A stretch of DNA of 41,204 nt from positions 1 through 41,204 of the forward strand of contig JAJZZH010000207.1 in assembly GCA_021797675.1 (NCBI GenBank). The letters are read 5' to 3'. The stretch is from Bacillota bacterium. Its GTDB lineage: Bacteria > Bacillota > Sulfobacillia > Sulfobacillales > Sulfobacillaceae. The position numbers and the translations under genes are program-made. The notes under the pieces were generated by a model. That model worked only from the letters and a program-made list of their open reading frames with translations. It searched no databases and had not been told where the DNA came from. Of the stretch, positions 1 to 41,204 are shown in pieces (within the stretch, counting starts at the first letter, position 1; each line of letters begins with the position of its first letter).

Positions 1-390
1 ATCCCTACTCGGTGTTGCGCTGCTAAGAGAGAATCGCGGCCAACCAAACCGTTACTTGCTTACCCTTGAGTTTGGTGGGTGGTATACCTAAATAGTTACA
101 GGAAACTTCTGTTAGGTATGGGGATATAAGGCGCTCGCCGTCAGGCGAAGGTTTGTCTTCGCAGATTCCCTATAGCACAATGTATACGTTCGCTCTTTGA
201 CCATTGGATGCATCGGCGGTTGTCTCTCGCAATCGTTGGAGACGTAAAATGTATCGCGTCGTCAAGACCAGACGTTAACAGGATTCGGCGAACCATCACG
301 TCAAGTAACCAGAGACCTTCGGGCGACTGGATAGGGCGGTGGCTCACCCCTGGCGAGTAAAGCGCAGGTGAGTAAGTTCCTTCCTCGTAA
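1..390. other. Non-coding, hairpin-rich flank of an IS200/IS605-like right end
   Basis: No convincing protein is seen on either strand. Visible structures: an 8-bp stem ATACCTAA (84-91) / TTAGGTAT (112-119) with an inner ACAG/CTGT pairing; TCGCC/GGCGA around 135-148; GGTG/CACC just before 350. Such stacked stems directly upstream of an IS605-type terminus would fit the 3' scaffold of an omega RNA, but no tnpB reading frame accompanies it inside the window. This is inference only. Confidence 0.3.
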
Positions 391-424
391 GAATCCCCCG
401 CCTTTAGGCGAGGGAAGTGTCAAC
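391..424 (+). mobile_element. IS200/IS605-type right-end hairpin (candidate omega-RNA 3' end)
   Basis: The stretch starts GAATCCCCCGCC, turns through TTTA and returns as GGCGAGGG, then ends GTGTCAAC. The stem is CGCC/GGCG plus CCC/GGG with one C-A mismatch. This GAATCCCC...TTTA...GGGA..TCAA arrangement is typical of the right terminus of IS200/IS605 elements and the 3' end of TnpB guide-RNA scaffolds. No transposase gene lies within reach in the window, so it may be the edge of an element extending to the left, or a solo or non-autonomous end. Confidence 0.5.
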
Positions 425-583
425 ATCGCCCCCCCTGATCACACGGTTCGCAAGGATTACTTCGTCGAAGAAGGCTAGTAGCGGGAGTCGGTAGTAATTC
501 CAAACGGTCTGTGGCATAGTGATGAAAATCCACTGACTCGGGCGTTCCTTCCGGCCGCTCAGTCGCGGCTGAGGGGGGAAGCG

Positions 584-1294
584 TTGGACAAGGGTCTGCG
601 TTGCGTGAAATTGGCGATTCATCATATTCAACAGCTGGCCACGGCGGATGCCGGGGCCGGGGGTGAACGATCGGTGGGCGAACACGCACGCATCACACGC
701 TATCGAAAGCCATTAGACCGTGCGCATGCGCGCTTGGCCGCATATATGGTTGATCGCATGCAAAGCCTGGAGGCGTATATGAACGGGCCGTTGGCCCGTG
801 ATGCGCGGGGTCGGCCCGGGTTGATTGAAACAGGCGCCCACGCGGATTTCAATCTCAGCCATCATGCGGGCTGGGTGGCACTGGCCTGGACGGCAGAAGG
901 CAAAGTGGGAGTGGATTTGGCTCGTACGGGCGAGGCAAGCGAACGGGCGGGGCGTTATGTGTGTTCTCCTCGCGAATGGGCGTACTGTGCGCAATTGACC
1001 GAGGTCCGGCGCCAACGCTTTTTGAGCCGGGTGTGGGCCGTTAAAGAGGCGTATGCTAAGGCAGTGGGGATCGGTGTTCATCGTGGCCTGCAGAACGTGG
1101 GATTTGAGCCGACGCGAATTGAACGCGGTGAGGCGGTCGCCGAGTCGCCGCGCTTGGCTCACTGGCAGTTTCATCTCAACGAAGTGCAACCCGGCCTTTT
1201 TGTCGCCGTGGCGAGTGATCGGCCATACCGTTTGCTGCCGGTGACCCTGTTGCAACCAACGTCCGGGGATGGCATTTTGACGGGACGGGGTTAG
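584..1294 (+). CDS. 4'-phosphopantetheinyl transferase (Sfp family)
   Basis: Likely transfers the 4'-phosphopantetheine arm of CoA onto carrier proteins (fatty-acid, polyketide or peptide synthesis). At 236 residues it has the usual length of Sfp-type enzymes. The family motifs are in order: FNLSHHAGWVALAW at about 89-102, VGVDLART at 108-115 with the magnesium-binding Asp111, and WAVKEAYAKAVG at 151-162 with the Lys-Glu pair 154/155. The second acidic residue of the usual G-(I/V)-D-x-E motif is Ala113 here, a variation also found in some family members. The TTG start at 584 follows a GGGGGGAA purine tract. It stands alone, with no synthase gene nearby, so it may be the general carrier-protein activator. 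Family assignment is firm; substrate is unknown. Confidence 0.85.
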   Translation: MDKGLRCVKLAIHHIQQLATADAGAGGERSVGEHARITRYRKPLDRAHARLAAYMVDRMQSLEAYMNGPLARDARGRPGLIETGAHADFNLSHHAGWVALAWTAEGKVGVDLARTGEASERAGRYVCSPREWAYCAQLTEVRRQRFLSRVWAVKEAYAKAVGIGVHRGLQNVGFEPTRIERGEAVAESPRLAHWQFHLNEVQPGLFVAVASDRPYRLLPVTLLQPTSGDGILTGRG

Positions 1295-1560
1295 AAGCAT
1301 TCTGTGGTTGATATCGGTGTTGGCTTTTGGTGGGCAACTGCCGACCTCACCAACCCGTAACAGTTTTGGGTGCAGGATGTTGAGGTTGTGTCGCGGCTAT
1401 ACCGCCGGGGAGTCGCTGGTTATCGACCCGTGGTTTGGGAGTGTGGGCACCTGGAGAGCGGGATCCGAGAGCCTCACCAAGGTGGTCGCGGTATCTGCCT
1501 GAACGGCTTCGAAAACGCCGGAATGAGTGCGATTGCGGGGGATTCGTTAGGCGGTATAGG

Positions 1561-2145
1561 CTACTGCCCGATTGGATTGAGCACGGGGTAGCGAAAACAG
1601 GTGGTCAAATGGTCCATGACCACGCCGGAAGCTTGCAGATAGGCGTAGATAATGGTCGGGCCCACGAAGGAAAATCCCCGGGATTTCAGGTCCTGGCTAA
1701 TCCTCTCTGACAACGGGGTGGATGCCGGCACCGCGTCGCCGCGTGCCCAATGATGTATCACCGGTCGCCCCTCGACGAACTGCCACAGGTAGCGGTCGAA
1801 ACTCCCGAAGTCCTCGGCCACGGCGAGAAAGGCCCGTGCGTTGTGCACGGCGCTTTCCACCTTCTTGCGATTTCGGATTAGCGCAGGTTGTTGGAGCAGA
1901 GCGTCGATCTGTGGCTGGCTGAAAGCAGCCACGCGCTCGGGGCGAAAGTCTGCAAAGTGCAGGCGATATGCCTGGCGGCGTTTAAGAATGGTCAGCCAGC
2001 TGAGGCCCGCCTGAGCTGATTCCAGTACCAAGAGCTCAAACAACCGGTCATCTTGGTGCAACGGGACACCCCATTCTGTGTCATGATAAGCTTGGTACAG
2101 AGGGTCCGCCGTCACCCAGGCGCAGCGCGTGAGATCATTGGTCAC
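1561..2145 (-). CDS. tag: DNA-3-methyladenine glycosylase I
   Basis: Base-excision repair enzyme that removes 3-methyladenine from alkylated DNA. The 194-residue product matches the Tag family end to end. The N-terminal RCAW supplies the zinc ligand Cys8, and YHDTEWG supplies His21. The block FELLVLESAQAGLSWLTIL carries the substrate-pocket Glu. SFVGPTIIYAYLQASG and the C-terminal MDHLTTCFR provide the last His and Cys zinc ligands. The GTG start at 2145 is preceded by GGAGAGG on the minus strand. It is transcribed away from the mutarotase gene and has its own promoter candidate. Confidence 0.93.
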   Translation of the reverse strand: MTNDLTRCAWVTADPLYQAYHDTEWGVPLHQDDRLFELLVLESAQAGLSWLTILKRRQAYRLHFADFRPERVAAFSQPQIDALLQQPALIRNRKKVESAVHNARAFLAVAEDFGSFDRYLWQFVEGRPVIHHWARGDAVPASTPLSERISQDLKSRGFSFVGPTIIYAYLQASGVVMDHLTTCFRYPVLNPIGQ

Positions 2146-2176
2146 GGGGCTTCCTCTCCTGAGGGATTTTTAATCT

Positions 2177-2205
2177 AGTATAACGAGGTCAACGGAAAAA
2201 CCCAA
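2177..2205 (-). promoter_or_regulatory. Candidate sigma-A promoter for tag
   Basis: Reading the minus strand, TTGGGT (2205-2200) is followed after 17 bp by TATACT (2182-2177), about 30 bp upstream of the tag start. The -10 is good and the -35 weak. Confidence 0.45.
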
Positions 2206-2235
2206 GGCGACAACTAAGCGATGGGAGGACAGGGC

Positions 2236-3195
2236 ATGCCAACCTGGGAATCACGAACATGGCAAGGATTGGAAAGCCTTCAGCTCCGTGGCGACGCGCT
2301 GGAGGTGGAAGTTTTGCCGGGATACGGCGGCCAGGTGCGCTCTTTAATCTACCGACCGGCAGGACTGGAGTTGTTGCGCACGCCGACGACACGGGACGAG
2401 CTTCAGGGGAGGCCGTTCCTGTTTGGAATTCCCGTGCTGTTTCTGCCCGGCAGGCTGCGCGGCGGGGTGTTCAGCCTCGGAGGCCGGACTTATCACTGGC
2501 CGTTGAACGAACGCGGAGAAAATCATTTGCACGGATTTGTCTGGGGCAAACCATGGCAGCGAACGGTGGACAACGGCACCTTGACCGTTTCCTTTACAGC
2601 GGCCCGAGGCAGCGCCGAGGCAGAGGCGTTCGGCCACCCTTTCCGGCTGGCTATCACCTACGGCGTACATGGGGGTGAACTTGCCGTGCGCGCCGAGGTG
2701 GAAAACTTGGACGATGTGGCCATGCCGATCGGTCTGGGCTATCACACGACGTTGAGTCTGGCGGATGGTCAGGGCCAGCCGCTGGACTACGCGGCCCACT
2801 TGCCGCCGGGACGGGAGTGGGAGATGGGGAACGATGTCATGCCCACCGGCCGTCTGGGAAGACCAGCCAAGTTTGCGCGCTGGGTGGACGGTAGCCAACG
2901 GCTGTGGGAGGTGGTGTCCGACCACCTGTTTTTGGTGGACGGGGATGCGGACAATGTGGTGACCCTGGAGCTGAAACAGCCTCGGCTCAGCGTCAGGATG
3001 ACGGCCCGCGACCCGTTTCGCAACTGGGTGGTGTACCGTCCCGCCCTTGACGCACCCTTCATTTCTATTGAACCCGTAAGCTGGGTGCACAACGCGCCTA
3101 ATTTGCACCAGCCTGCCGAGTTTACCGGAGTACGTCAACTTCAGGGGCATGATCGAGCCGTCTTCGAATACATGATTGCCGTGTCGCCCAATTAG
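2236..3195 (+). CDS. Aldose 1-epimerase family protein (sugar mutarotase)
   Basis: Likely interconverts alpha and beta anomers of an aldohexose in the cytoplasm. The 319-residue product has the galactose-mutarotase fold signature: NHLHGFVWGKPW near 95-106 with a candidate catalytic His, GLGYHTTLSL near 173 with the second His, and FISIEPVSWVHNAP near 275 with the catalytic-base Glu. An ATG at 2221 is in frame, but the ATG at 2236 is preferred because GGAGG (2223-2227) sits at ideal spacing before it. It is the first gene of a rightward series leading to panD, glycerol catabolism and an alpha-galactosidase. A role in handling freed galactose is plausible but inferred. Confidence 0.82.
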   Translation: MPTWESRTWQGLESLQLRGDALEVEVLPGYGGQVRSLIYRPAGLELLRTPTTRDELQGRPFLFGIPVLFLPGRLRGGVFSLGGRTYHWPLNERGENHLHGFVWGKPWQRTVDNGTLTVSFTAARGSAEAEAFGHPFRLAITYGVHGGELAVRAEVENLDDVAMPIGLGYHTTLSLADGQGQPLDYAAHLPPGREWEMGNDVMPTGRLGRPAKFARWVDGSQRLWEVVSDHLFLVDGDADNVVTLELKQPRLSVRMTARDPFRNWVVYRPALDAPFISIEPVSWVHNAPNLHQPAEFTGVRQLQGHDRAVFEYMIAVSPN

Positions 3196-3230
3196 GGCCC
3201 GAAGAGGCCCGATGGGCACTTGGATTGCGT

Positions 3231-3259
3231 TTGATTGGATTTCCCGGCCGTGCTACAGT
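3231..3259 (+). promoter_or_regulatory. Candidate sigma-A promoter upstream of panD
   Basis: TTGATT (3231-3236), 17-bp spacer, TACAGT (3254-3259), with a TG one base before the -10 (extended -10). It lies about 55 bp before the panD start and could drive panD and the genes after it. Confidence 0.6.
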
Positions 3260-3313
3260 ACGGGCAGGAACAGGGAGACAGCCGTAGTTCCAGGAAAGTG
3301 AGGTCCTGTTGCC

Positions 3314-3700
3314 ATGCAGTACCGGATGATGGCCGGCAAAATTCACCGTGCCACGGTGACCGAAGCCGACTTAAATTACGTTGGGTCGATCACCATTGAC
3401 CAGGATTTGTTGGATGCATCAGGCTTGTTGCCTTACGAGATGGTTCAGATCTCGAACCTCGCCAACGGCGAACTTTGGCATACTTACATCATCGCCGGGC
3501 CGCGAGGCGGGGGCGACATCTGCCTGAATGGGCCGCCCGCAAGGAAATTTCACCCGGGCGATTTGGTAATTATCATTGGGTTTCGGATGTACGACCACGC
3601 AGAATTGGCGCATTATCGGCCTTCGGTGGTTTTTGTCGACGACCACAACCGGATCACCGAAGTGCAGCGGAGCGAACCGGCATTTGCTCAACGGGTATGA
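3314..3700 (+). CDS. panD: Aspartate 1-decarboxylase (pyruvoyl enzyme)
   Basis: Makes beta-alanine from L-aspartate for pantothenate and CoA synthesis. The 128-residue proenzyme shows the complete PanD pattern: GKIHRATVTEADLNYVGSIT, in which Gly24-Ser25 is the self-cleavage site that creates the pyruvoyl group. Further on are ANGELWHTYII and the GDLVIIIGF beta strand. panB and panC are not adjacent, so this is a solitary copy. It is separated by 43 bp from the Gfo/Idh gene, and both may share the promoter at 3231. Confidence 0.95.
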   Translation: MQYRMMAGKIHRATVTEADLNYVGSITIDQDLLDASGLLPYEMVQISNLANGELWHTYIIAGPRGGGDICLNGPPARKFHPGDLVIIIGFRMYDHAELAHYRPSVVFVDDHNRITEVQRSEPAFAQRV

Positions 3701-3743
3701 GGGGCATAGCTTTGGCCGCCGGTTAAAGCAGGAGGAATGAAAA

Positions 3744-4733
3744 ATGTTGCGGGTGGGTATTGCAAGTTTTTGGCATGTACACGCCATGGGGTACGCCCAG
3801 GAAGTCAAGGCCTCCGGCCGGGCGGAATTGGTTGCCGCGTGGGACGAAGATCCGGAGCGCGGGGCCGCGGGAGCGGGCCAGTTAGGCATCCCGTTCGAGC
3901 CGGATTATGACCGTTTTTTGAACGGGGTGGATGGCCTGATTATGACCGCACCGACGCGGCATCACGGCTTTCTTCTCGTGCGCGCGGCGGCAGCCAAGAA
4001 GCACGTTTTCAGCGAAAAGGTGCTGGCGGTCAGTGGGCGTGAGGCTAAAGATATCCTTTCGGCGTTTCAGCGCGCGGAGGCGGTCTTGGAACTGTCGTTG
4101 CCCCGGCTCTACGATCCCAATATTCGCACCATTCGCCAGCTGATCCAAGACGGCGCTCTCGGCCGGGTGACCTCGATGAGGGCACGGGCCAGTCACGACG
4201 GTGCAGTGGCCGGTTGGCTGCCCAAGCACTTTTTTGACGCCGCGCTCACCGGCGGTGGCGCGTTTATCGATCTGGGGGCGCACCCGGTTTACGTTGCCAA
4301 TTGGCTTTTGGGGGAGCCGATCCAGGTGACCGCGCGGTTAACCCGAATCCAGGAAGGGTACCGCGTCGACGACAATGCAGGGGCCATCGTCGAGTACCGC
4401 AACGGAGCCTTCGCCGAGGTTGAGACGTCATTTGTCAACGGACGCCATCCTCCGCTGTCGATCGAGGTCCATGGGACCGGCGGCACGCTTTACTTCGGCA
4501 CCCCGTCGCCGGAAATCTGGATCAATAGCAGTCAGCGGTCGAGTGACGGCTTTGAACGCATACCGGTGGAGGTGGGCCAGAAACGGTCGGCGATGGATCA
4601 GTGGCTTGAGGAAGTGCTGGACCATCGGGCCCGGGAAGTTGCTCCCCAAGAGATGATTCGCTTGAGTCAAGTTATGGAGGCCGCAGAAAAATCGTCTGCG
4701 GCCGGTCAGATGGTCCATATTTTGGCGCTGTAA
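3744..4733 (+). CDS. Gfo/Idh/MocA-family oxidoreductase
   Basis: NAD(P)-dependent sugar or polyol dehydrogenase family, 329 residues. The N-terminal Rossmann strand MLRVGIASFWHVH replaces the usual G-x-G-x-x-G with a relaxed version seen in part of the family. HVFSEKVLAVSG near 89-100 corresponds to the family EKP loop, with Val in place of Pro. GGGAFIDLGAHPVY near 171-184 carries the conserved Asp and His of the C-terminal domain. AGGAGG (3730-3735) precedes the ATG. It sits between panD and glpK, 19 bp before glpK, so it probably belongs to the glycerol/galactoside operon. Substrate cannot be read from sequence. Confidence 0.82.
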   Translation: MLRVGIASFWHVHAMGYAQEVKASGRAELVAAWDEDPERGAAGAGQLGIPFEPDYDRFLNGVDGLIMTAPTRHHGFLLVRAAAAKKHVFSEKVLAVSGREAKDILSAFQRAEAVLELSLPRLYDPNIRTIRQLIQDGALGRVTSMRARASHDGAVAGWLPKHFFDAALTGGGAFIDLGAHPVYVANWLLGEPIQVTARLTRIQEGYRVDDNAGAIVEYRNGAFAEVETSFVNGRHPPLSIEVHGTGGTLYFGTPSPEIWINSSQRSSDGFERIPVEVGQKRSAMDQWLEEVLDHRAREVAPQEMIRLSQVMEAAEKSSAAGQMVHILAL

Positions 4734-4752
4734 GGCGAAAGGCGGACATGCC

Positions 4753-6264
4753 ATGCGGCAACGCTATATCTTGGCTTTGGATCAGGGCACCACGACTTCC
4801 CGGGCGTTGTTGTTTGACCGCGCGGGGATGGTGCAAGGTCAGGCGCAGCGGCGCTTGACCTTGCACCATCCTCAACCGGGCTGGGTAGAGGCTGACGGTG
4901 AGGACATTTTTGAAAGCCAACGCCAAGCGGCGTTGGCGTGCTTGAACGAGGCGGGAGTTCCCCCCACGGCAGTGTGCGCACTCGGCATGGCGAATCAGCG
5001 CGAGACCACGCTGCTCTGGGAGCGCGGGAGCGGCCGGCTGGTGGCACCGGCAATTATCTGGCAGTGCCGGCGGAGCACGGAGATTGCTCAGCGTTGGCGC
5101 CGGCTGGGCCTCCAGTCGCGGATCCGAGCGCTGACAGGGCTCACCCTGGATCCCTATTTTTCCGCAACGAAATTGTCGTGGCTATTGGAAACCCGGCCCG
5201 ACCTGCGGCGTAGCGCGGAGGCCGGGGAATTGGCCTTCGGAACCGTCGATACGTTTTTGATATATCGGCTGACCGGGGGTAAAGACCATGTGACCGACGT
5301 GAGCAATGCATCGCGGACGGCGTTTTTTAATCTCGAAACCCTCGCCTGGGATGACGAGCTGCTAACCGCGATGAACATCCCGCGCGCATTGCTGCCCCGG
5401 GTAGGGGATTCCGCCGGCAATTTGGCGGTCGCGGACAGCGCGTGGTTTGGTCAAGAGCTCCCCGTGGCGAGTGTGATTGGGGATCAGCAGGCAGCCCTTT
5501 TCGGTCAACAATGCTATGCCCCGGGTCTGGCTAAATGCACCCTCGGTACCGGGGCATTCATTTTGGGCTATGGTGGCGGGCGGCCCGGCCCGACGGTGCA
5601 GGGGCTGATTCAGACCGTTGCCTGGCGGCGCCAGGGCGAAGGCGCCGTGTACGCCTGGGAAGGTTCGACATTCACCGCCGGGGCGCTCTTGGAGTGGCTG
5701 ACCCACGAACTCGGCCTGCTGGCGCGGCCGGAGGATGCGGACAATCTGGCCACGGCGGTGCCGGACACCGCCGATTTGGTGGTGGTCCCCGCGTTTTCGG
5801 GCTTGGGTAGCCCCTATTGGGATCCTACCGCGCGCGGGCTCTGGATCGGGCTCACCGCGGCCACCACCCGCCAGCACGTGGTGCGCGCTGCCTTGGAGGC
5901 GATCGCGTTTCAGGTGACCGATGTCGTGCGTTCGATGGCCGTCGGGGCGGGACAGGCGTTCCGTGAGCTTCGGATCGACGGTGGCGTTAGCCAGAGCAAT
6001 TTTCTCGCCCAGTTCTTAGCCGACATCTTAGGGTTACCGGTGGTGCGCCCGCGAATGCCGGAGGCTACCGCCCGCGGCGCAGCCTTCCTGGCCGGGTTAG
6101 CCTCCGGGCTGTGGCCCGCGCTGGCGGATCTTCCCGCGCCTGACGAAAGCGACCGGTTCGTACCTCACATGCGATCCGACGAGGTCGAACGCCGATACGC
6201 CCGTTGGCAAGCGGCGGTGGCCCGCGCGCGCGGCTGGGCGACCGAAGGCGGGGAGGTGCGCTGA
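4753..6264 (+). CDS. glpK: Glycerol kinase
   Basis: Phosphorylates glycerol to sn-glycerol 3-phosphate with ATP. At 503 residues it has the standard length of the FGGY-family enzyme. Visible motifs: DQGTTTSRALLFDR at 8-21 (phosphate loop), NQRETTLLW near 82, FNLETLAWDDELL near 197, VIGDQQAALFGQQCY near 242 and CTLGTGAFILGYGGG. The FGGY signature region PAFSGLGSPYWDPTARG has its catalytic context intact. Its stop codon is one base before the glpA GTG, so the two are translationally coupled. No glycerol facilitator gene (glpF) is visible in the window. Confidence 0.96.
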   Translation: MRQRYILALDQGTTTSRALLFDRAGMVQGQAQRRLTLHHPQPGWVEADGEDIFESQRQAALACLNEAGVPPTAVCALGMANQRETTLLWERGSGRLVAPAIIWQCRRSTEIAQRWRRLGLQSRIRALTGLTLDPYFSATKLSWLLETRPDLRRSAEAGELAFGTVDTFLIYRLTGGKDHVTDVSNASRTAFFNLETLAWDDELLTAMNIPRALLPRVGDSAGNLAVADSAWFGQELPVASVIGDQQAALFGQQCYAPGLAKCTLGTGAFILGYGGGRPGPTVQGLIQTVAWRRQGEGAVYAWEGSTFTAGALLEWLTHELGLLARPEDADNLATAVPDTADLVVVPAFSGLGSPYWDPTARGLWIGLTAATTRQHVVRAALEAIAFQVTDVVRSMAVGAGQAFRELRIDGGVSQSNFLAQFLADILGLPVVRPRMPEATARGAAFLAGLASGLWPALADLPAPDESDRFVPHMRSDEVERRYARWQAAVARARGWATEGGEVR

Positions 6265-6265
6265 C

Positions 6266-7723
6266 GTGGTGGTGGTGGTGGGAGCCGGCGCGACCGGGCT
6301 CGGCGTAGCCTGGGACCTCAGTCTGAGAGGGATTGCGGTCACGGTCATCGAGCAGGGGGACATCGCCCACGGTACGTCTGGCCGCTTTCACGGGTTGCTG
6401 CACAGCGGGGCGCGCTATGCAGTGCGCGATCCCGACGCAGCGCGCGAATGCATCGAAGAGAATCGCATTTTACGTCGGATTGCGGCGGGCGCGATTGAAT
6501 CGGTGGGCGGCTATTTCGTCAAGACGCCGGCCTCGCCCGACGACTATGGGGCGCGATGGCTTGCTGCCATGGACGCGGTTGGCATTCCCGTCGAACCGGT
6601 TAGCCGAGAGGCACTGCGGACGGCGGTGCCGGAACTTCACCCCGACGTCAAGGGCGGGTATTGGGTGCCCGACGGCGTGATTCACGGCTTTCCCCTGCTC
6701 TTTCGCTTGCAAAAGGCGATTGAGGCCCGCGGCGGCCGAGTGCAGCACCATACCCGCCTGGTGGAGGTAGCGGTCGACCATGGCAGCGTATGCCGGGTTC
6801 GTGTCAGCTCGGCCTCTGGTTCGGAGTGGATCGCCTGTGACGCTTTGGTCAATGCGGCCGGTCCTTGGGCGGGCAAGGTGTCCGAACTGTTTGACGATCC
6901 GTTGACCATGCGGCTTTCGCGCGGTCTGATGATTATTTTTGCCGAGCGCAAAACGGCCCACGTCGTCAACCGGCTGGCGCCTCCGGGCGACGGGGACATT
7001 CTGGTGCCGCACGATCGCGTTACCATTTGGGGCACGACCGACGAGCCGACCGCGTCGCCAGCAGCGGACCCGCCGCAGCGCTCCGAGACGCAAAAACTTT
7101 TAAGCTTGGGCCGCGACCTCTTTCCCAGCATGGAGCAGTGGCGGGCGCTGAGGGCGTTTTCCGGGGTGCGGCCGCTGTATCAGCCGGAGTCCGCCGCCGA
7201 CCCCCGCCACATCACCCGGGATTTTACCGTAATCGACCATGGCCGTCGGGGGGGACCGGCGGGCGTGGTGTCGGTGGTAGGGGGGAAATGGGTGACGTTC
7301 CGGCTGATGGCGGAAAAAGCCGCGGATGCGGTGACGGCATATCTGGGTCTCGGCGCGACCTCGGCGACCGCCGAGACTCCATTGCCGCCGTTGCCCACGC
7401 CGGGAGAAGATGCGCGGACGCCGTGGCTGTGCGAATGTGAGCAGGTGGGTGAGCGCGATTTGGCTGCCTGGCCAGGGGCCACCCTGGCCGAATGGCGCAC
7501 CCGGACGTGGTTTTCGATGGGGCCGTGCCAGGGCACATTTTGCCTACACCGAGTGGCCAACCGGAGGATCGCGGCCACCAACCTGGCTGCGCTGGACGCC
7601 GAAGAAGTCGCATTGCGCGAGGAACGCGAGCAGGGGATGCAAGGCGCGCTGTGGGGCGACAATGCACGTGAATGGGCGCTTTCTCAAGCAGTCCGCCGGC
7701 AAACCCTGGGTGAACGGACGTGA
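6266..7723 (+). CDS. glpA: Glycerol-3-phosphate dehydrogenase, FAD subunit A (with BFD-like [2Fe-2S] tail)
   Basis: Oxidises glycerol 3-phosphate to dihydroxyacetone phosphate. At 485 residues it is shorter than the roughly 540 of E. coli GlpA. The FAD-binding VVGAGATGLGVAWDL starts almost at the N-terminus. GTSGRFHGLLHSGARYAV is the conserved DAO-fold block and LVNAAGPWAG the second FAD motif. The C-terminus has the Cys pattern WLCECEQVG ... GPCQGTFC of the BFD-like iron-sulfur domain that marks GlpA rather than GlpD. It starts in a run of four GTG codons (6266-6277) behind GGGGAGG, so the exact first codon is uncertain. It overlaps glpB by one base (TGATG). Confidence 0.93.
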   Translation: MVVVVGAGATGLGVAWDLSLRGIAVTVIEQGDIAHGTSGRFHGLLHSGARYAVRDPDAARECIEENRILRRIAAGAIESVGGYFVKTPASPDDYGARWLAAMDAVGIPVEPVSREALRTAVPELHPDVKGGYWVPDGVIHGFPLLFRLQKAIEARGGRVQHHTRLVEVAVDHGSVCRVRVSSASGSEWIACDALVNAAGPWAGKVSELFDDPLTMRLSRGLMIIFAERKTAHVVNRLAPPGDGDILVPHDRVTIWGTTDEPTASPAADPPQRSETQKLLSLGRDLFPSMEQWRALRAFSGVRPLYQPESAADPRHITRDFTVIDHGRRGGPAGVVSVVGGKWVTFRLMAEKAADAVTAYLGLGATSATAETPLPPLPTPGEDARTPWLCECEQVGERDLAAWPGATLAEWRTRTWFSMGPCQGTFCLHRVANRRIAATNLAALDAEEVALREEREQGMQGALWGDNAREWALSQAVRRQTLGERT

Positions 7724-8913
7724 TGCGGGTCGTGGTGGTGGGACAGGGGCCGGCCGGCCTATTGACGGCAGATTGGGCGCATCGGCTGGGGGCCGAGGTC
7801 TTCGTGGCGGCGGCAGCGGATGGAAGCCTCGCGTTATGGTCTGGCGCCTGGGATTTCAGAAGTTTTGCCGACTCGGGCGAGGTGGTCCGAGACCCATGGC
7901 AATGGTGGGATCTGCACGGTCGGCAGCGGGGTGTTGCCTGGAACCGGGAGGACTGGGTGCGCTGGTGGACCCGGTGGCGAGACACCTGGTCTGCAGCGGG
8001 AATCCCGCTCGCGGCTGGCGCGGAGTTGCCAAGCCACAACCGCTGGACGCCGACCGCTGTCGGCCGGCTGCGCCCCGTCTTTGTCTGTCCGGCCTGGCAG
8101 TGGGCGGCGGACGAGCCCGAGCCGGTCATTTGGGTGGGGCTGGAGGGGCTGGCTGACACGCCGATCGCGTTGGCCAGTGCGCGCTACCATGCCCTGACCG
8201 GGATGACCGCGACCGGGGTGTGCCTGCCCAGGCCGGACGCCTGGGTGCCCCATTGGTCCGGTCTGGCCTGGTCGGTCTATGTCGATAGCGAGCCTGGCCG
8301 TCAATGGCTGACGGAGGCGCTGACCCGAGCGCTGCGCGACCACGCGGGGACATCGCCCGTGCTGATGCCCCAGATGTTGGGACAGGACGGATGTGAAACG
8401 CTTATCGGTCAGCTGGAAGCGGCGCTCGGCCGTCCTGTCCGCGAGTATGCGCTGCTGCCTCCGGCGGTCGGGGGGATCCGAATTCGGGATCGGTGGAAGC
8501 GGGCGCTCAAGCGCCGGGGGGTGACCTGGGTAAGCGGCACGGTCGGCGCCGTGCGCAAGGAAGGCGTTCAGTTCCGGGATACCGGCGAGCTCTTGCCCGC
8601 AGATGCCGTCGTCTTGGCTACCGGAGGGATCCTGGGCGGCGGATTGTGGCTGTCTGCCGCCGGGGAGTTGTTTAACACCGGTACCGGCGAGATGGTTCCG
8701 TGGTCGGGGCGAATGGAAGACTTGGCCCGTGCCGGCATTGGTACGGAAGGTCCTGCATACCGGGCGGTGGGGCGCGTGGTAGGAGGCTTCGATAGCGACC
8801 GCGACGGCGACTCGGGCGCGGTCAATCTCTACACGGTGGCGTCCGCGATGGAGGCGCTGTTTGGCGAACGGACGGCGGGCGAGGGGTGGCAGCACTCGGA
8901 GGAGGGGCCATGA
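7723..8913 (+). CDS. glpB: Glycerol-3-phosphate dehydrogenase subunit B
   Basis: Flavoprotein subunit of the anaerobic-type GlpABC complex, 396 residues from the ATG at 7723. RVVVVGQGPAGLLTADWAH is the N-terminal Rossmann nucleotide-binding site. The second half has ADAVVLATGGILGGGLWL, the closing FAD-binding strand typical of GlpB. It begins inside the glpA stop codon (TGATG) and ends overlapping the glpC start (ATGA), giving a tightly coupled A-B-C order as in E. coli. A GTG one codon earlier is an alternative start. Confidence 0.88.
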   Translation: MRVVVVGQGPAGLLTADWAHRLGAEVFVAAAADGSLALWSGAWDFRSFADSGEVVRDPWQWWDLHGRQRGVAWNREDWVRWWTRWRDTWSAAGIPLAAGAELPSHNRWTPTAVGRLRPVFVCPAWQWAADEPEPVIWVGLEGLADTPIALASARYHALTGMTATGVCLPRPDAWVPHWSGLAWSVYVDSEPGRQWLTEALTRALRDHAGTSPVLMPQMLGQDGCETLIGQLEAALGRPVREYALLPPAVGGIRIRDRWKRALKRRGVTWVSGTVGAVRKEGVQFRDTGELLPADAVVLATGGILGGGLWLSAAGELFNTGTGEMVPWSGRMEDLARAGIGTEGPAYRAVGRVVGGFDSDRDGDSGAVNLYTVASAMEALFGERTAGEGWQHSEEGP

Positions 8914-10151
8914 TGATGGCGCACAGCGATGCGTGCCTCAAGTGCACGATCTGCATCGCAGCCTGTCCTGTGTACCGTAAAGACGGCGAGTTTCCGGGGC
9001 CCAAGGCACTCGGCCCGGAGTGGCACCGCCGGCACCTGGCCGGAACCGGCGATCTGATGGACCATGTGGACGACTGCACGTTTTGTCAGCTCTGTGAGGG
9101 AGCTTGTCCCGTAGGAGTACCCGTAGCGCATCTGATTGCTGAACACAAGGCGGCCGCGCTGCCAAAGCAAACGTGGCCAATGCGGGTACGCGACACGGTG
9201 CTGACTCACCCCGAATGGGTGGCCAGGGCGCCCGTATTGACTAGGGCGACGGCGCTGGTGCCGATCAGCCGTTGGCTCAAGCTGTCAACCCGGTCCCAGC
9301 GTCCGTCGGTGCGCAAGGCGCCTCGCCTTTCCCGATCTTCTCGGCGCGCCGCCGTCGGTGGTGGGCGGCCACGCGTCGCCCTGTTCGTGGACTGCTTTGA
9401 CCGTGGATTCGACACGGAAGCAATGCTTGCCGCTCAGGCGCTGATGGAGGTGTTTGGCTTTGAGGTGCACCAGGTTCCTCGGACGAGCCAGTGTTGCGGT
9501 GCGGCGGCCTACGCCAGCGGCCGGGTGGCGCAAGCGCGCCGGCAAGCCGGGGCCATGGAGCAAGCCATCCGGGGTGAGCTAAGAGGTGATGAGGTAGCCT
9601 TAATCACGCTCAACGCCACCTGTCAAGGCACCATCGGGGAGGAATGGTCCAAGTTTCTGGGCCTAAACGACTTGCCCGTCCCGGTGATTCCTTTTCACGT
9701 CTTTGCTTTGCAACATGCGCCAGCCGGGTTTTGGTCCACGGTTGCCGCGGCCAATGTCGATCCCGGGTCCTGGACTTGGACGCATACCACGTGTCGTGGC
9801 CGTCGACGGGGTGACGGTGCGCTATTTCAACTGGCCCGGCGTGCCGGGATGGACCAGGTGGAGCCGCTTGACCTCGAATGTTGCGGAGCGGCGGGATCCT
9901 ACGCGTTCAAGGCCGAGCACGCGGAAACCGCGCATGATATCGGCCAGCCGGCGGCCGCACAAATCCATGGTCGCCCGGGGGTGATTTGGGTGGATAGCGG
10001 GACTTGTGCCGTTCACCTGGAGCAACTAGCCGGCCGAACGGCTCGCCATCCCGCATACTGGTTGTGGCAGGCCTGGCTGACCAGCCAAAGCGCGTCGGCG
10101 ACGCCGCCCGCCCCAGCCGGCCACGGGGAACCGCGCGATGGCGGATCATGA
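8910..10151 (+). CDS. glpC: Glycerol-3-phosphate dehydrogenase iron-sulfur subunit C
   Basis: Membrane-associated electron-transfer subunit that passes electrons from GlpAB towards the quinone pool. 413 residues. Two ferredoxin-type cysteine clusters are near the N-terminus (CLKCTICIAACPVY and CTFCQLCEGACPVG). Two CCG heterodisulfide-reductase-like domains follow, marked by RTSQCCGAAAYASG and DLECCGAAGSYAFK. The ATG at 8910 is chosen because GGAGGAGGGG lies directly before it and it overlaps the glpB stop as ATGA. It completes a glpKABC operon. The anaerobic-type quinone-linked enzyme rather than GlpD suggests use under low oxygen. Confidence 0.93.
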   Translation: MMMAHSDACLKCTICIAACPVYRKDGEFPGPKALGPEWHRRHLAGTGDLMDHVDDCTFCQLCEGACPVGVPVAHLIAEHKAAALPKQTWPMRVRDTVLTHPEWVARAPVLTRATALVPISRWLKLSTRSQRPSVRKAPRLSRSSRRAAVGGGRPRVALFVDCFDRGFDTEAMLAAQALMEVFGFEVHQVPRTSQCCGAAAYASGRVAQARRQAGAMEQAIRGELRGDEVALITLNATCQGTIGEEWSKFLGLNDLPVPVIPFHVFALQHAPAGFWSTVAAANVDPGSWTWTHTTCRGRRRGDGALFQLARRAGMDQVEPLDLECCGAAGSYAFKAEHAETAHDIGQPAAAQIHGRPGVIWVDSGTCAVHLEQLAGRTARHPAYWLWQAWLTSQSASATPPAPAGHGEPRDGGS

Positions 10152-10167
10152 GCGGGGCGGCGAGGGA

Positions 10168-10196
10168 TTGCCATCGCGAGCGATTGCGTGTAGCAT
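10168..10196 (+). promoter_or_regulatory. Candidate promoter for the alpha-galactosidase gene
   Basis: TTGCCA (10168-10173), 17-bp spacer, TAGCAT (10191-10196). It overlaps the right arm of a 9-bp inverted repeat (CGCGATGGC 10134-10142 / GCCATCGCG 10170-10178) whose left arm lies in the end of glpC. The repeat could be an operator or a weak terminator. Confidence 0.4.
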
Positions 10197-10278
10197 GCCC
10201 GGTGGACGAATCGTCATGCGGGTTCCGCGTGAGCGGGTGCGGACGCATGCATTCTAAGCACTGGAAAGGAGCCTCACG

Positions 10279-11439
10279 ATGCCGCTAGACCCTGGCCTGA
10301 CACCGACTCCGCCGATGGGATTTAATACGTGGAATCGGTTTGCCGGCAATATTAGCGAACGCTTGATTGAAGAGACGATTGACGCCATGGTGGAGCAGGG
10401 ATTGCCCTCACTCGGCTATGCGTACTTGAATATCGACGACGGCTGGATGGCGTCCTCCCGAGATCGCAATGGACGGTTAATGCCGGATCCCGACCGCTTC
10501 CCGGGGGGCATCGCCCCGCTGGTCGAACGGGCACACGCGTCTGGACTCAAGTTGGGGATTTATTCCTGCTGTGGGTACCAGACCTGTATGGGCCTACCTG
10601 CCAGTTACGGCCACGAGCAGGACGACGCCGAACGGTTCGCGTCCTGGGGCATCGACTATTTGAAACAAGATTGGTGCCATGTCCCGTACGACGAATTTCC
10701 CGGGAAAACCCATCGTCAGGTCGCGGAAATCCTCTACGGCCGCATTTCCCAAGCCATGTCTGACACGGGCCATCCTATGGTCTTGTCCATGTGCAATTGG
10801 GGCGATGGCGAACCTTGGCTGTGGGCTCGGGGTATAGCACATTTGTGGCGAACCACGCCGGATATCGCCGACCGCTATCGCAAGACCGAGGAAGGCGGGG
10901 CGTGGGATCTGGTCAGGATTTTTCGCCAAAACAGTCGGCTCACCGCATATGCGGGGGTGGGCGGATGGAATGACCCCGATATGCTGGAGGTGGGCAACGG
11001 CGGGATGACCGAAGTCGAATACCGTAGTCATTTTGCCCTGTGGTGTTTGATGGCCGCCCCACTACTGATTGGTACCGACCTTCGCCGCCTGTCCGCACCA
11101 ACCCGCGCCATCCTGGGCAACCGCGATCTGATTGCCATCGACCAAGATCCCCTGGGCCGTCAGGCCGAGGTGACGGAAGAGGCCGACGGCGTCTTTACGT
11201 TGAGCAAGCCGCTCAAGGAAGGCCACTGGGCGCTGGGCGTATTCAACGCGACCGATGTACTCCAAGCCGTGAACGTCGACTGGACCGCCTTGGTCGGTCC
11301 CGGAACGCATCGGGTCAAGGAGGTCTGGCAAGGCGGCGAAGATACCGTGAACGGCCGGTCGCTGATCGAGGTGCCGCCACATGCCACCCTGGTATGGCGG
11401 ACCCAGGCGAGCGCTCAAACCGAAGCCCTCTCCAGGTAG
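10279..11439 (+). CDS. Alpha-galactosidase, GH27 family
   Basis: Hydrolyses terminal alpha-galactosyl residues with retention. 386 residues, single catalytic barrel plus a small C-terminal beta domain. TPPMGFNTWNRF at 10-21 is the family N-terminal signature and YLNIDDGWM at 49-57 lies at the active site. GIDYLKQDWCH contains the nucleophile Asp131. GGWNDPDMLEVG near 228-239 contains the acid/base Asp. No signal peptide is visible, so it works on an imported substrate. GGAAAGGAG precedes the ATG. It follows glpC by 127 bp. Together with glpK-glpABC this could process alpha-galactosyl-glycerol compounds into galactose and glycerol (inference). Confidence 0.93.
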   Translation: MPLDPGLTPTPPMGFNTWNRFAGNISERLIEETIDAMVEQGLPSLGYAYLNIDDGWMASSRDRNGRLMPDPDRFPGGIAPLVERAHASGLKLGIYSCCGYQTCMGLPASYGHEQDDAERFASWGIDYLKQDWCHVPYDEFPGKTHRQVAEILYGRISQAMSDTGHPMVLSMCNWGDGEPWLWARGIAHLWRTTPDIADRYRKTEEGGAWDLVRIFRQNSRLTAYAGVGGWNDPDMLEVGNGGMTEVEYRSHFALWCLMAAPLLIGTDLRRLSAPTRAILGNRDLIAIDQDPLGRQAEVTEEADGVFTLSKPLKEGHWALGVFNATDVLQAVNVDWTALVGPGTHRVKEVWQGGEDTVNGRSLIEVPPHATLVWRTQASAQTEALSR

Positions 11440-11463
11440 TCGTTGATCCGGCCCGTCGCCGTC

Positions 11464-11516
11464 GCCAAGGGAAAACGGCCTGGATGGTGGTCGTGGGCCG
11501 GCCGTTTTCCCTTGGC
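11464..11516 (+). terminator. Terminator-like perfect 17-bp inverted repeat after the alpha-galactosidase
   Basis: GCCAAGGGAAAACGGCC (11464-11480) pairs without mismatch with GGCCGTTTTCCCTTGGC (11500-11516) around a 19-nt loop. The TTTT run is inside the right arm, so termination at the internal U-tract is plausible. It begins about 25 bp after the stop codon and closes the rightward operon. Confidence 0.75.
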
Positions 11517-12473
11517 GGAAAACGTCGTGCGGCTGGATCCTAAGATTTGGTACCTATTTGGTATTGCAGCTCGTAACCTCGTCATCCCTGCAGGGGAAGA
11601 CCCTGCGACGTTACATTGCCCATTCAGCGTCAAGCCCGGTGGACGGATTCGGAAGGGAGACCCCCGGTGTCAAAGCTCCACGGGTACGGTCCTTGCCGCC
11701 GCCGCAAGCTGGGATCCCTCAAGAGAACCGCGTCCTGGCGGACGTGCGTTAACGGCCGGTGAGGGATCTGCCACAGTGGATGGCGCAAGGGACCGCGGTC
11801 TGCGCCGATTTAGGGATGATCGGCGGGCAACGCGAGGCGGTCGATGGGTCGAAATATCGCGTGGATGCCTCCCCCCCCCCGCAAAAGGCCATCTCCTATG
11901 GGCGGATGACCGCTTTGGAAGCCAAACCGGAGACCCTGGTTCCGGCCCAAGGGGGCCGCGGCTTCCCTTCCCTCCGCCGATCCCCGAGCCACTGAGCCCA
12001 GGCAAGCGGCCGCAGCGGCGATCGTCGCCACGGATGCTGGTTCCGAGGCCGCCCCCCGTCCGCCGGCCGACCACGAAGAACGGTTGCGGACCCGGGTGCC
12101 GCGGTGCGCGGCAACTTTGCGTTAGGGGTCACCGCCTTCGACATTCCGAAGATTGCCGAGAAGCTCCAGCGCTCGGGAGCCCGCGCCCCGGCCTGGCGGC
12201 GTTCTGAGTGGTCGGGTACCCGCGCGCCCAAATTCCGTTCGCAGCGCCCACAAACGCGACAAAATACGCGGCAAGACGTGGCAGCGGATCCTTGCGGAGG
12301 TAGGATGGTTGCTCAACCCCGCCCTATTTATGCAATTCCGATGATGGCTGGACAAGCTCATAGAGGTTCCATGCCTTCCGCGAGACCAGGACGCAACGCT
12401 GAACGTTCCGTCTACCGCAATTTCCGACGAGGTTCTACCGCGTTCGCGTCAAGAGGCGCGGGGCGATTTCGGA
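11517..12473. other. Long decayed intergenic region
   Basis: Reading frames here are short, arginine/proline-rich and mutually inconsistent, with no ribosome binding site of note. One piece is a transposase remnant (11759-11995). A second plus-strand piece around 12240-12345, reading RGKTWQRILAEVGWLLNP, looks protein-like but I do not recognise it. The rest shows nothing I can support. Confidence 0.5.
11759..11995 (+). pseudogene. Transposase remnant (IS1182/IS5-type N-terminal region)
   Basis: The peptide contains EAVDGSKYRVDASPPPQKAI followed by SYGRM. This matches the well-known transposase block VDGxKxxANASxHKAMSYGRM found in IS1182-like and related DDE transposases, where the Asp is catalytic. 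The surrounding sequence does not continue as a transposase and a C9 homopolymer (about 11872-11880) lies in the middle, so this is a broken fossil. The exact IS family is uncertain. Confidence 0.5.
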
Positions 12474-12503
12474 TGGATGCCCGTGGGGCGGCAATGATAC
12501 AAT
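12474..12503 (+). promoter_or_regulatory. Extended -10 promoter for the glycogen module
   Basis: TGGATG (12474-12479), 18-bp spacer, TACAAT (12498-12503) with TG one base upstream of the -10. It lies about 35 bp before the DUF4912 gene start. Confidence 0.55.
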
Positions 12504-12538
12504 GGCGTTGAGGAGAAGGATGGCGAAAGGAGATCTCG

Positions 12539-12991
12539 ATGGGCGAAGACGAAAACAGTGCGGCGGGCCGGTTTTGGGACCGAGTCGGCCATCGCTCCGG
12601 GATCTGGCTGGTCAATACGGCCCCGGGTGGTCTTTTTTTGTACTGGGATATCGAATCCATATGGCTAGAGCAGGTGAGCCGCCATTTTTCGACAGATTGG
12701 AACCGTCTCGACTATTATGCCGCGGTAGGCGACGACGCGGGGCGGGTGACGGCCCTTCGCCGGTTGACCGCCGAGATGCGTTCGGTCCACATGAACCTGT
12801 CGAATGCGGATGGCGTGGCCAGCTGGGCAGAATGGGGCATATGGGCGGATGATCGGCGCTTTCTGGTACTGCTGCGGACGCGCTCGGCGCCTTCCGAGGT
12901 GCGGGGCTGGCCCTGGTCTAGGGTATTTGACGGCTACGGGGAGGCCAGGCTCTTAGCTCCACGCGGAGGCGAGGATTATGCCGGCTGGTAG
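12539..12991 (+). CDS. DUF4912-like protein of the glycogen module
   Basis: 150 residues. The segment GLFLYWDIESIWLEQVSRHF near 31-50 and the later SWAEWGIWADDRRFLVLLRT resemble DUF4912 proteins, small proteins often encoded beside GH57 branching enzymes; their biochemical role is unknown. A good AAAGGAG (12526-12532) precedes the ATG. Its last 14 bp overlap the start of the GH57-GT4 fusion gene, so the two are coupled and probably act on the same glucan. The DUF4912 assignment is from pattern and neighbourhood, not a profile search. Confidence 0.6.
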   Translation: MGEDENSAAGRFWDRVGHRSGIWLVNTAPGGLFLYWDIESIWLEQVSRHFSTDWNRLDYYAAVGDDAGRVTALRRLTAEMRSVHMNLSNADGVASWAEWGIWADDRRFLVLLRTRSAPSEVRGWPWSRVFDGYGEARLLAPRGGEDYAGW

Positions 12992-15704
12992 CGTCGTACT
13001 TCTGCTGCATGCCCATCTGCCCTTCGTTCGGCATCTTGACCGCGACGACCGCCTGGAAGAGGTCTGGCTGTTTGAAGCGCTGACCGAGACATATATTCCC
13101 TGGCTGCAACGGATGGACGCGCTTGCGGCCGCCGGAAGAACCCTCCCCATCACGGTTTCGTTGAGTCCTCCTTTGATGTCGATGCTGGCCGATCCGATTT
13201 TGCAAGCGCGATATCGGCGCCATCTTGGCCGTCTGTTGCGCTTGGCGGATCAGGAGGAGCGGCGCACCCGGGGAAACCCACCCTTCGACCGGCTGAGTCG
13301 GATGTATGCAACGCGCTTCGAATCGATCGCCGATTGGTACCTTCAGCATGACGGCGACGTATTGGGCGCGTTTCGGCACTGGGCGTCGCAGGGCTGGATG
13401 GAATTGTGGACGACCGCGGCAACCCATGCGTTTTTGCCATATCTCTCCCAAGAATCCGCGGTGAAGCGGCAAATCGAAACGGGCCTAAAAGCCTTTGAAG
13501 ACGTGTTTGGCCAACGACCCCACGGGTTTTGGCTCCCGGAATGTGGGTATCGGCCCGGTCTCGAGCGGATATTGACCGAATACCAAGTCGCCTACACCAT
13601 TGTCGAACCGGGTCTGGGGGTTCCGGAGGCGGCCTATTGTCGTCCGTTTGCGGTCAACGGGGGCGAGGTGGCGGCGCTGTTTCGGGCGCCGGAGGCGTGC
13701 CGCCGCATTTGGGATGCCCACGGAGGCTACCCGGGGGCCACCGTATACCGCGACTTTTATCGCGACATTGGTTTTGATCTCACGGATGCGGAGCTGAGCG
13801 GAGCGCTGCACCCGCCCGGCATCCGCCGGGCGACCGGCTTTAAGTATTGGCGGATTACCGGCCCCACGGACCAAAAAGCCCCCTATGACCCGGAACGGGC
13901 ATCGGCCGAGGTGCGCCGCCACGCGGTCGATTTTGCCGCGTACGTTCAGGAGTGGTTGCAACGGGCTGGGGCTGAGGGATGCGGAAAACCCGTATTGACC
14001 TTGGCCTTTGACGCCGAACTGTTTGGCCATTGGTGGTTTGAGGGCATCGACTGGCTGGCGGAAGTTTTGCCGCAGCTTCCGCTTGCCCATCCCGCCCGCG
14101 TGATCCCGCCGACGCAGGCCCTTCCGTCCCAATCTGTGGCGTTTGGTTCGTGGGGACGCGGAGGAGGCGGGGACGTATGGTGCAATCCAAGAAACGATTG
14201 GATCTATCCCCGCTTAGCCCGCGCCGAGTCGGCGATGGACGAAATCGCCGAGGTTGCCCGCGGTGATGATGACCAGGCACGGATTGTCGCCGATCAGGCG
14301 TTGCGCGAACTGCTGCTGGCGGAGAGCAGCGACTGGGCATTCATGCTCGACGCCGATCGCGCCCCCGACTACGCGGAAGAACGGATAACGACGCATCTGG
14401 ACCGGCTGTCGCGTCTTTGGGCCATGTTGCGGGGGCGGGAGGCTGCTGACCCGACTTGGGTTGGCGCGGTGTGCCAAGAAGACCGGATCTTTCCCAAGCT
14501 GGCGGCTCCTTCGGCGTCCAAGCCGTTCACGCGGGCTCCACGGGTTCTGATGCTGAGCTGGGAGTATCCTCCGCACGTCGTCGGCGGGCTGGGCCAGCAC
14601 GTCGACGATTTGAGTCGTTACCTGGTCGCCCGGGGCGTACCGGTTACGGTGGTCACCGCAGGTCGACCCGACCGACCGGCTCCTCGGCGCGAGACGGTCG
14701 TGGGGGTGGAGGTGGTACGGGCCGAGATTGCTCAGCCGCACGGTGCGAATTTTTGGGACTGGGTATTCGCCATGAATCTCGCCCTGTTTCGTGCGGCCCG
14801 CGAACTGGGGTCCTTTGACTTGGTGCATGGCCACGATTGGCTGGTGGGGGACGCTGCGCTGGCGCTGCAAGACGTCAACCAATGGCCGTTGCTGGTTACC
14901 ATGCATGCCACGGAGCGCGGTCGGCAGGGAGGCATCTATACCCCTTTGCAGCGGCGTATCGACGACCAAGAACGCCGGCTGGCGGACGCCGCCAACCTGC
15001 TCATTGTCTGCAGCCGGGCGATGCGGGCGGAGATTGTACACCAGTGGCAAGTGCGTTCGCCAAAGATCCGCGTGGTGCCCAATGGCGTCGACCCGAGGCG
15101 GATGGATGTGCATAGCGGTACCTTGCCCCGAGGGTATACGCCGGGCCGTCGATGGATCGTGTTCCTGGGTCGGCTGGTTCCGGAAAAGGGCATTGATGTT
15201 CTTTTGGCGGCCCTGCCGGAGATCGTTCGCCGCTACCCAGACGTTCTGTTGGCGGTGCTGGGGGAGGGACCGTATCAGGCGGAGTTGGAGGCGCAAGCCC
15301 GCACCCTGGGAGTTATCGATTACGTGCGCTTCTTGGGCTTTGTCGGCCAAGAGCAGCGCAACCGGTGGCTGGCGCATGCGCAAATGGCCATCTTTCCCAG
15401 CCGTTACGAACCATTCGGGATCGCCGTGCTAGAGGCGATGGCCGCGGGCGTCCCCGTCATCGCTACCCCGGTGGGAGGCATGGCAGAATTCGTACGCTCC
15501 GGCCGCAACGCGCTATCGGTTCCGATCGGAGACGCTAAGGCGCTGGACAAGGCCGTGGTGAAGCTCTTAGACGACCCTGCCGGCGCCGCCAAGCTGGCTC
15601 ACCAGGCCGAACACGATGCGCGGCACTACAACTGGGACCGAATCTCCCGGCGTACCGCGCACCTGTATCAACGGCTCATCAGGTCGCATCGCCCTCGATC
15701 CTGA
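12978..15704 (+). CDS. GH57 1,4-alpha-glucan branching enzyme fused to a GT4-type glycosyltransferase
   Basis: 908 residues, two enzymes in one chain. Residues 1-510 are a GH57/DUF1957 branching enzyme: LLLHAHLPFVRH at the N-terminus, GFWLPECGY with nucleophile Glu188, TLAFDAELFGHWWFEG with acid/base Asp345, then NDWIYP and ESSDWAFML. Residues 520-908 are a GT-B glycosyltransferase: LSWEYPPHVVGGLGQHVDDL (donor-site loop), FLGRLVPEKGIDVLL, and the E-x7-E motif YEPFGIAVLE (Glu810, Glu818). One polypeptide could therefore elongate and branch glycogen. The chosen ATG has GGAGG at 12964-12968 and lies inside the end of the DUF4912 gene. No adenylyl-transferase (glgC) is seen here. Glycogen synthase activity of the GT half is inferred. 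Confidence 0.87.
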   Translation: MPAGSVVLLLHAHLPFVRHLDRDDRLEEVWLFEALTETYIPWLQRMDALAAAGRTLPITVSLSPPLMSMLADPILQARYRRHLGRLLRLADQEERRTRGNPPFDRLSRMYATRFESIADWYLQHDGDVLGAFRHWASQGWMELWTTAATHAFLPYLSQESAVKRQIETGLKAFEDVFGQRPHGFWLPECGYRPGLERILTEYQVAYTIVEPGLGVPEAAYCRPFAVNGGEVAALFRAPEACRRIWDAHGGYPGATVYRDFYRDIGFDLTDAELSGALHPPGIRRATGFKYWRITGPTDQKAPYDPERASAEVRRHAVDFAAYVQEWLQRAGAEGCGKPVLTLAFDAELFGHWWFEGIDWLAEVLPQLPLAHPARVIPPTQALPSQSVAFGSWGRGGGGDVWCNPRNDWIYPRLARAESAMDEIAEVARGDDDQARIVADQALRELLLAESSDWAFMLDADRAPDYAEERITTHLDRLSRLWAMLRGREAADPTWVGAVCQEDRIFPKLAAPSASKPFTRAPRVLMLSWEYPPHVVGGLGQHVDDLSRYLVARGVPVTVVTAGRPDRPAPRRETVVGVEVVRAEIAQPHGANFWDWVFAMNLALFRAARELGSFDLVHGHDWLVGDAALALQDVNQWPLLVTMHATERGRQGGIYTPLQRRIDDQERRLADAANLLIVCSRAMRAEIVHQWQVRSPKIRVVPNGVDPRRMDVHSGTLPRGYTPGRRWIVFLGRLVPEKGIDVLLAALPEIVRRYPDVLLAVLGEGPYQAELEAQARTLGVIDYVRFLGFVGQEQRNRWLAHAQMAIFPSRYEPFGIAVLEAMAAGVPVIATPVGGMAEFVRSGRNALSVPIGDAKALDKAVVKLLDDPAGAAKLAHQAEHDARHYNWDRISRRTAHLYQRLIRSHRPRS

Positions 15705-18039
15705 AATTGCGACCTTCCCAGTGATCGGCGTCGATCCAAAAAAAGGTGAATTCCAAAGCCTGCACGCCTTCGACCGCAATGTCCGTGCACCAGCACCCAA
15801 TGGGGATGGGGGTCAACTCCGCTGCTTGGAACGTGCTCCAGTCGTCGACCGTATAGACGAGGCGAGCCTTGGCCTGGGCGACGACGCGGATGGTCTTGGT
15901 TCCCGGGGTCCAATGCTGTATCTGATGGTTAAACTGCCAAAACGCGATCGGGGCGCCGGCAAAATCGGCGTAGCGGTCAGTAACCGGCTTATAGCGCTCG
16001 ACCAGCCGTCCCGTCTCTTCGGCGTAGAGCAGTTTGAGGTACTCGGCGTGCGCCCACACCAGGGGAGAGGCGGACCCCGTCGGCCGTCCTCGATAGAGTT
16101 CGCGCTCGGGGAGATCGGCGGCATCCCACACTTGCTCGGGAATCAGTCCCCCTGCGGTGGCGGCGCTTTCCATGGCGCGGAGATAGGGTTCGGCGCTTTC
16201 CCCCAAGGCTAGCGCGTAATGTCCGCGTTCGCCCGTTAACAAGGGCCACGCGCGGCCCCGACCGACGCCGGTGTACGGCTCGCCCTGATCGCCTTCACCG
16301 TAGCCGTCATGGGTGTACCGGTGCCACATCGGACCATACGGCATGTCGGTCTTCAGTCCGCCGTCGTAGGCGGCGACGGAGTCGGCAATGTGCGGATCAT
16401 CGGGCTGTTTGATCCCGTACCGGACGAGTTCCAGGAACCCCCCGTCAATGACCGCGATTTCCGGAAAGAGCATCTGGCCGCCGGGCAAGTTCTTAATCGG
16501 CACGTAGCCGCCATGAATATTGCCGCCTGCAGCCGTCTCCACGACGGGATGAATGCGCTCATAATGGCGCGGATGGCCGGCCACCGCCGTGCCTTCCTCG
16601 GTGAATGTCCACCGGTCGACGCTGTCTGCCCAGTAATCGGCGAGCTCCTCGACGAACCGGGCGGTAGCCTCCTCGCCATGTTCCCGGGCCATGTGGCCGC
16701 CCAAGACGAGGGCCGCAATCATGGCGGCCAAGGTCGAGGGAGAATATCCGCCGTCCTCCTCCCACCGTTCTTCTTGAGTCACCGGCCCGTTGCGAGCGAG
16801 ATAGGCGAGGGCCTTTTTGACCATGGGGTAGACGGGGAGATCCGGTTTACGGCGGGTTAGATGATATGCGAGATGGATGGGGAAGGCGGTTTCGTCCATT
16901 TGCGAGCCTGGCCAATACGGATGGCCGTTGAGCCAGAAATTTTGCGGCCAAGAGCCGTCGGTGGACTGACTGGCTTGCAAGAACTCGAGGGATCGCAGCG
17001 CATCTTCGGTATCGTGCAGGGTCAAAAACGCGGTGGCCGCTTCCGTCATGTCGCGCGGCCAGACCAGGTGGTAACCGCCGATATTGCCGTCGCCCGCCGC
17101 ATTGCCCCACGGAATCGACAGCGAGGCGATGATGCCCCCGGAAAAAATCTTGTCCTGGTGCGTCTTCAAGACCATCGCGGAAATGCGCTGCATACGCGCG
17201 TGGCGGTGATCGGCGGGTAATATCCCCCCAAGCCCCGAGAAAAAGTGTTTCCATTCGCCAAGGTACTGGGCATAGATGGTGTCGAAATCCTGGTTGAGCG
17301 CCAGCTGGGCCGCGAACAGCGCCTCTTTTTCGGTACGGCCGAAACTGGTAACCAAGAGTTGGGTTTCTCCGGGTCTAGCGGACCACCCGCCCGTGAGCGC
17401 GATATTGCCGTCATCGGCGCTGTCGTATGTCGCAAGCCGGCCCGTGTGCTTCAACGCGGTCCAACCATCGGACCTGCCGACATAGCCGACACTCCGTTCT
17501 GTAAAAGGCAGGCGGGCGGTGACACACAGGAAAAGTCCTGCGCGCCAGGCCAGCAACGCGGGCGTTCCATCGCGCAATTCGCGCAACGCCGCCGAATTTC
17601 CGTAACCGTGATTATAGATGTGGGGGGCAACCAAGTAATAGCAGCGGTAGTCGCCATCGGTTCCTTCGCCCGCGGCCATGAAATCGACCGTTTGCAGGAG
17701 CACGGGCAGACGAGGCCAGGTCAGCACGCGCTTGACCAGGGTAAATTTTCCTCCCGATTCCCGATTGGTGATGCGAAACGCCGGCGCGTGCTCGTCCAGA
17801 TATTCCGTCTGATGATGCAAGTCCCGCTTTTCTTCCCAAAATCCCCCGTCGGCGTCCACCACGAGCAACTGGCCGTCGCGGACCATCGCGGTGTCGAGCT
17901 GAGGATAGTAAATCTCGTTCAAAATGCCATGGGACAAGGTAAACCAGACGGGTGAAGAAGGCGAAATCGCGGTGCCGACGCCCTCTTTGTACCCTCCCGT
18001 CCAATGCGGCTCGATGCCGGGAGCTCCAGGTGCTTGCAT
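15679..18039 (-). CDS. Glucoamylase (glucan 1,4-alpha-glucosidase), GH15
   Basis: Releases glucose from non-reducing ends of alpha-glucans. 786 residues from the ATG at 18039, chosen because GGAAGGAG precedes it; a GTG five codons earlier is in frame. Bacterial GH15 layout: N-terminal beta-sandwich (about 1-270), then an (alpha/alpha)6 barrel with GGYHLVWPRDMTEAA and the general-acid Glu in ERWEEDGGYSPSTLA (about 427). The base Glu is in GGLIPEQVWD (about 635). No signal peptide is visible, so it is intracellular and suited to glycogen or imported maltodextrins. It converges on the branching-enzyme fusion and overlaps its 3' end by 26 bp (15679-15704). Confidence 0.93.
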   Translation of the reverse strand: MQAPGAPGIEPHWTGGYKEGVGTAISPSSPVWFTLSHGILNEIYYPQLDTAMVRDGQLLVVDADGGFWEEKRDLHHQTEYLDEHAPAFRITNRESGGKFTLVKRVLTWPRLPVLLQTVDFMAAGEGTDGDYRCYYLVAPHIYNHGYGNSAALRELRDGTPALLAWRAGLFLCVTARLPFTERSVGYVGRSDGWTALKHTGRLATYDSADDGNIALTGGWSARPGETQLLVTSFGRTEKEALFAAQLALNQDFDTIYAQYLGEWKHFFSGLGGILPADHRHARMQRISAMVLKTHQDKIFSGGIIASLSIPWGNAAGDGNIGGYHLVWPRDMTEAATAFLTLHDTEDALRSLEFLQASQSTDGSWPQNFWLNGHPYWPGSQMDETAFPIHLAYHLTRRKPDLPVYPMVKKALAYLARNGPVTQEERWEEDGGYSPSTLAAMIAALVLGGHMAREHGEEATARFVEELADYWADSVDRWTFTEEGTAVAGHPRHYERIHPVVETAAGGNIHGGYVPIKNLPGGQMLFPEIAVIDGGFLELVRYGIKQPDDPHIADSVAAYDGGLKTDMPYGPMWHRYTHDGYGEGDQGEPYTGVGRGRAWPLLTGERGHYALALGESAEPYLRAMESAATAGGLIPEQVWDAADLPERELYRGRPTGSASPLVWAHAEYLKLLYAEETGRLVERYKPVTDRYADFAGAPIAFWQFNHQIQHWTPGTKTIRVVAQAKARLVYTVDDWSTFQAAELTPIPIGCWCTDIAVEGVQALEFTFFWIDADHWEGRNFRIEGDAT

Positions 18040-18054
18040 AGCGACTCCTTCCAC

Positions 18055-18885
18055 GGATCAAATGTTTACGGGCCCCGGCTCTGGGGGCGGTGATTGCATC
18101 CTTATCTATTATGGCAACTTACCGGGTTCCCGAAAAGCGTTGGGGTCGGCAAAGCCTGACCGCGCTCTGCCTGAGGGCCAAAATGTGGCCGGATTGGGGT
18201 TTCTGTAGCATCCGAACGAAAAACCGGAATAAGCAAAATAGTTGGGGGACAACCTATTTCTCCGAGGGTATTAATGGCCGAAGACGCTCTTGCGTGACCA
18301 CCTCAGGCCCTTCAAACGAATAGTGTCCCAACATGGTGATGTGGTCATGCCCCAACGGGGAGAGCCGAGTAGTTCAAAGTGAATATCCCGAGTTGGTTTG
18401 AAGCTGTGGGAACCACGAGCGGCACCATCCGAGCGATCCCGATGTTTTACTATCTGTTCTCCGAAGGCCCGAAGTTGTTAGGATCCAACAGCCAATCCTG
18501 GGTAGACGTGGAAATGACAGATGGATCTCGCCTGGTTGGCGGAGTTCACCAGTACGGCTTGTTATACTGCCCGCGGGTCAAATTTTGCGTTTTTTTATCC
18601 GTCGATTCCGACGTGGCTCTTTCTCAAGGACGGTGATACCTGTTCTCCCAGGTCTTCGGTTCGCAGCACATAGGGAGCCTAACGCCGTGGCTATCCGCGT
18701 GCGTCGGCTCCATGTTGATGTTCGGTGTTATCCCGGATGTTGACCACTCATCGGTGCTTGATCACCGGCTTTGAGAAAGAGCGCGGCCAGCGCGCGTTGC
18801 TGGAGGGGGGAGTGCCTGAGAGCGAACTCTGAGATGCCCGCCGAGATCATGGACTTGCACGGCAAGAAAGGCATGTGTGGTGGAA
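18055..18885. other. Intergenic region with no secure gene
   Basis: Between the divergent glucoamylase and vapBC genes. A hairpin AAATAG-TTG/CAAC-CTATTT surrounds 18237-18262. A short frame at 18379-18636 (GTG start, 85 codons, peptide with SWVDVEMTDGSRLVGGVH) is protein-like but has no clear ribosome binding site and I do not recognise it. The glucoamylase promoter must lie near 18055-18120, but I see no convincing -35/-10 pair. Confidence 0.4.
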
Positions 18886-18924
18886 TTGCGGTCGCTGGCT
18901 TTCCGATATATACTAGATATATAC
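18886..18924 (+). promoter_or_regulatory. vapBC promoter with overlapping direct-repeat operator
   Basis: TTGCGG (18886-18891), 17-bp spacer, TATACT (18909-18914). Two perfect copies of GATATATAC (18905-18913 and 18916-18924) are spaced 11 bp apart, one helical turn, and cover the -10. This is what one expects for autorepression by the VapB-VapC complex. Confidence 0.6.
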
Positions 18925-18949
18925 CAATATCGCGAAGGGAGGCGGTTTC

Positions 18950-19183
18950 GTGGACCGAGCGAAAATCTTCCAGTCCGGACGCAGCCAGGCTGTTCGTCTA
19001 CCCAAGCAGTTCCGGTTTGGCGGTTCGGAAGTGTTTGTGAAACGGGTCGGTAAAGCGGTGGTGTTATTGCCCACAGATGATGCGTGGGATTCCCTAACTG
19101 AGTCGCTGGACTTATTCTCGGACGACTATATGGCCGAACGTCAACAGCCTTCGGAGCAGCCACGCCGTGAGGAGCTGCCCTGA
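18950..19183 (+). CDS. vapB: VapB-type antitoxin (AbrB/MazE-like DNA-binding fold)
   Basis: 77 residues. The N-terminal half AKIFQSGRSQAVRLPKQFRF is the swapped-hairpin AbrB/SpoVT DNA-binding motif of VapB antitoxins. The C-terminal tail is acidic and polar, as needed to cap the toxin. GTG start behind GGGAGG. It overlaps vapC by one base (TGATG), so the two are translationally coupled. It should neutralise the toxin and, with it, repress the promoter just upstream. Confidence 0.88.
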   Translation: MDRAKIFQSGRSQAVRLPKQFRFGGSEVFVKRVGKAVVLLPTDDAWDSLTESLDLFSDDYMAERQQPSEQPRREELP

Positions 19184-19587
19184 TGCGGTATATGCTGGAT
19201 ACCAACATCTGTATCTATCTCATCAAAAGCCGGTCAGACCAGTTGCTGCATCGCATGCGCGGCTTGCACACAGGTGAGGTGGGGGTCTCCATTGTCACGG
19301 TGGCGGAGCTGCAATATGGTGTGTCGAAGAGCCAACAGAAGGAGCGAAATCAGATGGCACTCGCGGCGTTCTTGTTGCCGCTTGAAATCGCGGATTTTTC
19401 TGTGGACAGCACGTTGGCCTATGGAGAGATCCGGGCCGACTTAGAGAAACAGGGACGCCCTATCGGACCCTTTGACACGCTCATTGCGGCGCATGCCCTG
19501 TCCCTGCATGTTATCCTGGTCACCAACAACACGCGAGAGTTTGCTCGCGTGCCAGAGTTACGCGTCGAAGACTGGACATCGACCTGA
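19183..19587 (+). CDS. vapC: VapC-type PIN-domain toxin ribonuclease
   Basis: 134 residues. The PIN-domain acidic residues are present: Asp6 in YMLDTNICIYLI, Glu42 in VTVAELQYG, Asp98 in IGPFDTLIAAHAL, and the TNNTREF motif near 114. VapC toxins are magnesium-dependent RNases that cleave tRNA or rRNA when freed from VapB. All catalytic positions look intact, so the pair is probably functional. The module lies between non-coding DNA and transposase debris, typical for mobile toxin-antitoxin loci. Confidence 0.9.
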   Translation: MRYMLDTNICIYLIKSRSDQLLHRMRGLHTGEVGVSIVTVAELQYGVSKSQQKERNQMALAAFLLPLEIADFSVDSTLAYGEIRADLEKQGRPIGPFDTLIAAHALSLHVILVTNNTREFARVPELRVEDWTST

Positions 19588-20025
19588 TCCCCTTTTCGGA
19601 GTCAGCGTCCCGCACGGTCAGGCCCACCACCACCTGCACACCGAACCCTAAAGTCGGGCTCGAGGCAACAATTCCGCGGGTCCTAAGCCGTTGCCGTTTC
19701 CGACGTGGGTCAGTGAACCCGTGTTCTAAATTCGTGCAAAAGTTCACTGCACAAATCACGCACTTTCGGGGGCGATCGTATTATAAGGTCAGCCAGTATG
19801 CACTGGTCAGGACTGACGCATGAAATATGGAACGCATAGGGAAAGCCGTTTTCAGGGGGATGGGCAACAAAATTTCGACCTGTACGGTTGCTTGGGTAGT
19901 CAGCACACCGTCACCTCGCGAAGGCGTCAAGCCACCCCTTGCCACCCCAATTCTCGGTCCGTGCACCATCGACCGCATTCGTGATGGTGCAGGAGGGTGG
20001 GCGACGGTGAGCGATCCATGGGAAG
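19588..20025. other. Intergenic region with a strong hairpin
   Basis: No protein can be supported. A perfect 8-bp stem GCACCATC (19963-19970) / GATGGTGC (19983-19990) precedes the next promoter by about 35 bp and may end upstream transcription. Near 19793-19806 is CCAGT/ACTGG around ATGC, nested between GTCAG and CTGAC. Confidence 0.4.
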
Positions 20026-20054
20026 TGGACAACGTGGGTTTGCTAGATTATGAT
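20026..20054 (+). promoter_or_regulatory. Strong sigma-A-like promoter for a short ORF
   Basis: TGGACA (20026-20031), exactly 17 bp, TATGAT (20049-20054). The short ORF at 20076 follows with AAAAGGAGGT (20061-20070). Confidence 0.6.
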
Positions 20055-20075
20055 AGCTCTAAAAGGAGGTATACC

Positions 20076-20240
20076 ATGAACACCAAATTCACGCTCACTA
20101 TCCAGGATACCGGGGGTACCTCTCAGACGATCGAATTGGAAGCCGACTTCGCAATTTTTGGACCAAACCGAGCAGGCGCTCTTACGCGTGTTTCACTCGC
20201 TTCAAAGCGAAGCGGGCCGAATACATGGCCCGCCATCTAG
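20076..20240 (+). CDS. Short unrecognised protein, probably a frameshifted remnant
   Basis: 54 codons from an ATG with an ideal AAAGGAGGT ribosome binding site and a good promoter. The start reads MNTKFTLTIQDTGGTSQTIE. After residue about 25 the more protein-like reading moves to another frame (FLDQTEQALLRVFHSLQ) and then to a third (KRAEYMARHLAETTQATYGG). This suggests an originally longer protein of about 95 residues broken by two small indels. I do not recognise the family. It lies just before a broken transposase and could be an accessory or leader gene of that element, or the degenerate start of another transposase. Confidence 0.4.
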   Translation: MNTKFTLTIQDTGGTSQTIELEADFAIFGPNRAGALTRVSLASKRSGPNTWPAI

Positions 20241-20536
20241 CCGAAACAACTCAGGCCACGTATGGGGGGCACCCTGATTCGGAGTCCTCATCTATACCGG
20301 ATCGATGGAGAAATGGGACGAGTCCCAGCTCTGCAGCATGACCATAGAATTCCAACAGCGGTAATGATTTCTGGATCCATTCAAACATCGCCAAAGGACT
20401 GGACAGGCCGTATTTCGCCATGCCACAATTCCACAATCAACCTGCAATGATCTGACATTTGGCCCGCCGTTCGAGCCGCCCGAAGGCCATGGGCCGAAGC
20501 CGCCGAGTCGTGTGGAGGAACAAGGAGGAATATTCC

Positions 20537-21912
20537 GTGCCCAATCCCGAAAAACTGCACCCGAACACGTACCCCCATCGCAAAAGTCCCTATAGCACTT
20601 CGGCCGAGGAACGGGCCGCTTGGCAAAGCGCTGCCGAGGCCTGGCTCGACGGCATCTTTGGGTGGATGCCCGACCTCAGCGAACGCTTGGGACAGGTGCC
20701 CGACCCCCGCCGCCCCGCCAGTGTTCAACACAAACTGGTCGTCGTGCTGGTGTATGGCGTCTTTCTCTTTGTCTGGCAACGCGCGTTGCGCCGCGAAGGC
20801 AATCGGGAACTCACGCAACCGAGTGTGGTCGAGGCCCTGCAGGCCGCCTTTCCTCAACATCACTACCATCCTCCGTATGGACACGGTGGCACGCGTGCTC
20901 GAAGCCTTGCCCGCCGACGAACTCGAAGCGATATTACTGGGCACTGGCACGATGCAACGATTGCTCCGCAACCGAAAATTCGCCCACTGGATGGTCGAAC
21001 ACCACGATTTGGTCGCAATCGACGGGACCTTGAAATGGAGTGCCAACTATCGTTGGGCCGAAGAAGCCCTGGAGCAGCAGCATGGGCCGGAGACGGGGCG
21101 TATCAGGCCTACGTGCTCGAAGCCGTGCGGGTGGGCCCGCAGGGGATCGCGATCCCCATCCTGGCCGAGTTTTGGGAGAATGCGGTGGACGCCTCGGAGG
21201 AAAGCAAGCAAGATTCCGAGCTCAAAGCCTTCTACCGCTTGGCGCGGCAAGGGAAAGCGGCCTTCCCGCGGCTGCCGCTCACCATCTTGCTGGACGGCCT
21301 GGATCCGAATGGGCCGCTGTTTCACTTTGTACGCAACCTCCGCTGGGATTTTCTGATCGGGCTCAAGGAGGGCACCTTGCGAGCCTTTCAAGCGATGGCC
21401 CACCCGTTGTCGGCACTGGCTCCGCACCAGCGGTTGACCTATCGAGGGGGAGATCGGACCCAGCACGTTTGGTGGGTGAACGATCTGGAGTACACGTGGC
21501 GGGATCCGGAGACCGGCCGGATCCGTCCGACGGTCGTGCATTATGTCAGCTGTACCGAAACCTGGACGGATGCCAACGGGGACCATCACGTCAGCCAGTG
21601 GGGTGGGTGTCGGCCCGTCCCTTCTCGAAGCAGACGGTGGTAACGCGCTGCAATCGCATGGCCCGCCACCGCTGGGACATCGAAAAACATATTCTGCAGG
21701 AAAACCACTACGGGTACCATTACCCCCACCTCTACTCGCGCCAATGGAATGCGATGAAAGGCTTTCACACCCTGATGCGTCTCGCTCATCTGTTGAACAC
21801 GTTGGCGTTACATCAGGTCGGCCTGTGGCCGACCCTGCAGGCCAAGGGGATCGCATCGTCGTGCGCCGGGGTCGGCCCCCCTCCCTACGCCTCGTCGGGT
21901 AGGTCGGCGTAG
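20537..21912 (+). pseudogene. DDE-type transposase gene with three frameshifts
   Basis: Starts at GTG 20537 behind AAGGAGG (20522-20528). It reads in one frame to about 20856 (MPDLSERLGQVPDPRRPASV), in a second to about 21085 (ARVLEALPADELEAILLGTG, then HDLVAIDGTLKW with a likely catalytic Asp). It returns to the first frame to about 21606 (LTILLDGLDPNGPLFHFVRN) and ends in the third (RMARHRWDIEKHILQENHYG, then NAMKGFHTLMRLAHLLNTLA). The last part has the Trp/Ile/Glu of a DDE domain and resembles IS4-superfamily or ISNCY transposases. No terminal inverted repeats were identified. It is most likely dead, although sequencing errors cannot be excluded. Confidence 0.75.
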
Positions 21913-22305
21913 GCCCTCCCCACAACGGCATCGTTGGGTCGAAAATCGCGGTCAGTTCACCGCCTGACCTTGCCATTGCTTGGCCCGGGCCACTCCATTC
22001 CGCCGCTCCCTTGTCGGCCGATCATCTGGCTGGCATCATGGTAAATCGCTCAAAGATCTCCCCGCGAACCGGTCTAACAGACCCCGGTGTATCACGGCAT
22101 ACCTCGTTGGTGCTTCAAAGCTGATGCTACACAAACCCCGGATTGTAGTAGGCACTCGCAATCTTAAAATCCCCGGCAGACCGATTGGCGACGCCTATCG
22201 TAGGGAAGTGCGCCGATCGGTGAGGAACTCGCCGAGCAATGGGAATGAATATTGCTGCGAATGGGAGCAATATTCAAGCAGGAAAATTCAATTTGACGTC
22301 GAATA
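21913..22305. other. Intergenic region between transposase and LacI-fusion gene
   Basis: No gene supported. TTGACG at 22293-22298 may be the -35 of the next operon, but a matching -10 is not clear because the sequence passes straight into the palindromic operator. Confidence 0.4.
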
Positions 22306-22340
22306 CGTGATTAAGCGTTTAGCTTAATCGCTTAATCACG
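22306..22340 (+). promoter_or_regulatory. Perfect 12-bp inverted repeat, candidate LacI-type operator
   Basis: CGTGATTAAGCG (22306-22317) and CGCTTAATCACG (22329-22340) are exact reverse complements around an 11-bp centre. The centre itself contains a further CTTAAT, so a second, shorter pairing (GATTAAG/CTTAATC) is possible. It ends 10 bp before the GTG start of the LacI fusion and lies downstream of TTGACG (22293). This is the position expected for autoregulation by a LacI-family protein. Confidence 0.7.
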
Positions 22341-22350
22341 GGGGTTTGCG

Positions 22351-25300
22351 GTGAAATCGAAGAGAAGCCACGGAGTTAGCATCGTTGACGTTGCCAAAGC
22401 GGCCAAGGTGTCGACGGCCACGGTATCTTATGTGGTCAATAACCGGGGGGGAGTGTCCGAGGAAACCGCCCTTCGCGTCCGCCGGGCGATTGCCGAACTC
22501 GACTACCATCCGAACGCCGCCGGCCAATCCCTGGCAACGCACGCGGCACACGCGATGGGACTGCTTGCGCCCAGTGCCACCGGGGTTTCCGATCCCTTTT
22601 TCACCATGTTCCTGGCGGGAGTCTTGGAGGCAACGCGGGGGGCGCATTACCAGCTCGTGTTGCTGTCGCCGGAATCTACGGTGTCTGACACCGAGGCGGC
22701 GATCTTGCGCGCGGTGCGAACCAAACGCATAGACGGGGTGATCCTGCTCGAGGTGGAGCCCGACGATCACCGGGCGCGGCGCATGGTCGAGGAAGGGGTG
22801 CCCACCGTGCTGTTCGGCCGGTCGACGCTGGATTTGGCCTGGGTCGACATTGACAACCATCAGGGCGGTTTGCTGGCGACGCAGCATTTATTGGATCTGG
22901 GCCACCGGCGTATTGCCCACATCGCCGCTCCGGACCGGTTCCAGTACGCACGCCTGCGGCGCCAGGGTTACCAGGCAGCTCTGGAAGCCTATGGCGGCTT
23001 GGTGGCCCAGGTGGCGGAGGGAGACCTCACCCGACAGGCCGGGTATGACCTGGCCCGGCAACTGTTGACCAACGGCGCGCCGCCGACGGCGATCTTCGTG
23101 GCCAGTGACGTGATGGCGGAGGGAGTGCTGCAGTGCGCCGCCCAATTGGGCGTACGGGTTCCCGACCAGCTGTCGGTGGTGGGATTCGACGACAGCCCTC
23201 TGGCTCAAGACACCTTTCCACCGTTGACGACGGTCAGTCAAAACGGGTACCAGGTTGGGCAACGGGTCGCCACCCTCCTGATCGATTATCTCGCGGAACG
23301 CACCCTGGCCCAAGAACTGGTGAAGCCGGAGTTGCGAATCCGCCAGACGACGGCGGCGGTAAACTCGGAACTGCAGCAGCCGGCCATCGGCGCTGGGATC
23401 ATGCTGAAAAGGGGCCCGAGTTTCGCTTGGCTATCTCTCCAAGGGACCGTTGACCCGGTGGCCAGAACCCAAGGTGTCTACATGCAGGACACCCACTGGC
23501 TCAATCTCTATCAGGTGCTGGTGGATGGTCGGCCGCTCACTCCCGCGAGGACCTCGGTGCAACCCGACACGGTGACCATGGACTTTATCCTGCAACAAGG
23601 CATGAGCACGCGCCATCTGACTCGCGAGCTTCGTCTGCGGGAGGACGGCCTGGAAGATGACTGGCATTGGAGATGCTACGGACCTTGTCCGCCGTGGACG
23701 CTGGACTTCCATATCGCTCCCGATTTCCGGGATATTTTTGAAATCCGCGGGATGGCGACGCAGCAGCACGACGCCATTGAATCGGTCTATCTGGAGGAGG
23801 AGACGCACCGTTACCGGGGGCGCGACGGTGTGGATCGCGAGCTCGCGGTGCATACGCGTCCGCCAGCGACGGAAGGCGGCGTCGGCCAGCGACGGTGGCG
23901 CATTGGGGCTGAACAACGCCGCGGGCAGATCGGCATCCGGCTGGGGTGGCGGCAATCCCCGGCGACGTCCGCGCTGACCCCAACGGGTCACCAACCTCGC
24001 GGGTTGGACTGGCCACGCGTCGAGATCGGCGATCCGCTATATCAGCGGGTGCTAGAGCGCGCGCGCAGCGATATCGACATGCTGTTGACCGACTTTGGAC
24101 AAGGCCCGATCCCTGCCGCCGGCCTGCCTTGGTACGGCACGTTTTTTGGACGCGACGGCATTCTTTCTGCCTATCAGTTGCTCGAGTTTGCGCCCGTTGT
24201 CGCTGAACGGACGCTGGCCAACCTGGTCTCTCTGCAAGGTCGTGACCTGGTCCCTGAACGCGAGGAGATGCCGGGGAAAATGGTGCACGAGGTTCGCTAC
24301 GGCGAACTCGCCAATATCGGCGTGGTACCCTACGGACGCTACTACGGGTCCGTGGACGTGACGCCGCTGTTCCTGATCCTCCTGGAGGCCACCTGGCGAC
24401 GCACCGGTGACCCAGATCTCATCGAGCGGTATATGCCCGCGGCGGAGAAGGGCCTGGCCTGGATGGAGGCAGCGTCCCGCCAGACCGGCGACGGATTGTA
24501 CGCGTTTTATCCCTCCGGTCCGGGATTGCTCGTGCAGTCCTGGAAGGATTCATCCGACTCCATGGTCTATGGTGACGGTCGCCAGGCTCATCCGCCTTTG
24601 GCGGTGGCCGAAGTTCAGGGCTATGTCTATGCCGCCAAGTTAGCGATGGCTGAACTGTATGCCTATGTGGGCAATGAGGGCGCGCGCCAACGGTTGCTGG
24701 CCGAAACGGCAACGCTTCAAGCGCGGTTTCAGCGAGCCTTCTGGATGGCCGACCGGGAGTACTATGCCATGGCGGTGGACGGCGAGGGGAAGCCGCTCGA
24801 CGTGCTGAGTTCCGATCCTGGGCAATGCCTGTGGACCGGGATTATTCCGCCAGCGTTCCGGCCCCAATTGATCGAGCGGCTATTGTCCCCGGAACTGTTC
24901 ACCGGTTGGGGTATTCGAACCTTGGCAGAGCGCGAGGTCGCTTATGACCCATTTAGCTATCACCGCGGCAGCGTATGGCCGCACGATACGGCCCTGATTG
25001 TGGCCGGATTAGCTCGATCCGGCGCAGCCGAGGCGGCGTGGAAGGTGGCCAGCGGCCTTTTGGACGCAGCCGCCCGCCTTCCCCATCACCGCTTGCCGGA
25101 ACTGTTTTCCGGCATGCCGCGGCAAGGAGACGGCGCGCCCCTGCCCTATCCGAGCGCGTGCGCGCCCCAAGCTTGGGCGGCCGGCGCTCCCTGGTTAATC
25201 TTGCAAAGCCTGCTCGGCCTGCACGTCGACGCGCGCCAGCGGTCGATCATGCTCTCCCCGGTGCCGCAGCTGCCGTGGAAAATATCGGTTCGCGGTCTCC

Positions 25301-25464
25301 AGGTTCCGGGGGGAACGGTCTCGGTGGAGGCGGATGGATCAAGCGTCCGGGTTGTCGAGTTGCCCGCTGGGTGGACGGCATCGGCGACCAGGCCCACAAG
25401 GGAGGTGGTGCAGCGGTCACGTCCTGATCTCCATCACGGCACGCACACATTCCATTCATCTTGA
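22351..25464 (+). CDS. LacI-family regulator fused to an amylo-alpha-1,6-glucosidase-like enzyme
   Basis: 1037 residues in one uninterrupted frame. Residues 1-335 form a full LacI/GalR regulator: HTH with VSIVDVAKAAKVSTATVSYV and VNNR hinge region, then a periplasmic-binding-like effector domain ending VVGFDDSPLAQDTFPPLTTV and LRIRQTT. Residues 351-1037 resemble glycogen-debranching proteins of the GDE-N plus GH63-like barrel type: KRGPSFAWLSLQG, GVYMQDTHWLNLYQV, GPIPAAGLPWYGTFFGRDG, PGKMVHEVRYGELA, the catalytic-region QSWKDSSDSMVYGDGR (Asp733), and YHRGSVWPHDTALI. The enzyme half could begin at ATG 23401 but has no ribosome binding site there, which argues for a true fusion. It heads a sugar ABC-transporter operon and is preceded by a palindromic operator. 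Substrate and whether both halves work are unknown. Confidence 0.85.
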   Translation: MKSKRSHGVSIVDVAKAAKVSTATVSYVVNNRGGVSEETALRVRRAIAELDYHPNAAGQSLATHAAHAMGLLAPSATGVSDPFFTMFLAGVLEATRGAHYQLVLLSPESTVSDTEAAILRAVRTKRIDGVILLEVEPDDHRARRMVEEGVPTVLFGRSTLDLAWVDIDNHQGGLLATQHLLDLGHRRIAHIAAPDRFQYARLRRQGYQAALEAYGGLVAQVAEGDLTRQAGYDLARQLLTNGAPPTAIFVASDVMAEGVLQCAAQLGVRVPDQLSVVGFDDSPLAQDTFPPLTTVSQNGYQVGQRVATLLIDYLAERTLAQELVKPELRIRQTTAAVNSELQQPAIGAGIMLKRGPSFAWLSLQGTVDPVARTQGVYMQDTHWLNLYQVLVDGRPLTPARTSVQPDTVTMDFILQQGMSTRHLTRELRLREDGLEDDWHWRCYGPCPPWTLDFHIAPDFRDIFEIRGMATQQHDAIESVYLEEETHRYRGRDGVDRELAVHTRPPATEGGVGQRRWRIGAEQRRGQIGIRLGWRQSPATSALTPTGHQPRGLDWPRVEIGDPLYQRVLERARSDIDMLLTDFGQGPIPAAGLPWYGTFFGRDGILSAYQLLEFAPVVAERTLANLVSLQGRDLVPEREEMPGKMVHEVRYGELANIGVVPYGRYYGSVDVTPLFLILLEATWRRTGDPDLIERYMPAAEKGLAWMEAASRQTGDGLYAFYPSGPGLLVQSWKDSSDSMVYGDGRQAHPPLAVAEVQGYVYAAKLAMAELYAYVGNEGARQRLLAETATLQARFQRAFWMADREYYAMAVDGEGKPLDVLSSDPGQCLWTGIIPPAFRPQLIERLLSPELFTGWGIRTLAEREVAYDPFSYHRGSVWPHDTALIVAGLARSGAAEAAWKVASGLLDAAARLPHHRLPELFSGMPRQGDGAPLPYPSACAPQAWAAGAPWLILQSLLGLHVDARQRSIMLSPVPQLPWKISVRGLQVPGGTVSVEADGSSVRVVELPAGWTASATRPTREVVQRSRPDLHHGTHTFHSS

Positions 25465-25533
25465 TGCAGCAATCATCACCCCGGCCGAACGGTCGGTCAC
25501 GGTAAAACACGATGAAGATAACGAGGAGGAATT

Positions 25534-26808
25534 ATGATGGCAAAGCATTGGTCGCATATGGTGCTCGCTTCGATGGCGCTCATGGTCGGCGGAGTTGGCG
25601 GAATGGCGGCGGTGAAGGCGCCGGTGGTCCGCCATCGGCCGGTAACGATTACCCTGGGGGGATGGGCCGCTTACCCTAGCAACAACGTGCAGAAGATGTA
25701 CACCTTCCTCAAGCCTTTCGAAAGGCAATATCCCTGGATTCACGTAAAATACCAACCGGTAGCCGGCAATTATGAAACCGTATTGAAAACGGAATACGTG
25801 GCCGGCGACGCCGCCGACGTGGTAGCACTCAATAACGGCGGCCAGGCGAGCCCGTTCATTGATGCGGGGGACGTTCTTCCGTTAAACCGGTTTCTCAAGG
25901 CGGCGCACGCGAGTAGCCGCCAGTTCTTCTCCGGTACGACGTCGTTATTTACGTACCGCGGCAAGCTCTATGCGATACCCCGGGATCAAGACGTGCTGGG
26001 GCTGTTTTACAACAAGACGCTCTTCGCCAAGGCCGGCATTAAGAGTCCGCCGAAAAATTGGGCTCAATTGGCTGCCGACGCCAAAATCCTGACCGATCCC
26101 AAGGCCCATATCTACGGGATAGGGATCGATCCGGCGGAAGCGTACTGGGGCGAGTTTGTTCTGCAGGCCGGGGGCCAGATTTTCAACGCGGGCAAGCGGC
26201 GCATGGAATTGAACACCAAAGCCGCTTTAAGGGGCTTTGCGTATTATGTGAACCTCTACCGCAAGGGTTGGGCCGCGGAGCCTTCCCAGGTGGGCGCTAG
26301 CTGGAGCGGGCAGTCCTTCGGCATCGGCCGGGTGGCCATGACCATTGAGGGCGGTTGGCTCATCGGGTCGCTCGCCCAAGACTGGCCGAAGATCAAGTAC
26401 GGCATCGCGGCTTTGCCCAAAGGTCCCGTGAACCGCGACACGTTCTCCTATCCGGTCGGCTGGGCGATCAGCAAGACGTGCAAGCACCCCCAGGCAGCCT
26501 GGGACTTAATCAATTATATGACGGGACGGGGTCAGCCTGCCTGGGTCGCCGGCACCGACGCCCTGCCCACCCGCCCTTCGGTCACCCATATCGCGTACTT
26601 TACGCAGCACGCGGTCTGGACGCCGCTCGTGCGGTCGTTGCCGGTAGCCAAGGCCTGGACCTTCCCCAACGGATTCGATCAATTTGCCAATACCACACTC
26701 AACAACCAGACTTTGCTCGCTGTACAGGGTCAGGAGTCGCCGGCACAGGCTTTAAGAAATCTGCAGCGGTCGGGGCAACAGGCGTTTCAATCGCAATCGG
26801 GTCGGTGA
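25534..26808 (+). CDS. Sugar ABC transporter, extracellular solute-binding protein (family 1)
   Basis: 424 residues. N-terminal hydrophobic segment MVLASMALMVGGVGGMAA looks like a secretion signal, but there is no lipobox Cys, unusual for a Gram-positive binding protein, so anchoring is unclear. The mature part begins VTITLGGWAAYPS and has the family-1 hallmarks: DVVALNNGGQASPFIDAGDV, LYAIPRDQDVLGLFYNKTLF, AMTIEGGWLIGSL. GAGGAGG lies just before the tandem ATG codons at 25534/25537. It is followed directly by two permease genes. The ligand is probably an oligosaccharide given the neighbouring glycosidases. Confidence 0.9.
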   Translation: MMAKHWSHMVLASMALMVGGVGGMAAVKAPVVRHRPVTITLGGWAAYPSNNVQKMYTFLKPFERQYPWIHVKYQPVAGNYETVLKTEYVAGDAADVVALNNGGQASPFIDAGDVLPLNRFLKAAHASSRQFFSGTTSLFTYRGKLYAIPRDQDVLGLFYNKTLFAKAGIKSPPKNWAQLAADAKILTDPKAHIYGIGIDPAEAYWGEFVLQAGGQIFNAGKRRMELNTKAALRGFAYYVNLYRKGWAAEPSQVGASWSGQSFGIGRVAMTIEGGWLIGSLAQDWPKIKYGIAALPKGPVNRDTFSYPVGWAISKTCKHPQAAWDLINYMTGRGQPAWVAGTDALPTRPSVTHIAYFTQHAVWTPLVRSLPVAKAWTFPNGFDQFANTTLNNQTLLAVQGQESPAQALRNLQRSGQQAFQSQSGR

Positions 26809-26814
26809 TTGGTG

Positions 26815-27768
26815 ATGAAAATCAGTACGCAAACGGCTTCTACGGGGCGCGGGCGGGAGGCGATCTCCCGCCCGCGGCGGGGCCCGTCGCTGTCGGGGAG
26901 ACGGCGCCAGGACTTGATCGCCGGCTACGCCTTTACCATGCCGGGGGTATTGATTTTGTTTGTTTTTTCTCTCGGCCCGGCTTTGGCAGCCTTCTATTTG
27001 AGTTTGTTTTCGTGGACGCTGCTCAATCATATGCACTATGTTGGGTTTGCCAATTTTTGGGGCTTATTGCATTATCCGGTGTTTTGGATTGCCGTACGGA
27101 ATTCGATGGGATTTGCATTGGTCGTGGTTCCGATCCAAACTGCGGTCGCCCTAGCCCTGGCGGTAATCCTCAACCAGAACCTGCCGGCCCGGGGTTTCTT
27201 TCGCCTGGCGTTTTATTTTCCCTCCATCAGCTCGTCGGCGGTGATCACGCTGATTTTCATGTGGATGTTCAATCAACTGGGATTGTTCAACAGTTTCTTG
27301 AACTGGTTGGGACTACCGGGTCCCGACTGGCTTGGGTCACCGCATTTTGCGCTGCCGACGATCATGATTATGAATATTTGGACCACGGCGGGATCGTTGA
27401 TGATCATCTTCCTGGCCGGCTTGCAAGGCATTCCGGTCAATTTGCTGGAAGCCGCCGCGTGCGATGGGGCCACGCCCTGGAAAACGTTTCGTCATGTGAC
27501 ATTGCCGCTGCTGCGCACCACCACCTTTTTTATCGTGGTGATGGGCATTATCGGGACGTTGCAGATGTTTGACCAGTCTTTCATTATTTCCGGTGGGAGT
27601 GGTGGACCGCTGCACGCGACGACCACCGTGGTGCTGTTGATTTACAATTTCATCTTTGCGTACGGCAATGTCGGCTATGGTGCCGCCGCCACCGTGCTCT
27701 GGTTTCTCTTCATCTTGGGCGCCACCCTGGCGACCAATAAGTGGCTCGGGAAGCCGATTGAATATTGA
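26815..27768 (+). CDS. Sugar ABC transporter permease, MalF/UgpA type
   Basis: Six-helix inner-membrane permease of a CUT1-type importer, 317 residues from ATG 26815; TTG 26809 and GTG 26812 are in-frame alternatives. Hydrophobic helices begin at AGYAFTMPGVLILFVFSLG. The cytoplasmic EAA loop reads LEAAACDGATPWKTFRHVTL, the docking site for the ATPase. The start follows the binding-protein stop by 6 bp. No ATPase gene is in this operon, so a shared MsmX/UgpC-type ATPase elsewhere must energise it. Confidence 0.92.
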   Translation: MKISTQTASTGRGREAISRPRRGPSLSGRRRQDLIAGYAFTMPGVLILFVFSLGPALAAFYLSLFSWTLLNHMHYVGFANFWGLLHYPVFWIAVRNSMGFALVVVPIQTAVALALAVILNQNLPARGFFRLAFYFPSISSSAVITLIFMWMFNQLGLFNSFLNWLGLPGPDWLGSPHFALPTIMIMNIWTTAGSLMIIFLAGLQGIPVNLLEAAACDGATPWKTFRHVTLPLLRTTTFFIVVMGIIGTLQMFDQSFIISGGSGGPLHATTTVVLLIYNFIFAYGNVGYGAAATVLWFLFILGATLATNKWLGKPIEY

Positions 27769-27820
27769 TGGGACGGATCGCGCGCAGGCGGGATGCCCAA
27801 GATGAAACGGAGGGAACAAG

Positions 27821-28660
27821 ATGGTCGGAAGTCGCCGAGGCTGGTCGTATCGTCTTTCACGGGGGATTTTCCTGTTGATTTTGTCCTTGGGTGCCCTGGT
27901 CATGCTGATTCCGTTCGCATGGACGCTTTCGACGGCGCTCAAACCGCTCAGCCTGTCCTTAGTCTTTCCGCCCGTATGGGTGCCGCACCCGTTTGTGTGG
28001 AAAAATTTTATCGAGGTGTTTCGGCTGGTGCCGCTGGCCCACTGGTTTCTGAATAGCGGGATCGTGGCCGGCGCGGTGACCTTGGGCAACCTGATCTTTG
28101 ACGCATTGGCTGGCTATGCGCTGGCCCGGATTGACTTCAAAGGGCGGACGTGGCTCTATGTCGGCACGCTCGCCATGATGATGGTTCCCTTTCAGGCGGT
28201 GATGTTGCCTATCTACTTGCTTTTGCGGCAACTCGGACTCCTGAACACCTACTGGGGAATGATTCTGCCGACGCTGGTGTCTTCGATGGGGGTCTTTTTG
28301 ATGCGGCAGGCGTTCTTGAATCTTCCTCAAGAATTGGATGACGCGGCGATTATTGACGGCTGCGGACGGTTTCGCATGTTTTGGCAGATTTCCCTGCCGC
28401 AGGTTACGCCGTCACTATTGACCCTGGCCCTTTTGACCTTTGTCGGCGCGTGGAACAATTTCTTGCTGCCGCTGTTGGTCGCCAATCAACCCCACCTGTG
28501 GACCCTTCAGCTCGGCATCGTGGAATTCCAGTCGCAATATGCTACCGACTGGCCGTTATTGATGGCGGCGAGCTTTCTGATTACGCTGCCTATTGCCATC
28601 TTGTTTCTGATCTTTCAGCGTCGGTTCGTGCGCGGAATTGTTATGACGGGGATAAAATAG
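27821..28660 (+). CDS. Sugar ABC transporter permease, MalG/UgpE type
   Basis: 279 residues, partner of the preceding permease. Transmembrane helices start at GIFLLILSLGALVMLIPFAW. The EAA loop is ELDDAAIIDGCGRFRMFWQI followed by SLPQV. The C-terminus ends FQRRFVRGIVMTGIK, a very common ending of this subfamily. GGAGG lies at the right distance before the ATG. It sits 52 bp after the first permease in the same operon. Confidence 0.93.
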   Translation: MVGSRRGWSYRLSRGIFLLILSLGALVMLIPFAWTLSTALKPLSLSLVFPPVWVPHPFVWKNFIEVFRLVPLAHWFLNSGIVAGAVTLGNLIFDALAGYALARIDFKGRTWLYVGTLAMMMVPFQAVMLPIYLLLRQLGLLNTYWGMILPTLVSSMGVFLMRQAFLNLPQELDDAAIIDGCGRFRMFWQISLPQVTPSLLTLALLTFVGAWNNFLLPLLVANQPHLWTLQLGIVEFQSQYATDWPLLMAASFLITLPIAILFLIFQRRFVRGIVMTGIK

Positions 28661-28745
28661 CTTCGTCCGGCCGTCCGGGTTTTGGGTTCGTAGATATCGA
28701 CTCCACGCCATGCTTGTGTCTATCTATGTAAAGGAGAGAAACCGC

Positions 28746-29951
28746 GTGCCAAGGCATCGCTTTCAGGGATTCGAAACGATCACGCCCGCGGGATGGGGTC
28801 TTCCCTGGCCGCTCGGCTCCGAAACCGCGATCGACCGCTTAGATATCACCGTCGGCGAGTTGTTGGACCGGGTGCGTCAATCGGTCTACGGCTTTGTTTT
28901 GGGACTCTACGATGAAGAGGTAGGAGCGCTCCGCCACTTTTACCGAGCGGATACCCGACAATGGGGGGCATTCGACAGCGGCAATTTCTTGATGGCACTC
29001 AATTTTGTGGTGGCGGCCGACGTCTTTAACGATCCGACCATGCTCGAACGGGCGAGCCGATGTTTTCACTACGCGGTTGAACACTTCTGCGAGACACACC
29101 CGATGGCGTTTTGGCAAGGGGGCGTGCGGGATGGGCAGGAGCGCCATGAGCTCTGGCTGAAGTACACCGGAGACGCCATGTGGTTGGCTCAGGCGCTGTA
29201 CCGGCGGACTCGGGACCCGAGTCCTGTTCAGGCTCTGCAGATGTTTCACAGTTTTTGCAAGCGTGCCCGGGAAGCCGGCTACCGCTACGTGTTCGACCGC
29301 CGCCGCTATCAGTGGCGCGACGTGGGTAATGTATGGCGCGCGTTCGGTTTTCCGGTGACCGCCTATTTGGAGTTATACGAATTGACCGGAGAGGAGCGGT
29401 ATCGGCAGGCGGCCATCGACTGGGGCGGTGCCGGGCTTACCCTCCAGGCCGACGATGGCCTGTTCTACCTGATTGACGGAGTCTTTTGGAATTCCGATTT
29501 AACCGCTCCCGAACTTCGCGGCCTGGTCTACCTATGGGAGGTGACCGGGGTATCCCGGTATTTAGACGCTGCGGTCCGCTTTGCCGACCAGGTCGTGAAG
29601 CTGCAAAGAGCCGACGGATCGTGGCCGCTGGGCGTCGATCGGGATGGCGAGGTCTCGATCGCCACGATCGGCCCCGGCGACGCGCCCAACATCGCCCTAA
29701 GTTTGATTCGCCTCCACGGAGCCACTGGGGACGACCGCTATTTGGACGCCGCGACCAAAGCCGTTCGCTACGGGATGCAGCTGCAAGCGCTGCCGGGAGG
29801 CAAGTACCCGTTATGGCTGGACGACCCGCACGTTTGTGGAGGATTCTGGTCCTGGGATCCCCTCTATGATCACACCTTGTCGGGAGATCAGTCGATCCAT
29901 CACATCCGCGGGATGCTCTTTCTGGCTAGCTATCTCGACGCGCTGACCTAA
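28746..29951 (+). CDS. Six-hairpin (alpha/alpha barrel) glycosidase- or epimerase-like protein
   Basis: 401 residues from GTG 28746, preferred over an upstream ATG at 28710 because AAAGGAGA lies just before it. The chain has repeated helix pairs such as YLELYELTGEERYRQAAIDW, YLWEVTGVSRYLDAAVRFAD and LIRLHGATGDDRYLDAATKA. This points to the six-hairpin fold of GH88/GH105-like hydrolases, AGE epimerases and glucuronyl C5-epimerases. Candidate active-site segments are DVGNVWRAFGFPVTA and CGGFWSWDPLYDH. I cannot assign a specific family. No signal peptide, so it acts on the imported sugar in the cytoplasm. It lies 85 bp after the permease gene. Confidence 0.6.
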   Translation: MPRHRFQGFETITPAGWGLPWPLGSETAIDRLDITVGELLDRVRQSVYGFVLGLYDEEVGALRHFYRADTRQWGAFDSGNFLMALNFVVAADVFNDPTMLERASRCFHYAVEHFCETHPMAFWQGGVRDGQERHELWLKYTGDAMWLAQALYRRTRDPSPVQALQMFHSFCKRAREAGYRYVFDRRRYQWRDVGNVWRAFGFPVTAYLELYELTGEERYRQAAIDWGGAGLTLQADDGLFYLIDGVFWNSDLTAPELRGLVYLWEVTGVSRYLDAAVRFADQVVKLQRADGSWPLGVDRDGEVSIATIGPGDAPNIALSLIRLHGATGDDRYLDAATKAVRYGMQLQALPGGKYPLWLDDPHVCGGFWSWDPLYDHTLSGDQSIHHIRGMLFLASYLDALT

Positions 29952-30032
29952 CCACCTCCTGCACGTGGCCGGAATCCCGTACGAGCCGATGTTTGCCGCA
30001 CCCTTGGACCAGACGGAAGGGGAACGACCACC

Positions 30033-32255
30033 GTGAAGACGGCAGAAAAGACGGAACGCTTGGACGATCTTTACGTGACCGCTGGGGATCGGCTGTATGC
30101 GATTGGGAGTCAGGACGGCGATTTTCCCCGGGTGGGTGAGCATATCCCTGGTGAGATGACGGGGATCTGGGTCCATCCCCAAAAAGTGCTGGACGGATTT
30201 TGGATAGAGCTGAGGTGGGACGATCAAACGCCCGTGGTGCCCCGGGCCACAGGATTTCAGGTTGCCCCCGGGTACACCGAACATCATTATCAGGCGGCCG
30301 GCGAATGGTCCGGGCGGCGTCGGCAATGGGTTCCCGACGGACTTCCGGCGATGGTGGTGCACCTCGCGTTTTGCAACGAGGCTCCCCGAGCCCGAACCCT
30401 CCAGTTGACGGTTTGGGTGCGCAGCAATCTGCGGCCGGGCTGGCCTGCCAATGAGGACACCGTGCGGGGCCGGGATATTTCCCGGGTGTCCTCCGACCCG
30501 CCCGGGCTGTGGATGGGAAATGACCGCCATCCGCCCTGGCAGGTTTTGATTGCCGGAACCCCGCCAGACGCTGAATGGTTCGTCAGCGAGGACGATACGG
30601 CCTTGGCCGTCATCCGTGCCGGCCGGGACCGGAGTTATGGAGGGTTTCGGTTTGCCCGGCGGTTAACCGTGGGCGAACGCGTCGAAGCGAAATTCTGGAT
30701 TGCCGCTGCGACGGAGGACTGGGACTGCCGAGACATCCATCATCTCCTGGCGAACACCTACCCCCAACCGCTTCGGGCCAAAGCACGACGGCTGCATGCT
30801 GTGAATGCGGCGAGCCGACTGCGAATTCCCGAACGGTCGTTGCAGCGCGCCTATGCCTGGGCCAAAGTGCAGACCGACTGGTTGGTCCGTGACGTGGCCG
30901 GCGTGGGGCGCGGATTGGGTGCGGGATTTCCCGAATATCCCTGGTGGTTCGGGTGTGACAACGGCTACGCCTTGCGGGGAGCCCTGGCCACCGGCCGCTT
31001 CGAGTTGGCCAAGCAAACGGTGGAGCTGCTTGCCCGTGCCTCGGCGCGCGTAAACGGAAACGGCCGGATTATTCACGAGCTCAGCGGCACGGGAGAGGTG
31101 CCTAATCCTGGAAACACCCAAGAAACAGCGCAATTCTGTCAATTGATGTGGGAAATCTTTCGCTGGACCGGTGACCGGGACTTTTTGGAGCGGATGCTTC
31201 CCTATGCGGACCGGGCCTTGTCGTGGCTGCTGGAACAGGCACACGACGGGGACGACCTTCCGTACGGCTATGGGATCATGGAAGTCGAACACCTGAACCT
31301 TAAACTGATCGACTCGGCCGTGTACACCGTCGGGGCGCTCGAAGCGATGGTCAACCTAGCACGGATCCGGGGCGATGCGGCTCGTGCGAGCGCATTGCGA
31401 GAAAAGGCAGAACGCTTGAAGGAGACCGTCCGCACCCGGTTTTGGCTGCCGGAGGCTCGGTTGTTTGGCGATGTGATTGGCTCGGCGAACGCCGTGGCGG
31501 AGCGGCTTCACCTATGGTCGGAGATCGCCGCTGGGGCGGGTCGTGCGGACGTCGCCCGCGCTTTCGCGGATCAAGTGCGATCCGGGGACCACGAGGAAGC
31601 CTACCAGCTTCGCTGGTGGATCATCAACACGCCGATGGAAGCCGGGATCGCTTCGCAAGCCCAAGCAGCAACCGCCTTGCGTCGGATGCGCGAGCCGGAC
31701 TTTCGCGCGCAGTTTGGGTTATATCTTTCGGGATATTGGCAAACCCATGTGATGACGATTTCCACAGGCGTGCAAGCCGTGGCGGAGGCGCGCTACGGGT
31801 ATGTCGACGCGTCGCTCGACTGGCTGCGTCGGATGGCGGACACGATGGACCGCCGGATGCCCGGGTCGATGTCGGAAATGTCGCCGGATTATGGGTGTTT
31901 CGTTCAGGCGTGGACCTTGTACGGGTTGGCGGTCGCGTTGGTCGAATATTTCTTTGGCTTGGCTCCTCGCGCGCATGAGCGCCGCGTGGCGGTCGACTGC
32001 CAAATGCCGAAGGCATGGTCGTGGGCAGAGCTGACGGACGTGAAGATGGCTGATAACGCGCTCGATCTTCACTACCTGCGGGAGGGACCGACGCAGTCTT
32101 TGAAGATTTCGACCTGCAAGGCCTGGCGGATCGACTGGCGGCATCCCTGGACCGTGAGCGAGGCATCTCCGGGGGCAACCCGGTGCGCGTGGAATTCTGT
32201 GGAGCTTCCCGCCGGGGGCTGGGTAACGCTGGTTCGGCCAACGTCAAGATCCTGA
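30033..32255 (+). CDS. Debranching-enzyme-like glycosidase (beta domain plus alpha/alpha barrel)
   Basis: 740 residues. Residues 1-260 look like a beta-sandwich (FWIELRWDDQTPVV, QLTVWVRSNL). Residues 270-680 look like an (alpha/alpha)6 barrel: YPWWFGCDNGYALRGALATG occupies the place of the W-F/Y-G-x-D block of amylo-alpha-1,6-glucosidases, with further barrel segments in NGRIIHELSGTGEVPNPGNT and YGIMEVEHLNLKLIDSAVYT. A C-terminal beta region ends LPAGGWVTLVRP. It differs clearly from the debranching half of the LacI fusion in the same operon, so the two are probably not duplicates in function. Cytoplasmic, substrate unknown. GTG start behind GGAAGGGG. Confidence 0.65.
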   Translation: MKTAEKTERLDDLYVTAGDRLYAIGSQDGDFPRVGEHIPGEMTGIWVHPQKVLDGFWIELRWDDQTPVVPRATGFQVAPGYTEHHYQAAGEWSGRRRQWVPDGLPAMVVHLAFCNEAPRARTLQLTVWVRSNLRPGWPANEDTVRGRDISRVSSDPPGLWMGNDRHPPWQVLIAGTPPDAEWFVSEDDTALAVIRAGRDRSYGGFRFARRLTVGERVEAKFWIAAATEDWDCRDIHHLLANTYPQPLRAKARRLHAVNAASRLRIPERSLQRAYAWAKVQTDWLVRDVAGVGRGLGAGFPEYPWWFGCDNGYALRGALATGRFELAKQTVELLARASARVNGNGRIIHELSGTGEVPNPGNTQETAQFCQLMWEIFRWTGDRDFLERMLPYADRALSWLLEQAHDGDDLPYGYGIMEVEHLNLKLIDSAVYTVGALEAMVNLARIRGDAARASALREKAERLKETVRTRFWLPEARLFGDVIGSANAVAERLHLWSEIAAGAGRADVARAFADQVRSGDHEEAYQLRWWIINTPMEAGIASQAQAATALRRMREPDFRAQFGLYLSGYWQTHVMTISTGVQAVAEARYGYVDASLDWLRRMADTMDRRMPGSMSEMSPDYGCFVQAWTLYGLAVALVEYFFGLAPRAHERRVAVDCQMPKAWSWAELTDVKMADNALDLHYLREGPTQSLKISTCKAWRIDWRHPWTVSEASPGATRCAWNSVELPAGGWVTLVRPTSRS

Positions 32256-33415
32256 GGCGGATGGCAGCTTCCCTGACGCCCTTTTCCTTTGGGCGGCAAT
32301 GTACGTTATTGCGTGCCGGCATGTGGACTCAGCCACCGGCCTTCCTGACCTTGCCTGCCAGGGCGTGAAGTTGCAAAGCGTGGACGGGTCGGCGCCGCTC
32401 CGAGTTGCCAGCGGGAAATCACACTTCGTGGGAGATCAGGGGAAGGTGTATCCTGGGATGCCCGCTACGATTGCATCCGATCGGGAGATCCATGGGCCCC
32501 TCACGTCCGCCAATGCACTTGCCGATGAGCTATTGAGAAACCAACGGGGTGCACGCGGGAGATGAAATTGCCCGCCCGTCGGGTGTGACGGCCGGCCATG
32601 CGGTCGTCTTTGGCGGCATACGTCCCTGGCGGTTTTCCACCGGGGATTGGGGAAACCGAAATATTGCACGCAGTCGGAGCCTCTATTTTTTGAGGACCCT
32701 GATACGACACGTCTCAGGTGAGCGATGGATCCGGTCTTTTTGCCACCCTGCTGTCCCAACTTGTGAAAGTTGCAAGCGTCCCATCGATCGCCGTGTGCCC
32801 GGCGCTGGTGCGTCAAAGAGGCATCTGAAATCATATGGTAGGGTGAATCGTTCGAGCCGCAGGGTAGGGCGTGTTTCGAGCCTCGCTTGGAGAGAATTCA
32901 AGGAATCCGGTTTGAACCGGGCTTACGCGACCAGCTCAGGCGGGTCGATCGTGCTCGGGGACCGGGGCTTAAGCGGTAGCCCGTTCCATCGGCTGATGGC
33001 TGAGATGCAGATCTTGCATGACGGATCGAGCTCTCCGCCCAAGGCTCGGCGAAACGCGGGGCCCGCGCGGAGAAGGCCGCACTTGCCGCATCCCTTCGAT
33101 ATCGACGGCATGCGGCCGATGTGATAAAGGCCTCGCATCCGGGTCAGGAGGGATCCGGAGCCGTTTGAAGCCCGAAGCCTGGCCTGAGATCCTGCGATGC
33201 AAAGTCTGTCGACGATTGGATGGACCGTGTCCGGCACCTTGTGCCACAAGGGCGATCCCTTCCGGCGGGGGAGCACCTGCCAGAGCGCCTCACCGATATC
33301 ACCCGGGTTGAGCGTTCATTAGGAGAACGTGGACCAGGGATGACGGGGCCCGGCGGGTTGCCGCCCGTCGTCGTGAACGGCAGCGGGATGCAGTCAGCGG
33401 AATATCTGATGGGGG
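32256..33415. other. Long intergenic region without a supported gene
   Basis: About 1.1 kb. All frames are short, lack ribosome binding sites and have irregular composition. A small GGGCT/AGCCC hairpin lies near 32964-32982. The end of the glycan operon must be here but I see no clear terminator. The sequence looks like eroded coding DNA rather than a designed spacer; I could not identify the parent. Confidence 0.4.
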
Positions 33416-34045
33416 ATGATGTCAGTGTCGATCATCGAGCGACAATTGTTCTTGCGGATTTTTGGCCCGGCTCATTTAGAGCCCGCTGCCACCCAGGTAA
33501 CCTATACCAGCCGTGAAGACATTGAAGTCTTGCTGGCTTTATCTCAGACCTTCCGACCCAAAATCGTTATTGAAATAGGTATTCAACGAGGAGTAACGTC
33601 AAAGATCTTGTTGACTCAGGCGCCTTGGATAGAAAAATATGTTGGTATCGACATTACTCCAGACGCTCGGCCAACCTTAGAAGGTCAATATGATGAAGTG
33701 CCCTTAAAGGCAGGCGAACTGGTGTCGAGTGACCCCAGGGTTGAAGTCGTGGTAAGACCTAATGGCAGTCGCGATCTCCGGGTCACAGATTTGCCAGTCG
33801 CAGACTTGATGTTTATTGACGGGGACCATTCCGAAACGTGCGTGCTGCACGACACCTGGTTGGCGCGCCAGGTAGTTCGCGCTGGTGGCATCATCTGTTG
33901 GCATGATTATAATAATGTCACGGATGTTACCAAGGTAATTGATGACTTCAACATCCGTGAAGGCGATCATATTTGTTCGGTCACGGGAACCTGGGTCTGT
34001 TTCGAATTTCGTCGCGATGACGGTCGCGCCGAGGGCAGGGCTTAA
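33416..34045 (+). CDS. Class I SAM-dependent methyltransferase-like protein (Methyltransf_24 / cephalosporin-hydroxylase type)
   Basis: 209 residues. IVIEIGIQRGVTSKIL near 51-66 matches motif I of the SAM-binding fold; KYVGIDITPDARP is the acidic motif II; ADLMFIDGDHS with the following GGIICWHDYNNV is the metal/substrate loop typical of this branch. The start is uncertain: ATG 33416 and 33419 have only GGGGG directly adjacent. The gene body is visibly richer in A and T than its neighbours, with eroded DNA on both sides, which suggests acquisition by transfer. Substrate cannot be inferred. Confidence 0.7.
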   Translation: MMSVSIIERQLFLRIFGPAHLEPAATQVTYTSREDIEVLLALSQTFRPKIVIEIGIQRGVTSKILLTQAPWIEKYVGIDITPDARPTLEGQYDEVPLKAGELVSSDPRVEVVVRPNGSRDLRVTDLPVADLMFIDGDHSETCVLHDTWLARQVVRAGGIICWHDYNNVTDVTKVIDDFNIREGDHICSVTGTWVCFEFRRDDGRAEGRA

Positions 34046-34129
34046 TACCTTGTTGGCCGCAGCCGCGCTTAGGGGTCTGCTTTCGCGGTTGCCTGGCGGC
34101 GATATTGCTGGGGGGGGCGGGAGTTGATG

Positions 34130-34480
34130 GCCTCCTGGACCATCGCGTCGGGACCGGTCGTCCCCATGTTTCGAGCCATGGTGGGGATTTCCAATCTATG
34201 CGCGATGGCGATCCCTGCGGACCACCGGGTCACCGCCGATCGTGCCTGCCACCTTGTCCACGAACCGCAGCCCCTCGTGCATGCGCACCCAGCCAAATTT
34301 GGGAATATCCACCCGAGAACCTTTGAGAGTGCATGGGTGGATGGGCAGGGTGAAGCTATGGGGTGGCCCATTTTTCTTAAACGAGCCTAGGGCGAGCCCC
34401 ATGCGTTCGTGGGGAACTGGCAGGTTGGCCGTGTCGACGTCGAGAGCTTGAGCATTCTGGCCAGGATGTGGCACAATCAA
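34130..34480 (-). pseudogene. IS200/IS605-family TnpB remnant
   Basis: On the minus strand the peptide SFKKNGPPHSFTLPIHPCTL followed by KGSRVDIPKFGWVRMHEGLR matches the beta-rich WED region of TnpB (F-K-K ... S-F ... L-P-K-x-G-W-V-R). A downstream frame carries RWSAGIAIAHRLEIPTMARN, resembling the next TnpB segment. Frame changes and the absence of the RuvC part show that it is a fossil. Confidence 0.55.
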
Positions 34481-34562
34481 TTTGCGCGCGGCGGGGATGG
34501 TTCAGGTCGGCGCAGTTCGGGTCCCGAGGGCTATCTCGGTGAGGTGAGGAGGGCATCGTCTC

Positions 34563-35480
34563 GTGAAAACGATTAGACTTGGCTCCAGCGCACTGCAGGT
34601 GCCGGTCGTTGCCGTCGGCTGCATGCGAATCAATTCGCTGGGCCAGGCGGCGGCCGAACGCTTTGTGCAAGCTTGCCTTGAAGAAGGGGCGAATTTCTTT
34701 GACCACGCCGATGTGTATGGCGGAGGCCAGTGCGAGGCGATTTTTGCCGAAGCCCTGCATATGACGGCCAGGGTTCGGGAGAAGGTCATCCTGCAGTCGA
34801 AGTGCGGAATTCGGCAGGGGCAGTACGATTTTTCCAAAGAACATATCCTGGAGGCCGTCGATGGCAGCCTCCGGCGCTTGAAGACGGATTACCTCGACGT
34901 GTTGCTGCTGCACCGGCCCGACGCCTTGATGGAACCCGAAGAGGTGGCTGAGGCATTCAGCATCTTGGAGGCGGCCGGCAAGGTGCGCCACTTCGGCGTG
35001 TCTAACCAGAAGCCGATGCAGATAGAACTCTTGCGCAAGTTTGTGCGGCAGCCGTTAGTGGCAAACCAACTGCAACTAAGCATCACCAACGCGACCATGA
35101 TTTCGAACGGCATCAACGTGAACATGGAAAACGAGGCGGCGGTAGACCGTGACGGTAGTGTGCTGGACTATTGCCGGCTCCATGAAATCACGGTGCAGCC
35201 CTGGTCGCCGTTCCAATACGGATTCTTTCAAGGCGTGTTCCTGGGCCACGACCGGTTCCCTGCCTTGAATCAGAAGATCGATGAGATTGCCGCACGCCAT
35301 GGGGTTACCAACACGACCATCGCCATCGCCTGGATTGTGCGTCATCCTGCGCGCATGCAGCCAATCATCGGCACGATGAACATTGATCGAATGCGGGATT
35401 CGTGTCGAGCGAGCGAAATTACGCTAAGCCGCCAGGAATGGTACGAAATCTATCGGGCGGCCGGTAACGTCTTGCCGTAG
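34563..35480 (+). CDS. Aldo/keto reductase
   Basis: NADPH-dependent reductase of the AKR superfamily, 305 residues, YdhF-like in pattern. The catalytic tetrad is complete: Asp47 and Tyr52 in FFDHADVYGGG, Lys80 in VILQSKCGIRQG, His117 in LLLHRPD. PWSPFQYGFFQGVF and PIIGTMNIDRM are the cofactor-binding loops near the C-terminus. GTG start behind GAGGAGGG. It stands alone between two non-coding stretches. The neighbouring sugar genes suggest a sugar or keto-sugar substrate, but this is a guess. Confidence 0.92.
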   Translation: MKTIRLGSSALQVPVVAVGCMRINSLGQAAAERFVQACLEEGANFFDHADVYGGGQCEAIFAEALHMTARVREKVILQSKCGIRQGQYDFSKEHILEAVDGSLRRLKTDYLDVLLLHRPDALMEPEEVAEAFSILEAAGKVRHFGVSNQKPMQIELLRKFVRQPLVANQLQLSITNATMISNGINVNMENEAAVDRDGSVLDYCRLHEITVQPWSPFQYGFFQGVFLGHDRFPALNQKIDEIAARHGVTNTTIAIAWIVRHPARMQPIIGTMNIDRMRDSCRASEITLSRQEWYEIYRAAGNVLP

Positions 35481-36496
35481 GCGGACGGGCAGGGTAAGAA
35501 GGCCGGTTTCTTGGTGTAGCATGATCCCCTCTCTGCCGTTGGCAACACGCGGGGCGGGGGTCGCCTGGTGAGCGAACGCCTGGCGGTCCAAGGGATGTGA
35601 CCTGGCAAGATTACGGCCAAGCGCTTTGCCCGCGGGGCCGGTTGCCAGCACCCCCATCGCCTTCTCCTCGGCTGTCCGGATCGCGCCGGGGTTCGGCTCG
35701 TCCCATGGCTTGGACGTGCGAAAGCATTTCGGATCTCGGGGCGGGCATCAATTCCCCTCAGCGTGGTCTTCGGAATCTCCTGGAAGGAATGGTGGCCGGA
35801 GATGGGAACCGCCCGGTGCTCGCCCCAAAAGACTGGGGGCTGCGTTTCGGCGCGGAGGCCGATGCCGTGGATACGATGAAACTTGGCCCCGTTGCGCCAT
35901 CGCCCGGGCACCCCTCTCAAGCCAACGCTTGCAGGCATGCGGGCCGCCGCGCCGGTACGGCTTCGGGTTGCTCCGGAGGTTCGTTCGGATCGCGGCGAGA
36001 CGCCGGGGCGCAGCTCCGATGCCTCGGTTGGCGATTTCCCCGGGCGAGGGCAGGGCTCGAGTCCGCATTCGAACGGGACCATGCTCGCTACCGTTTCTTG
36101 GTCCATCAGGGCGAGCCGTATCTTTTCATCGCCAGGCCTGGTCCCGCCGCTCAAGGGCTTCGCTCTCCGCGGTTACCGGCCACGTTCGGGGGGTGAACGA
36201 CCCGATTCAGCCTACGGTGGCCGTCCAGATTCCCGTTCCCGAACGCCCGCAAAACGCCGAGTGTTTTGGGCGCCGGCAGGACCGAGGTTTTCGTGGAGCG
36301 TCGAGGCAATGGCATGAGGGTTCGGCCGCGTTCTAGACCGCCTGAGCGCCCAGACCACCGCGCCGGGGACGACGGTGTGCGGCGGGGAAGGGACGGGCCA
36401 CCTCTCCGCCAACCGGAGACCGGCCAAAGGCACCAGGTTGTCATTGGCCTGCCGGCGCCAACGAGCGTCGGTCACCCCGAGGAGGAGGTTTGAGAG
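35481..36496. other. Long intergenic region, probably decayed coding DNA
   Basis: About 1 kb with no intact gene. On the minus strand around 35657-35500 the peptide MGVLATGPAGKALGRNLARS resembles the N-terminal dinucleotide-binding motif of an NADP/F420 reductase-like protein, and another minus frame near 36150 reads MDQETVASMVPF. These may be pieces of a dead oxidoreductase gene, but frames are broken and confidence is low. Nothing else is supported. Confidence 0.35.
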
Positions 36497-37273
36497 ATGT
36501 TGTTAACAGCGCTAGAAAGCATCTTTGCCGGTGCGAGGACGCTAGCAGACCGGTTTGCTGCCTGCCAGGCGTGTGGCTTTGACGGGATTGATTTGCGCGA
36601 AGGAGCGGGGGAGGTGGCGCTCGCTCGCCAATTGGGCGAACGCTACGGACTCAAGGTGGGCATGATCTATTCCGCCCTGCCGATCCCGCTCTTGTCCGAA
36701 ACGGCCGTGTTACGTGCGGCTGCCCTTGATCTGCTCCGCAAGCGCATCGAGCAGGCGAATCGCGTCGGCGCATTCGGGGTGGTGGTGGTGCCCGTGTTCG
36801 GTCCCCCGCGCATCCGATCGCACGCGGTGACGGACGTTCGCGAGGCGGAGGAGATCCTCTTGGAGGTCTTGCTCACCGAAATGGAACCCTGGTTAAGCGG
36901 GGACGGCGCATACCTGGCGATTGAGCCCCTCAATCATGAGGAAACCCATCTGTTCACCAGCCCGTTGCAAGCCATGAACTGGCTCGCAGGCTGTCGCCTG
37001 ACCGGAGTCAAGACGATGGCCGACGTCTACCATATGGAACGTGAGGGCCAAGACATTCTTCAGGAAGTTTCCGGAGTCGGGGATTATCTAGGGTGTATTC
37101 ATGTGGCGGGGCCGGAACGGGGGTTGCCCCGGCTGGAGACGACCGATTACCCGGGGTTGTTTCGCCAGTTAACAAAACAGTGCTACAGCGGGCCGGTCGG
37201 CTACGAATGTCGCCCCCATCCTGTGGACGATATCCGTCAAAACGTGCATGATCTCAAAAGGTATCTGCCGTGA
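36497..37273 (+). CDS. Sugar phosphate isomerase/epimerase-like TIM barrel (AP-endonuclease 2 fold)
   Basis: 258 residues of the xylose-isomerase-like TIM-barrel superfamily. Typical segments: FAACQACGFDGIDLREGAGE (barrel strand 2), YLAIEPLNHEETHLF with a metal-binding Glu near 151, KTMADVYHMEREGQDI with the Asp/His metal pair near 180-183, CIHVAGPERGLPRLET with His, and GYECRPHP near the end with Glu. These are the metal-ligand positions of sugar isomerases and epimerases (IolE/IolI, hydroxypyruvate isomerase, psicose epimerase types). GAGGAGG precedes the ATG. The exact substrate is unknown. Its stop codon lies inside a strong terminator stem. Confidence 0.82.
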   Translation: MLLTALESIFAGARTLADRFAACQACGFDGIDLREGAGEVALARQLGERYGLKVGMIYSALPIPLLSETAVLRAAALDLLRKRIEQANRVGAFGVVVVPVFGPPRIRSHAVTDVREAEEILLEVLLTEMEPWLSGDGAYLAIEPLNHEETHLFTSPLQAMNWLAGCRLTGVKTMADVYHMEREGQDILQEVSGVGDYLGCIHVAGPERGLPRLETTDYPGLFRQLTKQCYSGPVGYECRPHPVDDIRQNVHDLKRYLP

Positions 37274-37317
37274 TCGGCGAGCGGCGGTGACCCACCGCCG
37301 TCGCTCGCCGATCACGG
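37268..37317. terminator. Large inverted repeat shared by two convergent genes
   Basis: CCGTGATCGGCGAGCG (37268-37283) pairs perfectly with CGCTCGCCGATCACGG (37302-37317), with an inner GCGGTG/CACCGC extension. The stop codon TGA (37271-37273) of the TIM-barrel gene is inside the left arm. The thiol operon ends at 37330 from the other side, so the stem probably serves as a bidirectional terminator. No T-tract follows. Confidence 0.7.
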
Positions 37318-37329
37318 CCTGAAACCGGG

Positions 37330-37563
37330 TCAGGAGGGGACTCCTAGCGCTCGGTCAAGACGGGGCCGGTTGAATCCGATGACGACCGTACCGTTGACAT
37401 CGACGACGGGAACGCCGGTTTGGCCCGATTTCCTTTGCAGAGCTTTCAAACCTGCCTCGGATTTGGTGACGTCGACCTCGGTAAAGGGAATCCGGCGCTC
37501 TTTCAAGTAATGCTTCACCGAACGACAATGTGGACAGGTGGGGGTGGTGTAGACCGTAACCAT
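37330..37563 (-). CDS. Mini-glutaredoxin (NrdH/YruB-like)
   Basis: 77-residue thioredoxin-fold protein. The redox motif CPHC lies at 10-13 in TPTCPHCRSVK, followed by the cis-proline strand GQTGVPVVDVNG and the C-terminal VVIGFNRPRL, all typical of stand-alone glutaredoxin-like proteins. It begins one base after the DUF302 stop codon, with GAGGAGG inside the end of that gene. Likely reduces protein or low-molecular-weight disulfides, or handles persulfides, as part of the thiol operon. Confidence 0.88.
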   Translation of the reverse strand: MVTVYTTPTCPHCRSVKHYLKERRIPFTEVDVTKSEAGLKALQRKSGQTGVPVVDVNGTVVIGFNRPRLDRALGVPS

Positions 37564-37564
37564 G

Positions 37565-37966
37565 TTATTGCGCAGCCTCCTCTACCGCTTCATGTAAAAT
37601 GGCGGTCACCTCGCGCGCCAAGCCGTCTAGGGTGGGATGACCCGCTAAATTGAGCAAGGCCACCGGGTCGGGCAGACCCAAGGTGGTCTTGCCAGTTTGG
37701 CGGTCCACGTAGACGACGAGCTTGCAGGGCAGAAAATACCCAACGGTTTGTGTGACCCGTAGAGCCTCTTTCGCCCGGGGGGCAGAACATACCTCGAGCA
37801 CGTGAAACGGCGGCTCAGGCTCTAGGCCTTTTTGAACGAGCTTTTCGTTCATGTCCAAGTGCCACAGCACGCTGAACTGGCGTCGGTTCAGCGCGTCAGT
37901 CACGGCTTCAATCGCCGATTCAACGGATTTTTCGGTGGTCACTGCATAGGTTGCGGATGGCGTCAT
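37565..37966 (-). CDS. DUF302-domain protein
   Basis: 133 residues. SVESAIEAVTDALNRRQFSV at 14-33 and the middle part with FHVLEVCSAPRAKEAL and VGYFLPCKLVVYV fit the DUF302 family. Two cysteines (in EVCSAP and LPCKL) are conserved-looking. The family has no settled function but is often found with sulfur-oxidation and persulfide-handling genes. AGGAGG stands just before the ATG. It lies between the CsoR-like regulator and the glutaredoxin in one operon. Confidence 0.83.
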   Translation of the reverse strand: MTPSATYAVTTEKSVESAIEAVTDALNRRQFSVLWHLDMNEKLVQKGLEPEPPFHVLEVCSAPRAKEALRVTQTVGYFLPCKLVVYVDRQTGKTTLGLPDPVALLNLAGHPTLDGLAREVTAILHEAVEEAAQ

Positions 37967-38047
37967 CAGGTAACCTCCTCACGATACCCATATCGCGGCT
38001 GGAACTGACCGCGGTCAAGGGTTGGCATCCTGTTGGGCTGGTCCAGG

Positions 38048-38344
38048 TTATGTCTTCCGGCCCAGCACCCGGTCAATCACGTCGCGGACAGAGCTCAGGT
38101 CCCACTCGATAGTCTGGTCGAGTTGCATCATGTTTTCGGCCATGCTGCAGGCTTCCAACATGCGTGCCACTTTGCCCAGCGCTCCGTGTACGGCCGCCAC
38201 CTGGGTGAGAATGTCGTGGCAGGTGTCGTGCCGTTGGACCATAGCTTCCAGACCGCGGATCTGTCCTTCAATGCGGCGCAGGCGATGCAGCAAGTCCTGC
38301 TCTTTGAGAGCAACCGGCGCATTGATTTCTCCCATGGCACTCAC
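38048..38344 (-). CDS. CsoR/FrmR-family (DUF156) repressor
   Basis: 98-residue all-helical repressor that binds DNA until a metal, persulfide or aldehyde modifies it. HRLRRIEGQIRGLEAMV is the diagnostic helix and CHDILTQVAAVHGALGKV the second helix with the N-terminal Cys42. In copper sensors a His and a Cys follow at +25 and +29 from this Cys. Here the only later Cys is Cys66 at +24 (EACSMAEN) and the +29 region has no Cys. The copper ligand set is therefore absent, so a thiol- or persulfide-based switch is more likely given its neighbours. The start may be the GTG at 38344 or the ATG three codons later. Confidence 0.88.
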   Translation of the reverse strand: MSAMGEINAPVALKEQDLLHRLRRIEGQIRGLEAMVQRHDTCHDILTQVAAVHGALGKVARMLEACSMAENMMQLDQTIEWDLSSVRDVIDRVLGRKT

Positions 38345-38400
38345 TCACTTCCCGCACATGACACGCTCTTGCGTAAAGCCATCGCTGCCGACGCCATCCG

Positions 38401-39048
38401 CTAGGCCCCGAGGGCCTCGCGGATCGTGCTGATTAACCTCGACTCCGGCACCGCTCCCGTAACGGACTTGCTGCCGTTGACGACCGTCATCGGCACGCCC
38501 ATAACGTTGAACTTATTCGAAAGCCTGGAAAACGTCGACGCATCCACCATGTCGGCCACCACGTGGCTCGGGTTGACCCGCGCCATCTCCTGCGCCAAGC
38601 GCACCGCTCGCGGACAATATGGGCAGGTCGGCGTGACAAAGACCTCGAGGTGCAGGTTGCGGTCGAGCGTAATGAGCCACAGCCTGGTCTCATCGCTGAG
38701 CTCGGGCGGGACCTCCACCGACACCGCTCGGATGGTATCGACCAGCGCGCCGAATTCGTGGCCACTGGGAATACCAAGGTATCTCATCCCGGTGAACTGC
38801 TCGTCCATCCACAGCTCGGCAATCGGTCCTTCGATGTCGTCGGGGTCTTCGGGAGCGAAGGTCGGAGCTTGGCCGGCCATCTCCTTCAGCTGGAGATGGC
38901 CATTGAGTCCGGCCAATTCTCGCCACAGGTCGCGCATGGTGTCGGCGGCAGGGCCGCCTCGCCCCGGGTAGAAGCGAATTTCCACCGGTTTGGCCAAGGC
39001 GTCCCAAATTTGCTGAATCTCTTGCTGAACTTGGCTCGACAATAGCAT
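38401..39048 (-). CDS. PDO-like protein disulfide oxidoreductase (two thioredoxin folds)
   Basis: 215 residues, arranged as two tandem thioredoxin/glutaredoxin units like archaeal PDO and the glutaredoxin-like domain proteins. The C-terminal unit has an active-site CPYC in EVFVTPTCPYCPRAVRLAQE and a cis-Pro strand NVMGVPMTVVNG. In the N-terminal unit the place of the CxxC (RFYPGRGGPAADTM) has no cysteine, so only one redox centre remains. GAGGAGGG precedes the ATG. First gene of the thiol operon, about 250 bp downstream of a near-consensus promoter. Probably exchanges protein or persulfide sulfur in the cytoplasm. Confidence 0.87.
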   Translation of the reverse strand: MLLSSQVQQEIQQIWDALAKPVEIRFYPGRGGPAADTMRDLWRELAGLNGHLQLKEMAGQAPTFAPEDPDDIEGPIAELWMDEQFTGMRYLGIPSGHEFGALVDTIRAVSVEVPPELSDETRLWLITLDRNLHLEVFVTPTCPYCPRAVRLAQEMARVNPSHVVADMVDASTFSRLSNKFNVMGVPMTVVNGSKSVTGAVPESRLISTIREALGA

Positions 39049-39300
39049 CGTGAGCCCTCCTCGTATCCTAAAGTCGACGGGTCAAGTCGACGGACGATGT
39101 GCGCGGGCCGGAGATCCGCCAGCACTGGGCGGATATATCGAAAGGGGGCCCGCTCGCCTAACGGTCCAAAGAGAAGCGTCCCGACCCGGGTAATCGGATC
39201 TATCGTCGCTAAATATGCCCCCGGGGCACTTCGGCTCGCCTGTTCCCCCGCGTTCCCGCCGCGATGGGCGCTTCCCATCCGGACCCAGCACTCTAGGGGA

Positions 39301-39329
39301 ATTATATACCCCCGGCCGTATACAGTCAA
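39301..39329 (-). promoter_or_regulatory. Near-consensus sigma-A promoter with candidate CsoR-type operator in the spacer
   Basis: On the minus strand: TTGACT (39329-39324), exactly 17 bp, TATAAT (39306-39301). The spacer holds an inverted repeat TATAC-N8-GTATA (39305-39322 on the plus strand) with C/G-rich centre CCCCGGCC, similar in style to CsoR-family operators. A bound repressor would block polymerase directly. It is about 250 bp upstream of the PDO-like gene. Confidence 0.7.
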
Positions 39330-40020
39330 ATCCTCGAGCGGCAGGCGGCGGCACTGAAAGTCAACCGTGAGACGCAGGGGAATTCCGTCACCGGAATTTG
39401 GCGCTCGACCTCGGATGAACCGTCCCTTAACGGAATCTTGCCCCAAATTCACGGCAGGATAACAAAGAGCGCACACGCCGTAGTTAACCGGTCCAAGCGA
39501 TCCACTGAGGAACCCAGGGAAACCGCGGGGGTTTCCTCGGGGGGTGTCGCCGGGCTGAAGCCAAGGAGGTCGAGCAGCTTGATAGGCGGAGCGCCCGGAA
39601 CGTCCTATGGATCAACACCATGCATCAGCTGTTGGAATCGATCGATGCCCACCGCATCGACCAACGGCTCCTATATTCGGTCATAAAGATTTCAAAACAC
39701 CGAAGTCGCGGCGATTGGCAAATTTGCGGTAACTGTTTAGGGAGCCCCGTCGGCCTTCTAACGAATTCCAGCTAAGGGCATGCGCCTTGGGGAACAGTCC
39801 AACGCCGAATAGGGATGGGGGTAGCCATCCCTGTCGCTGGAACCGACCTAACGTCGACCCACGGTCGGCAGCCGCAAGCGTCGGTGACGAGGGTATCTCG
39901 CTATCGTGGTCAAAGTATTTGTTCTCACTGCTGAACGGCACTAGCGCAGATGGCGAGCGCGGGAACCGATTCCGCGACAGAGTGATCAAGAGCCGCCTCC
40001 GCAGCGACGGGACATAATAG
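39330..40020. other. Intergenic region with two clear hairpins
   Basis: No gene supported. AATTCCG/CGGAATT around TCAC (39381-39398) is a perfect 7-bp stem. GGAAACC/GGTTTCC around GCGGG (39518-39536) is a terminator-like stem with room for a longer bulged form. A plus-strand peptide near 39619-39700 (MHQLLESIDAHRIDQRLLYS) is protein-like but has no signals and is not recognised; it may be transposase debris. Confidence 0.4.
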
Positions 40021-40022
40021 TG

Positions 40023-40105
40023 CGAACTAGTTCGGAAAGCCGTACGTCTTCCCTCACGAACGCTACGTTAGCGTAGTCTGTATTTAAGCGCTACGCGCAC
40101 GTAGC
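40023..40105. repeat. Cluster of three palindromes, possible IS left-end hairpins
   Basis: CGAACTAGTTCG (40023-40034) is a perfect 12-bp palindrome. ACGCTA-CGT-TAGCGT (40060-40074) and GCTACG-CGCA-CGTAGC (40090-40105) are short perfect hairpins. The right arm of the second (GCGTAG 40071-40076) can also pair with the left arm of the third (CTACGC 40091-40096), so the structures exclude each other. They lie about 130 bp before the HTH/TnpB pair and could be the subterminal hairpins of an IS200/IS605-type left end. Confidence 0.5.
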
Positions 40106-40234
40106 CAATGGTGAAGGAGAAACTGCAATGCCATGGCATCGAACGCGGCAGATGCGGACATTTGACCAGGGAATTCCTAGAGACCGCGTAAGTTTTCGGC
40201 CGTTCGCTGTACGATTGTGTGGACGTGACGCTGG

Positions 40235-40429
40235 ATGACTCCACATACTGATGATTGGTTCACGCTCCCAGAGGCGGCGCGGCTGTGGCACGTGTCGGAT
40301 CCGGCGCTACTCCGCCAACGGATTGGGCGAGGCACGCTCACCGCCCGGAAAGTTGGACGCGATTGGCTGGTCCATCGGGAAGAAATGGCACGCGTGTTTG
40401 GGCCACCGCCCATGAAGGATAGTCGTTAA
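40235..40429 (+). CDS. Small helix-turn-helix protein (excisionase/MerR-like)
   Basis: 64 residues. The segment FTLPEAARLWHVSDPALLRQ followed by RIGRGTLTARKVGRDWLVHR matches the excisionase-type winged HTH (L-x-E-A-A-x-L-x-V-S ... R-x-G-x-L-x-A-x-K-V-G-R-x-W). No ribosome binding site is obvious. Its TAA stop shares a base with the ATG of the TnpB-derived frame (TAATG), indicating coupled translation. It could be a truncated IS607-type TnpA head (HTH without the serine-recombinase domain) or an independent regulator captured beside tnpB. Confidence 0.6.
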   Translation: MTPHTDDWFTLPEAARLWHVSDPALLRQRIGRGTLTARKVGRDWLVHREEMARVFGPPPMKDSR

Positions 40430-40925
40430 TGCACATTCTTGCGCGGCAACCGATCCCGAAAGGGATGCATCTGGCGTGGTCGAAGCACATGGTCAAAACC
40501 CAACGGCGCATAGTGCGGCTGCACGCGCGCATCGCAAACATCCGGGCGGATGCCTTGCACCAACTCACGACCGATCTCGTCGAACGGTTCGATGTCATCG
40601 CCATCGAGGACCTGAATGTGGCCGAAACGCGCAAGAATCATCGGCTCGCCCGCGCCATTGCGGATATGGGGTTTGGCGAATTTCGCCGCCAACTCCAATC
40701 CAAGGCGGCTCAACGCGGGAAAACGGTGGTGGTCGTGAACCGTTGGTATCCGAGCAGTAAAATCTGTTCCGGTGTGGATACAAAATGCCGAAAATGCCGC
40801 TCGCGGTGCGGGAGTGGACGTGTCCGCAGTGTCAGACCCATCATGACCGCGACATCAACGCGGCGATCAATTTACGCCTAGTGGCCGAGAGTTCGGTGAG
40901 GGGCTCCTCACCCGTGTCTGCCTAA
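40429..40925 (+). pseudogene. TnpB-derived gene, N-terminally truncated and frameshifted
   Basis: Starts KHMVKTQRRIVRLHARIANI, continues RFDVIAIEDLNVAET (RuvC-II Glu) and [15 protein letters not shown], the first half of the zinc ribbon. Near 40772 one base is lost or gained; the correct frame then gives [20 protein letters not shown] with the second CxxC and the RuvC-III Asp, ending at TAA 40923. The WED/REC region and RuvC-I Asp are missing, so a nuclease is impossible even without the frameshift. It most likely derives from an IS605/IS607-type TnpB. Confidence 0.75.
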
Positions 40926-40933
40926 CGGCAGAC
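40896..40933 (+). ncRNA. Two perfect hairpins at the tnpB 3' end (omega-RNA-like)
   Basis: GTGAGG-GGCT-CCTCAC (40896-40911) and GTCTGCC-TAAC-GGCAGAC (40916-40933), the latter containing the stop codon, follow each other. Omega RNAs of TnpB systems overlap the tnpB 3' end and extend to the element terminus, so these are placed as expected. No expression evidence. Confidence 0.35.
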
Positions 40934-40965
40934 CTGCTCGGTGACCCGCTTGGGGAGCGTCCTCC

Positions 40966-40986
40966 GGTGGACAACCGCCGGTAGAA
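40966..40986 (+). repeat. Isolated half-copy of the 48-bp repeat unit
   Basis: GGTGGACAACCGCCGGTAGAA matches the 3' 21 bases of the 48-bp unit with one change and stands 47 bp before the first full unit. It forms a CCGGTG/CGCCGG stem around GACAAC. Confidence 0.6.
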
Positions 40987-41033
40987 CATGCGACGGTAGG
41001 AGCGGTATCCAGAATAACCTCAGAGCATGGATT

Positions 41034-41204
41034 GGGAATCCCCACCACGGCCCGACAGCATGGGGACAACCGCCGGTAGAAGGGAATCCCCACCACGGCC
41101 CGACAGCATGGGGACAACCGCCGGTAGAAGGGAATCCCCACCATGGCCCGACAGCATGGGGACAACCGCCGGTAGAAGGGAATCCCCACCATGGCCCGAC
41201 AGCA
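41034..41204 (+). repeat. 48-bp tandem repeat, 3.5 copies to the window edge
   Basis: Units at 41034-41081, 41082-41129, 41130-41177 and a partial at 41178-41204; only one C/T difference (CCACGG versus CCATGG) is visible. Each begins GGGAATCCCC, has a CCCCA/TGGGG stem, and continues GGGGACAACCGCCGGTAGAA. Since 48 is a multiple of three, both strands stay open, but a coding role has no other support. There are no variable spacers, so it is not a CRISPR array. The array continues beyond the window. Confidence 0.9.

Follow-up and report, generated by a model that had tools for sequence, protein, structure and literature searches.

A LacI-type regulator fused to a GH133-like glucosidase beside a sugar importer and a candidate operator in Sulfobacillia

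The DNA analyzed here (the window) is a 41,204-nt stretch of contig JAJZZH010000207.1 from a Bacillota bacterium of the family Sulfobacillaceae. At 22351..25464 on the forward strand, it carries a LacI-glucosidase fusion gene, which has a GTG start and encodes a protein of 1037 amino acids (114 kDa). The first-pass annotation had described a single 1037-aa frame with no stop, in which a complete LacI regulator and a complete debranching-type glycosidase share one chain. The frame proves to be open throughout 22351-25464, and all Pfam matches to the two parts exceed their gathering scores. Downstream on the same strand are genes for a sugar ABC solute-binding protein (SBP; 25534..26808; PF01547, 4.5e-38), two ABC sugar permeases (26809..27768; PF00528, 3.7e-11; and 27821..28660; PF00528, 1.7e-21), and two glycosidase-like proteins. 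The first of these (28710..29951; 413 aa) has a weak GH127/GH88-type match (PF07944, 5.6e-7) and is conserved in loci L021 and L022; the second (30033..32255; 740 aa; MGH1-like, Bac_rhamnosid6H; PF22422, 4.7e-10) is conserved in L021, L022, L023, and L081. A GH15 glucoamylase/glucodextranase gene lies on the reverse strand (15679..18054; PF09137, 4.1e-81; PF00723, 1.1e-32) and is also found beside the fusions of L021, L027, L028, and L030.

In the N-terminal half, a LacI helix-turn-helix (HTH) occupies residues 11-55 (22381..22515, forward strand; the TATVSYVVN region; PF00356, 2.2e-17), and its residues V20, S21, T24, V25, S26, and Y27 are invariant in all 15 aligned fusions. The LacI effector-binding core spans approximately residues 67-334 (22549..23352, forward strand; PF13377, 3.9e-37; PF00532, 3.7e-28), with the Peripla_BP_3 match at 178-334, and has Foldseek matches to RbsR, CelR, PurR, and CcpA. 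The LacI-family combination of an N-terminal HTH with a periplasmic-binding-protein-like core is found both at the Pfam cut-offs and by Foldseek (RbsR, PurR, CcpA, and LacI). The enzyme half begins with a GDE_N_bis domain (residues 352-518; 23404..23904, forward strand; PF14742, 2e-20). Its catalytic region (24004..25215, forward strand; PF22422, PF06202) holds an MGH1-like_GH match at residues 671-909 and a GDE_C match at 719-945. These domains, together with a sequence match of 5.1e-89 to 7vma, the amylo-alpha-1,6-glucosidase of Thermococcus gammatolerans, are those of a GH133-type amylo-alpha-1,6-glucosidase. We take D733 (24547-24549) and E917 (25099-25101; both codons checked, forward strand) to be the two catalytic residues, going by their motif, and we equate them with D1241 and E1492 of the debranching enzyme CgGDE. 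Neither varies among the 15 aligned fusions, and both align with identical acids of 7vma (within WKDS and LPELFSG, respectively), so the acid pair of GH133-type enzymes is present by sequence. D1241 and E1492 are required in CgGDE, according to PMC4837477.

For an AlphaFold2 model of the protein (15 sequences; mean pLDDT 74, pTM 0.53; domains mostly confident), the top Foldseek match is 7vma (E 3.4e-37), and LacI-family proteins, many of them DNA-bound, rank below it. Residues 335-382 have pLDDT <50, and the mutual placement of the domains is left uninterpreted because the linker is unreliable. The earlier label of the enzyme as "GH63-like" applies at clan level; the nearest solved structure is the amylo-alpha-1,6-glucosidase 7vma. 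The putative glucosidase of the fusion resembles the GH133 debranching enzymes 7vma and CgGDE in its GDE_N and catalytic domains but differs from them in being joined to a predicted DNA-binding repressor and in lying beside a sugar importer.

Such a frame could arise from misassembly or from the loss of a stop codon in a single genome bin, and the window is indeed one contig of a 242-contig assembly. However, the fusion is found in 22 of the 154 genomes of the window's class and the fused frame is open in 21 of the 154, including assemblies of two and three contigs (G016 and G120). In 18 of the 22 carriers, at least one copy matches without a break over >=95% of the protein. Contig ends cut the fusion in three class genomes (G092, G003, and G132), and a frameshift inside the LacI core divides the fused frame in S. 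thermotolerans (G023). The window's genome (G000) also has a second fusion copy (G000:C64:8024-11056), which is 46% identical. In the named genome collection, 233 loci have a relative. Among the best 80 of these 233, 28 are fused, six have LacI and the enzyme as adjacent separate genes, and 46 have the enzyme with no directly adjacent LacI. The 28 fused loci overlap heavily with the genomes of the class survey and include Sulfobacillus benefaciens (L073), S. thermotolerans (L077, frameshifted), and three loci cut by contig ends. When 398 genomes sampled evenly across the phylum were searched, with at most two candidates scored per genome, the fusion appeared in G000 and, truncated, in G003 only, and the 53 other genomes reaching E 1e-80 matched the enzyme half alone. 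No plasmid record was found that covers 80% of the fusion protein. With the fused frame conserved across relatives, an assembly artefact is rejected as exceedingly improbable. The fusion is real and present in many species. Nor do relatives consistently encode two genes, the pattern named beforehand as one that would speak against the fusion; fusions are common, and relatives with two genes branch in clades of their own.

Purifying selection acts on the LacI half as well as on the enzyme half. Between the window and G001, dN/dS (calculated with our own Nei-Gojobori script) is 0.129 for the HTH, 0.065 for the LacI core, 0.344 for the linker, 0.135 for GDE_N, 0.096 for the GH region, and 0.44 for the C-terminus; three further sequence pairs, making four in all, give 0.079-0.115 for both halves. 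A protein that works solely as an enzyme with a defunct LacI half, or the other way round, is highly improbable given the low values in both halves of all four pairs, the co-occurrence of the candidate operator described below with the fusion, and the 15 of 15 conservation of D733 and E917; the one observation found in favor of it is the frameshift in the LacI half of S. thermotolerans. Since the frame is broken there, an intact fusion would be dispensable in that species unless the frameshift is a sequencing error, and this counts against our preferred explanation. The idea that an internal start codon lets the enzyme half be translated on its own was also considered and rejected. The first codon of the enzyme half is ATG in the window (M351), and it is ATG or GTG in 10 of the 28 scored fusions and another codon in 18 (four of the 32 fusions are unscorable by motif). 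Across the 28, Shine-Dalgarno sequences are inconsistent and the start codon is unconserved, which agrees with the first-pass claim that an internal ribosome binding site is absent.

The SBP gene is next downstream in 20 of the 26 tabulated fusion loci, and two permease genes follow it save where a contig or stretch runs out (L024, L029, L040, and L056). The importer is divergent from the fusion in L026, L031, L032, L033, and L073. In family f40 it lies upstream, in the order SBP, permease, permease, glycosidase, LacI-GDE (L081). The order LacI-GDE-SBP-permease-permease is common to the fusions and ten two-gene relatives (L034-L038, L083, L086, L087, L092, and L098); two-gene operons of this order occur in Alicyclobacillus, Tumebacillus, Alkalicoccus, and some relatives of the window's genome. 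In eight loci of Deinococcota and Spirochaetota, the order is LacI-SBP-permease-permease-GDE, and the unfused G129 has LacI, SBP, permease, permease, a weak MGH1-like glycosidase, and GDE. Because unfused relatives cluster all three, the regulator, importer, and enzyme form a set well beyond the fusion. The same neighborhoods bear on a rival reading, in which operon genes were joined in frame by a passive event and the halves work independently, with no regulatory gain. As LacI and GDE are already neighbors, and in that order, in the two-gene relatives, such a fusion would need few steps.

The phylogenies complicate this reading. Among the 97 enzyme halves placed in a tree (32 from fusions, 12 from adjacent pairs, and 53 alone), 30 of those from fusions make up a single clade (SH-aLRT 99), and the two from f40 branch with the enzyme of the unfused G129 (98). 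The LacI tree, built on 71 sequences (32 from fusions, 11 from adjacent pairs, and 28 other), likewise has one clade of 30 fusions (99) and places the f40 pair with the unfused G129 LacI (93). Both trees are quick ones with SH-aLRT support only. The LacI tree omits L014 and L076 (both partial), L157 (a false hit), and LacI pieces of <=230 residues (including L050), and has the truncated L015-L018 replaced by L034-L038. By its starred branches alone, the LacI tree would allow one fusion origin. The two 30-fusion clades have 29 genes in common; L076 belongs to that of the enzyme tree only and L158 to that of the LacI tree only. The adjacent two-gene pairs make up a group of their own, the third (support 100 in the LacI tree), and this separate clade leaves them unsupported as direct ancestors of the major fusion. 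A single origin of all fusions was rejected, as starred branches of the enzyme tree force two changes. Because the f40 fusions branch with the unfused G129, apart from the clade of 30, the fusion probably arose at least twice.

The gene has also probably been transferred between lineages, since an rpoB tree of 19 genomes places its carriers in distant groups: L058, L067, and L080 with Alicyclobacillus and Tumebacillus and, beside Actinomycetota, L068, L069, and L079 with Nesterenkonia and L072 with Rubrobacter. The fusion locus and the rpoB locus differ in G+C content by no more than 0.02 in six of the seven distant carriers and by 0.05 in G544, which argues against mis-binning of these carriers without excluding it. 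For a passive fusion, the probable two or more origins are awkward, all the more as, in the unfused f39 relative of f40, LacI stands at one end of the cluster and GDE at the other; so is the persistence of the fusion over deep divergence and in distant lineages.

Upstream of the fusion gene, the palindrome reported earlier at 22306-22340 is confirmed as a perfect 12-bp inverted repeat. It contains a tandem LacI-type candidate operator, TTAAGCGTTTAG C TTAATCGCTTAA (22311..22335, forward strand), that consists of two 12-bp sites with a 1-bp spacer. The two predicted sites are centred about 34 and 21 bp upstream of the start codon, giving a centre spacing of 13 bp. The motif TKAANCGNTTMA, derived from upstream regions, is an even palindrome with a central CG near the start of its target, as is usual for LacI-family operators; this likeness is judged from the letters of the DNA. 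PMC4052901 gives a central CG for 1173 of 1303 LacI-TFs, places >75% of LacI-TF sites 140-30 bp before starts, and reports autoregulation in 72% of the LacI-TFs studied; the two centres in the window are at the near edge of that range. Of the 29 major-clade fusion loci, 27 have an exact TKAANCGNTTMA site 20-260 nt upstream of the HTH codons, and L041 and L056 have a site with one mismatch. Altogether, 49 loci contain 43 sites, of which 35 are upstream of major-clade fusions, four inside f2 fusion genes, three before f39/f40 SBP genes (L081:1434; L139:10484 and 10536), and one elsewhere. The motif was found neither in the 18 loci without the fusion clade nor in the ten two-gene LacI + GDE loci. 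In f40, there is no site directly before the fusion gene, and the sole site precedes the SBP gene 5.5 kb upstream, which counts against the assignment.

Some of the loci later counted had themselves supplied the operator and promoter motifs, which also counts against these motifs, and the genome-wide operator tests weigh more for this reason. The G000 genome (4.06 Mb) has nine TKAANCGNTTMA sites compared with 15 for the reversed control. Three of the nine precede its two fusion genes. Since the other six lie away from both fusion genes, and five of them (but not the sixth) fall inside an open frame of >=110 codons, the regulon looks local. A search of 42 genomes of the order for the tandem form, with a 1-bp spacer and one mismatch allowed, found it in 14, all of them fusion carriers, and in none of the 23 genomes of the order in which no fusion was detected. 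Five genomes that have the fusion lack a detected tandem form (G118, G025, G029, G030, and G031), and these count against the association. Of 17 tandem places, 14 are directly before a fusion gene, compared with two places in all for the reversed control; the other three (two overlapping in one triple array in G014, and one in G011) lie in regions that precede SBP genes of ABC operons. These patterns make TKAANCGNTTMA the probable operator of the LacI half of the fusion.

The candidate operator adjoins a candidate promoter, CAGGAA-N15-CGAATA (22279..22305, forward strand), found by pattern match. We liken this sequence and its shorter form AGGAA..GAAT to the consensus of sigma-H promoters. The window's genome encodes SigH (TIGR02859 above cut-off) and has 11 matches to CAGGAAN{15,20}CGAATA, including this one, compared with none for the reversed control. 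Of the 30 regions upstream of fusions, 13 contain AGGAA..GAAT (mean 0.6 and maximum 4 after mononucleotide shuffling); the motif was first noticed in these same regions. A slightly relaxed operator begins 1-13 nt after AGGAA..GAAT in 13 of the 30 regions and 0 nt after TATAAT in seven of the 30. A scan of 22000-22420 for sigma-70 promoters and terminators found none, and the missing sigma-70 promoter counts against the proposed layout; no sigma-H consensus was found in PMC5641562. Because the operator adjoins the promoter, a repressor bound there would block initiation. A functional link among regulator, importer, and enzyme has the support of the gene order, the operators, and the trees; allosteric coupling does not follow from them.

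The reading that we prefer, at a probability of roughly 0.7, is that the fusion has two functions, as an autoregulated LacI repressor of the operon to which it belongs and, in its C-terminal part, as the cytoplasmic GH133-like amylo-alpha-1,6-glucosidase of that operon. Without sugar, the LacI half would occupy the tandem operator, which lies downstream of the promoter and ahead of the start codon, and would shut off the enzyme, the sugar ABC importer, and the further glycosidase genes. An imported alpha-gluco-oligosaccharide, or its product, would bind the LacI core and release the repressor, and the attached enzyme would cleave the incoming sugar. With repressor and enzyme made 1:1, induction would raise the repressor while sugar is consumed, and the response should therefore be self-limiting. 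Repression as the sign of control, the effector, and the substrate are inferred, as is coupling by stoichiometry and proximity rather than by allostery.

The two halves are joined by a linker (residues 335-350, 16 aa; 23353..23400, forward strand), which is variable in sequence and mostly fixed in length. Of 28 scored fusions, 25 have 16 residues between the LacI core and the enzyme, and the other three (L045, L046, and L047) have 19. In an alignment of 27 major-clade fusions (without L046, whose linker has 19 residues, and without L014, L076, and L158), the linker has zero indels at 23% mean identity. Among equally variable 12-residue windows elsewhere, 14 of 81 are also indel-free, so the near-fixed length is a hint rather than proof, and a geometric constraint between the halves is only suggestive. 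A passive fusion fits the weak conservation of the linker and its unreliability in the model, and the unchanging 16-residue length in that alignment speaks against it, again only suggestively; weighed with the trees, the passive reading is a serious possibility, although we hold it to be less likely than the autoregulated repressor. A further alternative is a trigger enzyme, in which substrate occupancy of the glycosidase would alter DNA binding by the LacI half and make the enzyme a second sensor. Both modules are intact and under selection, the linker length is near-constant, and the regulator has been fused repeatedly to an enzyme of its own cluster. However, the LacI effector core is complete in itself, so a second sensor is unneeded, and the model has no reliable domain arrangement (pTM 0.53, linker pLDDT <50). 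This alternative appears rather unlikely. A self-resetting or enzyme-gated switch, as the first-pass annotation suggested, is possible, and self-resetting would be a natural consequence of the 1:1 stoichiometry. The most elaborate form, a self-terminating switch that evolved at least twice, in which the repressor carries the enzyme that destroys its inducer and glycosidase occupancy sets operator binding through a linker of set length, is doubtful. If true, it would be, to our knowledge, the first LacI-family trigger enzyme.

PutA and BirA are trigger enzymes or enzyme-derived regulators. The architecture of this class, DNA-binding and catalytic modules in one chain, is found here by Pfam, invariant residues, and Foldseek. 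MocR (PMC5320631) and BzdR (PMC3602430) similarly combine an enzyme or enzyme-like part with a DNA-binding domain in one chain. Unlike these four, the fusion keeps a complete LacI sensor plus a complete glycosidase. Local sugar regulators of the LacI family (LacI, RbsR, and CelR) are like the fusion in their HTH and effector core and, as predicted for the fusion, in binding an even palindrome with central CG near the start and in autoregulation; the fusion adds a whole C-terminal glycosidase, and many of its members have two 12-bp tandem sites with a 13-bp centre spacing. The two-gene LacI + GDE operons, in contrast, keep separate genes, fall in a separate clade in both trees, and lack TKAANCGNTTMA in ten loci. 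The first-pass annotation knew of no described regulator of this architecture, and this stands: no LacI-glycosidase fusion is among the full-text literature matches listed, a scope mostly outside subscription papers. The main text of the S. thermotolerans genome paper (PMC6803676) names GDE and has no "LacI", and PMC11046441 has GH133 and no "LacI" in its first 300,000 characters.

The fusion locks a regulator and an enzyme of its operon at 1:1, probably at least twice, in different phyla, and together with its probable operator. Regulators and the enzymes of their operons are normally separate chains of very different abundance. The fusion thus offers a natural system for asking whether tying a repressor to an enzyme that possibly removes its inducer sharpens or resets a switch, with the two-gene relatives as controls. 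The tandem site also provides a candidate operator for the control of sugar uptake in Sulfobacillus, which is used in bioleaching.

Candidate LacI operators in tandem also occur ahead of importer genes in other genomes. In the G011 genome, a tandem candidate operator with one mismatch (locus L224:4163-4187, contig C3) precedes another cluster that encodes a solute-binding protein (SBP) and two permeases in the order SBP-permease-permease and that includes a trehalase-like GH15 frame. Judging from this arrangement of sites and genes, the regulon in G011 may extend beyond the fusion locus. On the contig that carries the fusion of genome G014, the candidate operators form a triple array (L223:6128-6165) with successive operators spaced 13 bp, and a second SBP frame begins 380 bp further on.

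The genome from which the window derives (G000) has a second LacI-glucosidase fusion gene (L039:7976-11071, contig C64). This gene has its own pair of candidate operators, 54 bp apart. The SBP at this locus has 29% identity to that of the window locus, and the importer differs as well. For the sigma-H-like promoter class, CAGGAA-N15-20-CGAATA has 11 sites in the G000 genome, including the one at 22279-22305 in the window, and the reversed control has none.

All four fusion genes of the f2 subgroup have an extra exact TKAANCGNTTMA within the coding sequence (L027:11609, L028:8825, L029:1941, and L030:4357). This intragenic site spans VVKRL codons, with the upstream operator approximately 2.5 kb 5' of it. 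It is possibly an auxiliary operator. Alternatively, the shared site may be explained by codon chance among related genes.

In the complete genome of S. thermotolerans Kr1, a frameshift in the LacI core (L077/L033:8775-8916) splits the fused gene, and a tandem candidate operator with one mismatch is retained ahead of it.

The window holds another fusion of sugar enzymes besides the LacI-glucosidase. The protein encoded by the single frame at 12978-15704 (+) has 908 aa and joins a GH57 branching-enzyme module, BE_C included, to a GT4-type glycosyltransferase on its C-terminal side. Further downstream, 19183-19587 (+) encodes a PIN-domain protein (PF01850), which is VapC-like. The region 20459-21912 has long frames overlapping on the two strands, of which the two + strand frames tested lack a Pfam match; this region is perhaps a decayed mobile element.

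Follow-up and report, generated by a model that had tools for sequence, protein, structure and literature searches.

The window analysed here, a stretch of 41,204 nucleotides that forms an entire contig of a 4.06-Mb Sulfobacillus-type genome, carries a small operon of thiol genes together with a CsoR-family repressor devoid of the copper ligands, and the question raised by this locus is which signal such a repressor responds to. The four genes are co-directional on the minus strand and encode a PDO-like protein, the repressor, a DUF302 protein and a CPHC glutaredoxin (Grx), with intergenic gaps of about 65, 81 and 1 nt (Table 1). The initial annotation had proposed this four-gene operon and named its products: coordinates and strand match, and the Pfam and NCBIfam profiles agree (DUF302 at 4e-14, Glutaredoxin at 9e-19). 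It had also described a PDO-like protein with one CPYC and a lost N-terminal CxxC, and this description holds: the CPYC lies in the second thioredoxin fold and GRGGP stands at the position of the first-fold CxxC (CQYC in 1a8l and 1j08). Since a PDO has a CxxC in each of two thioredoxin folds, the protein is PDO-like only; it matches PDO_seleno_TRX at 7e-50 over the full model length and under the curated cut-off, scores 169 bits against the cut-off of 185 of TIGR02187, and has AhpF-like models next in rank. For Grx, comparison of two genus members that are sister species showed that 28 of 78 codons differ without any amino acid change (100% identical proteins), and therefore that at least this gene is under strong selection; its neighbours are 80-90% identical between the same species. 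Elsewhere in the window, the remnant of an IS605-family element (40235-40881) contains two ORFs, one short and helix-turn-helix-like, the other of OrfB/TnpB type with a Cas12f1-like TNB domain and an apparent frameshift towards its end, and a 48-bp tandem repeat (3.6 copies, 99% alike) occupies the contig end at 41034-41204.

Table 1. Features of the operon and of its upstream region (positions in the window)
Feature	Position	Strand	Basis or remark
Promoter TTGACT-17-TATAAT, putative operator in its spacer	39301..39329	-	Same design in loci L116 and L117
Putative operator, 18-bp CsoR-type inverted repeat TATACGGCCGGGGGTATA	39305..39322	-	Fills the promoter spacer
Leader of about 250 nt, promoter to first gene	39049..39300	-	Rhodanese-MBL-rhodanese genes instead in L117
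PDO/AhpF-N-terminus-like double thioredoxin fold, single CPYC	38401..39048	-	Pfam/NCBIfam; comparison with 1a8l/1j08
CsoR-family repressor, Cys39 and Cys63 (+24), without His+25/Cys+29	38048..38335	-	ATG start
DUF302 protein, two Cys	37565..37966	-	Pfam
Glutaredoxin, YruB/NrdH-like, CPHC	37330..37563	-	Pfam/NCBIfam; codon comparison

The repressor belongs to the CsoR/RcnR family (DUF156, PF02583) both by its score, 69.1 bits against a gathering score of 22.8 for PF02583 (4e-19 for Trns_repr_metal), and by the three-helix fold of its predicted model (helices 7-34, 39-72 and 80-93; pLDDT 87.8), whose closest structure matches include CsoR and FrmR, with helical bundles matching widely. Its two cysteines are Cys39 and Cys63 when counted from the ATG, or Cys42 and Cys66 from the GTG at 38344, as numbered initially. 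Alignment with InrS (5fmn), the best solved sequence match, is ungapped: Cys39 takes the conserved first position, the second cysteine, Cys63, is at +24, and the residues at +25 and +29 are Ser and Asn, in keeping with the earlier reading of a second Cys at +24 and no His(+25)/Cys(+29) pair. The protein presents neither the Cys/His+25/Cys+29 ligands of copper-sensing CsoR nor the CstR arrangement of two cysteines at a +29 spacing without the copper His. A one-residue register shift of helix 2, which would bring the Cys at +24 onto His+25, was rejected because the alignment is ungapped and because the Glu at +28 is in place in InrS and CstR too. The repressor is most aptly classed as a variant of the CsoR family that carries a Cys-x23-Cys pair and probably works in a CstR-like way. 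It is one of three CsoR-family proteins encoded by the host genome: that on contig C81 is of the Cys/His/Cys type and its gene adjoins a copA-like gene, and that on C198 is a Cys+24 paralogue encoded near DsrE2, a thioredoxin-like gene and a GcvH/LbpA-like lipoyl carrier; an HdrB homologue is found on C135.

The cysteine pair is a conserved property of a clade. When 18 diverse proteins of the order, sharing 35-90% identity with the window's repressor, are compared, Cys39 and Cys63 are among only 11 invariant columns, and positions +25 and +29 vary. The Cys+24 proteins of Sulfobacillales form one group (support 100/99.7) in a tree of 152 rows and only 79 columns, and a profile of the clade searched against 398 genomes of the phylum gave 113-132 bits for its members and at most 72 bits for all else found. 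Other Bacillota also possess Cys+24 proteins without Cys+29, and the test of an origin shared with those of Sulfobacillales (AU p 0.467) leaves one or separate origins possible. In two loci of these other Bacillota (L207 and L217), the Cys+24 csoR is divergent from a gene for a 4Fe-4S dicluster protein, and one or two operator-like sites lie in between or close by. In the open-licence literature we found no description of a Cys-x23-Cys CsoR or of an sHdr locus with a CsoR gene.

What these regulators control was approached through loci gathered around CsoR genes, not around sulfur genes: 55 of the Cys+24 type and 20 of the Cys/His/Cys type, the latter drawn partly from other orders within the class. 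Sulfur markers, counted as one or more rhodanese, MBL, DsrE2, Hdr, lipoyl-carrier, PDO, Grx or DUF302 genes, occur in 37/55 Cys+24 loci versus 1/20 Cys/His/Cys loci, and copA, within about 4 kb, in 0/55 versus 17/20; the Fisher p values for this split, 4e-14 for copA and 9e-7 for the sulfur markers, ignore the relatedness of the loci. No recognised sulfur gene is nearby in the other 18 Cys+24 loci. Eight loci of genus g8 (L131, L144, L146, L147, L173, L179, L180, L184) have a Cys+24 csoR with an upstream operator-like site and without recognised sulfur neighbour; the copy in L131 is the first gene of a series encoding CAP-domain and alpha/beta-hydrolase proteins. Sister genera possess a fuller operon (L036/L117), with rhodanese, MBL-fold hydrolase and rhodanese genes ahead of the PDO-like, CsoR, DUF302 and Grx genes; in the genus of the window these first three genes are absent from this position, where the leader takes their place. 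By similarity to glyoxalase II and sulfur dioxygenase models, under their curated cut-offs, the MBL protein may have persulfide dioxygenase activity; no MBL-fold gene was found elsewhere in the host genome, a weak negative as this genome is 97% complete. The leader gave no Rfam match as an RNA element, and its derivation from the rhodanese/MBL genes of L117 was dismissed for want of convincing similarity.

The region upstream of the operon provides a second line of evidence. Positions 39301-39329 read as a perfect sigma-70-type promoter, for which the chance expectation is 0.01 even with one mismatch allowed, and the inverted repeat in its spacer matches TATACS-N6-SGTATA exactly, as nothing else in the 4.06-Mb genome does. 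Against 1-3 expected, the Cys+24 loci contain 59 sites of the form ATAC-N8-GTAT, and 51 of these lie immediately upstream of marker genes; the smaller sample (152 kb) of Cys/His/Cys loci contains 3. The fifth, unconstrained base is a C in 75 of 82 half-sites, and therefore the consensus is ATACC-N6-GGTAT, from which the window's site departs in one half-site (ATACG). This consensus is identical to the published site of ScCsoR, a proven sulfane-sulfur repressor (PMC7533328), and the combination of sulfane-sulfur genes with a predicted operator of this type, characteristic of CstR regulons, is found here at the level of sequence. Another operator-like repeat, TACSGGTAYNGGT, occurs upstream of DsrE2-Hdr operons in 9/12 cases (upstream of DsrE2 in L122, L124, L134, L137, L138, L140, L142, L143 and L145), its pattern being derived from those same sequences; these operons neighbour the other Cys+24 branch.

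A genome-wide search for exact sites extended the predicted regulon of the host to a rhodanese gene followed by a CoA-disulfide reductase-rhodanese fusion (C206) and to a tandem rhodanese pair, preceded by the arrangement TTGACG-operator-TATTAAT (C220); among the other exact sites of this genome, 4 of 6 are without evident target. Some of the sites predicted for the repressor could be bound by its C198 paralogue. In genome G004, exact sites precede rhodanese-DsrE, TauE/rhodanese and DsrE-SQR genes and another rhodanese gene. One of these loci (L258: rhodanese, DsrE, LysR, molybdopterin oxidoreductase) corresponds, by gene order only, to TPY_0110 to TPY_0113 of S. acidophilus TPY, in which the rhodanese TPY_0110 was expressed at 66.4 RPKM on sulfur versus 3.9 on FeSO4 (PMC5114278). 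This difference would fit derepression by sulfur, other causes being possible; no regulator is mentioned in the S. acidophilus TPY sulfur-metabolism paper. At another place in G004 (L261, 2545-3928), an exact operator-type site precedes the gene of a protoglobin-MCP chemoreceptor, possibly linking sulfur sensing to taxis.

A pair of conserved cysteines could also serve a general thiol-redox switch responding to peroxide or disulfide stress, in which a Cys39-Cys63 disulfide would form and the regulon would consist mainly of thiol repair (Grx, PDO/AhpF-like), sulfur genes being only a part of it. The Cys+24 proteins of other Bacillota, which adjoin AhpC/AhpF, thioredoxin or iron-sulfur/FAD redox genes, speak for such a role, as does Thermus TTHA1953, which loses DNA binding with H2O2 or Cu(II), shows no NaHS response, yet controls sox genes (PMC10318464). 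The predicted targets in Sulfobacillales, however, are mostly rhodanese, DsrE, TauE, SQR and MBL genes and not peroxidases, and we consider this explanation unlikely. Copper sensing was rejected on the neighbourhoods and on the ligand residues. That Cys39 and Cys63' would bind copper or another metal as two thiolates in place of Cys/His/Cys draws on the family itself, on the ability of two cysteines to bind Cu(I) and on the abundance of copper in acid-leach habitats; it is very improbable given that copA is missing from every Cys+24 locus and that a distinct CsoR of the Cys/His/Cys type accompanies copA in this order. Lastly, an FrmR-like formaldehyde sensor has in its favour that FrmR is among the closest solved structures and, far below cut-off, among the NCBIfam hits, but no formaldehyde-detoxification genes were recognised among the identified neighbours of the examined loci and the second Cys would be left unexplained, which makes it scarcely credible.

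Gene context, conservation of the two cysteines, and the motif and placement of the operator are direct observations, and together with the predicted regulon they favour sulfane sulfur over copper, in agreement with the sulfide/persulfide-responsive operon suggested initially. The repressor is thus probably a CsoR-fold sensor of sulfane sulfur (persulfide or polysulfide) controlling a multi-operon regulon. We infer its binding to the predicted sites, its ligand and its sensing chemistry, as follows. The reduced repressor would occupy operators of the ATACC-N6-GGTAT type, placed inside promoters or adjacent to them, and block transcription; at 39301-39329, its occupancy of the -35/-10 spacer would block RNA polymerase. 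Sulfur oxidation would raise cytosolic sulfane sulfur, Cys39 and/or Cys63 would react with it to give a persulfide, a disulfide or a polysulfide bridge, and the reacted repressor would leave DNA, turning the regulon on; such release from DNA by sulfane sulfur has been reported for CstR, ScCsoR and YrkD (PMC9918477, PMC7533328). In the host, the regulon would comprise the operon of the window, the rhodanese with the CoA-disulfide reductase-rhodanese fusion and the double rhodanese; in relatives, it would add the MBL-fold hydrolase, a TauE sulfite exporter, a type-III-like SQR and DsrE proteins.

The chemistry depends on geometry. Cys39 lies at the start of helix 2 and Cys63 24 residues further on the same helix, and therefore they can be in contact only across subunits. 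In a helical-wheel estimate made by hand, Cys63 points in part away from Cys39', +24 being off the helix face of His+25/Cys+29; this register makes a CstR-type cross-subunit bridge less certain, and it may not form. The Cys42-Cys66 tri- or tetrasulfide put forward in the initial annotation (Cys39/Cys63 here) thus concerns residues that are invariant in the clade, the bridge itself being conjectural; bridging by a long polysulfide, separate persulfides and a shifted start of helix 2 are each possible. More tentatively, and with some doubt, Cys-x23-Cys might constitute a second sulfane-sulfur geometry of the CsoR family, with a chemistry unlike the cross-subunit polysulfide bridge of CstR, and the paralogues of Sulfobacillales with their two operator types might coordinate detoxification (rhodanese, MBL and Grx genes) with the energy-yielding sHdr pathway (DsrE2-HdrC-HdrB-HdrA, LbpA). 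The novelty is in the variant sensor geometry and the coherent predicted regulon, not in a new kind of system. These results predict by which regulator, through which operator and over which regulon Sulfobacillus-type bioleaching acidophiles would control sulfane sulfur, and they provide a natural experiment on how the ligand of the CsoR scaffold may change through one moved cysteine.

Compared with known members of the family, the window's repressor has in common with the metal sensors CsoR and InrS the fold and the first Cys; these have the His+25/Cys+29 pair, which it lacks, and its clade is never beside copA in the loci examined. TTHA1953 of Thermus thermophilus is alike in having two cysteines and in being a CsoR-family regulator of sulfur oxidation, its host being a sulfur-oxidising thermophile (PMC10318464), but it differs by its Cys39/Cys68 spacing (+29), its operator TACNNTACNNNNGTANNGTA and its sox targets, none of which adjoins its own gene. 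With CstR (S. aureus; S. pneumoniae 7mq1-7mq3) and B. licheniformis YrkD, the repressor shares the CsoR fold, the conserved first Cys, a second Cys and the absence of the copper His, and their targets, rhodanese, TauE, SQR, DsrE and dioxygenase genes (PMC9918477, PMC10318464), overlap with the predicted regulon; the second Cys is at +29 in CstR and at +24 here, where +29 is an Asn and variable in the clade, so that Cys-x23-Cys stands against the Cys-x28-Cys of CstR, ScCsoR and YrkD. Finally, ScCsoR (SCO0620) of Streptomyces coelicolor, which responds to polysulfide and represses persulfide dioxygenase, rhodanese and sulfite transporter genes (PMC7533328), differs by its Cys37/Cys66 pair (+29) and by persulfidation on Cys37 only, while the operator consensus ATACCn6GGTAT is common to both.
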